DNA from: a virus
Strand: one strand, 5' to 3'
Length of the DNA stretch: 37,109 nucleotides
Virus record (IMG/VR): IMGVR_UViG_3300036780_000098
Location: 1 to 37,109 of that record
Shown here piece by piece: positions 1-37,109 of the stretch; within the stretch, counting starts at the first letter, position 1, and each line of letters starts with the position of its first letter. The notes beneath the pieces are model-generated. The model saw nothing but the letters and a program-made list of their open reading frames with translations, was not told where the DNA came from and did no database searches. A program made the translations under genes and the position numbers.

Positions 1-16
1 GCAGGGGCCGGTGACA

Positions 17-63
17 CACTCGTAATGCGTAGGTCATCGGTTCGATTCCGATAGGCGGCTCCA
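17..63 (+). other. att: attachment-site core: 3' part of a tRNA-Thr(CGT) gene
   Basis: The segment has the anticodon loop with CGT at 21-23, the 3' anticodon stem (26-30), a perfect T-arm (stem 36-40 with 48-52) and an acceptor 3' strand ending in encoded CCA at 61-63. The 5' anticodon stem (14-18) mispairs at one position with the 3' strand, and no usual D-arm is visible in 1-13. It is therefore a tRNA 3' fragment and not a complete tRNA gene. Tyrosine-integrase phages commonly use such a fragment as the attP/attB identity segment, and an integrase gene lies 550 bp away. Whether this is attP, attL or attR cannot be decided here. Confidence 0.8.
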
Positions 64-65
64 GG

Positions 66-120
66 TCAGGAGCCTGAGCAGGGAAAGGCTCAAGATCAAT
101 GCCAGCCATCGTGCCAGCCA
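66..120. repeat. short repeats next to the att core, possible integrase/Xis arm sites
   Basis: Directly after the CCA end is a perfect inverted repeat, TCAGG-AG-CCTGA (66-77). It is followed by two copies of GCCAGCCA (101-108 and 113-120) in 12-bp register. Integrases of this type bind short direct repeats (arm sites) beside the core, so this is a plausible arm region. The assignment rests on position and repetition only. Confidence 0.35.
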
Positions 121-189
121 AACCCCCCCGGAACGAGGCCAGATCTGCGGCCATGTCAACCGCGCTGGCCGGCCGCGCGTCAGACTCGC

Positions 190-612
190 ATGAGGAAGAT
201 TCCCGCCGCGCTCGCGGCCACCGCCTTACTGGCCACCGCCGCGTGCGGCCAGCAGCCCGGCGCTGCGCCGGCCGCGGCCAGCAGGCCGCCGGCGTCGTGC
301 CGCCAGCAGTACGAGACATGGAAGCACGGCCCGGCCCGCCACCTGGAGGCTGCCGCCAGCCGGCTGCAGGCCGACGGGAAGGCCGAGGACATCCCGAAGC
401 TGGAGGCCGACCTCAAGACGGCGGGCAGGGATGCGGCCACGCTGGCCCCGCCACCGCGGTGCGCCGACCCGAAGGACTACGAGAAGCAGGTCATGGCGCG
501 AATCAGCGGGCTCGGCGGCCTGATGCTGGCCGAGGTGCCACTGAAGAACATGAAGGCGATCGAGCGGAAGCTCGGCGCCGAGCTGGACAAGACGGTCGGC
601 AAGAACCGCTAG
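190..612 (+). CDS. small secreted lipoprotein, possible lysogenic-conversion gene
   Basis: This is a 140-residue protein with an N-terminal signal sequence: two basic residues, an Ala/Leu-rich core and a lipobox-like TAAC with Cys at about residue 19. It is therefore probably cut by signal peptidase II and anchored to the outer face of the membrane. The mature part is mostly helical, with conserved-looking Cys near residues 37 and 90. It lies alone between the att core and the convergent integrase gene, only 3 bp from the integrase stop. Genes in this position in prophages often act after lysogeny, for example in superinfection exclusion, but the function here is inferred from position. The start has no strong Shine-Dalgarno sequence. 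I do not recognise the family. Confidence 0.7.
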   Translation: MRKIPAALAATALLATAACGQQPGAAPAAASRPPASCRQQYETWKHGPARHLEAAASRLQADGKAEDIPKLEADLKTAGRDAATLAPPPRCADPKDYEKQVMARISGLGGLMLAEVPLKNMKAIERKLGAELDKTVGKNR

Positions 613-615
613 AGA

Positions 616-1722
616 TCACTGCCCGGTCACATACCGCTGCATCGCATCGGCGGCCCGCCGGTGCAGCACCGGCCGCACATGCTGATAGACCCTCCGCGTG
701 AAGTCCGGCGAGGCGTGGCCGATCAGCACCTGCACCACCTTGATGTCCTCGCCTTCCTCCAGCAGTGCGGTGGCGAACGCGTGCCTCAGGTCGTGCACCC
801 GGTAGTGCGGCAGGCCCAGGTCGCCGGTGAGGTCGCGCCAGTTCTGCCAGTCGGCCCGCTGCGGCAGGGTGAACACCCGGCCGTCGGTCAAATCGCGGAC
901 CTGAGTCCTGCGCCACTCGCGCAGCGCGTCCACGGCCACCGGCGGCAGCGGGGCAGCCCGCACCGCCGCCTCGCTCTTCGTCCCCGGCACGTCGATGTAC
1001 GGCTCGTTCCCGTCGAGGTGAACATGCCGCCAGCGCAGCCGCAGCGCCTCACCCTGCCGGATGCCGGTCGTGATCGCCACGATCCACCGCGCCCCGTACG
1101 GCCACGTCTGGCAGCGCTCAATGATCCGGACCACCTCGTCCGCCGTGGGCGGCTCCGGCCGGGCCGGGCGCGACCGAGGCGGGTGCACCAGCGCGCACGG
1201 GTTGTGCGGCAGCTTCCGCCGCGCCACCGCCGTATTCAGCGCCATCGACAGGATCGTGTGCGCCTGGCCGATCGTCGCCGCCGAGACCATGCCGCCGCCG
1301 CGGCGGGCCGGCCGCCGGGCGAGCTGGGCGTGCCAGGCCTCGATGTCCTCGACGGTCAGCTCAGGCAGCGGCACGCGCTCGAAGTAGGGGGCGATGAGAT
1401 CCCGCACGTGATGCAGGTAGGTGCGGCTGTAGGTCGCCTCGGAGATGCGCGGCCGGGCCGTGTTCTCCAGCCACCGCAGCACCCACTCGCCCACGTAATA
1501 CGGCCGGCCCCTCGGCGCAGTGAAGCCGTCGGCCCGGGCGGCCATGAACGCGGCCCGCTTACCGTCGGCCTCCACCGCGGTCGCCCCGGTGAACTCGCGC
1601 CGGTCCCGCCCCCCGCCCGGCAGCCAGCCCAGGTCGGCTACAGCGACCCATCCGGCTTTCCGGCCACCCTGCTTCCCGCGCTCGTAGAGCCCTCCGGTTC
1701 CCTGCTGCCGCCGTCGTGGCAT
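616..1722 (-). CDS. int: tyrosine recombinase / phage integrase
   Basis: This 368-residue site-specific recombinase integrates and, with a directionality factor, excises the phage. All catalytic residues are visible: Arg222 (TGIRQGEA), Lys249, His310 and Arg313 (HDLRHAF), His336 (LIGHAS) and the nucleophile Tyr346. The basic N-terminus (about 1-60) is the likely arm-binding domain and residues 75-180 are the SAM-like core-binding domain. The length is normal for phage integrases. The start ATG has AGGAGG (minus strand, 1727-1732) four bases upstream. It overlaps the end of the upstream small membrane-protein gene, so translation may be coupled. Its target is probably the tRNA-Thr 3' end at 17-63. 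Confidence 0.97.
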   Translation of the reverse strand: MPRRRQQGTGGLYERGKQGGRKAGWVAVADLGWLPGGGRDRREFTGATAVEADGKRAAFMAARADGFTAPRGRPYYVGEWVLRWLENTARPRISEATYSRTYLHHVRDLIAPYFERVPLPELTVEDIEAWHAQLARRPARRGGGMVSAATIGQAHTILSMALNTAVARRKLPHNPCALVHPPRSRPARPEPPTADEVVRIIERCQTWPYGARWIVAITTGIRQGEALRLRWRHVHLDGNEPYIDVPGTKSEAAVRAAPLPPVAVDALREWRRTQVRDLTDGRVFTLPQRADWQNWRDLTGDLGLPHYRVHDLRHAFATALLEEGEDIKVVQVLIGHASPDFTRRVYQHVRPVLHRRAADAMQRYVTGQ

Positions 1723-1871
1723 GACGCCTCCTGCCTGGCCTTCGCCTTACCAAGCTTGTACCCGGCCGTGAACGCGAGGACGAAGGGCGCGATCACCCAC
1801 CTCACCCACACTGCCACGATGGCAACCTGGACGGCTCCAAGGACGAGGCGTCTCGGTCCGGGTGACGACAT
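1638..1871 (-). CDS. small membrane protein overlapping the integrase start
   Basis: This is a 77-residue protein with one strong hydrophobic helix (about residues 8-34) and a basic, charged tail. The ATG at 1871 follows a GGGGG tract seven bases upstream; a TTG two codons earlier is an alternative. The 3' end overlaps the integrase gene by 85 bp in another frame, and the integrase ribosome binding site lies inside it, which suggests co-expression. Its family is unknown. The gap between it and the repressor gene (1872-1990) holds only a small inverted repeat, CATGC-TATT-GCATG (1928-1941), and no convincing promoter. Confidence 0.45.
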   Translation of the reverse strand: MSSPGPRRLVLGAVQVAIVAVWVRWVIAPFVLAFTAGYKLGKAKARQEASCHDGGSREPEGSTSAGSRVAGKPDGSL

Positions 1872-1990
1872 AGTCAAACCCCCACTTTCAGATGCAGGCT
1901 GCCAGCCCCGCTCTGCAATTTGCGCTGCATGCTATTGCATGGAGTGCGCGAGTGATTACCGGAGTGAGACGCCCCGCAAGCCTGGAACGT

Positions 1991-2398
1991 TTACGCCCCG
2001 CTGTCATCAGTTGTATCGCGCAAGATCAGCTCCGTCAGGGCGCGCTTCTGCCTCTCGCTGAACACCCGCGATCCGCTGATCTGGTCCACCACCGCGCGGA
2101 CCTCGCCGGCGAACTCGTCACCGGCCGGCAGCCTGCGCAATTCCGCGGCGGCATCTTCCCGGCCGGCCGTCTCAAGCTCGTCCGCGGTGACGCCGACAGC
2201 CCATGCCATCCGGGCCAGCGTCTCGGCCGGGGCCTTCTCCGGGTAGTCGGTTCCGCGGATGCGGATCACGCCGGTCTCGAGCTGGCGGTACCGGGTCTCT
2301 GAGATGCCCGCGCGGCGTCCTGCCTCGAGGCGGGACAGGTGCTGTTCGGTGCGCTTGCGCGCGATGATCACCGCTTCGGGCGGCGGCTCTGGCGTCAT
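1991..2398 (-). CDS. XRE-family HTH protein, probable lysogeny repressor
   Basis: This is a 135-residue protein. Residues about 10-45 form a lambda-repressor/XRE-type helix-turn-helix (turn around RRAGIS, recognition helix with RYRQLE). The remainder is helical and could mediate dimerisation. The ATG at 2398 is preceded by GGGGAGA on the minus strand (2405-2411) six bases away. Longer starts at 2413 or TTG 2464 lack this signal, and the latter would use the promoter -35 box. It is transcribed divergently from the excisionase-like gene, with repeated operator-like octamers between them, as expected for an immunity repressor. It has no autocleavage domain. Confidence 0.8.
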   Translation of the reverse strand: MTPEPPPEAVIIARKRTEQHLSRLEAGRRAGISETRYRQLETGVIRIRGTDYPEKAPAETLARMAWAVGVTADELETAGREDAAAELRRLPAGDEFAGEVRAVVDQISGSRVFSERQKRALTELILRDTTDDSGA

Positions 2399-2421
2399 GC
2401 GCCGTCTCCCCATCGTCTGGT

Positions 2422-2534
2422 CTCGCGTACTTCCGCACAGTAACACGCACTTACGCGCAGGCAATAGGTCGCGATTAAGTCTCAGGCCGACGAGTTGGCG
2501 AGTTTCGCTGGACAGTTACGCGTAGGTGCGCGTA
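2422..2534. promoter_or_regulatory. operator-like octamer repeats in the divergent control region
   Basis: Variants of TGCGCGTA recur: on the minus strand at 2452-2459, on the plus strand at 2527-2534, a palindromic TACGCGTA at 2517-2524, and TACGCGAG on the minus strand at 2422-2429. Two copies sit side by side in the spacer of the rightward promoter, and one sits in the spacer of the leftward promoter. This is the layout expected for sites of the adjacent HTH repressor, which would block early transcription and tune its own. Confidence 0.5.
2437..2464 (-). promoter_or_regulatory. predicted promoter of the repressor gene
   Basis: Reading leftwards, TTGCCT (2464-2459) and TACTGT (2442-2437) are separated by 16 bp. 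A start near 2430 would give a leader of about 32 bases containing GGGGAGA before the ATG at 2398. The octamer TGCGCGTA lies inside the spacer, so the repressor could regulate its own gene. Confidence 0.5.
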
Positions 2535-2538
2535 GTGT
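2509..2538 (+). promoter_or_regulatory. predicted early rightward promoter with leaderless start
   Basis: TGGACA (2509-2514) and TAGTGT (2533-2538) are separated by 18 bp. The expected start nucleotide, seven bases after the -10 box, is the A of the ATG at 2545. No Shine-Dalgarno sequence precedes that ATG, so the message is predicted to be leaderless, a mode common in actinobacteria. The spacer is almost filled by two operator-like octamers. Confidence 0.55.
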
Positions 2539-2544
2539 CGCGCC

Positions 2545-2751
2545 ATGACCGAACCTCTACTGCTCACCGTCAAGGAGACCGCGGACCTTCTCGGGCTCTC
2601 CGAGACCACGGTCTGGACCATGATCCGCAAGCGCGAGATTGCCTCCGTCGGGGGTACCGGCCGCGGCCAGGGCCAGCGGCAGATGCGCCGTATCGAGCGG
2701 TCCGAAGCGCTCGCGTGGATCAAGCGCAACCGGACCCCCGCAACCCCCTGA
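2545..2751 (+). CDS. xis: excisionase-like / AlpA-MerR-type HTH protein
   Basis: This is a 68-residue protein with a winged helix-turn-helix of the excisionase/AlpA class. Residues about 8-30 carry LTVKETADLLGLSETTV, and the wing runs over basic residues 33-52 and ends in a helix. Proteins of this size act as recombination directionality factors or as activators of mobile-element genes. It is the first gene after the early promoter and lies opposite the integrase/repressor block, which fits Xis or a Cro-like early regulator. The start is supported by the leaderless promoter; no ribosome binding site is present. The choice between Xis and Cro-like roles is open. Confidence 0.75.
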   Translation: MTEPLLLTVKETADLLGLSETTVWTMIRKREIASVGGTGRGQGQRQMRRIERSEALAWIKRNRTPATP

Positions 2752-2758
2752 ACAGCAT

Positions 2759-2793
2759 TCAGCCCGCCCCGGTGTGTGGCCAGGACGGGCTGA
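2759..2793 (+). promoter_or_regulatory. stem-loop in the leader of the early operon
   Basis: TCAGCCCG (2759-2766) pairs exactly with CGGGCTGA (2786-2793), and partial pairing continues inwards. There is no T-run, so it is not a typical intrinsic terminator. It precedes a strong AAAGGAG site for the gene at 2827. It could be an attenuator, a processing site or an mRNA stabiliser. Confidence 0.45.
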
Positions 2794-2826
2794 GGAGCAG
2801 CACCACCATCGTAAAGGAGTAGCAGC

Positions 2827-3249
2827 ATGACCACCTACCTGCATCCGGCGCTCAGCAAGGTTGGCGCGCCTTCCGCGAGGCTGAACCAGGCCGCCTTCGC
2901 GGCCGGCGCCCTGACGGTCACCGTCGATCTCGGCGGCGGCAACGGCATGACCTTCGAGAGCCCGGACGAGATCAGGCCGTACCTGGCCGCGTTCGAGCAG
3001 GCGCTGGAGCTGGCGTGCGACGGCCAGGCCGAGCTCGCCCGGCGTGCCGCCCAGCAGGCCGCTAAGGACGAGCCGCGGTTCTGCACGGCCACCAGCCCGA
3101 CCAGGTACCGGCACGGCAAGGTCAAGTGCACCCTGGACGCTGGCCACGACGGCGAGCACGAGGCCGGCGGTATCGGCCCGGTGGCGTACCGGTGGGCCGA
3201 GGGCAGCGAGATCGACTGGGAGACCGAGCCCACGGCGGTGGCCCGGTGA
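2827..3249 (+). CDS. hypothetical early phage protein
   Basis: This is a 140-residue soluble protein of unknown function, with AAAGGAG seven bases before its ATG. The first 55 residues resemble a beta-strand region followed by an acidic helix. Residues 85-115 contain Cys and His spaced as in a zinc-binding loop (FCTAT...KCTLDAGHDGEHE). Its stop overlaps the GTG of the next gene by four bases, so it starts the long translationally coupled early operon. No catalytic motif is visible. Confidence 0.75.
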   Translation: MTTYLHPALSKVGAPSARLNQAAFAAGALTVTVDLGGGNGMTFESPDEIRPYLAAFEQALELACDGQAELARRAAQQAAKDEPRFCTATSPTRYRHGKVKCTLDAGHDGEHEAGGIGPVAYRWAEGSEIDWETEPTAVAR

Positions 3250-3647
3250 CCGCCCAGATCATCTCCACCGGCATCGACGGCCACTGGTCGGCCGGGATCC
3301 CGCTCGGCGGCACGCCGCTGGCCATCGCGCACACCAGCAGAATCCTGCTCGGCTTCGACGGCGGCACCCTGTTCTACCTCGACCTGGCCGGCGCGTCCCC
3401 GGGGTGGCTGGCCGACCTGCGGAAGGCACTGGACGAGGCCACGCCGGCCCCGGTGCCGCTGGCGGCCCTGTGCGGGCCGGCCCGCTACCAGCCGGAGACG
3501 CCGGCCTGCCCGGCGCACGGCTGGTACGACTGCCCGTGTAGCGGCACGCCGGACTACCGCGTCGACCCGCGCATGGTCAGCCGTGAGCCGCTGGAGCGGA
3601 TCGCGGCCGAGGACAGCGCGCCGGAGCGCCAGGCGGTGACCCCGTGA
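3246..3647 (+). CDS. hypothetical early protein with C-terminal Cys cluster
   Basis: The GTG at 3246 overlaps the previous stop (GTGA), giving 133 residues. An open frame continues upstream, but the coupled start is the natural choice. The N-terminal half looks like a small beta-sheet domain. Residues 76-100 hold Cys and His in a CG...CPAH...DCPC arrangement that could bind zinc. The function is unknown. It is linked to the next gene by the same four-base overlap. Confidence 0.65.
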   Translation: MTAQIISTGIDGHWSAGIPLGGTPLAIAHTSRILLGFDGGTLFYLDLAGASPGWLADLRKALDEATPAPVPLAALCGPARYQPETPACPAHGWYDCPCSGTPDYRVDPRMVSREPLERIAAEDSAPERQAVTP

Positions 3648-3808
3648 CCGCCCGGATCGGGCAGGCCCCCGGATGGTGGCCATCCCTCGTCCAGGCACTG
3701 TGCGACTCGTGCGGCTGGCGTGGGCCGGTGCGTGACCTGACCAAGGGCAACGGCCAGGTGCTCGCCCAGCTCGACCGCGACGAGCACACCTGCGGCGGTG
3801 CGTCGTGA
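3644..3808 (+). CDS. 54-residue zinc-ribbon-like mini-protein
   Basis: The GTG overlaps the preceding stop and the TGA overlaps the GTG of the next gene, so it fits exactly into the coupled operon. The protein has CDSCGW near residues 20-25 and HTC near 48-50, a compact CxxC/HxC metal-binding pattern. It is too short for default gene callers. Its role is unknown; phage proteins of this kind often bind host polymerase or other phage proteins. Confidence 0.6.
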   Translation: MTARIGQAPGWWPSLVQALCDSCGWRGPVRDLTKGNGQVLAQLDRDEHTCGGAS

Positions 3809-4242
3809 CCGCCGGCCTGTACACCGCCCTCGTCGCCGCCTGCCTCGGTGTGCTGTTCGTCACCACCCACCTCGTCAACGGGTTCGCCCACCCGCGCGGC
3901 CAGCACCACGGCGGCCGGGCCGAGCGGGTCGTGAAGGCGAGCGCGCGGGAGGCGCGGGCCGCGTGGGACGGCGAGCCGGAGCCGCTGCTGTTCTGGTCTG
4001 ACGGCACGCTGGACGACCCGGACAGCCGGTGGGTGGAAGTGTCGCCGCTGGCCATCTGGTCCGCGCCCGTCAGCCGGCCGGTGCCGGACCCGTGGGAGGT
4101 GCAGGCGCGGGCGAAGATCGCCGCCGACGTGAAGGCCGGGCTGGTGGCTGCGGCGGCCGTACCGCGGCCGTGGGCTGAGGAGACGGGTTCGTTCGCGGCG
4201 CTGACCGCGCGGGACCTGGCCACACCAGGAGGCCCGGGGTGA
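3805..4242 (+). CDS. membrane-anchored hypothetical protein
   Basis: This is a 145-residue protein with one N-terminal transmembrane helix (about residues 4-27) and a soluble, charged remainder with several Trp and Pro. The GTG start overlaps the previous stop. There is no signal-peptidase site, so it is probably an anchored protein with the bulk in the cytoplasm, given the basic residues after the helix. The function is unknown. Confidence 0.65.
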   Translation: MTAGLYTALVAACLGVLFVTTHLVNGFAHPRGQHHGGRAERVVKASAREARAAWDGEPEPLLFWSDGTLDDPDSRWVEVSPLAIWSAPVSRPVPDPWEVQARAKIAADVKAGLVAAAAVPRPWAEETGSFAALTARDLATPGGPG

Positions 4243-4412
4243 TCCAGTCCGCCTACGACGCCCTCGATGTGGCCGAAGCGCTGCACCAGGCCGACGTGGC
4301 GCGGCTGATGGGCGGGGAGCCGCAGCGTTGCCCTGGCTGCGGCTACGTCCTGCCCAAGTGCGACTGCGAAGCCCGCTACGGGCGGAGGGGACGGAGGCGT
4401 CCCGATGGCTGA
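4239..4412 (+). CDS. 57-residue zinc-finger-like mini-protein
   Basis: The GTG at 4239 overlaps the preceding stop and its own stop overlaps the next ATG by eight bases. An N-terminal helix is followed by CPGCGY and CDC near residues 31-43, then a very basic tail. The Cys pattern suggests a zinc ribbon, and the Arg-rich end could contact nucleic acid. The function is unknown. Confidence 0.6.
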   Translation: MIQSAYDALDVAEALHQADVARLMGGEPQRCPGCGYVLPKCDCEARYGRRGRRRPDG

Positions 4413-4686
4413 GAGTCTCGGCCCGTCGCCGTGGCCGGACTGCGGCACCCTGACCGCCGCCCGCCGCCACAACCGGCGCCACGAGCCTGCCTGCCACGAC
4501 TGCCGACAGGCCGAAGCCCGCAACCACGCCGAACGGTCCGGCACCGATGGCGACGGCGCGCAGACCGGCGACTTCCGCGCCGTCCGCAACGGCCTGCCCA
4601 TGATCCCCGGCTACGCCTGGCACGCCCGCACCTACCCGTGGGCGCGCCGCGTCTGGGCCCGGCTCAAGGGCGGTGAGCGGCGGTGA
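4405..4686 (+). CDS. small Cys/His protein of the CGT-RH-CxxC type
   Basis: This is a 93-residue protein with GGAGG shortly before its ATG. Residues 13-40 show CGT...RRHNRRHE...CHDC followed by an Ala/Arg helix, an arrangement that recurs in small actinophage proteins and probably binds zinc. The next gene contains a second, diverged copy, so the two are likely paralogues. The C-terminal part is aromatic and basic (WHART...WARR). The function is unknown; DNA or RNA binding is plausible from the charge. Confidence 0.7.
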   Translation: MAESLGPSPWPDCGTLTAARRHNRRHEPACHDCRQAEARNHAERSGTDGDGAQTGDFRAVRNGLPMIPGYAWHARTYPWARRVWARLKGGERR

Positions 4687-5021
4687 GCCCCGAGCCGTGG
4701 CCGTCGTGGCGGCGCAAGGGCTGCGGCACCGAGGCCGCCTGCCGGCGGCACCGCCGCAACGGCGAGACTCCCGACCGTGCCTGCCTGGAGGCTGAGGCTC
4801 AGGCGCACCGGCGGCGCGCCGCCGAACGCCGCGAACTCGCCGGCACCGGGGCCGTCCACTACCGGTACGCGCCCGACGCTGCCGTGTACGGCCAGCCGCG
4901 CGGCTTCCCCGCGTGCGGCCGGCCGGCCGGTGTCACGCTCACCAGCGACCCGGCCGGGGTGACCTGCGGGCAGTGCAGGCGCAGCGGGCCGTACCGGCAG
5001 GCGGCGGGGGTGGCTGCCTGA
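4683..5021 (+). CDS. second CGT-RH-type Cys/His protein with extra CxxC
   Basis: This is a 112-residue protein whose GTG overlaps the stop of its likely paralogue. Residues 14-45 repeat the CGT...RRHRRNGE signature, but the last Cys of the paired CxxC is replaced (RACLEAEA). A C-terminal CGR...CGQCRR adds a second possible zinc site. The family is unrecognised beyond this motif. Its position in the coupled cluster suggests a shared role with the neighbouring gene. Confidence 0.65.
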   Translation: MSPEPWPSWRRKGCGTEAACRRHRRNGETPDRACLEAEAQAHRRRAAERRELAGTGAVHYRYAPDAAVYGQPRGFPACGRPAGVTLTSDPAGVTCGQCRRSGPYRQAAGVAA

Positions 5022-5113
5022 TGTATGTCGTCCTGCTGGCCGCGACGCCGCTCCTGACCGGGGCCGCCGTCTACGTCCTCTTCCGGCTCACCGGCCGGCT
5101 GGGCAAGCCATGA
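5021..5113 (+). CDS. 30-residue single-helix membrane peptide
   Basis: The ATG overlaps the preceding stop by one base (TGATG) and the stop overlaps the next ATG (ATGA). The product is essentially one hydrophobic helix (residues 2-22) with a short basic end. Tight coupling on both sides supports translation. A second peptide of the same size and kind occurs at 6493, just before the methyltransferase gene. Confidence 0.5.
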   Translation: MYVVLLAATPLLTGAAVYVLFRLTGRLGKP

Positions 5114-6006
5114 GCGGCACCACTCTGCGCACCCTCAGCCTCGGAGCAGGTGTCCAGTCCACAGCCCTGCTGCTGATGTCACTCGAAGGCGCGCTCCCGA
5201 AACTGGACTGCGCGATCTTCGCCGACACCGGGTGGGAGCCACGGCGCGTTTATGACCACCTGGACCTGATCACCGCCCAGGCGGCAGGAGGCGGCATTCC
5301 CCTGCTCAGGGTCGGTGGTGGCGACCTCCGGAACGACGCAATCAATCCGTCGCACCGATACGCGAGCATCCCGTACTTCGTGCGCAACCCGGATGGCAGC
5401 GAAGGGATGGGACGGCGGCAGTGCACGAGCGAATACAAGCTGACCCCGATCCGCCGCAAGGTCCGCGAACTGCTCGGCGCGAAGGCCCCCGACTTCCGCC
5501 GCGTCCCGAAAGGCCACGTCGCTGAGCAGTGGATCGGGTTCAGCACGGACGAGATCGGACGCGTCTCCGAACACGACCAGGTGTCCTACATCGCCAAGCG
5601 GTATCCGCTGCTGGAACTCGGCATGGACCGCAAGGCGTGTGAGCGGTGGCTGCGGTCACGGGGCTGGACATCGGTCACTAAGAGCGCCTGCATCGGATGC
5701 CCCTTTCACGGCAACCGGCAGTGGCGCGAGCTGCGGGACCACCACCCGGAGGAATGGGCCGACGCCGTGGCGTTCGACGCGGCCATCCGCAAGGGCAGCG
5801 CGCGCGGGCTGCCGCTGAACGGCGAAGCGTTCCTGCACCGTTCCCGCGTCCCGCTGGCCATCGCCCCGATTGACCGGGTGACCTCGGCGGAATGGAGAAG
5901 CCGTCAGGTTGACGTGTTCGACGCCATCGCCGACGCCGGCGAGGAGGGCAACCCGGACGGCTGCTCGCCTTATGGCTGCAGGAGCGGATCGGCGGTGGCC
6001 CAGTGA
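5110..6006 (+). CDS. PP-loop ATPase / PAPS-reductase-like phage enzyme
   Basis: This is a 298-residue protein of the adenine-nucleotide alpha-hydrolase fold. The nucleotide-binding PP-loop is SLGAGVQST (residues 10-18), followed by the FADTGWE strand typical of PAPS reductases and sulfurtransferases. Cys105 (RRQCTSEYK) and Cys194/Cys197 (ACIGCPFH), perhaps with Cys177, could ligate an Fe-S cluster, as in DndC and TtcA relatives. Known members reduce PAPS or transfer sulfur to nucleic acids; many actinophages carry this gene with no assigned role. No partner Dnd genes are present. A DNA methyltransferase lies 0.6 kb downstream in the same operon, so nucleic-acid modification is one inference. 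Confidence 0.85.
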   Translation: MSGTTLRTLSLGAGVQSTALLLMSLEGALPKLDCAIFADTGWEPRRVYDHLDLITAQAAGGGIPLLRVGGGDLRNDAINPSHRYASIPYFVRNPDGSEGMGRRQCTSEYKLTPIRRKVRELLGAKAPDFRRVPKGHVAEQWIGFSTDEIGRVSEHDQVSYIAKRYPLLELGMDRKACERWLRSRGWTSVTKSACIGCPFHGNRQWRELRDHHPEEWADAVAFDAAIRKGSARGLPLNGEAFLHRSRVPLAIAPIDRVTSAEWRSRQVDVFDAIADAGEEGNPDGCSPYGCRSGSAVAQ

Positions 6007-6206
6007 GCAGGTGCGGCCGGTGCGGCCACCCCGAGGAAGCCCACCAAGGCGCCACGGCCGACGAGACCGACGTCCTCCTCGCCACACTCCGCTGCCGCGG
6101 CTACGCCATCCCCCGCGCCACCATCCCCGAGACCACCGCGCCACACCCCCCGCTGTGCACCAGGTGCGGGCGCCAAGGACACGAAACCGAAAGGTGCCCC
6201 TGGTGA
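6003..6206 (+). CDS. small double zinc-ribbon protein
   Basis: This is a 67-residue protein with CGRCGH at residues 4-9 and CTRCGRQGHETERC at about 52-65. The latter is close to a zinc-knuckle pattern (CxxC-x3-H-x4-C), a fold that often binds single-stranded nucleic acid. The GTG start overlaps the preceding stop and the TGA overlaps the next GTG. The function is unknown. Confidence 0.7.
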   Translation: MSRCGRCGHPEEAHQGATADETDVLLATLRCRGYAIPRATIPETTAPHPPLCTRCGRQGHETERCPW

Positions 6207-6496
6207 ACTTCACCCAGATCGCCGCCCTCACCGGCATCCTCACCGTCAGTCTCGTCACCGCCGCCCACGCCGCCATCAAAGCCTGGCGCCGGACCGGCGA
6301 CGACCTCGAAGCCCTCGTCGACGCCACCCGCGAATTCCGGCCCTGCCCCGACTGCCAGCGCGGCGCCCACGCGCCCGCCCGCTGCACGTGCCCGGCCGAC
6401 TGCGGCAGCCCCAACTGCACCGGCACCCGCACCGGCTTCTTCGACCTGGCCGCCTGGGAGCACGCGTACAACGAGCAGAACGCAGGCCGGCCATGA
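6203..6496 (+). CDS. membrane-anchored Cys-rich hypothetical protein
   Basis: The GTG at 6203 overlaps the previous stop, giving 97 residues. Residues 5-27 form a hydrophobic helix that could be a membrane anchor. Residues 47-76 contain CPDC, CTCPADC and a further Cys, enough for one or two zinc sites, followed by an acidic aromatic helix. The function is unknown. Confidence 0.6.
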   Translation: MNFTQIAALTGILTVSLVTAAHAAIKAWRRTGDDLEALVDATREFRPCPDCQRGAHAPARCTCPADCGSPNCTGTRTGFFDLAAWEHAYNEQNAGRP

Positions 6497-6585
6497 CCGG
6501 GTTCCTCCAGGGTGAGGCCGCCGTCGCCATGGCCCTCTGGATCATCGCCCTGACCGTCTGGATCCTCCGGTGGTGGCGCGGATGA
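6493..6585 (+). CDS. 30-residue membrane peptide before the methyltransferase
   Basis: The ATG overlaps the previous stop and the TGA overlaps the methyltransferase ATG. The peptide is one hydrophobic, Trp-rich helix (residues 10-28) ending in WRWWRG-like basic/aromatic residues. It resembles the peptide at 5021-5113 in size and style, although the sequences differ. It may act mainly to couple translation, or be a real membrane peptide. Confidence 0.45.
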   Translation: MTGFLQGEAAVAMALWIIALTVWILRWWRG

Positions 6586-7352
6586 CCGACCCCTACTGGA
6601 GCGACGACACCTGCAGCATCTACCTGGGGGACTGCCGCGAGGTGCTGCCCGCGCTCGGCATGGTGCCTGACTGCATCGTGGCCGACCCACCCTACGGTGA
6701 GACCTCGCTGCCGTGGGACAAGTGGCCCGCTGGCTGGCTGGACGTGGCCGCCCAGGCCGCCAGCTCACTGTGGTGCTTCGGCAGCCTGCGGATGTACCTC
6801 AAGCACGCTGACGAGTTCGCGGACTGGAAGCTCAGCCAGGACGTGATCTGGGAGAAGCCCTGCGCCACCAACTTTGTGGCCGACCGGTTCAGGCGCGTGC
6901 ACGAGCACGTCCTGCACTGGTACCGGGGCAGGTGGGATCGCATCTACCACGTCACGCCGCGCGTGCAGGTGGAGCACCGGACACAGGGCAATTCAGGCAC
7001 CGGGGCGGTACCGCCAGCGCGGCACTGGACGGGGGGGCAGTTCGAGTCGAGCCCGTGGAGTGATGACGGGACACGGCTGATGCGCTCCGTCATCGCAGCG
7101 CCGAGCCTATGGCGAAAGGGCGGCATCCACCCCACCGAGAAGCCGGTAGCCATCCTTGAGCCACTGACCGCCTACGCCTGCCCGCCCGGTGGCCTGGTCG
7201 TTGACCCGTTCGCGGGCAGCGGCAGCACGCTCGACGCGGCCCGCCAGGCTGGCCGCCGGGCGATCGGCGTCGAGGCCGACGAACGGTACGCCGAGCTGGC
7301 TGCCCGCAGGCTCTCCCAGGTTGACCTGCTCAGCACGGAGGCCACGCCATGA
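6582..7352 (+). CDS. DNA (N4/N6) methyltransferase, beta-type motif order
   Basis: This is a 256-residue enzyme. The catalytic motif DPPY is at residues 35-38, and the AdoMet-binding motif DPFAGSGS is near the C-terminus (about 208-215). This is the motif order of beta-class amino-methyltransferases that modify adenine N6 or cytosine N4. Between them are WEKP and the HPTEKP motif that precedes the AdoMet region in this class. No restriction endonuclease is linked, so it is probably an orphan methylase that protects phage DNA or alters regulation. The start at 6582 follows the coupled overlap; a longer upstream start would overlap the previous gene. Confidence 0.92.
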   Translation: MTDPYWSDDTCSIYLGDCREVLPALGMVPDCIVADPPYGETSLPWDKWPAGWLDVAAQAASSLWCFGSLRMYLKHADEFADWKLSQDVIWEKPCATNFVADRFRRVHEHVLHWYRGRWDRIYHVTPRVQVEHRTQGNSGTGAVPPARHWTGGQFESSPWSDDGTRLMRSVIAAPSLWRKGGIHPTEKPVAILEPLTAYACPPGGLVVDPFAGSGSTLDAARQAGRRAIGVEADERYAELAARRLSQVDLLSTEATP

Positions 7353-7552
7353 CCACCACCGGCCAGCTCATCGCCCGCGCACGCCAGAACACCGGCCTGT
7401 CACAGCGGCAGCTCGGCGACCGGCTCGGCGTCACCCAGGCCGCCGTCGCCCACTGGGAACACGGCCGCCGCGCCATCTACGTTGTGCGGCTGGCCCAGGT
7501 CGCCGCGGTGACCGGCGTCCGCACGTTCGCCCTGATCGGCGACCAGCCGTGA
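7349..7552 (+). CDS. small XRE-family HTH regulator
   Basis: This is a 67-residue protein that is almost entirely a Cro/C1-type helix-turn-helix (SQRQLGDRLGVTQAAVAHWE, residues 18-37). The ATG overlaps the methyltransferase stop and the stop overlaps the next GTG. In this position it may control the methyltransferase or recombination genes, like a restriction-modification controller protein, or be a second early regulator. Its target is unknown. Confidence 0.85.
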   Translation: MTTTGQLIARARQNTGLSQRQLGDRLGVTQAAVAHWEHGRRAIYVVRLAQVAAVTGVRTFALIGDQP

Positions 7553-8403
7553 GCGTGACCGAGGCCGGCATCTACCCGGACATGCCCGAAGACGAATACC
7601 ACCGGGATCCCGTGCCGGAGGGGAGCCTGTCCAGCACCGGGGCGCGGAAGATGCTGCCCCCGTCCTGCCCGGCCATCTACCGGTACGAGCAGGACCACCC
7701 CGTGTTCAAAGACGTGTTCGACTTCGGGTCGGCCGCGCACAAGATGGTGCTCGGCATAGGCCCGAAGCTCAAGCTCATCGCCGCGAAGGACTGGCGCAGC
7801 AAGGCCGCCCAGGACCAGCGCGACGAGGCCCGCGCGAACGGGTTCATCCCGCTGCTGGCCCCCGAGCTGGAGCGCGTCGAGCAGATGGCCGCCGCGATCC
7901 AGGACCACCCGGTAGCCGGGGCGTTGCTCGACCCGCGCGGCGGGGGCCAGGCCGAGCTGAGCATGTTCTGGCAGGAGCCCGAGTTCGGGGTGTGGTGCCG
8001 GGGCCGGCTTGACTGGCTGGCCGCGCAGCGGACCAGCTTCGGCCAGCCCATCGTCTGCGACTACAAGACCAGCGCCTGTGCCGAGCCGGAGACGTTCGCC
8101 CGCAAGTCGGCCGGCGAGTTCGGCTACCACTGCCAGGCCGCCTGGTACAGCGACGGCTATTTCATGCTGACCGGCGAGCAGCCCGCGTTCCTGTTCGTGG
8201 TGCAGGAGAAGACGCCGCCGTACCTGGTGAGCGTCGTGCAGCTCGACCCCGAGTCCGAGCAGATCGGCCGCGAACGCAACCAGCGCGCCATCGAGCGGTA
8301 CCGCGACTGCGCCGCCTCTGGGATCTGGCCGGGCTACACCGACGACATCGAACTGATCACGCTGCCGCCGTGGCAGCGCTCCCGAGGAGATGACCTGCTG
8401 TGA
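7549..8403 (+). CDS. PD-(D/E)XK exonuclease, RecE/RecB-like
   Basis: This is a 284-residue nuclease starting at the GTG coupled to the preceding stop. The active-site series is visible: His64 (GSAAHKMV), Glu136 (AELSMFW), Asp155 (RGRLDWL), Asp171 and Lys173 (CDYKTS), then Gln196 and Tyr200 (HCQAAWY). This is the order of the RecB-family/RecE C-terminal nucleases annotated as exodeoxyribonuclease VIII-like. It probably makes 3' single strands for phage recombination together with the protein encoded at 8597-9853. A 65-codon gene separates the two. Confidence 0.88.
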   Translation: MSVTEAGIYPDMPEDEYHRDPVPEGSLSSTGARKMLPPSCPAIYRYEQDHPVFKDVFDFGSAAHKMVLGIGPKLKLIAAKDWRSKAAQDQRDEARANGFIPLLAPELERVEQMAAAIQDHPVAGALLDPRGGGQAELSMFWQEPEFGVWCRGRLDWLAAQRTSFGQPIVCDYKTSACAEPETFARKSAGEFGYHCQAAWYSDGYFMLTGEQPAFLFVVQEKTPPYLVSVVQLDPESEQIGRERNQRAIERYRDCAASGIWPGYTDDIELITLPPWQRSRGDDLL

Positions 8404-8597
8404 ACCACGAGTCGATGACCGAGGAAGAGATCAAGGAAGCCAAGGCGGCCGAGCACGAACGCCGGACGATCGCCGTCGAGACCGCCGGCCTGCACGCCGC
8501 ATTCGCGGCGCTCCAGCCGCTCGACTACCACGCTCGCTGCCGCGCCCTCCACTGGCTGCGCGACGCGCTCGACAACCGCGAGGAGCCTCCGTTCTGA
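8400..8597 (+). CDS. 65-residue helical protein between recombination genes
   Basis: The GTG at 8400 overlaps the exonuclease stop and the TGA overlaps the next ATG by one base. The protein is charged and predicted all-helical (EEEIKEAKAAEHERR, then a second helix with DYHARCRALHWL). It could be an accessory factor of the adjacent nuclease/annealase pair, judged only from its place. The family is unknown. Confidence 0.65.
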   Translation: MNHESMTEEEIKEAKAAEHERRTIAVETAGLHAAFAALQPLDYHARCRALHWLRDALDNREEPPF

Positions 8598-9853
8598 TGA
8601 CCACCACAGCTATCGAACCCAGGAACGGCAACGGGATCGCCGTCCCGTCGCCCGGCCGCGTCGGCCAGGCCACCGCCGTCGAGCAGTCCCGCGCCGTCGC
8701 CGAAGTCCAGGCCGCCATCGTCGTCGCCCAGCAATGCCCCCGCGACATCTCCCGCGCCCAGCGGGCCATGCGCCAGTCCTGCGGCCAGAAAGCCCTCGCC
8801 GAGCGGGCGTTCTTCAGCTACCCGCGCTCCGGGGAGACCATCACCGGCCCGTCCGTTCAGCTCGCCCGCGAGCTGGCCCGCTGCTTCGGCAACCTCCAGT
8901 ACGGCATCTCCGAGCTGCGCCGCGACGACGGCTACGGCCAGTCGGAGATGCTGGCGTTCGCGTGGGACGTGGAGACCAACACCCGCAGCTCGACGACGTT
9001 CGTGGTGCCGCACAGGCGGGACACGAAGAAGGGCGTCAAGGCCCTGACCGAGATGCGGGACATCTACGAGAACAACGCGAACAACGGTGCCCGCCGCCTG
9101 CGGGAGATGATCTTCGCGGTGCTGCCGGCCTGGTTCACCGAGGAGGCCGTGGCCGAGTGCTACGAGACCCTGGCCGACGTGGACGGCGTGCCGATGGCCG
9201 ACCGGATCAAGAGCGCGGTCAGCAACTACGCGGCCCTGCACGTCTCGCAGGCCGACCTGGAGCGCAAGGTCGGCGCGCCGTCATCGGCGTGGAGCGCCTA
9301 CGACGTAGCTCACCTGGGCGTCGTCCACCGCAGCATCATGCGGGGCGAGGCGCGCAAGGAGGACGAGTTCCCGGCCGCCACGGCCGCGGTTGCGGCCGGC
9401 CGGGTGGGCACGGACGGCATCACGGGCAGCGGCCAGACTGGCCAAGGGACAGGTAAGAGCGGGACTGCCCAGAGCGCTACGGGCGCACTGAGCGGCAGTG
9501 AAAGCGCAAAGGCCCAGGAGCCACCCGCCGCCAGCACACCGCCGGACCCGGCTGACGCCGCGAGCCCAGCCGGGCCAGAGCCGGCCCCGCGCGCTCGCTC
9601 GATCCACAAGTCCACCCTCGGCAACCTCCGCAGCGCGCTGGCCAGCCTGCCGTTCGAGACGCCGGAAGACGTCCCCGGGCTGGTGTCCGATCTCGTGGGC
9701 CGCAAGGTCGAGTTGCTGGAATCCCTGCACCAGGACGAAGGCCGGGCGCTCGTCGCCGCGATCGACAAGGCGCTCAGCGACGCCCAGGGCGACACCGAGT
9801 CGGCCGTGGGTGACCTGTGGGCGCAGGCCCGCGCCAAGGTGGCCGGCCAGTGA
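8597..9853 (+). CDS. probable single-strand annealing (recombination) protein
   Basis: This is a 418-residue protein. Residues about 45-230 form a conserved-looking core with FSYPRSGETITGPS, ARCFGNLQYG, FAWDVETN and NNGARRLREMI. I recognise this core from phage proteins next to RecE-like nucleases. A low-complexity Gly/Ser/Pro linker follows (about 275-335), then a C-terminal helical domain (about 340-418) that could bind a partner such as SSB or the nuclease. It lacks clear RecT or Red-beta signatures, so the function is inferred from pairing with the PD-(D/E)XK exonuclease. The ATG overlaps the previous stop (TGATG). Confidence 0.7.
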   Translation: MTTTAIEPRNGNGIAVPSPGRVGQATAVEQSRAVAEVQAAIVVAQQCPRDISRAQRAMRQSCGQKALAERAFFSYPRSGETITGPSVQLARELARCFGNLQYGISELRRDDGYGQSEMLAFAWDVETNTRSSTTFVVPHRRDTKKGVKALTEMRDIYENNANNGARRLREMIFAVLPAWFTEEAVAECYETLADVDGVPMADRIKSAVSNYAALHVSQADLERKVGAPSSAWSAYDVAHLGVVHRSIMRGEARKEDEFPAATAAVAAGRVGTDGITGSGQTGQGTGKSGTAQSATGALSGSESAKAQEPPAASTPPDPADAASPAGPEPAPRARSIHKSTLGNLRSALASLPFETPEDVPGLVSDLVGRKVELLESLHQDEGRALVAAIDKALSDAQGDTESAVGDLWAQARAKVAGQ

Positions 9854-10014
9854 GCTACTGCACCATGACCTGCTGCCTGGCCCACCGCCGCCAGTCGTAC
9901 TGGAACCTCCAGGACCGCGCGTGGGTCCACGCCGACGGCTGGCTGTGCGACTCGCTGGCCGGCCAGCCCGCACCTGCGCCCGACCCGGCCGACCGGGAGC
10001 TGACCAATGCCTGA
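9850..10014 (+). CDS. 54-residue Cys/Trp-rich mini-protein
   Basis: The GTG at 9850 overlaps the preceding stop. Four Cys (CTMTCC near the N-terminus and one near residue 37) plus His and several Trp suggest a small metal-binding or zinc-ribbon fold. The stop overlaps the next ATG by eight bases. The function is unknown. Confidence 0.55.
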   Translation: MSYCTMTCCLAHRRQSYWNLQDRAWVHADGWLCDSLAGQPAPAPDPADRELTNA

Positions 10015-10186
10015 CGGGCCTGCGGCCGAGCTGGGCAACGTCACCACACCCAGCACCGGCTACAGCGAGTGGGCGCAGATCAGCCACGACTGCGACTGGT
10101 ACGACCACTACGCCTGCACGGGCTGCGACTGCGACTGCCACCCGCCAGCGACCCCGCCGACGATCAAGAACAGCCAGGAGGGCTGA
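10007..10186 (+). CDS. 59-residue Cys-rich mini-protein
   Basis: The ATG at 10007 lies inside the end of the previous gene and its TGA overlaps the next ATG. Residues 32-47 are very rich in Cys, Asp and His (DCDWYDHYACTGCDCDCH), probably a metal-binding knot. The rest is Pro/Thr-rich. It is not recognised, and only the coupling and Cys pattern support it. Confidence 0.5.
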   Translation: MPDGPAAELGNVTTPSTGYSEWAQISHDCDWYDHYACTGCDCDCHPPATPPTIKNSQEG

Positions 10187-10401
10187 TGACAGGACCAGAC
10201 CACTACCAGGCCGCCGAAGTAATGCTCGACCTGGCATCAGACGACGAAATGGGCAGCGTCGAGGAGAGCTTCCATCAGCTCCAGGCCCAGGTGCATGCCA
10301 CGCTCGCGCTCGCCGCCGCCACCGCCCTGGCCCACGTGTGGGCCGACCAGGACAACGACGACGCCCACGCCTGGCTCCGGGCAGCATCGGCGGCCACATG
10401 A
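10186..10401 (+). CDS. 71-residue acidic helical protein
   Basis: The ATG at 10186 is preceded by AGGAGG and overlaps the previous stop. The protein is acidic and Ala-rich, with two predicted helices and no Cys, unlike its neighbours. It is coupled to the HNH-like gene downstream. The function is unknown. Confidence 0.65.
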   Translation: MTGPDHYQAAEVMLDLASDDEMGSVEESFHQLQAQVHATLALAAATALAHVWADQDNDDAHAWLRAASAAT

Positions 10402-10751
10402 GCAGGGGACCGATCGTCGCCAATGATCTGTGGGCGCAAGTCGTCGTGCGCGCGGACGGCCGGTGCGAGTGCACCGGGTACCGCGGGCGCTCGCACACTG
10501 ACCGCCGCCTCAAGACCGCCCAGGACCCGCGCTGCCAGCACCGGGACACCGAACAGTCGCCACTGCATGCCGTCCCGCGCAACGGTGAGACCGGCGTCGC
10601 CGCGATGCGGCTCGGCCCACGAGGGCTCGCCGCGCTGTGCGACGACTGCGACAAGGGCGTCCAGGCGGGCCGCCGCCGCGTCCAGCGCAAGCACGAAGCC
10701 GCCAATCCGGGCACCGGCACGGCACTGTTCCCCGAGCTCATGCCGCCCTAG
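10398..10751 (+). CDS. HNH-like nuclease fold protein
   Basis: The ATG at 10398 overlaps the previous stop, giving 117 residues. Residues 10-100 have the layout of a zinc-bound HNH/treble-clef protein: CECTGYRG, then CQHRD, a loop, and ALCDDCDKG, with a basic C-terminal helix. The central HNH histidine is not obvious, so activity is uncertain. Relatives in actinobacterial prophages are annotated as HNH endonucleases. It closes the first coupled early operon. Confidence 0.65.
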   Translation: MSRGPIVANDLWAQVVVRADGRCECTGYRGRSHTDRRLKTAQDPRCQHRDTEQSPLHAVPRNGETGVAAMRLGPRGLAALCDDCDKGVQAGRRRVQRKHEAANPGTGTALFPELMPP

Positions 10752-10811
10752 AGACGCGGGCGCGGGACGCCGCACAAGCCCCGCCCACGGCACCCCGCGC
10801 CCGCCCAGAAC

Positions 10812-10852
10812 GTCCCTCCCGGCCGTGCAGCCATGACGCGGCCGGGAGGGAC
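10812..10852 (+). terminator. strong GC-rich hairpin after the early operon
   Basis: A perfect 14-bp stem (10812-10825 with 10839-10852) encloses a 13-base loop. It lies 60 bp after the HNH-like gene. It has no following T-run, but high-GC actinobacterial terminators often lack one. It also stands just upstream of a strong ribosome binding site, so it may instead be a leader structure. Confidence 0.6.
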
Positions 10853-10879
10853 CACCACAACCAGGAAGGAGGCCCAGCC

Positions 10880-10921
10880 ATGCGAGACAACAACTGGCGC
10901 GGCGACACGGGCTGGGGCTAA
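10880..10921 (+). CDS. 13-residue ORF with a perfect ribosome binding site
   Basis: AAGGAGG is placed seven bases before an ATG that opens a 13-codon frame (MRDNNWRGDTGWG). It follows the strong hairpin at 10812-10852 and precedes the winged-helix gene at 10999 by 77 bp. The short length makes a protein function doubtful; a regulatory leader peptide or a small free peptide are both possible. Confidence 0.4.
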   Translation: MRDNNWRGDTGWG

Positions 10922-10998
10922 CCCCCGGCAGCGCGCTGGCATGCCGCGCACAACGCATGCCACCTGGTGCCCGCTACCGAGGAGACAGGACGACGTGA

Positions 10999-11442
10999 GT
11001 GGAGCTCAAGCCCGCTGGCAAGTGGGAGTGGGAACGCATCATCCGGCGCGTCCGCTTCCGCGCCGACCACGCCACCCGCGCCGTCGCACTCACCCTCGCC
11101 CACTACGCCGACCCCGACGGAACCCGCATACGCCCCGGTGCGGAAAGGCTCGCCAGGACCACCGAATACTCGCAGCGGGCCGTCCTGCGGAGCCTTTCCA
11201 TACTCCGCGAGCTGGGCCTTATCGAACTGACCGCAGGCGCGTCAGCGAAAGGACTGAAAGGGGGTGCCGACGAATACCGGCTCACCTATCCCGCCGAGAT
11301 TCTGGACCTAATTCCGATGCTCCCAGCAGGCCGGGAGTTATCCACAACCACGTGCCACCCGTGGCAGGTGCCTAGAGGTTACCAGCCGGTAACCACCTGC
11401 CACCCGTGGCGCGACCACCTGCCACCCATGGCATGTGGATAG
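10999..11442 (+). CDS. winged-helix protein, probable phage replication initiator
   Basis: This is a 147-residue protein. The GTG at 10999 comes straight after an in-frame stop, so no longer start is possible. Residues about 15-85 form a winged helix like those of phage replication proteins and Rep-type initiators (AVALTLAHYADPDG...ARTTEYSQRAVLRSLSILRELGLIEL). The C-terminal 35 residues are encoded by a palindromic repeat array and read as repeated TTCHPW. Lambda O and similar initiators bind iterons inside their own gene, and the surrounding DnaA boxes strengthen that reading. No helicase or loader gene is visible, so it would recruit host DnaB. Confidence 0.7.
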   Translation: MELKPAGKWEWERIIRRVRFRADHATRAVALTLAHYADPDGTRIRPGAERLARTTEYSQRAVLRSLSILRELGLIELTAGASAKGLKGGADEYRLTYPAEILDLIPMLPAGRELSTTTCHPWQVPRGYQPVTTCHPWRDHLPPMACG

Positions 11443-11552
11443 CTACCGCACTGTCTGCTTTTGACCAGACCAACCACCAACCACACCTACAGACCCGTCA
11501 GCACACCTGAACGAGGAACCACACGGGCCCGCGCGAGACGCCCTGTGGATAA
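11338..11552. other. ori: candidate phage replication origin
   Basis: Two exact DnaA boxes are present: TTATCCACA at 11338-11346 and its complement TGTGGATAA at 11544-11552. A third with one mismatch (TGTGGATAG) is at 11434-11442. Between the first and third are three palindromic repeats and a perfect GGTTACC-AGCC-GGTAACC inverted repeat (11377-11394). Positions 11443-11565 are non-coding and less GC-rich than their surroundings, which could be the unwinding element. All this lies at the end of a winged-helix gene that may encode the initiator. Confidence 0.6.
11347..11433. repeat. three palindromic iteron-like repeats
   Basis: ACCACSTGCCACCCRTGGC occurs at 11347-11366, 11392-11411 and 11414-11433. 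Each copy centres on the inverted repeat GCCAC-CC-RTGGC. Copies 1 and 3 extend to palindromes of 22-24 bp. Spacings are 45 and 22 bp, roughly four and two helical turns, so a dimeric protein would bind all three on one face of the DNA. Confidence 0.75.
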
Positions 11553-11565
11553 CCGAGGAGTTGGA

Positions 11566-11739
11566 ATGTACGAACCCGGAAATGCAGGTGCCACGCTATG
11601 CCAGCTTCTCGACGCAATTCCTGAGGTTGTGGACGCCACCGTCACCGGCTGTAGCGAGACATATACCGGCGCACAGACCTATTTGGTCCACGTGACTCTC
11701 GACAATGGCCGCGAACTCAGAATGGACGTGACCGGATGA
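11566..11739 (+). CDS. 57-residue hypothetical protein
   Basis: The ATG at 11566 follows GAGGAG at 11555-11560 with ideal spacing. The start lies directly after the last DnaA box, so the origin and this gene's leader overlap. The protein looks like a small alpha-beta domain (a helix with LCQLLDAIPEV, then strands with TYLVHVTL and RELRMDV). The stop overlaps the next ATG. The function is unknown. Confidence 0.65.
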   Translation: MYEPGNAGATLCQLLDAIPEVVDATVTGCSETYTGAQTYLVHVTLDNGRELRMDVTG

Positions 11740-12215
11740 CCGAGAGCCTCGGCCAGGTCCTCGCACGCGCCACCACCGACCTCATCGACGCCATCGCCAC
11801 CTGGACAGCCCAGCAAGTCACCGCCGCCGTCACACCACACCCACCGACCGGCGAACCGGTGGCGCAGCTCGTCACCGCGGACAGGCTCGACGCGATCATG
11901 GTTGAACTCGGCCTGCCCACCGCCGACATGTCGATGCCCATGTTCGAAGCGCTCGCCGAGAACATCAACGCCCTGCACAGCCAGGCCATGCTCGCCGTCG
12001 AAGTCGCCGACCTGGTGTGCACCAGCTGCGGGAAGCCAATGCCACCACGCCAGAACTGCTCCCACTGCAAGCCACCAGCCACCAGCACGCCACCCACCCG
12101 CGACCAGACGTCCACCACCGCGCTCACCACCGAACGACGCTGGAGCGGCGACCAAGCCGGCCACATCAACCGCTTCGGCTTCCAGCGCGGCTTCCCGGCC
12201 TCACCACGGGCATGA
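11736..12215 (+). CDS. helical protein with one zinc ribbon
   Basis: This is a 159-residue protein coupled to the previous gene (ATGA). Residues 1-95 are helical and acidic. CTSCGK and CSHC at about 95-110 make a four-Cys zinc ribbon, and a Thr/Pro-rich tail follows. It sits just ahead of two HNH genes and may be a DNA-binding or accessory packaging factor, but that is only positional. Confidence 0.65.
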   Translation: MTESLGQVLARATTDLIDAIATWTAQQVTAAVTPHPPTGEPVAQLVTADRLDAIMVELGLPTADMSMPMFEALAENINALHSQAMLAVEVADLVCTSCGKPMPPRQNCSHCKPPATSTPPTRDQTSTTALTTERRWSGDQAGHINRFGFQRGFPASPRA

Positions 12216-12216
12216 C

Positions 12217-12549
12217 ATGCCAGCCAGGTGGTGCATTGACTGCGGAACCCTCTACAACCGCGACACCGCACCAGGCCAACGCTGCCCCACCTGCCAAACC
12301 ACACACGACGCCAAACGCGGCACCAGCAGCCAGCGCGGCCTCGGCTGGGCATTCAGCCGCCGCAAAGCCGCAGACACCGGCTACCAGGCAGCCACACACT
12401 GCCACTGGTGCGGAGGGCCCTTCACGACCGACGACCCTAAGACGGCCGATCACACCAAACCACGGTCACGCGGCGGCAGTGACGGGCCGATCGTCGCCGC
12501 CCACCGATCCTGCAACTCCAGTCGCGGAGGCAAGCTTGCCCACGAATAG
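12217..12549 (+). CDS. HNH endonuclease
   Basis: This is a 110-residue protein. CIDCG...CPTC near the N-terminus forms a zinc ribbon, and residues 60-100 form a canonical HNH/ββα-metal nuclease: CHWCGGPF, ADHTKPRSRGGSDG with the catalytic His, AHRSCN with the metal ligands. HNH proteins beside terminase genes assist terminase cutting at cos in HK97-like phages. The ATG at 12217 is chosen because it follows the previous stop by one base and keeps the zinc ribbon whole. Confidence 0.88.
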   Translation: MPARWCIDCGTLYNRDTAPGQRCPTCQTTHDAKRGTSSQRGLGWAFSRRKAADTGYQAATHCHWCGGPFTTDDPKTADHTKPRSRGGSDGPIVAAHRSCNSSRGGKLAHE

Positions 12550-13192
12550 CTGCCCAGGCTGCGGCGCAGAGATCAGCGGCCGCAAGCGCAAATGGTGCAC
12601 GCCTCGATGCCGGGAACGGAACCGGCCGCCGCGGCCTGCCCGGCCTGGCCGGCCAGCAGGCAAGCGACGTCTGCGGACATGCGAGGTGTGCAGCGCCACC
12701 TACCGGCCGACCTATGGCCAGCAGCGCACCTGCGGCCGGATGTGTGGCGCCGAGCTGCAGCGCCGGAACGGCTGCTACGACAGGACCAGCCAGCGCGTCA
12801 GATGGCCATCATCAAAGGTCCACATCCGCGACTGCGTCCAATGCGAACGCCTATTCGTCGCCCGCCGCGCCACCCAGACCATCTGCAGCGATACATGCCG
12901 ACGGCGACGGCTGATCAGCCAGGTGCTTGACCGCCACTACGGATTCGTCCGGGACGCCATGCGTGAAGGCCCACTGCTGGACTACCTGACCAAGCGTGAC
13001 CATGGGCGATGCGGCATCTGCAACAAGCCAGTCCGCGCGAAGACAGGACCGATGCGGGCATCTATAGACCACATCGTGCCGCGCAGCATCAGCCACGACG
13101 ACAGCCTGACGAACCTCCAGCTCGCACACTGGAAGTGCAACACAACTAAGAGCAACCGAGGCGGCGGCGAGCAGTTGCTGCTGGTGGGATGA
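12536..13192 (+). CDS. HNH endonuclease with N-terminal zinc ribbons
   Basis: Translation probably begins at TTG 12536, because GGAGG at 12526-12530 is spaced five bases before it and coding continues without another good start. The product has 218 residues. Three Cys-rich ribbons (CPGCG...CTPRC, CEVCS...CGRMC, CVQCE...CSDTC) occupy residues about 5-125. A C-terminal HNH domain follows with CGICNKPV, SIDHIVPRS and HWKCN. The ribbons resemble DNA-binding modules of homing-type or packaging HNH enzymes. It is the last gene before the cos candidate. Confidence 0.85.
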   Translation: MPTNSCPGCGAEISGRKRKWCTPRCRERNRPPRPARPGRPAGKRRLRTCEVCSATYRPTYGQQRTCGRMCGAELQRRNGCYDRTSQRVRWPSSKVHIRDCVQCERLFVARRATQTICSDTCRRRRLISQVLDRHYGFVRDAMREGPLLDYLTKRDHGRCGICNKPVRAKTGPMRASIDHIVPRSISHDDSLTNLQLAHWKCNTTKSNRGGGEQLLLVG

Positions 13193-13306
13193 TCACAATG
13201 CGTGATTCTAAGAAATCGGCCGCCCCGGGGACCCTCGCCCCGGGTAAATCCCCCCCGGGTACCATCCGGGCCCGTTTTTCGCCGGGATTGGTGACCGTCT
13301 GTAGCG
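13193..13306. other. cos: non-coding structured gap, candidate cos site
   Basis: The gap separates the HNH genes from the small terminase, which is where HK97-type phages carry cos. It starts with a perfect inverted repeat ATCAC-AATGC-GTGAT (13192-13206). It continues with direct copies of CGCCCCGGG (13221-13229, 13236-13244) and of CCCGGGTA (13239-13246, 13255-13262). A weak hairpin around CCGG with a TTTTT tract (13275-13279) follows. The exact nick positions cannot be seen. Confidence 0.45.
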
Positions 13307-13816
13307 ATGGTGCCCGTGCCGCGGGCTAAGAAGCTGCCTGGTCAGGCGGTTGACAGGCGAAACGGGCAGCAGGCGGTCCTCCCGGCTGAGACGCTGCGGA
13401 AGTTCGCATTGCCGAAGCGGGCGGACGGCCTGAAGTATGACCAGCGGACTCAGCGCATGTGGCGGGCGCTGTGGGAGGACGACCGGCTGTCGTCGGTACT
13501 GGCCCCGGTGGACCGGGAGCTGGTGGCGCGGTGGGCGCAGGCGGTGGATGACCAGATCAAGGCGCTGGCGCTGGCGTGGGAGAACCCGGTGACGACCGGG
13601 AGCATGGACCAGGACGTGCCGAGCCCGTACTTCGCGATCGCCAAGCAGGCGGAGAGCACGGCGCAGGCGTGCGAGGCGCAGATCGGTGTCGGCGCGCTGA
13701 ACCGGGCCCGCCTGGGTATTGCGATCCTGGCCGAGCAGAGGTCGCTCCTGGACCTGTCTGACGGGTTCCCGGGTGATCAGGGAGGTGACGGTGAGCCGGA
13801 TCCCCGCCTGTCCTGA
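13307..13816 (+). CDS. terS: terminase small subunit
   Basis: This is a 169-residue, mostly helical protein located immediately before the large terminase and overlapping it by 26 bp. Residues 45-140 resemble the P27-type small terminases of actinophages: a helical bundle with WRALWEDDRLSSVLAPVDRELVARW, then a region binding the large subunit. It would recognise cos and recruit the large subunit. The ATG at 13307 lacks a clear ribosome binding site, and GTG codons at 13310 and 13316 are alternatives. Confidence 0.8.
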   Translation: MVPVPRAKKLPGQAVDRRNGQQAVLPAETLRKFALPKRADGLKYDQRTQRMWRALWEDDRLSSVLAPVDRELVARWAQAVDDQIKALALAWENPVTTGSMDQDVPSPYFAIAKQAESTAQACEAQIGVGALNRARLGIAILAEQRSLLDLSDGFPGDQGGDGEPDPRLS

Positions 13817-15416
13817 CTGCGGCTGGCTGCCGGAGGGTGAGCTGTGGCCGACGGAGGGCCCGCGGGCTGTCTGGTGGATGCAGCGGCACATCATCTGCGG
13901 TGAGGGCGACTGGTACGGCAAGCCGATCGTGCTGCGCCCGGATCAGAAGCGGTCGCTTTACCGCTGGTATGAGTTCTGCGGAGGCTGCGGCCACTGGCGG
14001 TACACGCACTGGGTCCGCACGGAGGCGACCGGCGGCGGGAAGACGACGTTCATGGGTGGTGTCGGCGTCCTGGAGGTCGGCGGCCCGCCGGAGATTTCGC
14101 CGGTGTCACCGGATGTGGTGATGGCCGCGAACTCGTGGGATCAGGCGAACAAGCTGTTCGGCGCGGCGTCGATCATGTGTGGCGGCGGTGGCCGGAAGGT
14201 GCGCGAGTCGCCGCTGCGGGACTACTTCGAGGTGTACGACTCGAAGATCACCCGTTCGGATGGCCAGCCGGGCCTGCTCGAGCGGGTGGCGGCGGTGGCG
14301 GGCACGAACGAGGGCGGCCTGCCGAGCACGTTCATGTGTGACGAGGTGCACGAGCTGGGCGACATCGGGGAGACGGGCCGGGCCCGGATGCACGTGGTGA
14401 TCGGGAAGTCCACGAACAAGCGGCAGCTGCGCTGCCTGATCCCGGTCCGGGACGGCGACGGCAAGGTGACCGGGATCCGGGAGGTTCAGCGTGGCCCGGG
14501 CCGGATCATCGACATCTCGACGGCCGGGTTCGACGTGGATCATTCGTTCTTCGGCGCCCTGTACAAGCACGGGAAGACGGTGCTGAAGGATCCGGCGATC
14601 GCGCCGCGGCTGCTGTTCGAGTGCTGGGAGGCGCGTGAGGGCCTGGACTTCGAGGACCCGGCGGACCGGCTGACGGCGGTGCATGACGCGAGCCCGGCGG
14701 CGGGCATCTTGTGGAATCCGGCGGACCGGGTGAATGAGTGGAACGACCCGAAGACGCCGCACACCGACTGGGGCCGCTACTACGGCAACCGGTGGGAGAA
14801 GATCCCGGAGGACTCCTGGCTGAAGGAGCATCCGGCGGCGTGGGGCAAGTGCCAGGGCGAGTGGGAGATCACCGGCGGCGAGCCGACCGTGCTCGCGGTG
14901 GACATGTCGCTGACCCGCGACTCGACGGCCGTCGTGGAGCTGGCCCTGCTGCCGGACGGCCGGATCGCGGTGACGGCGAAGATCTGGTTCCCGGACGGCG
15001 GGAAGATCGATCACCTCGAGGTCTACAACTACCTGAAGAACCGGGCGGCCGAACTGGGCCAGCGGTTCCGCGGCGTGGTGTATGACCCGCGGTTCTTCGA
15101 GCTGCCTGCCCGGATGCTGGAAGACGACGAGGGCCTGCTGGTCATTCAGTTCGACCAGACGCCGATACTGATGGCCCCCGCTGTGGGTGAGGCCTTTGAT
15201 GCCATCATTTCTGGGCCGCCTGGGATCGTGCACGCCGGCGACCCGGACTTTGACCGGCAGGTGCTGGCGGCGGCGAAGCGTCCGCAGGAGCGCGGGTTCA
15301 CGCTGAGCAAGGGCAAGAGCAAGCGGCGGATTGACTCGGCGGTGGCGATGTGCATGGGCGTGCACACGCTGAACCGGCTGGCGAAGCCGGTCAACTGGGC
15401 TGGCACGGTGTGGTGA
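13791..15416 (+). CDS. terL: terminase large subunit
   Basis: This 541-residue packaging motor starts at GTG 13791, five bases after GGAGG. The ATPase domain has a Walker A-like ATGGGKTT (residues 79-86) and Walker B FMCDEVHE (Asp184, Glu185). The C-terminal RNase H-like nuclease shows Asp371 (VLAVDMS), Asp432 (VVYDPRF) and Asp515 (RRIDSAVAM) as likely metal ligands. A four-Cys cluster near the N-terminus (CPDC and CGGC) is an unusual extra. It cuts the concatemer at cos and pumps DNA through the portal. Its stop overlaps the next GTG. Confidence 0.96.
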   Translation: MSRIPACPDCGWLPEGELWPTEGPRAVWWMQRHIICGEGDWYGKPIVLRPDQKRSLYRWYEFCGGCGHWRYTHWVRTEATGGGKTTFMGGVGVLEVGGPPEISPVSPDVVMAANSWDQANKLFGAASIMCGGGGRKVRESPLRDYFEVYDSKITRSDGQPGLLERVAAVAGTNEGGLPSTFMCDEVHELGDIGETGRARMHVVIGKSTNKRQLRCLIPVRDGDGKVTGIREVQRGPGRIIDISTAGFDVDHSFFGALYKHGKTVLKDPAIAPRLLFECWEAREGLDFEDPADRLTAVHDASPAAGILWNPADRVNEWNDPKTPHTDWGRYYGNRWEKIPEDSWLKEHPAAWGKCQGEWEITGGEPTVLAVDMSLTRDSTAVVELALLPDGRIAVTAKIWFPDGGKIDHLEVYNYLKNRAAELGQRFRGVVYDPRFFELPARMLEDDEGLLVIQFDQTPILMAPAVGEAFDAIISGPPGIVHAGDPDFDRQVLAAAKRPQERGFTLSKGKSKRRIDSAVAMCMGVHTLNRLAKPVNWAGTVW

Positions 15417-15802
15417 CCGCTGTTCTGGTGGTTGCCGGTTACCATGATCCCGTGACCACTGCAACTATGCCGCGGGCTGGGCTGGCGTGCCCGGGGTGTG
15501 CGGGCGGCCGTGAGGTGAACGGCCTGCCGTGCCGGGACTGCGCCGGGACGGGCCGCCTGGGCGGCGGCCCGCGGTTGGCGGGGCCGCTGCGGAAGGTGCT
15601 GCATGGCTGGTCGCTGCGGGCTGCGGCCGCGGCGGGGACGGTGGTGCACTGGTCGGCGTCGCTGCCGGGGATCGGCGGTGCCGCGGCGGTCACGGTGGGC
15701 GTGTCGATGATCGTGCACGGGGTGTTCCGGCAGGTTCCCGAGCTCGGGGCGGCGGCGCTGGTGGCCGGCGTGTTCGGGCTGCTGGCTGACCGGCGGCTGT
15801 AG
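15413..15802 (+). CDS. membrane protein with DnaJ-type zinc ribbon
   Basis: The GTG at 15413 is coupled to the terminase stop and gives 129 residues; a second GTG at 15452 would give 116. Residues about 23-45 contain CPGCAGG and CRDCAGTG, the CxxCxGxG module of DnaJ zinc fingers. Two or three hydrophobic helices follow (about 60-128). Its place between terminase and portal is normally empty. It might act as a chaperone-like assembly factor at the membrane, which is speculative. Confidence 0.65.
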   Translation: MTAVLVVAGYHDPVTTATMPRAGLACPGCAGGREVNGLPCRDCAGTGRLGGGPRLAGPLRKVLHGWSLRAAAAAGTVVHWSASLPGIGGAAAVTVGVSMIVHGVFRQVPELGAAALVAGVFGLLADRRL

Positions 15803-17059
15803 ATGGCAGTCTTCGCCGGGCCCCGGGAGCGCGCGGCGGATGGCCGCACCCGGGAGAAGCGGATCGCCCAGCTGGCGTTCATCGCCCCGCCGATCGGTGC
15901 GCGGATCAATGCGGTGCAGGAGCTGTACGGGATCGGGTCGCCGGACCTGGCGAACCGGCACAGTGCGGCCTGGTCGTGCCGGGACCTGATCGCGTCGATG
16001 ATGGGGATGCTGCAGCCGTGGGCGTTCCAGCTCGACGGGACGGGGGTGCCGACGCCGACGCCGGGTCAGGGGATCGGCTCGGTGGGGAACGCGTCGACGC
16101 CGGTGAAGGTGGCGCGGCAGCCGGCGATCCTGAACGAGCCGAGCGCGGATATGGACATTGGGGACTTCCTGTATGCGGGGACGTATGCGCTGACTCTGGG
16201 CAACGTGTACGGGTCGATTGTGGCGCGGGACCGGCTGAACTACCCGTCGCAGATCGAGCTGCAGGACAATGCCCGGGTGCAGGTGCGGCGCCTGGCCGAC
16301 GGCGGCAAGGAGATCAAGTTCGGCGGCGTGGAGCAGGCTGCGGGCACGTACTGGCATAAGTCGGTGTTCCGGCCGCCGGGGTCACTGACGGGCTTGTCGA
16401 TCTTGCAGGCGGCGCACCGGGCGATCACGCTGGGCGTGAACGCGGAGGATTTCGGCAACGGGTTCTTCGAGGACGGCGCCCACCCGTCGTCGCTGCTGAC
16501 GAACGAGAACCAGGCCGAGATGAGCCAGGAGGACGCGCAGACGGTCAAGCAGAAGTTCATGGCCGCCGTGCACGGGTCGCGCGAGCCGGCGGTGATGACG
16601 GGCGGCTGGAAGTACCAGCAGGTGCAGACCAGCCCGACCGACTCCCAGTTCATCGACACGCAAGGCATCAGCGACCTGAAGGTGTGCCGGTATTTCCGGG
16701 TGTGGCCGGAGATGGTAGCGGTGCCGATCCAGGGCTCGTCGATCACGTACGCGAATGTTGAGCAGCGGGCGCTGGACTTCCTGACGTACACGATGCAGCG
16801 GTGGATCACCTGGTGGGAGCGGAAGCTGGGCGCACTGACGCCACCTGGCCAGTACGTGAAGTTTGACCTGTCGCCGCTGCTGCGCACCGACATCCTGACC
16901 CGGTGGACGGTGAACCACGCCATGATCGGCAGCCGTACGGTGACGCAGGACGAGGTGCGGGCGGGTGAGGACATGCCGCCGCTGACCGACACGCAGCGCG
17001 ACCAGGTCAACGCCATGCCGCTGCAGCCGATGCTGCCCCGGCTCAGTCAGGGACTGTAG
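15803..17059 (+). CDS. phage portal protein (HK97 family)
   Basis: This is a 418-residue protein of the HK97 portal type. It has an N-terminal region with PPIGARINAVQELYG and SAAWSCRDLIASMMGMLQ, a central wing/stem, and a C-terminal region with ERKLGALTPPGQYVKFDLSPLLR and NEVRAGED-like motifs that close the crown. Twelve copies form the ring through which DNA enters and leaves the head. It follows the upstream stop directly with no room for its own ribosome binding site, so it is probably translated by re-initiation. The length is normal. Confidence 0.95.
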   Translation: MAVFAGPRERAADGRTREKRIAQLAFIAPPIGARINAVQELYGIGSPDLANRHSAAWSCRDLIASMMGMLQPWAFQLDGTGVPTPTPGQGIGSVGNASTPVKVARQPAILNEPSADMDIGDFLYAGTYALTLGNVYGSIVARDRLNYPSQIELQDNARVQVRRLADGGKEIKFGGVEQAAGTYWHKSVFRPPGSLTGLSILQAAHRAITLGVNAEDFGNGFFEDGAHPSSLLTNENQAEMSQEDAQTVKQKFMAAVHGSREPAVMTGGWKYQQVQTSPTDSQFIDTQGISDLKVCRYFRVWPEMVAVPIQGSSITYANVEQRALDFLTYTMQRWITWWERKLGALTPPGQYVKFDLSPLLRTDILTRWTVNHAMIGSRTVTQDEVRAGEDMPPLTDTQRDQVNAMPLQPMLPRLSQGL

Positions 17060-17069
17060 GAGGCCAAGA

Positions 17070-18581
17070 GTGAATCGTGAGCTGCGGCGCCAGCGGCGGA
17101 TGGCGATGCGGGGAGTGCCGGAGCGGCTGGGCCTCCAGTTCGCGCAGGGCAATATCGAGATGCGGGCCAAGCCGAACGGCACCGCGGCCGGGTCGAACTT
17201 CGAGTGGAACGGCTACGCGGCCGTCTACGGGGTCGGCTTCGAGATGTGGGACCCACACGGCGAGCCGTACACCGAGGAAGTCGCCTACGGGGTATCGAAG
17301 CGGTCGCTGAACAACCCGAACCTGGACGTGCCGTTCCTGGTGGGCCACAACGACGCCGGTATCGCGATGGCCCGCACGAAGTCCGGGACGATGACCCTGT
17401 CCGAGGACACCACCGGGCTGCACACGCACGTCCCGGCGATGGATGGCCGCCGCGAGGACGTCCGGGCGCTGGCCAGCGCGGTCGAGCGGGGCGACATGGA
17501 CGAGATGTCACTGGCGTTCATCTGCCTGCAGCAGGCGTGGGACGAGCAGTTCGAGAAGCGGACGCTTGTGGAGTGGGACCTGCACCGCGGGGACGTGTGC
17601 GCGGTGGTCCACGGGGCGAACTCGGCGACGGCCGGCGCGTCGATGTTCCCCGTCGAACAGCTGTCGTTCCGCCGGCCGGCGGCGATCGGCGGCCCGGTGC
17701 TGCTGCGCCGGGAACGGCGGATGCCGACCGCGCCGTACACGATCCACCCAGGTGAGGGCACGCTGTGCGGCCAGTGCCGCTCCGCCAACGACGCCGACGC
17801 GTGCTTCTGCGACCAGTGCGGGGCGCGGATGCCCGGCGAGCCGGGCGAGTCGACGGTGAGCGGCGAGGACGAGACGCAGCAGTGCCAGTCCTGCCTGTGC
17901 ATGAATGCGACGGACGCGAAGTACTGCGACCAGTGCGGCCGTGAGCTGGCCGGGGTGACTCCCTCCCGGGCACCAGGCGGCGGCTACGTGTCCAGCTTCG
18001 ACTGGGCCGACGGGCAGCCGCGTGAGCAGCTGACGGCCGCCCAGGCGCTGGAGCTCCTGTCGGTCACGGCGGCCGAACGGGACAAGGCCAAGAAGGCCGG
18101 CAACTCACTGCCGGACGGCTCGTACCCGATCAACAACGTCAAGCAGCTGCACGCCGCCGCCACCCTCGCCGCCTCACACCACGGCGACTGGAAGGCCGCC
18201 AAGACGCTGATCCGCCGCCGCGCCAAGGAACTGGGCGTGGACGTGACCACGCTGACGGGCTTCGGCGATAAGAAGGCCGCCCGCCGCGTGCTGGAGCTGC
18301 TGGCCTCGGCCGCCGAAGACCTGAACCTGTCCATGTCGTCGGACTACGACGCCGGCGGGGCGGGGCACGCGGCGGGGCTGACGTGCCCGCAGTGCCAGAC
18401 GGGGAACCACGCGGGTGCGAAGTTCTGCAACGGCTGCGGACGCAGCTTCGGGACGGGCGCGTCGGTGACGGTGGACGACTCGACCGGCATCCCCGGCGAG
18501 GAGACCCAGATGGGTGCGGCCCGGAAGCTGGAGCTGATGACGCGCGAGCTGGAGCTGGAGGAACTTGCGTCTGCCCGGTAG
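17070..18581 (+). CDS. HK97-type prohead protease fused to zinc ribbons
   Basis: This is a 503-residue protein beginning at GTG 17070, six bases after TAGGAGG. Residues 25-200 are the S78 prohead protease, with His93 (FLVGHND) and Ser147 (DEMSLAF) as catalytic residues. Typical family members end near residue 200-250. Here three four-Cys zinc ribbons follow: C233/C236/C247/C250, C272/C275/C286/C289 and C439/C442/C453/C456. A helical domain at about 340-420 (LPDGSYPINNVKQLHAAA) resembles a module seen in phage protease C-termini. The protease matures the capsid; the added ribbons may bind scaffold or DNA during assembly. Confidence 0.93.
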   Translation: MNRELRRQRRMAMRGVPERLGLQFAQGNIEMRAKPNGTAAGSNFEWNGYAAVYGVGFEMWDPHGEPYTEEVAYGVSKRSLNNPNLDVPFLVGHNDAGIAMARTKSGTMTLSEDTTGLHTHVPAMDGRREDVRALASAVERGDMDEMSLAFICLQQAWDEQFEKRTLVEWDLHRGDVCAVVHGANSATAGASMFPVEQLSFRRPAAIGGPVLLRRERRMPTAPYTIHPGEGTLCGQCRSANDADACFCDQCGARMPGEPGESTVSGEDETQQCQSCLCMNATDAKYCDQCGRELAGVTPSRAPGGGYVSSFDWADGQPREQLTAAQALELLSVTAAERDKAKKAGNSLPDGSYPINNVKQLHAAATLAASHHGDWKAAKTLIRRRAKELGVDVTTLTGFGDKKAARRVLELLASAAEDLNLSMSSDYDAGGAGHAAGLTCPQCQTGNHAGAKFCNGCGRSFGTGASVTVDDSTGIPGEETQMGAARKLELMTRELELEELASAR

Positions 18582-18637
18582 CAGGCCGCATACTGGCCGG
18601 GTTACACGGGTGTGATTTTGCCCCGGAGCCTCAGCCC

Positions 18638-18716
18638 GGCAGCCCTTGCGGCTGCCACCTGGCGGCCACCACGCAGATGACGGTCACACCGTGACCCAAA
18701 GTCATCTTCTGCGTGG
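18638..18716 (+). promoter_or_regulatory. two hairpins, one nested, before the capsid gene
   Basis: The first stem is GGCAGCC/GGCTGCC (18638-18644, 18650-18656) with a five-base loop. The second is longer: CCACGCAG (18669-18676) with CTGCGTGG (18709-18716) and ATGAC (18677-18681) with GTCAT (18701-18705), leaving a three-base bulge. It encloses a perfect inner hairpin GGTCAC-ACC-GTGACC (18682-18696). The capsid ribosome binding site GGAGG (18715-18719) touches the base of the stem. Likely roles are mRNA stability, processing or translation control of the abundant capsid protein. Confidence 0.6.
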
Positions 18717-18725
18717 AGGCTCTGA

Positions 18726-20495
18726 ATGCCTGGAAAGCTGCGCCTGCCGTCTGTGCCTGTGCCGGGTTCGATCATCGGCTACCGCAAGAACGGCGCGCCG
18801 GTCCGCCTGATCGCGGGCGGTGACGAAACCCACGACCTGACTGGCGAGCTTGAGAAGCGCCGCGCCGGGCTGATCACCGCCAACCGGGAGATTCTCTCGG
18901 CGGCCGCGGCCGCGAACCGCGGCACGACCGCGGACGAGGACACGCGGTACGGCGCGAACATGACCGAGATCAAGGCGCTGAATCAGCGGCTGGACGACCT
19001 CGGCGACCAGGCGCAGCGCGAGGAGCGGGCGAAGAAGGCCCAGGCCGGGCAGGAAGGCACCGCCGACGACGGCGGCTCCGGCGCCCAGCCGTCCGGTGTG
19101 AAGGTTGGCGCCGAGCCGATGATCTACGGCCGGTACAGCGGCAACTCTTACTGGCTGGACCTGGCCCGCGACCAGACCGGCCGCGGCGAAGTGGAAGGCG
19201 CCCGCGAGCGGCTTGGGAGGCACGCCGCCGAGCTGCGCGTGGAGCTGCCGAAGCGGCACGAGCGGCGTGAGCGTGAGGCCCGCGGCGAGGTGGAACGGCT
19301 GCACACCCGGTCCCGCCGCGAGGAGCGGGCCCTGGAGCGGTTCTACGGCGCTGGCGGGCAGGTGTTCGAGCGGCGTGCGATCAACCGCACCGACGGCACC
19401 GGCGGCTACTTCGTGCCGCCGCTGTGGCTCGTCGATGAGTACGTCCCGTACCTGCGCGCGGGCCGGGTGACGGCGAACCTGTGCCACTCCCTGCCGCTGC
19501 CCAGCGGTACGGACAGCATCAACCTGCCGCGGATCACCACCGGCACCGCGACCGGCCCGCAGACTTCCGACGGCGGCGCTGTGCCGGGCCGGGACCTGGT
19601 GGACAACTTCGTGAACGCGCTGGTGCGGACGGTGGCCGGGCAGGAGGATGCGGCGATCCAGCTGCTGGACCAGTCGCCGATCGCGTTCGACTCGGTGATC
19701 AGCAAGGACCTGATGCAGGACCATGCGATGCAGGTCAACGGCCAGGTGCTGCTCGGGTCGAACTCGAGCGGGCAGATCAAGGGCCTGTACCCGCAGGGGA
19801 CGATCACCGGCGGTTCGACGCCGGGGATCATCGTCAACGGGGTGACGGGCACCACCACGAGCCAGTGGGTCGGGGACTCCGGGCGCGCCGACTTCTACTC
19901 TGGCGTGGGGCAGCTGTTCTCCCAGATCGGCCGGAACCGGTTCCTGCGTGCGAAGGCGCTCGTGTCGAACGAGGCGGTGTGGAACTCGTTCGCGACCGCC
20001 ACGGACGGCAACAAGCGGCCTCTCGTGCCACCGAGCAACCAGGGGCCTTGGAACGCGGCGGCGACCGGCGACTTCGACCCGGGTGCCCCGGACGAGGGCC
20101 CGGTGGGCTCGATCCTGGGCCGCACCTGGTACGTGGACAACAACATCCCGCTGACCTTCGGGGGCGCCTCGACGAACCCGTCGATGTCCACCACTTCGGC
20201 GGGGCACGTCTCTCCGACGGACGGCACCGGATCGGGTGACAACTTCACCCCGGTGATCGGCGGCGTGTTCGATGACCTGCTGCTGTTCGAGGGGGACATC
20301 CGGACCCGGGTGCTGCAGGAGATTCTGTCCGGCACTCTGCAGGTCCGGTTCCAGATCTACTCCTACATCGCGTTCCTGCCGGACCGGTACCAGGACGCGA
20401 ACTCCCGGATCATCTCGTACGGGAACGCGAACTCGGGCACCACGGCCGGGGCGGCGCTGTCCACGGGCACCGGTGGCGGGCTGGTGGGTTTCTGA
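18726..20495 (+). CDS. major capsid protein with N-terminal scaffold (delta) domain
   Basis: This is a 589-residue protein of the HK97 fold. Residues about 200-580 hold the capsid domains: NRTDGTGGYFVPPLWLVDEY, INLPRITTGTATGPQTSDG, and the C-terminal DLLLFEGDIRTRVLQEILSGTLQVRFQIYSYIAF. Residues 1-200 are charged and helical, with a basic Glu/Arg-rich stretch at about 150-200, like the delta domain that scaffolds assembly and is removed by the prohead protease. The 200-residue extension is longer than that of HK97 itself. Translation is preceded by the hairpin leader. Confidence 0.95.
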   Translation: MPGKLRLPSVPVPGSIIGYRKNGAPVRLIAGGDETHDLTGELEKRRAGLITANREILSAAAAANRGTTADEDTRYGANMTEIKALNQRLDDLGDQAQREERAKKAQAGQEGTADDGGSGAQPSGVKVGAEPMIYGRYSGNSYWLDLARDQTGRGEVEGARERLGRHAAELRVELPKRHERREREARGEVERLHTRSRREERALERFYGAGGQVFERRAINRTDGTGGYFVPPLWLVDEYVPYLRAGRVTANLCHSLPLPSGTDSINLPRITTGTATGPQTSDGGAVPGRDLVDNFVNALVRTVAGQEDAAIQLLDQSPIAFDSVISKDLMQDHAMQVNGQVLLGSNSSGQIKGLYPQGTITGGSTPGIIVNGVTGTTTSQWVGDSGRADFYSGVGQLFSQIGRNRFLRAKALVSNEAVWNSFATATDGNKRPLVPPSNQGPWNAAATGDFDPGAPDEGPVGSILGRTWYVDNNIPLTFGGASTNPSMSTTSAGHVSPTDGTGSGDNFTPVIGGVFDDLLLFEGDIRTRVLQEILSGTLQVRFQIYSYIAFLPDRYQDANSRIISYGNANSGTTAGAALSTGTGGGLVGF

Positions 20496-21100
20496 TGCCT
20501 GGCATCGTCACTGACTCGGTGGAGTGGCTGCTGGACGGGAAGCCTGCCCAGCCGTACCGCTCGAACTTTTCCCGCCGGGGGACGCTGCTGGCGGCGGGGC
20601 TGGCGACTGCCTCCGGCACCGGGTACGTGGTGCCGGTCGTCTGCCAGCAGGGCGACGTCATCACCTCGGTCACGGTCGGCGTGAAAACTGCGTCGGCCAC
20701 GCCCACCCACGGCTGGGCCGCGCTCTACACCGGCCTGACGACGGCGGACACGCTGATCGCCCAGGCGGCCGACGACACGTCCGGGTTCCACGGGTCCGCG
20801 TCGGCGCAGACGTTCACCCTGGCCACGCCGCACACCGTGGGCACCGACCCGGGCACGACCGGCCAGTCCGGGCCGCTGGTGCTCGGCGTGCTGATCTACA
20901 ACGAGGCGGCGACCGGCGGCTTCGTCGACGCGCTCAGCCCGGGGTCGGAGGCGGTCGCTGGCGGGGTGTACGTGACCGGGCAGGTGCCGCTGCTGTTCAC
21001 CAAGGGCAGCATGTCCGCTGGCGCCGTGGCACCGGCGACGCTGTCCGGGTTCGCCGCGGCGGCGGCCGGGTTCACCGCGCCGCTGGTGACCCTGCACTGA
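20495..21100 (+). CDS. probable virion protein downstream of capsid
   Basis: This is a 201-residue protein whose ATG overlaps the capsid stop. It is rich in Gly, Thr, Ala and Val, with alternating hydrophobic segments typical of an all-beta jelly-roll (GYVVPVVCQQGDVITSVTVGV, LVLGVLIYNEAA). The position suggests a capsid decoration or head fibre protein. No family is recognised, and a role is inferred from order only. Confidence 0.7.
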   Translation: MPGIVTDSVEWLLDGKPAQPYRSNFSRRGTLLAAGLATASGTGYVVPVVCQQGDVITSVTVGVKTASATPTHGWAALYTGLTTADTLIAQAADDTSGFHGSASAQTFTLATPHTVGTDPGTTGQSGPLVLGVLIYNEAATGGFVDALSPGSEAVAGGVYVTGQVPLLFTKGSMSAGAVAPATLSGFAAAAAGFTAPLVTLH

Positions 21101-21111
21101 GGAGGGACGGC

Positions 21112-21309
21112 ATGCCACAGGAAGAGGGCCGGTACACCTTCGAGAACGACCGCGCCGAGGCCACGGCCAAGGCGGACCGGGAGGCGGCTGAGGCTGCCAG
21201 GGCCAAGGCCGCCGCACCGGCCGCCAAGCCCGCGGCTCCGGCTGCGGCACCGGCGGCCAAGGCGGCCCCGGCCAAGCCCGCGGCCGCGGCACCGGCGGCG
21301 AAGACCTGA
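21112..21309 (+). CDS. Ala/Lys/Pro-rich protein, histone-H1-like composition
   Basis: The ATG at 21112 follows a strong GAGGAGGGA. The product has 65 residues: a charged helical N-terminus and about 35 residues of AAPAAKPA-type repeats like the tails of H1-like and HupS-type proteins. It might bind DNA or capsid, or be a flexible virion component. The sequence bias could also mislead a functional guess. Confidence 0.65.
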   Translation: MPQEEGRYTFENDRAEATAKADREAAEAARAKAAAPAAKPAAPAAAPAAKAAPAKPAAAAPAAKT

Positions 21310-21494
21310 TGGCCACCCGCGGGCACGTCCTGGGCGAGCTGCACCGTGAGCTGCGGGCGGCCCGGGACGTGCACGCGGACGCCTACGCCGCCGAGCTGGA
21401 ACGCAAGATCGCCCGCCTGTCGCAGGGCAGCGCGGGCAATCCCGCACGCGAGACCCGCCGCCGCCCGGCGGCCACCAGGAAGAGGACACGATGA
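21309..21494 (+). CDS. small basic helical protein
   Basis: This is a 61-residue protein with its ATG overlapping the previous stop (TGATG). It has a long amphipathic helix (LGELHRELRAARDVHADAYAAELERKI) and an Arg-rich end. It is coupled to the next gene by four bases. It is possibly a small head accessory protein; unrecognised. Confidence 0.65.
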   Translation: MATRGHVLGELHRELRAARDVHADAYAAELERKIARLSQGSAGNPARETRRRPAATRKRTR

Positions 21495-21835
21495 ACTTGA
21501 CCCAGATCGCCGACGACCTCAAGGCCCATTTCGAGTCCGCCGAGACCACGGCGAAGACGTTCCTCGGGCAGCACCTGCCGCAGCTGTCCTCGCTCGCCGA
21601 GCACGCGGCGGCCAATCCGCTCGTCGACGCGGCGATGAACGCGGCCCACCTGTCGCCGGAGATCCTGTCCGCGCTGGCGGACACGATCAACAAGGCCGAC
21701 GCGGCGATCGCCGCCCTGACCCCGCCGCCCGCTCCCGCCGAGGCCGAGGCCCCGGCCGAGGCCGGGGCCGCGCCGGCGGATGAGGCCGCGGCGCCGGAGG
21801 CCGCCCAGCCCGAAGTGGTCCCGGTACAAGCCTGA
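21491..21835 (+). CDS. small helical protein with acidic Pro/Ala tail
   Basis: This is a 114-residue protein. The first 75 residues are helical (ADDLKAHFESAETTAKTFL...). The last 40 are Ala, Pro and Glu, acidic in contrast to the basic tails of the two preceding genes. The three form a coupled trio between capsid and connector. The function is unknown. Confidence 0.65.
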   Translation: MNLTQIADDLKAHFESAETTAKTFLGQHLPQLSSLAEHAAANPLVDAAMNAAHLSPEILSALADTINKADAAIAALTPPPAPAEAEAPAEAGAAPADEAAAPEAAQPEVVPVQA

Positions 21836-21870
21836 CCCGGCGTTCCCCGCGGCAGGAGAGGTGGTGACCC

Positions 21871-22797
21871 GTGGGCCCCTACGATCTCGGCGCGCCCGTG
21901 CCCACGGGCGACCTCCCGTTCTATGTCGTTGACGATGCCGGGAACCCGGTCAACGCGTCGGAGACGCCGGTCCTGACGATCACCCTCCCGGACCAGACCA
22001 CCGCGACGCCCACGGTCAGCGACAGCCCGGCCACGACCGGCACCTACCTGCCCGCTGACCCGTTCGTCACCACCCAGGCCGGCCACCACCTCTGGGCATG
22101 GACCGTCGCCGGCACCTACCCGGCCGCCTATGCGGACTCATTCGAGGTTCGCTCCTCGCCGGACCCGACGATCACCAGCCTGGCCGAGGACCGCGAGATC
22201 CTGAAACTCCCGGCCACGGACACGTCCAAGGACAGCGTGATCCGCGGCTACAGCCAGGCGGTCACCGAATGGATCGAGTACGTGTGCGGGCCGGTGGTCA
22301 CCCAGCAGGTGACCGAGATCGTGCGCGCGCAGGGCAGCGTGTTCATCCTGTCGAAGCCGCCGGTCCGCACCGACATGGGCACCACGTTCTCTGACCCCAA
22401 CCGCCGCGACGGCTCGACGACGAACGGCCTGGTGAGCGTGACGCCGCTGCTGACCTACGGGTTCATGTACGACCTGAGCACGCTCCTGGTGGACGGGCCG
22501 CGGGGGATCGTCCGCATGTACGCGGGCCTGCCGTTCTTCTACTCCGGCGACCCCTACAGCCAGTACCAGGTGACGTACTGGGCGGGCCGCAAGATCATCC
22601 CGTGGGGCATCTATGAGGCGCACAAGATCGCGCTCAAGCATGTGTACGGGGTGAACCGCGGCGGCATGGCCGGCGCCGGGTCGATGGCCGCCGACGAGGA
22701 GACCACCCCGACCGGGTTCGGGTTCAGTGTGCCGAACCGGGCGATCGAGCTGCTCACCCCGCATTCGGGCAAAGCGAGCAGGGCGGCGTTCGCGTGA
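21871..22797 (+). CDS. head-tail connector (adaptor) with N-terminal Ig-like domain
   Basis: This is a 308-residue protein starting at GTG 21871, after GGAGAGG about ten bases upstream. Residues 10-95 look like an immunoglobulin-type beta sandwich (GDLPFYVVDDAGNPV, TGTYLPADPF, YADSFEVRSSPD). Residues 100-290 resemble HK97 gp6-type adaptors: helices with DREILKLPATD and IRGYSQAVTEWIEYVCGP, a beta part, then helices with YEAHKIALKHVYGV. Adaptors form the ring beneath the portal. The Ig-like extension could project from the virion surface. Confidence 0.75.
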   Translation: MGPYDLGAPVPTGDLPFYVVDDAGNPVNASETPVLTITLPDQTTATPTVSDSPATTGTYLPADPFVTTQAGHHLWAWTVAGTYPAAYADSFEVRSSPDPTITSLAEDREILKLPATDTSKDSVIRGYSQAVTEWIEYVCGPVVTQQVTEIVRAQGSVFILSKPPVRTDMGTTFSDPNRRDGSTTNGLVSVTPLLTYGFMYDLSTLLVDGPRGIVRMYAGLPFFYSGDPYSQYQVTYWAGRKIIPWGIYEAHKIALKHVYGVNRGGMAGAGSMAADEETTPTGFGFSVPNRAIELLTPHSGKASRAAFA

Positions 22798-23306
22798 GCA
22801 CCACGACGCAAGTCCCCGATGTCCTGGACTACCTGGTGGCCGCGTGCCAGGCGAGCGCATCCCTGGGTGCTGCCAGGCCGCCGGTGCTGGTCTTCGACGG
22901 GCCGAACATCACCGATGACCCGCTCACCGAGCCGCTGCGGCTGTGGGTCGGCTACAACCCGCTGGGGCCCACTGAGCCGGACGTGGAGACCGATCAGGAC
23001 TGGCCGGTGCTGGATGCCGCGCGGACCCTGGACGAGACCGCTGAGATCGTCTGCGCGGCGGAGGCGTGGTCGGGGACGCCGACGGTGAAGACGGTCCGGG
23101 ACCAGTGCGATGCGATCGTCGCCGCGGTGGCGGTGCTGCTGCGGGGCACTCCGGCGGTGGGTGGCCCGGGTGACACGCAGATGGGCGGGCTCGTGTTCTG
23201 GTCGCGGGTGACGGCGGGCCAGTGGTATCAGCGGCCGTCGCAGGACGGGATCGCTGTCATGCACGTTTTCAAGATCATGTACCTGGCCAGGCTGACCACG
23301 TCCTAG
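22794..23306 (+). CDS. neck / tail-terminator-like protein
   Basis: This is a 170-residue protein, its GTG overlapping the connector stop. It has alternating helices and strands and ends in strands with QDGIAVMHVFKIMYLARL, as in tail terminator proteins of siphoviruses that sit between connector and tube genes. The assignment depends on gene order and size. There is no catalytic motif. Confidence 0.65.
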   Translation: MSTTTQVPDVLDYLVAACQASASLGAARPPVLVFDGPNITDDPLTEPLRLWVGYNPLGPTEPDVETDQDWPVLDAARTLDETAEIVCAAEAWSGTPTVKTVRDQCDAIVAAVAVLLRGTPAVGGPGDTQMGGLVFWSRVTAGQWYQRPSQDGIAVMHVFKIMYLARLTTS

Positions 23307-23316
23307 GAGGCGGCAA

Positions 23317-23541
23317 GTGCAGTACAGGTGTATCAAGGCCCGGCTGGGCACCAAGGTGGGCGCCGTCGTGGACGTGCCCGACGGCGCGGCCGTGTCGCCG
23401 CTCTACTACGAGCCCGTCGAGCAGGCAAGCCCCCCGCCGGCTGGCCCGCCCGGGCCGCCGGTTTCCCCCGTCCCGGCTTCGCCGCCGCCGCCGAGCTTGC
23501 CCGCGTCTTCGGCCCCCGCTAGCGAAGGGACACCGGCATGA
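23317..23541 (+). CDS. small protein with Pro-rich tail
   Basis: This is a 74-residue protein. GTG 23317 follows TAGGAGG with six bases between. A compact N-terminal beta domain of about 34 residues (YRCIKARLGTKVGAVVDVPDG) is followed by 40 residues of Pro, Ala and Ser. It is coupled to the tail tube gene. The role is unknown. Confidence 0.65.
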   Translation: MQYRCIKARLGTKVGAVVDVPDGAAVSPLYYEPVEQASPPPAGPPGPPVSPVPASPPPPSLPASSAPASEGTPA

Positions 23542-24623
23542 GCACGTACCCGGGTTCCGGTCTCAACACCCAGTTCTACGGCCCGGTCGTGGAGGACGAC
23601 TACGGTGTGGCGCCGACGCTGAGCGGCTCGTTCTTCTACCCGATCAAGGGCGGGGAGTCGCTGAAGAGCAAGAAGATCACGGTCCAGGGTGAGGGCCTGT
23701 TCAAGGGCGCCCTGCACGCGCAGGCGTCGCGGCGTGTGCTGGCCGGGTGGGATGCGGGCGGGAGTTTCGGCCTGGAGCTGCCGGCCCGGCACCTGCAGCA
23801 GTGGCTGTTCCCGATGTTCGGGTCGTACGGGCAGACGGCGTCGGCGCTGACGGAGGATTCGACGACGGGCGCCTATAAGGCGATCCACGCGCCGGGCCCG
23901 CTGCAGACGAACTCCTTCGCGCTGCAGAAGGGTGTCCCGTCGGTCGATGGGACGGTCGAGCCGTTCACCTATGTGGGCTGCAAGATCAGTGAGTGGGAGC
24001 TGTCGATCGCGAAGACGGCGATCGCCCAGCTGAGCATGACGATCATGGCCCGGAATGAGCTGGCCGGCGACGGCAACTCCGACCCGCTGAATGATTCGGT
24101 GCCGGACCTGGTGTCCTACGTCAAGCCGGTTGGCAGCGTGTTCCACTGGGCGCAGATGTCGCTGTACACGGGCGGTACAGCCTCGACCACCGACGGGGTG
24201 ACCACGGTATCGGGTGCGTCGCTGGCGGCGAATGTGAAGTCCGCGTCGATCAAGTACACGACCCCGCTGGACGGTGACCGGTATTTCGCTGGCGGCGCGG
24301 GGTTCCGGGACGAGCCGGTGGACAACGGCCTGCGGCAGATCGCGGTGTCCTATGAGGCGGAGTGGCTGTCGGCGGAGGCGCAGTACGACGCCTATGCGAG
24401 CGATACTCCGGCGACGCTGGCGCTGACGTTCACCGGGCCGGGGATCGGCACCGGCAGCGATAACAGCATGTTCAGTGTGCTGATCCCGGAGATGTTCATC
24501 GACGGGGAGCCGCCGGACGTCGCGGGCCCGCAGGTGGTCACGCAGAAGCTGGCCCTGTCTGGCCTGGACGATGCGGTGAACAACGTGATCCAGGGGACGT
24601 ACTGGACGACGGACACCACCTGA
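23538..24623 (+). CDS. major tail tube protein
   Basis: This is a 361-residue protein, the expected size and place for a siphovirus tube subunit. It begins GSGLNTQFYGPVVEDDYGVAP, contains tube-type strands (KGGESLKSKKITVQGEG, GGSFGLELPARHLQQWL, YVGCKISEWELSI), and ends with VVTQKLALSGLDDAVNNVIQGTYWT. It stacks as hexamers around the tape measure. Its ATG overlaps the preceding stop. Confidence 0.88.
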   Translation: MSTYPGSGLNTQFYGPVVEDDYGVAPTLSGSFFYPIKGGESLKSKKITVQGEGLFKGALHAQASRRVLAGWDAGGSFGLELPARHLQQWLFPMFGSYGQTASALTEDSTTGAYKAIHAPGPLQTNSFALQKGVPSVDGTVEPFTYVGCKISEWELSIAKTAIAQLSMTIMARNELAGDGNSDPLNDSVPDLVSYVKPVGSVFHWAQMSLYTGGTASTTDGVTTVSGASLAANVKSASIKYTTPLDGDRYFAGGAGFRDEPVDNGLRQIAVSYEAEWLSAEAQYDAYASDTPATLALTFTGPGIGTGSDNSMFSVLIPEMFIDGEPPDVAGPQVVTQKLALSGLDDAVNNVIQGTYWTTDTT

Positions 24624-25081
24624 TGGCCCAAAAGCGCGACAGCAGGGGCCGCTTCACCGGCAGCCCGCACCGCCAGCGGGAGCAGCAGCGGCGCCGCCGT
24701 TCCTCGGGGGGCCGCAGTATCGGCGATTTCGGGTCGCGGGTCACCACGCTGGGCGCGGTGGGCGGCGGCGGGGACCTGGGCGCGGCGGCGAACATCATCG
24801 CTGACCGGGCGCGCGGGCTGGCGTCGGGCTGGTCGGAGCAGATCCCGGGGGCGATCGGCGTCGAGGTGTCCGGGAAGGTGGCGACGATCTCCTGCCAGGT
24901 CGGGCCGGCCTACCCGAACGAGGTGGCCGGTGTGCGGCATCCGACATTCGGCCATGACCCGTGGGTGACGAACGAGCACCGGCCATTCCTCGGCCCGGCG
25001 GCTGACCAGGCGAGCGGCAAGGCGATGGCCCGGTACGCGAAAAAAATAGACGGCTGGGCGCGGAAGGCGGGTTTTGAATGA
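24623..25081 (+). CDS. HK97 gp10-like neck/tail completion protein
   Basis: This is a 152-residue protein with a very basic N-terminus (residues 1-32) and a C-terminal part with VGPAYPNEVAGVRHPTFG, RPFLGPAADQ and a terminal helix, features seen in gp10-like completion proteins. These genes usually precede the tube gene, so its position after the tube gene is atypical. It is coupled on both sides by one- and four-base overlaps. Confidence 0.65.
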   Translation: MAQKRDSRGRFTGSPHRQREQQRRRRSSGGRSIGDFGSRVTTLGAVGGGGDLGAAANIIADRARGLASGWSEQIPGAIGVEVSGKVATISCQVGPAYPNEVAGVRHPTFGHDPWVTNEHRPFLGPAADQASGKAMARYAKKIDGWARKAGFE

Positions 25082-25500
25082 TCCTCGACTATGACGGCAA
25101 GTCGTGGAACTTCGACCGTGACGCGATCACGATCGACGAGTGGCGGCAGCTGAAGAAGATCTACAAGATGACGCCGGGCGTCTGGCAGGGCGCTGTCGCC
25201 GAGGCGGACCCGGACGCGTCGACGTTCCTGTACTGGCTGATGCTGCGGCAGGCGGGCAACCAGCAGGCCACCCTGGGTGACCACCTGCGGCCGGACATCA
25301 TCGCGCTGAACCATGCGCTCGCCGAGGCCAACGAGGCCGAGGCCGAGGCCGAGGCTCAGGCTGCCGCCGAGGGTGAGGCTGAGCCGGACCCTACGGCCCA
25401 GCCCCCGCCGTCGCCATCCCCGGCGTCACCCTCGCCGCCGGCAGCGCCCAGCCCGCCGCCCGCCGCACCGGAGGGGGTGACCGCACCCACCGCGTCCTGA
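25078..25500 (+). CDS. tail assembly chaperone (gpG-like)
   Basis: This is a 140-residue protein with an N-terminal helical domain (DEWRQLKKIYKMTPGVWQ) and a Glu/Ala stretch encoded by GCCGAG repeats at 25321-25356. A Pro/Ser tail follows. It stands directly before the tape measure gene, as in lambda-like phages, and would coat the tape measure during assembly. A candidate slippery site near its end would yield a longer form. Confidence 0.82.
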   Translation: MILDYDGKSWNFDRDAITIDEWRQLKKIYKMTPGVWQGAVAEADPDASTFLYWLMLRQAGNQQATLGDHLRPDIIALNHALAEANEAEAEAEAQAAAEGEAEPDPTAQPPPSPSPASPSPPAAPSPPPAAPEGVTAPTAS

Positions 25501-25658
25501 CCGGCGACATCGAGCAGCTGTACGCCGAGTACCTGTTCCCCCTCGGCCACATCTGCCACCTGTCCCGCGACGACGTCGGGCGCCTGAACCTGCAGGACTT
25601 CGCCACCTACCTTGACGCCACCGACGCCTACATCGAGGCGATGAACCGGAAGGAGTGA
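25078..25658 (+). CDS. gpGT-like chaperone by predicted -1 frameshift
   Basis: The frame one base back is open from the stop at 25374 to the TGA at 25656-25658. It encodes about 60 residues that have no start codon of their own (DIEQLYAEYLFPLGHICHL...LNLQDFATYLDATDAYI), a typical T-domain sequence. Slippage at G-GGG-GTG (25473-25479) would replace the last eight residues of the short form and give a 193-residue fusion. The P-site codon re-pairs perfectly; the A-site pairing is weaker. The long form would bind tape measure while the short form gives the correct ratio. Confidence 0.72.
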
Positions 25659-25660
25659 GC

Positions 25661-27871
25661 ATGGCCGGGAACCTGGTCAAGAAGGTCATGCTCAAGATCG
25701 TCGCCGACGACGGCGACAGCGAAGAGAAGCTCGACCGCATCTCGGAGAAGGCGGACGAGCTGGGCCGCAAGCACCCCGAGATCAAGGTCCGGGTGGACGC
25801 GGCCGCCGCGTCGGCGAAGGTGGCGGTGCTGCGGCGGGAACTGAAGGACGCGGGCAAGGACGCCGAGCAGCCGCACCACTTCAGTCTGTCCGGGATCATG
25901 CCCGCGATCGGCGAGATGTCCATGTTCCAGAAGGTCATGCTGGCCACGAACATCGCGACCACGTTCGCGGAGCCGCTGATGGCCGGCCTGACCGTCGTCG
26001 TCGGCGGCCTCACCAGTGCGCTGGCCGCGGGCGGGATCGGCCTGGGTGCGTACGGTCTGGCCCTCGAAGGGCTGATCAAGTCCGGGTACAAGCCGCTCAC
26101 CGGCGCGATCTCGGGGGCGAAGAAGGAGTGGGAGTCCTGGTCGGAGTCTCTGGCGAAGCCGGTCGCGGCGCCGGTGATCGGGTTGCTGCATCAGGTGCCG
26201 GGCCTGCTGAAGGACATCACCCCGTTCGCGAAGTCGGCGGCGTCCGCCCTCACCGGCCTCGTCCACCAGTTGTCCGCGGGCCTGCAGTCCAGCGGGTTCC
26301 AGGACTGGCTGCATTCGATCCTGCCTGAGGTGAAGCCGGTGATCACCGGGCTGGGCCAGGCGATCGGGCACATCGTGGTCGGGATCGGCGGGATCATCAA
26401 GGCGTTCGCGCCGGTGGGGCCGGTGATCATCGGCGGCCTGGACAAGATCACGGCGAGGTTCGCCCACTGGGGCCAGACCCTCTCATCGCACTCCGGTTTC
26501 AAGTCGCTGATGACGATGTTCAAGACGGAGACGCCGCTGGCGGTCGGCGTGCTGAAGAACCTCGGCTCGACGATCATGACGATCGTCAAGGACATGACGG
26601 GCCTGTCCGGGGTGGGAAACTCGAAGTTCCTGCTGCAGATGGCGATGCCGTTCACGTCACTGCTGCGGGTGCTCGTCCAGGCGAACCCGGCCCTGGTCCG
26701 GTTCGCCCTGTACGCGGCCGCGGCCGGGAGCGGGATCAAAAAGATATCGAACGTGTTCGGCACGAACGGCCTGGTGGGGGACGTCCAGTCGGCGATCAAC
26801 GTCCTGGGTAACTTCGGTCACGCGGCCGAGGACGCTGGCGCGGGGGAGAAGATCGCGGCCGCGGCGACGCGCATATGGGAGGGCGCGCAGGCCGGCCTGG
26901 ACGCGGTGATGGACGCGAACCCGATCGCCCTGATCGTGATCGCCGTGGTGGCGCTGATCGCCGTGGTGGTGCTGATGGTGACGCACCTGCACGAGACGGC
27001 GCACATTTTCGACATGGTCCGGCACGCCGGGGCGGTGGCGTTTGATGCGGTGCGCCACGCGGTGGCGACGGCGTTCGACTGGATCAAGGGGCACTGGCCG
27101 CTGCTGCTGGCGGTGCTGACCGGCCCGATCGGCATGGCGGTGCTGTTCATCGTCGATCACTGGCACACGCTGGTGTCCGATACGCATCAGGCGTGGTCGG
27201 ACATCGTGAATTTCCTGCATTCGGCCTGGTCGGACATCGTGAACGGGATACACACGGCCTGGTCGGACGTGGTGAACCTGACGCATTCGGGCTGGTCGGA
27301 TGTGATCAACGTGCTGCATTCGGCGTGGTCGTCGATCGTGAACGCGGTCAGCGGCGGGGTGCATCAGGTCGAGTCGTTCTTCTCTTCGCTGCCGGGCCGG
27401 ATCGTCGGCTTCCTGGCCTCCTTGCCGGGGATGCTGTTCAGCGCGGGCGTGCATGCGATGGAAGGGCTGATCAGCGGCCTGGGCTCGATGATCGGCAAGG
27501 TCGGGTCCGTCGTGAGCGGTATCGCGGGCAAGGTGGCCGGGTTCTTCGGCTTGTCGCCGGCGCGGGAGGGGCCGCTGTCGGGGGGCGGGGCGCCGTTCAT
27601 CCGCGGCCAGCATTTCGCCGCGGACTTCGCCGCGGGGATGGTGTCCGGCCATCCGGGGATCACGTCGGCCGCGGCCGCGCTGGCCGGTGCGACGGGGATG
27701 GCGAGCCGGGCCGGTGCTGGCGGTGCGGGGCAGAAGTTCACGTTCGAGTTCGCCGGCGGCGGCGGCACCGAGCTGGATCACGCCATATGGGAGTGGTTCG
27801 TCCGCAACGTGCGCGTGAAGGGCGGCGGCGGCCCGAACTCGGTGCAGCGGGCACTGGGGCAAGGCACCTAG
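25661..27871 (+). CDS. tail tape measure protein
   Basis: ATG 25661 has GGAAGGAG upstream; a GTG two codons earlier overlaps the chaperone stop. The product is about 737 residues. It starts with basic/acidic coiled segments, has a Gly-rich hydrophobic region (about 100-150), two strongly hydrophobic helices (for example residues 421-440), an 11-residue repeat block (509-563) and a Gly/Ala C-terminus. It would set tail length; at about 0.15 nm per residue this means about 110 nm. No lysozyme-type peptidase domain is seen. Confidence 0.92.
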   Translation: MAGNLVKKVMLKIVADDGDSEEKLDRISEKADELGRKHPEIKVRVDAAAASAKVAVLRRELKDAGKDAEQPHHFSLSGIMPAIGEMSMFQKVMLATNIATTFAEPLMAGLTVVVGGLTSALAAGGIGLGAYGLALEGLIKSGYKPLTGAISGAKKEWESWSESLAKPVAAPVIGLLHQVPGLLKDITPFAKSAASALTGLVHQLSAGLQSSGFQDWLHSILPEVKPVITGLGQAIGHIVVGIGGIIKAFAPVGPVIIGGLDKITARFAHWGQTLSSHSGFKSLMTMFKTETPLAVGVLKNLGSTIMTIVKDMTGLSGVGNSKFLLQMAMPFTSLLRVLVQANPALVRFALYAAAAGSGIKKISNVFGTNGLVGDVQSAINVLGNFGHAAEDAGAGEKIAAAATRIWEGAQAGLDAVMDANPIALIVIAVVALIAVVVLMVTHLHETAHIFDMVRHAGAVAFDAVRHAVATAFDWIKGHWPLLLAVLTGPIGMAVLFIVDHWHTLVSDTHQAWSDIVNFLHSAWSDIVNGIHTAWSDVVNLTHSGWSDVINVLHSAWSSIVNAVSGGVHQVESFFSSLPGRIVGFLASLPGMLFSAGVHAMEGLISGLGSMIGKVGSVVSGIAGKVAGFFGLSPAREGPLSGGGAPFIRGQHFAADFAAGMVSGHPGITSAAAALAGATGMASRAGAGGAGQKFTFEFAGGGGTELDHAIWEWFVRNVRVKGGGGPNSVQRALGQGT
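27185..27349 (+). repeat. five 33-bp repeats in the tape measure gene
   Basis: Five units of 33 bp encode HxxWSDIVNxx-type 11-residue repeats (consensus H-S-A-W-S-D-[IV]-V-N). Trp comes at each fourth position and the spacing is exact. Such Trp/Phe repeats at 11-residue intervals are a known feature of tape measures and match helical turns of the tail. Confidence 0.85.
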
Positions 27872-27883
27872 CAGAGGAGAGGT

Positions 27884-28042
27884 ATGGCGAACAAGCAGAC
27901 GTTCACCGTCGTCAAGAGCGCGACGGTGCGCGTAACCCACGAACACCGGTTCGACGAGCCGGACGACAAGTGCCGGTGCGGCAAGGCCGAGCACGAGACC
28001 GACGGGCCAGTGCAGGTGACGGAGGTGACCAGCGGTGAGTGA
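27884..28042 (+). CDS. 52-residue protein with Cys/His pair
   Basis: The ATG follows GAGGAGAGGT. The protein is beta-rich and has CRCGKAEHE near residues 31-39. It lies between the tape measure and tail genes and overlaps the next GTG by eight bases. The function is unknown; it may be a small tail component. Confidence 0.6.
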   Translation: MANKQTFTVVKSATVRVTHEHRFDEPDDKCRCGKAEHETDGPVQVTEVTSGE

Positions 28043-28403
28043 CGGACCATCGGCGGCGGGCGCGGACGCGATGCTGACCGCGCTGATAGCCGACTTCGCG
28101 GACGTGCAGCTGCACACCGCCGACCCCGGCGGCGCGGGCACCACCAGCGTGTCCAGTGTGACCACCCGCGAGGCGGAAACCTGGGGGTCACCGTCGGCCG
28201 GTTCCGTGTCGGCCAGCGGCACGCCGACCTGGTCCAGCTGGGCCGGGACCAACGGTGAGGAGGTCACCGATATTTCCGGCTGGTCGGCGCCGACCAGCGG
28301 CACGTTCGGCGATTCGATCCAGCTCGGCTCCGGGGTGACCCTGTTCACCGGGGACACGCTGGAGCTGACCGCGGTCACCATCTCGATCCCGACCGCGTCT
28401 TAG
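28035..28403 (+). CDS. minor tail or virion protein
   Basis: This is a 122-residue protein rich in Ser, Thr and Gly. Residues 10-50 have DAMLTALIADFADVQLHTADPGGAGTT-type sequence, which I know from small actinophage tail genes, and the rest is beta-sandwich-like (WSAPTSGTFGDSIQL, FTGDTLELTAVTISI). Likely a small structural protein near the tail tip. Assigned from order and composition. Confidence 0.65.
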   Translation: MSDGPSAAGADAMLTALIADFADVQLHTADPGGAGTTSVSSVTTREAETWGSPSAGSVSASGTPTWSSWAGTNGEEVTDISGWSAPTSGTFGDSIQLGSGVTLFTGDTLELTAVTISIPTAS

Positions 28404-28411
28404 GCGCGGGG

Positions 28412-31400
28412 GTGCCTGGGCCGTACAACGTCTGCAACGGGACCGCCAGCAGCGGCAGTGCGACGCTGACGGTCACCGTCGGCTCAGGCACGCCCACCGG
28501 CGGCAGCAGCGCGGCCGGGGATCTGGTCTATGTCACGGGTGGCAACACCGGTGGCCTGAACGTCACCGGCGTCACCGACAGCCAGGGCAACACGTACACG
28601 CAGGCGCCGAACCCGGCGAACTCGTCTGGCGCCAACCAGCGGTGCAGCATCTGGGCGTCGCTGACCACGAAGGCCCTGGTATCGGGCACGGACACGGTCA
28701 CGGTCACCTGGTCGTCCACCGGCGGGAACAAGTCGCTGATCGCCCGCGCGTGCAGCGGGGTGGCGTCGGCGTCGGCGGACCAGTCGGCGGGTGCGAACGG
28801 CACCAGCACCAGCCCGGGCTCGGGCGCGACCGGTGCGCTGGCGCAGGCGGGCGAGCTGGTGGTGGGCGCGATCCAGGACGCCACCGCGGGCGGCACGCCG
28901 ACCGGGCTCAGCTTCGGCACCGGGCTGACGGCCGGGAATACGACCGGGTTCGACGAGATCGTCTCCTCGACGTCGGCGGTGACCGCGTCCGGCACGATCA
29001 CCTCGGCGGCGTGGGGTGCGTGCGTGGCCACGTTCAAGATGGCCACCTTCACCGCGGCGGCCAGCCAGACGGTCACCCCGGACCAGTCGGCGCTGATGGA
29101 CAGCCTGCCTGCCACGGCCAGCCAGACGGTCACCCCGGCGCAGGCGGCGGCCGGGGTGGTGCTGACGGGTGAGCCGTACCTGATCGGCAGCGCGGGGCAC
29201 GCCACCGGCGCGGCCAGCCTCCAGGTGCCCGTGGGCAGCAACGGCGGCCACGCCTCCGGCGTGCAGGACGCGCTGCTCGTCGCTGGCGGCGCGTCCGGGA
29301 ACAGCGTCGAAGACGTCACCGACACGGCCAGCAACACCTACAGCCTGAGCCCCGGCGGCAGCGATGCCACGAAGCCGGGCACGTACCTGTTCGCGTCCCT
29401 CGGCCCGGCGCTGCTCGAGGCGGCCGGGTCGGTCACCCTCGGCTACGCCACCACCGCCGGAGCGAAGACCGGTATCGCCATCGGTGTGCCCGCGCCCGGC
29501 GGTCTGGACACGGCGGTGGCCGCCGACGGCGACAGCACCACCCCGTCGGTCACGACCGGCACCCTGGCCGAGCCGGGTGAGCTCGTGGTCGCGTTCTGCA
29601 CGTACGGGCAGGCGGGCGGCACGATGACGTGGGCGGACGGGTGGACGCAGCTGTGCGCCCCGTTCCAGGCCGCGGCCGGCCAGGAGTGGATGACCGCCGC
29701 CTACACCGTGGCCAGCGATACGAGCCCGGTCACCGCGGCGGGGACGATCGGCCTGGCGAACTGGACGATCGTCGCCCAGCCACTCATCCCCCAGCTGGCC
29801 ACCGCCGCCCAGACGGTCACGCCCAGCCAGGCCGCCACCCTGCACGTGACCGGCGGCGTGCGGGAGGCCACCGCAGCCCAGACGATCACCCCCGCGCAGG
29901 CGGTGGCCCCCGCGGTCGTCGCCACCGTCACCGCCACCGCCGCCGAGTCGGTCACGCCGGCACAGTCAGCCACGGCCCTGGTGGCCGGCCCGGGCCAGTT
30001 CCCCGACGCACCGCTCGGCGTGACCGCCGAGATCGCGCTGCCGTCCACCGGCACCGGCAGCGCTCCCACCGGCAGCAGCGGCGGCCTGGCAGGCGACTTC
30101 GGCAACACCTACCACGTGCCCAGCCTGGGCACGATCGACGTGGCCACGAAAGAATGGGTCGGCACCCTCGCCGGCTACCCGCCTGATGAGGTGGAACGCT
30201 GGCCGACCGCCCGCAAATGCTTCTTCAGCGCCTCGGACGGCACCGGCAGCGTGGCCAGCTTCCCGGTCACCTTCGGCTCCGACACGCAGGCCGCAAAAGA
30301 CCTCAAGATGCGCGCCTACCTGTGCTACAAGCCGGCGTACAACAGCGGCCTGTCCAGCTATGACGCCACGGTGGGGTCGGCCACCGCCGGGAACAGTCAC
30401 GGCGGCACGCAGGCCGACTGGATCGCCCTGAAGGCGTCGGTCGCCTGGCTCAGCTCCCACGGCCTGACCTGCGAAGTCGTGCTGTGGCACGAGATCGAGC
30501 ACCAGCCCCTCACCGCCGTCCAGTACTTCTCCATGCTGGCGTTCTATTCCAGCGCGGTCTCCGCCGTCCTCGGGACGGGCCACCTGCACCATGTCGCGTC
30601 GGCCGCCTACTCCGGGCAGCTGGTGGACTACTTCCCGGGCAAGCCGAACTTCAGCACGGAATGTTTCGTCGCCAAGGGCTGGACGGACTGCTACACGCAC
30701 TCCTGGTTCAACGGGTACCAGCTCGACGGAGGCACCACGCCGGCCGCCCCGGATTCGCTGATCGGCTTGTGCAACCGGAACAGCATCCCGTTCGGCGGGG
30801 TCATGGAGTTCGGCTGCGGCGGCGTGATCGCCGCGGGCCAGCAGCCCGCCGACACCAACGGCTACATCGACTACCTGACCGGCATCGCCGCGGCCTACCC
30901 GGGGTCCAGTTACATATGGTTCGCCGACACGACGGTCGGCAGCACGAATGACGTGATTCCTGGTTTTGCCAGCGGTGAGAGCGGCGGGTATGACGCCCGG
31001 CCGCACCTGCAGGCGCTGGCCGACGCGATCACCGGCGGCGCCGGTGGTGGTGGTGGCGGCGGTGGCGGTGGCGGTGGCACGGCCGGAGTCGTCTGGGAGG
31101 ACGTCACCGGCTACCTGTACGCGCCGGCCGGCCAGCCGGTGGTGACGCTGACCCGCGGCCGGCCGAACGAGTCGTCGCAGGTGAACCCGGGACAGGCCAC
31201 CTGCCAGATCGACAACCGGGCCGGGGATTTCACCGCCGCGAACCCGGGCGGCCGCTGGTACGGGCTGCTCAGCAAGAACACGCCGATCCGGTTCAGCGTG
31301 CCCAGCCAGGACGTGTACCTGCGCCTGGAGGACGACAGCACGTCGTGCGCGGCGTGCCCCACCGCGGCGGGCCTGGACATCACCGGCGGCATCGACGTCC

Positions 31401-33850
31401 GTCTCGACGTCACCCTGTCGAGCTGGGCTGAGACGGTCCTGGCGGCGAAGTGGACGCCGGGCACGGGCAACACGGAGAACTCCTGGATCCTGCTGCTGAA
31501 CCCGGACGGGACGCTGACCTGGTTCTGGTCCACGACGGGCAGCGACACGCTGTCCGCGCAGTCCACCGCGCCGGTCCCCGCCTATGGCCGGATGATGATC
31601 CGGGTCACGATGAACGCCAGCAACGGCACGGTCCGCTTCTACACCGGCCCCGTGCTCGGTTCCGGCAGCCAGCTGGGCGCCGCGGTGGGCCCGGGCACGG
31701 CGACCAGTATTTTCGTGAGCACGGCGCCGGTGAGTGTCGGCAACTACGGGCCGGCGAACCTGGCCAGCGAGGGCCTGAACGGGTCGGTGCACGAGTTCCA
31801 GCTGTATGCGGGGATCGCGGGGACGCTGGTGGCGGACCCGGTGTTCTCCGCCCAGCAGCCCGGCGCGCCCAGTTTCGCTGACGCGCAGGGGAACACGTGG
31901 ACGCCGTACGGGACGGCCGAGCTGTCGCAGCGGTCCTACCGGTTCCACGGCGAGATGAGCTCGGTGCCGAAGGCGGCGGACCCGACGGTCACCGACGTGT
32001 GGGTGGACCTGCAGGCGGGCGGCCTGCTGCGCCGCCTGTCGCAGGGCAACGCGCCGGAGTACAGCCCGATGCGGCGGGCGGTGCAGGCGCAGGCGGGGAC
32101 GCTGGCGCCGGCCGCCTACTGGCCGGCCGAGGACTTGCAGGGCAGCACGGTGCTCGGCAGCGCGACCGGCGGGCCGAGCATGACCGTATCCGGCGGGACG
32201 GGTGACGGGTCGGTCACGTTCACCGGGCCGGCGTTCAGCTCCGATACGACGTTCGCCTGCTCGGCCGCGCTGCCGGTGCTGAACGGGTCCGCGTGGCACG
32301 GCATCGTGCCCCGCTACACGAGCAACGGCAGCCTGATCGTCCGCTTCCTCATGAGCATCCCCAGCACGGCGGTGGCGTCCACACCGGTCATGCGGGTGCT
32401 CACCACCGGCACCCTGCAGGAGTTCTCCCTGTACTGGACCAGCGGCGGCGGCCTGTCCCTGGCGGGCTTCAGCCAGTCCGGCCAGGTGTTCAGCTCCGGG
32501 CCGGTGTCGTTCGGGGTGGACGGCAACCCGGTGTGGGTGAGCATGGAACTGCGGCCCGGGTCCGGGTCGCAGGTGAACTGGTCGATGGCCACCCTGCAGC
32601 CGGGCGCCAGCACGGGCCTCGGTTTCGCCGGCCACTTCAATGGGACGATCGGCCGCGCCACCGACATCTGGGTGTCCCCGGCCGGGAAGCAAACCCAGGT
32701 CACGATCGGCCATATCCAGGTCCAGTCCGACTGGGTGAGCCTGTTCAGCCTCTACCAGCCGCTGAACGCGTGGGACGGCGAGACCGCCGGATCCAGGTTC
32801 GCCCGGCTCTGCTCGGAGAACGGGGTCGCGGCCCGGATCGTCGGGCCGCCGGGCCTGTCTGCGGCGATGGGCGCCCAGCCGGTGGATACCCTCCCGGACT
32901 TGCTGACCCAGTGTGAGACCGCCGACATGGGGATGATCTTCGAGCCGCGGACGGCGTACGCCCTCGGCTACCGCACCCTGGTCAGCCTGCTGAATCAGAC
33001 GCCGGCGGCCACGATCGACTGGTCAGCCGGCCAGCTGTCCGACAGCGGGTTCAGCGCGCCCACCGACGACGACCAGTACACGATCAACGACGTCACCGCC
33101 ACCCGCGACTCCGGCGGCAGCGGCAGCAACTCCTCGGGCGCGTCGGTGCGGATCCTCCTGGACGACGGCACACCCATGTCGGTCAGCCCGCCGCCGGCCG
33201 GGGCGGGCGACTACGCCACCAGCGCGGACGTAAACGTCGAGTCTGACGCCCAGCTGCCCGACGTCGCGAGCTGGCTGGTGCACCGGGGCACGGTGGACGA
33301 GCCGCGCTGGCCGGCGATGCCCGTCGATTTGACGTGGCGGGACCTGGCCGCGCTCCGGTGGGCGCTGCAGGAGGTGGACGTCGGCGACCGGGCCGACCAG
33401 ACGGGCCTGCCGACCTGGCTCACCTGGAATGACGTCCGCCAGCTGGCCGCCGGGGCGAGTGAGCAGATCGGCGACTTCGTCTACAAGATCGCCTGGAACG
33501 CGATACCGGAGTCGGTGTACGAGACCGGCGTCCTCGATGACCCGGTGTACGGGCGGGCCGACACGGACGGCGCCACGCTCACCAGCGCGGTCAGCACGAC
33601 GGACACGACGCTGCCGGTGACGTCGGCCGGCCTGCCGTGGACGACGGCGGCGGGTGACCTGCCGTTTGATATCCAGCTGCACCCGCCGGGCGCGCCCGGC
33701 CGGGGTGAGCAGGTCACCGTCACCGCGGTCTCCGGCACGTCGAGCCCGCAAAGCTTCACGGTCACCCGGTCGGTCAACGGCGTGGTGACGGCGCACGCGG
33801 CCGGGGAAACCGTCAGCCTGTTCACCGAACCAGTGTTCGCGCTCGCATGA
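28412..33850 (+). CDS. giant modular tail protein with glycosidase-like domain
   Basis: This is a 1812-residue protein starting at GTG 28412, with only a GC-rich tract for a ribosome binding site. Residues 1-215 and 250-460 are two related beta domains, each followed by stalk-like repeats of the form AxQTVTPxQAA (about 217-245 and 465-530). Residues about 545-865 resemble a (β/α)8 glycoside hydrolase: WHEIEH with Glu694 and MEFG with Glu799 would be acid/base and nucleophile, as in GH26-like enzymes. A run of at least twelve Gly (about 877-890) leads to a region with two LamG-like sandwiches (about 970-1150, 1230-1445) and a tail-tip hub. It probably binds and trims host surface glycans. Confidence 0.8.
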   Translation: MPGPYNVCNGTASSGSATLTVTVGSGTPTGGSSAAGDLVYVTGGNTGGLNVTGVTDSQGNTYTQAPNPANSSGANQRCSIWASLTTKALVSGTDTVTVTWSSTGGNKSLIARACSGVASASADQSAGANGTSTSPGSGATGALAQAGELVVGAIQDATAGGTPTGLSFGTGLTAGNTTGFDEIVSSTSAVTASGTITSAAWGACVATFKMATFTAAASQTVTPDQSALMDSLPATASQTVTPAQAAAGVVLTGEPYLIGSAGHATGAASLQVPVGSNGGHASGVQDALLVAGGASGNSVEDVTDTASNTYSLSPGGSDATKPGTYLFASLGPALLEAAGSVTLGYATTAGAKTGIAIGVPAPGGLDTAVAADGDSTTPSVTTGTLAEPGELVVAFCTYGQAGGTMTWADGWTQLCAPFQAAAGQEWMTAAYTVASDTSPVTAAGTIGLANWTIVAQPLIPQLATAAQTVTPSQAATLHVTGGVREATAAQTITPAQAVAPAVVATVTATAAESVTPAQSATALVAGPGQFPDAPLGVTAEIALPSTGTGSAPTGSSGGLAGDFGNTYHVPSLGTIDVATKEWVGTLAGYPPDEVERWPTARKCFFSASDGTGSVASFPVTFGSDTQAAKDLKMRAYLCYKPAYNSGLSSYDATVGSATAGNSHGGTQADWIALKASVAWLSSHGLTCEVVLWHEIEHQPLTAVQYFSMLAFYSSAVSAVLGTGHLHHVASAAYSGQLVDYFPGKPNFSTECFVAKGWTDCYTHSWFNGYQLDGGTTPAAPDSLIGLCNRNSIPFGGVMEFGCGGVIAAGQQPADTNGYIDYLTGIAAAYPGSSYIWFADTTVGSTNDVIPGFASGESGGYDARPHLQALADAITGGAGGGGGGGGGGGGTAGVVWEDVTGYLYAPAGQPVVTLTRGRPNESSQVNPGQATCQIDNRAGDFTAANPGGRWYGLLSKNTPIRFSVPSQDVYLRLEDDSTSCAACPTAAGLDITGGIDVRLDVTLSSWAETVLAAKWTPGTGNTENSWILLLNPDGTLTWFWSTTGSDTLSAQSTAPVPAYGRMMIRVTMNASNGTVRFYTGPVLGSGSQLGAAVGPGTATSIFVSTAPVSVGNYGPANLASEGLNGSVHEFQLYAGIAGTLVADPVFSAQQPGAPSFADAQGNTWTPYGTAELSQRSYRFHGEMSSVPKAADPTVTDVWVDLQAGGLLRRLSQGNAPEYSPMRRAVQAQAGTLAPAAYWPAEDLQGSTVLGSATGGPSMTVSGGTGDGSVTFTGPAFSSDTTFACSAALPVLNGSAWHGIVPRYTSNGSLIVRFLMSIPSTAVASTPVMRVLTTGTLQEFSLYWTSGGGLSLAGFSQSGQVFSSGPVSFGVDGNPVWVSMELRPGSGSQVNWSMATLQPGASTGLGFAGHFNGTIGRATDIWVSPAGKQTQVTIGHIQVQSDWVSLFSLYQPLNAWDGETAGSRFARLCSENGVAARIVGPPGLSAAMGAQPVDTLPDLLTQCETADMGMIFEPRTAYALGYRTLVSLLNQTPAATIDWSAGQLSDSGFSAPTDDDQYTINDVTATRDSGGSGSNSSGASVRILLDDGTPMSVSPPPAGAGDYATSADVNVESDAQLPDVASWLVHRGTVDEPRWPAMPVDLTWRDLAALRWALQEVDVGDRADQTGLPTWLTWNDVRQLAAGASEQIGDFVYKIAWNAIPESVYETGVLDDPVYGRADTDGATLTSAVSTTDTTLPVTSAGLPWTTAAGDLPFDIQLHPPGAPGRGEQVTVTAVSGTSSPQSFTVTRSVNGVVTAHAAGETVSLFTEPVFALA

Positions 33851-33860
33851 GGAGGACGCC

Positions 33861-34358
33861 ATGACCGGTGTAGCCGGCATCCTGGCCGGTGCCAGGATCA
33901 CCGCCGCGATGATCGCCGCGATCGCGCCCAACGCGGTGGTCAAAGGCGACGACGAATCCCTCTCCTCGAGCACGGCCATGCAGAACGATGACGCGCTCGT
34001 CATCCCGCTGACCGCCAACTCCAGCTGGCTGGTGGTGTGCTTCTTCAACTATGTGGCGACGACCGGCGCGGACTTCAAATACCGGTTCACCGCGCCGTCG
34101 GGGATCACCGGCTACCAGCAGCCGACCAGGCTGAACCTGTCCGGCCAGTTCACCGGCGCGTTCAGCAGTCTGTGGACGGACACGGTCACCGCCGACGGGC
34201 AGGGCGCCAGCACGATCATGAACGTGTTCGCGTTCGGCCAGATCACCACCGGCCCGGCCGGCGGGGACCTGCAGCTCCAGTGGGCGCAGAACACGAGCAA
34301 CGGCAACTCGACCACGGTCAAGGCCGGAAGCATTCTCGCCGCCTGGCAGGTCGCATGA
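33861..34358 (+). CDS. small tail/tip protein, beta-rich
   Basis: This is a 165-residue protein with GAGGA before its ATG. It has a hydrophobic helical N-terminus (residues 3-25) and then a beta-sandwich with WLVVCFFNYVATTGADFKYRF and LSGQFTGAFSSLWTDTV. It follows the giant tail protein and may be a trimeric tip or base component. The family is unrecognised. Confidence 0.65.
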   Translation: MTGVAGILAGARITAAMIAAIAPNAVVKGDDESLSSSTAMQNDDALVIPLTANSSWLVVCFFNYVATTGADFKYRFTAPSGITGYQQPTRLNLSGQFTGAFSSLWTDTVTADGQGASTIMNVFAFGQITTGPAGGDLQLQWAQNTSNGNSTTVKAGSILAAWQVA

Positions 34359-34624
34359 GCCCCTGGTACGACGGCTACTGGCCGCAATGGGTGATCCAGA
34401 ACATCCTGCCCAACCCCGCCTGGTGGCTGCTCGTCATCGTCCCCGGCGCCGTCTTCCGCAAACGGATCAAAGCCTGGTGGCACCGGCACTTCGGCGCCGA
34501 GGCCGACCTGCGGGAGATCAGGGAGACGGCCGCGGCCGCACACAAGATCATGGCCGACCTGTACCGGCACCACACCGGCCACGCGCACAAGCTGGCACCC
34601 GACGATCATGAGGGGGGGACGTGA
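34355..34624 (+). CDS. holin-like or lysis-cassette membrane protein
   Basis: The ATG at 34355 is coupled to the previous stop, giving 89 residues. One transmembrane helix lies at about residues 10-35 (WWLLVIVPGAVF), followed by a basic His-rich cytoplasmic tail and an amphipathic helix. Its position at the start of the lysis module suggests a holin or spanin-like accessory. This is a weak assignment. Confidence 0.6.
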   Translation: MSPWYDGYWPQWVIQNILPNPAWWLLVIVPGAVFRKRIKAWWHRHFGAEADLREIRETAAAAHKIMADLYRHHTGHAHKLAPDDHEGGT

Positions 34625-34875
34625 ACCAATGGCGGCTGATCAAGGACGTCTTGCTGACGGGCCTGGGCATGTTCGCGATCTACTCGCAGCTGTTCCGCCA
34701 GCACCCGGACGGGCTGATCCTGGGCGCGGGCCTGGCGCTCACCGTCCCGTCGATCGCGTCGCACGTGAGGGCCCTGCTGCCCGGGCCTGGCGATGGGGAT
34801 TCCTCGCCGCCGCCTCCGCCAGCAGCGGCGCCGCCGCCGGCGCCCTCATCTGGGGAGGTGTCCACTGGTGAATGA
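34621..34875 (+). CDS. holin candidate with two hydrophobic helices
   Basis: This is an 84-residue protein with two predicted transmembrane helices (about 8-25 and 33-50) and a Pro/Ala/Ser-rich tail of about 30 residues. The size and topology suit a class II holin, which would open the membrane for the lysin. It is coupled to the neighbouring genes by overlaps on both sides. Confidence 0.65.
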   Translation: MNQWRLIKDVLLTGLGMFAIYSQLFRQHPDGLILGAGLALTVPSIASHVRALLPGPGDGDSSPPPPPAAAPPPAPSSGEVSTGE

Positions 34876-35218
34876 GCACGAGGAGCGGCTGCCCGTTGGC
34901 CCGAAGGGTGACCGGGGTGAGCGGGGGATGCCCCGCGGGCAGCGGCGGGCGGTCGTGTTCCTGTTCCTGCTGTCGCTGGCCATGTCGGTGGCCGCCTACC
35001 TGGCCGCCACCAACTACTACCGGGACGGCCAGGCCACGCAGCAGCGGCAGGGCCTCGTGCTGGAGCGGAAGCTGTGCGGGTCGTTCGGGAAGCTGGCCGG
35101 CCTGCACCCACCGCCCGGGAACCCGGCCACCAATCCCAGCCGGGCGTACCTGCAGACGCAGCATGACATCCTCGCCGGGATCGGCGCCGACCTGCAATGC
35201 CCCGGAGGCAGTCCATGA
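34868..35218 (+). CDS. single-helix membrane protein with a collagen-like stretch
   Basis: The GTG at 34868 overlaps the previous gene, giving 116 residues. Residues 11-22 read GPKGDRGERGMP, a short Gly-X-Y run, then a transmembrane helix (about 30-50), then a region with Cys near residues 70 and 111. The external part may form a disulfide. The shape resembles spanin-like or signal-anchor proteins, but the role is unknown. Confidence 0.6.
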   Translation: MNEHEERLPVGPKGDRGERGMPRGQRRAVVFLFLLSLAMSVAAYLAATNYYRDGQATQQRQGLVLERKLCGSFGKLAGLHPPPGNPATNPSRAYLQTQHDILAGIGADLQCPGGSP

Positions 35219-35970
35219 GGGAGATGTACGACGCCACCGTCCCGGGGAACATCCGGGCGAGCGCGGCCATGGTCGCCTGGTACGGCGACGGCCTGTACGC
35301 GTGGAGCCAAGCGGACCTCGACCGGTTCGCGGACGCGGTCAAGGTGCGGATCACCGTCTTCGCTGATGATGACGAGGGCCAGGTTCTCGACGTCGAGAAC
35401 GGCGACGCCACGCCGGTGGAAGCGCCCGGGTGGGCGCAGCGCCGCCGGGCGGCCGGGCAGGACCCGACGGTGTACTGCAACGCGTCAACCTGGCCGCAGG
35501 TGCGGGCCGAGTTCGCCCTGGCGAAGGTGGCCGAGCCGCACTGGTGGATCGCCGAGTACGACGGCCGGCCGGAGGTCCCGGCGGGGGCGGTCGCGAAACA
35601 GTACCTGGGCGGGCCGACGGCACTGTTCGACGTGTCGGCCGTGGCGGACTACTGGCCGGGCGTGGACCCGGCACCCAAACCAGCACCAGCACCGGAGGAA
35701 GCGATGGCGAACGGGATGATCACCGGCAAGGCCGGGAGTAAGCAGGACATCGTCTGCCCGATGGGGAAGCGCCCGGACCTGATCACGTTCGGCTGCTCGG
35801 AGGCCGCGCGGCTGTCGGTGGATACGCGGGTGAAGGGCACGGCCGACGTGGAGGTTGACCTCAGCTACGTGGAGACCAAGCCGGTCGAGTGGCCGAAGGG
35901 GATCGACATGATCGTCGTGCACGTCGTCGAGGCGGCCGCGGACGGGACACCCATCAGCTGGGCGTACTAG
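35215..35970 (+). CDS. probable endolysin, GH25/Rv2525c-like glycoside hydrolase
   Basis: This is a 251-residue protein; ATG 35215 has GGAGG upstream and overlaps the previous stop. Residues 1-150 are like the glycoside-hydrolase-type domain of Rv2525c and GH25: MYDAT with Asp6, VLDVENGDA with Asp59/Glu61, TVYCNASTWPQVRAEF, WWIAEYDG and KQY. A Pro/Ala linker (about 148-162) joins it to a beta-rich C-terminal domain. It would cut the cell wall for release. No amidase gene is present. The C-terminal domain may also be made separately (see 35694). Confidence 0.7.
   Translation: MREMYDATVPGNIRASAAMVAWYGDGLYAWSQADLDRFADAVKVRITVFADDDEGQVLDVENGDATPVEAPGWAQRRRAAGQDPTVYCNASTWPQVRAEFALAKVAEPHWWIAEYDGRPEVPAGAVAKQYLGGPTALFDVSAVADYWPGVDPAPKPAPAPEEAMANGMITGKAGSKQDIVCPMGKRPDLITFGCSEAARLSVDTRVKGTADVEVDLSYVETKPVEWPKGIDMIVVHVVEAAADGTPISWAY
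35694..35706 (+). promoter_or_regulatory. internal ribosome binding site and ATG in the lysin gene
   Basis: GGAGGAA at 35694-35700 lies three bases before an in-frame ATG at 35704. It falls at the linker between the catalytic and C-terminal domains, so translation from here would yield an 88-residue free C-terminal domain ending at the common stop. Several endolysins use such an internal start to form hetero-oligomers. Confidence 0.5.
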
Positions 35971-36176
35971 GTATCCAAGGTCTCCAGCTCGCCGTGCGTG
36001 GCGTAGCAATCGCGGACGCCACGAACGAGGACATCCAGGTCAACCCTGACGCCGGGCGGCAAGCCGGGCTCGTCAACGTCGCGCACGGTGCCCGCAATCC
36101 AGACGGGCTTGTGCCCCGGTCCGGTGCCGCGCGCGGGGAGGAGCACCTTCACGCGGTCGCCCGGCTTCCAGCTCAC
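35967..36176 (-). CDS. small SH3-like protein of the right-end operon
   Basis: This is a 69-residue protein on the minus strand, converging on the lysin gene with a four-base tail overlap. It begins MSWKPGDRVKVLLPA and continues as a short beta barrel (VWIAGTVRDVDEPGL). Its GTG overlaps the stop of the next gene upstream. The family is not identified; the KOW/SH3 look is only suggestive. Confidence 0.65.
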   Translation of the reverse strand: MSWKPGDRVKVLLPARGTGPGHKPVWIAGTVRDVDEPGLPPGVRVDLDVLVRGVRDCYATHGELETLDT

Positions 36177-36415
36177 CGCTCCACCTTCTCACTCACAACC
36201 TCGCCGGGCACGACCCGCGGCCCGCTGCCGACCGCACGCGGCCCGCCAGCCACCGGCCGGGACGACCCGACACGCGGCACCACCGTCGCCTGCACAGCAA
36301 CCCAGGCGCCCCGCTCCGGCCTCCACACGAGCTGAACATGCCGGGCCAGCCAGCACACGAACGGGATGACACCAGCCAGCAGCACGCCGCCACCGAACAA
36401 GATCAGGTCAGTCAT
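36173..36415 (-). CDS. membrane protein of the right-end operon
   Basis: Translation from ATG 36415, seven bases after GGAGGGA on the minus strand, gives 80 residues. One hydrophobic helix occupies residues 3-24, followed by a basic tail. A longer open frame continues upstream but is Arg/Gly-biased and lacks a better start. The function is unknown. Confidence 0.6.
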   Translation of the reverse strand: MTDLILFGGGVLLAGVIPFVCWLARHVQLVWRPERGAWVAVQATVVPRVGSSRPVAGGPRAVGSGPRVVPGEVVSEKVER

Positions 36416-36638
36416 CCCGTCTCCCTCCGAATACCTTCGCACCCCAGCGGAGCCGGTCACCCGTCCCGCCACACGACCGGCACCGGCCATACGCCCGCCT
36501 GCTCGACCCCGGGTTCCGGCCACGACGGCCACGGCACGACCGGCACGGCGCGAACGGGTGCACCCGGCAGCGGACCAGATACACCGCCGCGGCGGCCACC
36601 ACGGCCACCACGATCACCACGGCGTCAGTGGCGTTCAT
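36408..36638 (-). CDS. membrane protein with DnaJ-type zinc finger
   Basis: This is a 76-residue protein: an N-terminal transmembrane helix (about 5-25), then CRSCRGR and CRSCGGTG, the CxxCxGxG motif of DnaJ zinc fingers. Such proteins recur in actinobacterial mobile elements. GAGGGAGAC precedes the ATG. It overlaps its neighbours by 4-8 bases. The architecture mirrors, in reverse order, the protein encoded at 15413-15802. Confidence 0.7.
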   Translation of the reverse strand: MNATDAVVIVVAVVAAAAVYLVRCRVHPFAPCRSCRGRRGRNPGSSRRAYGRCRSCGGTGDRLRWGAKVFGGRRDD

Positions 36639-37093
36639 ACGGTCTCCCTCGCGGCGAACCAGTCGGCCAGCTCCACCGGGTCATACAGGTGCTCGAGCCC
36701 GTGGCGGGCCACAGACTTCGGGAACTGCTCGTCCCGGTGCCGCGCCGTCCGGGCCGCGGCGAGCTTCATCGGCAGGATCCCCGCGGCCACCGCCGCGGAC
36801 AGGCCGACCGGGTCCGGTGCTGAAACAGCAGGCCGCTCCGGCGGGGCTGAAACTGTTCCATTCCCCAGGTCAGGGCCGCCCGGCAGTGCTGCCTGTTTCT
36901 GTGGCACCGCCAGCGGCGGCCCGGTGAACGGCATCCCTGACGGGCACGCCGCCACCCGGCCCGCCATCGCCAGCTCCCGCGCCTGCGCGCCCGTCAGGAA
37001 CGCCACCTGGGTCTGCCGGACGCTGTCGGTGACGACCTCGGCCCGGCCGATGTGGCGGGTCGCCGGGGGCATCGGCATGTCCGGGACGAGCAT
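36635..37093 (-). CDS. HTH-like protein, possibly cut by the window edge
   Basis: At least 152 residues, read leftwards. The frame is open upstream to the window edge, so the true start may lie outside. Residues about 118-148 (EQFPKSVARHGLEHLYDPVELADWFAAR) resemble the wing and last helix of AlpA/MerR-type regulators. The central part is Pro/Ala-rich. It would be the first seen gene of the right-end operon and a possible regulator of it. Confidence 0.6.
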   Translation of the reverse strand: MLVPDMPMPPATRHIGRAEVVTDSVRQTQVAFLTGAQARELAMAGRVAACPSGMPFTGPPLAVPQKQAALPGGPDLGNGTVSAPPERPAVSAPDPVGLSAAVAAGILPMKLAAARTARHRDEQFPKSVARHGLEHLYDPVELADWFAARETV

Positions 37094-37109
37094 CTTCCAC
37101 GTGGACGGC

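Follow-up and report, generated by a model that had tools for sequence, protein, structure and literature searches.

In the published tail hub proteins (Tals) of siphophages, the hub domain comes first and the extension follows it (PMC7291167). For example, the Tal of the listerial phage PSA carries a glycosidase domain at the end of its C-terminal extension, and inserted carbohydrate-binding modules, as in "evolved Dit/Tal" proteins, are common in hubs or Dits (PMC7291167). In a separate context, viral GH26 genes from mangrove soil have been listed as auxiliary metabolic genes of carbon metabolism (PMC6460857). Here we describe a protein of an uncultivated virus that we consider fairly likely to be a tail-tip hub with lectin-like domains, preceded by N-terminal sandwiches and a tethered GH26-related glycosidase cassette.

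The window, by which we mean the whole stretch of DNA analysed, is the complete IMG/VR virus record IMGVR_UViG_3300036780_000098 (37,109 bases, GC about 70%), and contains head and tail genes in the usual order (terminase, portal, head protease, major head protein, adaptor, tail tube and tape measure). The gene in question comes soon after this region of the tail operon, with two short ORFs between it and the tape measure gene. Its parts are as follows, where L002 is a second viral contig and L134 an actinobacterial protein, both described below.

25655..27871, + strand: tape measure protein, upstream of the 1812-aa ORF (phrog_305, E 8e-43)
28412..33850, + strand: single ORF of 1812 aa with a GTG start, in the order sandwich, stalk, sandwich, stalk, barrel, G12, tail hub; GC3 phase constant
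28412..29047, + strand: sandwich-like domain 1 at the N-terminus, residues 1-212; shares 36% identity with domain 2 and is homologous to the start of the L002 protein
29048..29161, + strand: stalk with two QTVTP repeats, residues 213-250, recognised from the sequence repeats
29162..29791, + strand: N-terminal sandwich-like domain 2, residues 251-460, related to domain 1
29792..30091, + strand: stalk with QTVTP, QTITP and ESVTP and a Ser/Gly-rich linker, residues 461-560, recognised from the sequence repeats
30092..31042, + strand: putative GH26-related (beta/alpha)8-type domain, residues 561-877, 65% identical to L002, with L134 as a homologue that in turn matches GH26A 6q75
30491..30493, + strand: Glu694, candidate acid/base in VVLWHE, at the predicted end of the strand counted as beta 4, invariant in the window, L002 and L134
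30806..30808, + strand: Glu799, candidate nucleophile in GVMEFG, on the strand counted as beta 7, invariant in the window, L002 and L134
31043..31078, + strand: 12-glycine linker, residues 878-889; DNA of the barrel end and glycine start 85% identical to L002 over 72 bp
31088..33847, + strand: gp27/VgrG-type tail hub, residues 893-1812 (phrog_5313, AlphaFold model and structural matches)
31310..31930, + strand: concanavalin-A/LamG-type lectin-like insertion 1, about residues 967-1173 (hub residues 75-281), Z about 18 to pentraxins
32096..32878, + strand: concanavalin-A-like insertion 2, about residues 1229-1489 (hub residues 337-597), Z about 17 to ConA-like jelly-roll domains

Several neighboring genes deserve mention in their own right. 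Between the tape measure and the hub, a 122-aa gene (28035-28403) matches Pfam Gp80, the podophage GP4 fibre protein family (E 2e-10), as well as phrog_240, and was not seen at the same place in related Streptomyces phages. The gene at 35197-35970, which has a weak GH25/endolysin-like match (Pfam E 0.0017, below the cut-off), is likely the lysin of this phage. A phosphoadenosine phosphosulfate reductase-like gene (5110-6006; phrog_424, E 2e-44) adjoins a DNA methyltransferase (6570-7352) and an exonuclease VIII-like gene (7189-8403), and two HNH endonuclease-like genes are present at 9498-10751 (phrog_1571, E 8e-7) and, just 5' of the terminase, at 12017-13192 (phrog_1271, E 1e-24).

The C-terminal part of the protein, read as the tail hub in the initial annotation, is strongly borne out as such. 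Residues 891-1809 match phrog_5313 with an E value of 6.2e-162 (profile positions 156-1050 of 1052), and an AlphaFold model of the hub, computed from an alignment with 21 prophage relatives (pLDDT 83.2, pTM 0.81), matches solved hubs and VgrG over hub residues 1-812, with Z scores of 19.0 to 3d37, 18.2 to 9gtr, 17.8 to VgrG1 (7q5p) and 17.1 to Mu gp44 (1wru). The two lectin domains inside the hub were absent from the initial annotation; for the first of them Pfam Laminin_G_3 scores below its cut-off (E 8.6e-5). The hub relatives are almost exclusively Streptomyces phages, at about 30% identity, and actinobacterial prophages, and since this is the case, the host of the phage is probably an actinomycete.

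The hub gene of these relatives normally begins right at the hub. In nearly all of about 55 relatives its start, which adjoins the counterpart of residue 895, reads M.FP..PLD.R.EL..G.W.D, whereas 892 residues stand ahead of the hub in the window, where the first 15-20 or so residues of the usual hub start are missing and the glycine linker takes their place. A shorter N-terminal domain of about 200 residues precedes the hub in gp21 of the Thermobifida phage P1312 (L009, 4233-6206) and in an Actinomadura prophage (L034, about 7320-10775). This domain resembles the window sandwiches, though with a weak link in sequence (E 0.002) for L034; that of P1312 gp21 gives no significant sequence match to them.

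The joining of the N-terminal part and the hub in one gene, through a polyglycine linker at about 31040-31078, had been proposed together with the concern that it might stem from a sequencing error at the glycine run. The linker is present and consists of exactly 12 glycines, a run that is not due to chance, because 2000 shuffles of the 1812-aa protein never gave more than 7 glycines in a row. Its DNA is a G-rich, low-complexity tract, of the kind in which assemblies can fail. An assembly or sequencing artefact at this point is nevertheless highly improbable, as the reading frame and codon composition agree on both sides of the tract: GC3 lies between 0.83 and 0.98 in every full 300-base block of the ORF, with a single frame phase throughout. 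This phase test discriminates, because the spurious upstream open frames of 680-750 residues that precede the prophage hubs L024, L032 and L038 show the wrong phase. Furthermore, none of the in-frame start codons around the junction in the window would let the hub begin where it does in its relatives. Codons 891-894, which come before the first conserved hub residues, read GGA GTC GTC TGG; the in-frame starts closest to them are GTG 848, which lies in the barrel, and GTG 910/911, which lies in the hub. Lastly, L002 is an independent contig with the same barrel end and beginning of the glycine tract at the DNA level, and its barrel is likewise fused to a tail protein. The 1812-aa ORF is thus supported as a real gene that is coding throughout and as a true fusion. 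Further candidate hub fusions, among them the long upstream ORFs at L024, L032 and L038, were rejected by codon phase.

At the N-terminus, the two related sandwiches and QTVTP stalk repeats that had been described were recovered at the sequence level. Sandwich 1 (about residues 4-201) and sandwich 2 (255-451) are 36% identical (E 4e-15), and the predicted stalks contain five repeats, with QTVTP at 219, 238 and 467, QTITP at 490 and ESVTP at 512. Over the first 100 residues, the L002 protein likewise shows homology to the N-terminal sandwich of the window (E 9e-8).

L002 (IMGVR_UViG_3300036805_000175, a record of 76.6 kb) contains the one close relative of the barrel that was found, 65% identical over residues 561-880, in a protein of 1150 aa. 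This protein begins with a sandwich like that of the window and ends as a different type of minor tail protein (phrog_1885), for which profile comparison with the window hub gave no significant match. The L002 barrel is flanked by G7 and G4 tracts and splits a single Ig-like He_PIG domain. When the flanks are joined they score 44.7 bits as one He_PIG domain (cut-off 24), whereas the N-terminal half scores 13.6 bits and the C-terminal half at most 18.3 bits, from which it follows that the barrel was inserted as a unit. As the two loci encode dissimilar tail proteins, the simplest reading of the sequences is a cassette, made up of the barrel and its C-terminal glycine tract, that at least two such proteins have acquired. 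We propose more tentatively, with slightly less than even confidence, that this glycosidase cassette is mobile and bounded by polyglycine, and that actinophages use it as a plug-in for tail proteins that are otherwise unrelated, ahead of the hub in one type and within an Ig-domain loop in another, so that their tail tips gain or swap the ability to cut a polysaccharide in a single recombination step. The tails of the window and L002, although otherwise different, have a second domain in common: a phrog_24062-like domain is found in the gene after the window hub (33861-34358, E 3e-10) and at the C-terminus of the gene preceding the L002 barrel protein (6160-7125, E 6e-5). In the tape measure of L002 (1712-5236), residues 1014-1089, close to the C-terminus, match a transglycosylase-like domain (phrog_12661).

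Direct searches with the barrel returned few relatives. No match was obtained in Pfam (including hits at E <= 10), NCBIfam, PHROGs or PDB sequences, nor by tblastn against 50,697 phages and 72,556 plasmids; L002 was the sole relative in the viral contigs scanned with barrel patterns or alignments, and a pattern scan of genome contigs found none. A barrel profile gave no credible match in about 790 genomes of the phylum and genus, found L134 among 347 genomes of the order Streptosporangiales, and yielded no others in further genome searches; scoring in these searches is confined to a handful of top first-look candidates from each genome and does not prove that the barrel is rare. As found here, the family comprises three sequences, namely the window barrel, L002 and L134.

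The initial annotation had predicted a glycosidase-like barrel. The AlphaFold model, based on two sequences, shows alternating strands and helices with the putative acid/base motif following a strand; the structures that match it best are for the most part TIM barrels, GH5, GH113 and GH30 among them. However, the model is of low confidence (pLDDT 36.6), Z values are at most 6.3 with E above 0.04, Foldseek found no match at E <= 0.001, and the active site could not be placed; the assignment of Glu694 and Glu799 to strands beta 4 and beta 7 rests on this same low-confidence model. Scores of GH26 HMMs against the window barrel fell within the range of shuffled sequences. Profile comparison by hhalign with GH26, GH5, GH39 and GH10 was likewise not significant, in a test of low power that also missed GH5 with the GH26 pair; the GH26 alignment placed the acid/base motif of GH26 on Glu694, with a score of 21.3 that was exceeded by 2 of 60 shuffles.

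A link to GH26 comes instead through L134, a 375-residue frame with a twin-arginine-like signal sequence (SRRAVLGGG) that was found by the profile of the two viral copies at E 3.8e-4. The gene (1060-2184, minus strand) encodes a secreted, stand-alone actinobacterial protein and adjoins an aquaporin-like gene; a search for a Pfam family of L134 found none. By sequence, L134 is a true, distant homologue of the barrel, since it scores 26.0 bits with the barrel HMM and the maximum of 2000 shuffles is 7.9, as seen in the alignment of LTAEVCLWQEVGPKDMTAAQYHSYVQYY to LTCEVVLWHEIEHQPLTAVQYFSMLAFY. Against the solved GH26A 6q75, L134 gives an E value of 0.003 across a motif that ends in the nucleophile (WEIG vs GEVG), so that WEIG is aligned to the GH26 nucleophile motif GEVG/AEVG. 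Two purpose-built GH26 HMMs ranked L134 first of 2001 sequences (9.7 and 12.2 bits vs at most 5.8) and placed the motifs YPG..VD..D.Y and E.G in register. The His that precedes the acid/base Glu in GH26 is Gln in L134 (WQEVGPK).

The candidate catalytic pair lies in the contexts VVLWHEIEHQP (Glu694) and GGVMEFG (Glu799) in the window protein, and only three of the nine Glu residues of the barrel (688, 694 and 799) are invariant across the window, L002 and L134. The earlier proposal that this pair sits in a GH26-like context therefore holds moderately, and by way of L134 only, as no GH family model matches the barrel directly. Our conclusion is that the barrel probably represents a highly divergent domain that is related to GH26 and resembles clan GH-A, in which Glu694 would serve as acid/base and Glu799 as nucleophile. 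The label is given with moderate confidence and stops at "GH26-related" rather than GH26 member, because the GH26 HMMs miss the barrel, the hhalign score lies within those of shuffled sequences and the model is poor. For these reasons, too, a different clan GH-A TIM-barrel hydrolase (GH5, GH113 or GH30-like) or a new family has to be considered: the poor model matches GH5, GH113 and GH30 about equally, and GH26 is not detected directly by hhalign or the GH26 HMMs. We regard this as somewhat unlikely, given that GH26A 6q75 is the only sequence link of L134 to a solved enzyme, with the catalytic site in register, and that the GH26 HMMs likewise align the YPG..VD..D.Y and E.G motifs.

The sequence around Glu694 contains a HEXXH coincidence, in WHEIEH, that the initial annotation did not mention. 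HEIEH (693-697) fits the zinc-protease pattern, is kept in L002 and lies in a domain rich in conserved His, all of which would agree with a metallopeptidase. We give this reading almost no credence, as L134 has WQEVGPK at the same site, no peptidase family matches, and in the model the motif comes after a predicted strand and not in a long helix, with a Pro two residues further along that breaks it. The zincin reading was accordingly rejected on the loss of HEXXH in L134 and the predicted position of the motif after a strand, not in a helix.

With the barrel taken as a GH26-related domain, the protein is most likely, judging from its sequence, a tail-tip glycan depolymerase. The hub, with its gp27/VgrG fold, would presumably form a trimer that closes the tail tube at the tip, and the lectin and sandwich domains may bind glycans on the host surface. 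The barrel would then cut the surface polysaccharide by the retaining mechanism of clan GH-A, with Glu694 as acid/base and Glu799 as nucleophile, while the flexible 12-Gly tether would permit the enzyme to work as the hub remains docked, sealing the tube. GH26 enzymes mostly act on beta-mannans; the catalysis, substrate and order of events given here, like the trimer geometry and the fold of the window barrel, are what we infer. The depolymerase-bearing tail protein of the initial annotation accordingly stands in its hub, its fusion and the retention of the Glu pair in L002 and L134, while the depolymerase function itself is likewise inferred. A contrary view is that the barrel is catalytically dead and uses a GH26-like scaffold only to recognise a receptor. 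Phage tails do reuse folds for binding, this protein already holds several probable glycan-binding domains, and the activity of the candidate pair is argued from sequence. Such a role is unlikely, however, since both Glu are kept in three divergent homologues in which only three of nine barrel Glu are invariant, and the stand-alone, secreted nature of L134 suggests an enzyme.

The receptors of actinomycete phages are poorly known. The barrel points to a way in which phages that infect filamentous soil bacteria could re-tool their entry into the host: it is an enzyme-like module with clean edges, bordered by Gly tracts, that occurs in two different tail proteins and in one of them is nested in an Ig domain. 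It also offers a ready-made module for testing. If active, the barrel would be a tool for surface glycans of actinomycetes. There is also a caution for virome surveys, in which GH26-type genes of soil viruses are called auxiliary carbon-metabolism genes, whereas that of the window belongs to the tail.

The novelty of the arrangement is best judged against the systems described at the outset. A new tail-enzyme architecture had been suggested for this protein, and the suggestion needs narrowing: hub-fused glycosidases, as in PSA Tal, and lectin insertions have already been described, but an N-terminal, exchangeable GH26-like cassette looks new. As far as shown here, what is new is that the domain stands N-terminal to the hub, that it is of a GH26-like type and that the cassette occurs in two dissimilar tail proteins; the literature, which was covered in part, yielded no paper describing a GH26 domain as part of a phage tail hub. 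The C-terminal 920 residues share their fold with the siphophage tail hub or Tal (the gp27 family, with Mu gp44 1wru, 3d37 and VgrG), and the hub likewise lies directly downstream of the tape measure region. Unlike the published Tals, it has an adhesion and enzyme region of 892 residues ahead of the hub. PSA Tal is also a hub protein with a fused glycosidase, but that of the window is N-terminal to the hub, GH26-like and tethered by polyglycine. The lectin-like insertions are as in "evolved Dit/Tal" proteins, to which the window adds an enzyme-like cassette and N-terminal sandwiches.

Within its own hub family (phrog_5313), the window hub is 27-39% identical to hubs such as Streptomyces phage phiSASD1 gp38, Eklok gp18 and Dubu gp16, whose genes start at the hub and have neither barrel nor polyglycine. 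In gp21 of Thermobifida phage P1312 and in the Actinomadura prophage, as in the window, a sandwich-like domain stands in frame before the hub; in these two, however, the barrel is lacking and the domain is joined directly to the hub. Among enzymes, GH26 endo-mannanases such as 6q75 have a Glu pair in HE and E.G contexts like those of the window, and L134 aligns with them at the nucleophile region, but the window barrel differs in that GH26 models do not detect it directly. Lastly, the GH26 genes of soil viromes share with the window a predicted GH26-type function, whereas in the window the domain is built into a tail protein.

Follow-up and report, generated by a model that had tools for sequence, protein, structure and literature searches.

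We describe here a phage lysin gene that, with a probability we put at about two in three, makes two proteins from a single reading frame: a full-length lysin and a free 88-residue C-terminal module that joins it. The gene lies in a 37,109-base virus record (the whole stretch analysed, hereafter the window) from a probable actinobacterial siphovirus with head, portal and tail genes. Lysins with two starts are already known; what is new is a start-carrying, shuffled module, whose start seems to move along when the domain is swapped. In the proposed mechanism, initiation at 35215 would give the full chain, a C-terminal module fused to a GH25-like muramidase, and initiation at 35704 would give the 88-residue module alone. 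Most probably the free copies would bind to the module at the end of the full-length protein, and one catalytic domain would then sit on several wall-binding or multimerising units. The features on which the argument turns are as follows.

34355 to 34624, plus strand: small membrane protein with one hydrophobic stretch (by eye), in a lysis-cassette context
34621 to 34875, plus strand: holin-like small protein, in which two stretches look hydrophobic by eye, overlapping its neighbours
34868 to 35218, plus strand: protein directly upstream of the lysin, with one predicted membrane stretch; its stop overlaps the lysin start
35204 to 35208, plus strand: GGAGG, the Shine-Dalgarno sequence for the main start, 6 nt 5' of the ATG at 35215; pairing energy -9.5
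35215 to 35970, plus strand: full-length lysin gene, 251 codons, with GH25-like N-domain, linker and C-module
35215 to 35667, plus strand: N-domain, residues 1-151, a predicted GH25-like barrel; D6, D59, E61 and D139 conserved
35668 to 35703, plus strand: interdomain linker PAPKPAPAPEEA, 12 residues, Pro/Ala
35694 to 35698, plus strand: internal Shine-Dalgarno GGAGG (the longer GGAGGAA reaches 35700); energy -9.5
35704 to 35970, plus strand: nested in-frame ORF for the predicted free C-module, 88 residues, sharing the lysin stop codon; a sequence orphan

The first-pass annotation had placed GGAGGAA (35694-35700) ahead of an in-frame ATG at the interdomain linker, and the sequence agrees to the base. 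The ATG at 35704-35706 is in frame with the lysin gene, GGAGG stands 5 nt (AAGCG) before it, and the site falls at the end of the linker, which itself follows ADYWPGVD, a conserved motif that closes the N-domain. The energy of pairing to the 16S tail was computed with the 13 bases ending 4 nt before each start, against an assumed anti-Shine-Dalgarno sequence; it came to -9.5 kcal/mol at the internal start and to the same value at the main start. Taken by itself, the window gene makes the internal site only suggestive. A start as strong as -9.5 occurred in 3 of 245 in-frame 33-codon stretches of other window ORFs, and an equally strong site arose in 67% of synonymous-codon shuffles of the gene, because the residues Glu-Glu-Ala-Met favour such a site; a single Shine-Dalgarno site in the window is therefore weak evidence. 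The mRNA around the internal start is unusually open: its value is -6.3, whereas synonymous shuffles average -11.3 and 3% of 100 are as open.

The statistical weight for an internal start comes instead from comparison with relatives. Viral contigs yielded 50 loci encoding the N-domain from 53 candidate stretches and genome contigs yielded 19 from 44, the latter comprising 12 from Amycolatopsis, two from Kitasatospora, one each from Streptantibioticus, Streptomyces and Saccharothrix, one from a Mycobacterium MAG and one from a Frankiales MAG. Further genome searches in two families gave matches in 13/297 and 10/297 genomes, and N-domain identity to the window was 47-63% over the 13 other rows of the alignment. 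The final tally held 86 distinct members, or 79 after 90% reduction with the window included. Among these 79, the best in-frame start (ATG or GTG) after the N-domain had an energy of -7 or below in 60, between -7 and -5 in eight and weaker in 11, so that 68/79 carry a site of -5 or below at the same relative place. In a background of the same stretch length, 237/3836 reached -7 and 833/3836 reached -5.

Synonymous shuffles separate selection on RNA from selection on protein, and they were applied to 48 genes (47 from viral contigs plus the window, the duplicates L038, L039 and L046 having been dropped). The best start after the N-domain averaged -8.39 kcal/mol against -6.18 (SD 0.36) in the shuffles, a mean reached by 0/300 of them; 34 of the 48 genes reached -8, against a shuffle mean of 17.3 and a maximum of 26. 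The signal is also confined in position and in frame. Energies of -8 or below were found in the stretch after the N-domain in 32/45 genes, in 0-4 of 21-48 for the other in-frame stretches of the same genes (0/3 for the last stretch), in 1/45 and 0/45 for the two other frames of the post-N-domain stretch, and in 94/3142 stretches of 237 other, neighbouring ORFs. For mRNA structure, 52 genes were compared, 18 named loci and genes with energies above -5 having been set aside beforehand. Structure in the message reaches its minimum around the internal start (-6.1, compared with -9.8 to -12.6 at distances of at least 30 nt), which is more open than the main start (-8.1), and third-position GC dips at the same point; synonymous shuffles averaged -9.17, and the observed mean was reached by 0/100.

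These comparisons bear on the possibility that selection on the protein, for instance for a protease site or a linker function, preserves the acidic-acidic-x-Met motif, which would then look start-like through its purine-rich Glu/Asp/Gly codons. An acidic motif before Met or Val is indeed common at the linker, and the shuffles of the window gene alone are what this explanation would expect, but family-wide shuffles reproduce neither the strength of the site nor the openness of the message, and like sites are built from other residues, as in Gly-Gly-Pro-Val (L030) and Gly-Val-Glu-Ile-Met (L055). We regard it as the least probable of the alternatives considered here. The internal start proposed in the first-pass annotation is strongly supported by conservation, by the shuffles and by the module comparisons given below, which add that the start is a family-wide trait of these sequences and goes with the C-module.

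That link is seen first in the exceptions. Nine of the 11 members lacking a start also lack a small C-module directly after the N-domain. In L014 and L035 the protein ends after the linker and there is no strong start; in L005, L094 and L096 a DG.WG..T-type domain follows the N-domain, again with no strong start; and in L021, L067, L098 and L099 the N-domain is followed by another domain that resembles an amidase, both class names having been assigned by eye. A reading of the DG.WG..T-type domains as peptidoglycan-binding repeats was dropped, as it too was a by-eye likeness with no Pfam match. The longer lysins with the amidase-like domain (L021, 5001-6419; L067, 5001-6083; L098; L099) gave no Pfam match for that domain in L021 or L067, and L021 has a weak PHROGs endolysin match. 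Three of these four have a start before the last small module instead (L021 -9.5, L098 -10.4, L099 -9.3), and the fourth, L067, has no last small module. The two remaining exceptions do have a C-terminal part: L049 has an ATG with a weak Shine-Dalgarno sequence, and L070 is divergent with a weak site. The members with only a moderate start are L023, L028, L029, L040, L050, L063, L066 and L093. Among these sequences, then, the site is present, conserved and tied to the presence of a small C-module, and from this pattern we strongly infer translation from the internal start.

The C-terminal parts themselves turn over rapidly: 65 non-redundant parts fell into 37 groups, 29 of them singletons (phmmer, E < 1e-3). 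As the start is kept while relatives swap unrelated tail domains, it is probable that the tail is produced on its own as well. Many Amycolatopsis genomes contain lysins that are much alike and share one 102-residue C-module (L054-L060, L075, L078, L080), perhaps a sign of a prophage element that has become fixed or domesticated.

A second line of evidence comes from modules found behind other catalytic domains. The beta-rich module type A3, searched in 294 genomes, was located at 18 places in 11 genomes, and 15 of these places were analysed. Besides the N-domain family of the window (L112), it was found on five other N-terminal domain types: canonical GH25 (L107, L113, L114 and L119 by Pfam; L108, L110 and L120 by likeness only), an Rv2525c-like PF08924 domain (L111, L117), Amidase_2 (L109), a phrog_32486 domain (L115, L116) and a domain without a match (L106); L118 has it on a damaged-looking GH25-like ORF. 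An in-frame start stands at the beginning of the module in 14 of the 15 genes, with energies of -8.2 to -12.2, and in L118 there is none. Because the modules behind the A3 profile had been trimmed to begin at their start codons, the precise offset is in part built in, whereas the presence of a start is not. Similarly, the helical-looking module of L045 recurs, 82% identical, on a canonical GH25 domain in L105 (PF01183, E 2.8e-28), where it keeps the same GGAGGACATT-GTG start. The phrog_32486 domain fused to the beta-module in L115 (1453-2181) and L116 (940-1728) looks M15-type peptidase-like by eye.

On balance we favour a wider reading in which the C-modules of actinobacterial phages are start-carrying mini-genes (Shine-Dalgarno sequence, start, module, stop) that recombine in frame behind any wall hydrolase. 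If so, a fused lysin and a free module would be made automatically after each module swap, and swapping would re-target or re-assemble the lysin while the two-protein design persists. An origin by gene fusion could leave a similar trace: the C-module would once have been a downstream gene of its own, and its start would persist as a functionless remnant; the start does coincide with residue 1 of the module and accompanies it. Such a relic would decay, however, yet genes that have diverged far from one another still preserve both the synonymous positions and the open mRNA, and unfused copies were absent from the module scans made, so we give a functionless relic little credence. In four scans for stand-alone modules, the first confirmed 3/5 stretches, all on contigs already known, the second 1/57, the query itself, the third 2/33, the query and the GH25 fusion L105, and the fourth was the search that returned the 18 places, where the 15 analysed all lie within longer ORFs. 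As these scans mainly reach close relatives, rare stand-alone copies may exist.

What the two proteins would do depends on their domains. The N-domain has an AlphaFold pLDDT of 90-98 through residue 150, and the model has the GH25 barrel fold, its scores being tied with those of other GH25-like proteins. In VIA-align 2 it matched 1sfs at Z 13.3 (3.3 A, 152 residues), GH25 endolysins at 11.7-11.4 (4krt 11.7; Cpl-1, 1oba, 11.6; CTP1L, 5a6s, 11.5, among the top fold matches) and 1jfx at 10.9, and Rv2525c (4pmo) at 10.8 was tied with the GH25 rows. Sequence searches of solved structures gave no match for the window protein or for the N-domain profile. The window protein reached 19.2 bits for PF01183 against a curated cut-off of 27, so the domain is filed as GH25-like and not as a GH25 member. 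The first-pass annotation had assigned it to an Rv2525c/GH25-like group. The GH25 half of that assignment stands, with weak PF01183 matches at E <= 0.01 in 26/57 members (best 3.3e-5) and the acidic residues kept; the Rv2525c half does not stand by family, for Rv2525c shares the GH25-like barrel but PF08924 matched 0/57 members at E <= 0.01 (it does match the other lysins L111 and L117), and by fold GH25 lysozymes and Rv2525c are about equal (VIA Z 10.8-11.7). The GH25 active-site acids, a strand-1 Asp and the D-x-E pair, are retained: D59 is invariant, D6 and E61 are found in at least 90% of the 57 members, and in a profile alignment the D-x-E falls on that of canonical GH25 domains (probability 95.4, E 1.9e-8). 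By comparison with GH25 structures, D6 and D139 would be the other two active-site acids. The fold matches, the family matches and the D-x-E alignment together give the name GH25-like and point to a putative muramidase. The near-identical L040 and L046 (gene from 5001) apparently lack the D-x-E glutamate, with IGDGPPDNG in its place.

The C-module of the window has no Pfam or PHROG match, in keeping with the earlier remark that it is not a known wall-binding module. Of 17 candidate stretches for relatives in viral contigs none was confirmed, a search of 294 genomes, run with no positive control, found none, and the beta-module profile matched it at E 4.0. As it has no detectable relative, its sequence gives no indication of wall binding or of multimerisation. 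Its AlphaFold model is beta-rich at low confidence, and since the pLDDT is only 50-62 we make no claim that the module is beta-rich. Elsewhere in the family, the beta-module (alignment A6, L063 first) was modelled at pLDDT 80 as a beta-sandwich; it had no Foldseek match at E <= 0.001, and its VIA matches (best Z 7.9) were unspecific, mixing carbohydrate-binding with unrelated beta-sandwiches, and no function was drawn from them. The L004 module has a weak match to collagen repeats (PF01391, E 0.0016), a trimerising kind of sequence. We infer for the module a wall-binding or multimerising role.

CTP1L and LysIME-EF1 offer precedents that make it plausible that the free module would assemble with the full enzyme. 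The endolysin CTP1L of a Clostridium tyrobutyricum phage likewise has a GH25-type domain, a single C-terminal domain and an internal Shine-Dalgarno sequence with an in-frame start at the linker; it differs in host phylum, and no likeness was seen between the C-domains. Its linker-start secondary product forms a heterotetramer with the full enzyme (PMC4777826), so that product and complex are proved for CTP1L and predicted for the window gene. LysIME-EF1 and Lys170 of Enterococcus phages (one full-length chain to three C-domains) also combine one catalytic domain with an internal start before the C-domain, and LysIME-EF1 has been reported as one full chain with three free domains, although its catalytic domain is CHAP and not GH25-like (PMC7098653). 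LysP7951 reaches a stoichiometry of 1:5 (PMC9430671). In the actinobacterial phages, mycobacteriophage Ms6 carries an embedded in-frame second lysin gene with a ribosome-binding site (LysA/Lysin241, PMC3111421), an arrangement like ours in its second start, but the short Ms6 protein is a peptidoglycan hydrolase in its own right, whereas the window module has no known catalytic domain.

The short product might instead act apart from the enzyme: it could bind the wall by itself and occupy or mark sites there, tune the timing of lysis, or stop the lysin from spreading to uninfected cells. One module type bearing its own start on several unrelated N-terminal domains is what an independent product would look like, and for a C. 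difficile endolysin it has been suggested that the CBD holds the enzyme on remnants of the wall (PMC9045149). We find this a less likely account, to which we still allow some weight: six endolysins that combine a single catalytic domain with an internal start were shown to form mixed complexes (Pinto et al., PMC9430671), and the scans made found no stand-alone copy of a module. For the favoured reading, a joint complex of module and enzyme, function need not follow from presence, as removal of the second product from CS74L and CD27L left lysis unchanged in the reported in vitro assays (PMC4777826). Phages 2638A and Ms6 making only one isoform have been reported to show delayed or defective lysis.

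The gene arrangement as such is known, since internal starts were predicted in 51.5% of 3,780 endolysins of phages of Gram-positive hosts (Pinto et al. 2022, PMC9430671). It is alike in LysP7951 and the other "two-polypeptide endolysins encoded in single genes" treated there: the window gene has an in-frame internal start with a Shine-Dalgarno sequence between catalytic and C-terminal domain, conserved in relatives at the same relative place. That survey, as far as its accessible text goes, drew on reference-database endolysins and does not describe a start linked to a module on unrelated catalytic domains. The lysin family here, in contrast, had no tblastn match in 50,697 phage records with the window protein and two relatives as queries, nor did the beta-module alone in a search of the same type; a portal query retrieved 850 records, so the search of this collection works. 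In the accessible parts of the open literature searched, we found no account of this lysin family or of a start-carrying module moving between catalytic domains. Dual-start endolysins have so far been proved case by case or predicted in a survey. In the present family the start is conserved across dozens of dissimilar modules, and one module bears its start on unrelated catalytic domains; both facts argue for selection on the second product in its own right, pointing to a natural rule of lysin modularity in soil actinophages, in a family with no cultured phage relative in the collection searched. The rule can be tested in cultured lysogens of Amycolatopsis and Kitasatospora.

Around the window gene, three small overlapping genes (34355-35218) follow the tail genes and lead into the lysin gene. 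Their overlaps of a few bases, including that of the last stop with the lysin main start (ATGA), resemble a translationally coupled lysis cassette. A crude hydropathy scan found an upstream membrane gene in 31/64 loci. Further upstream, an ORF of 1812 residues (28412-33850) matches phrog_5313 (E 6.2e-162), a phrog whose function is not annotated, and also a phosphodiesterase family near its C-terminus.
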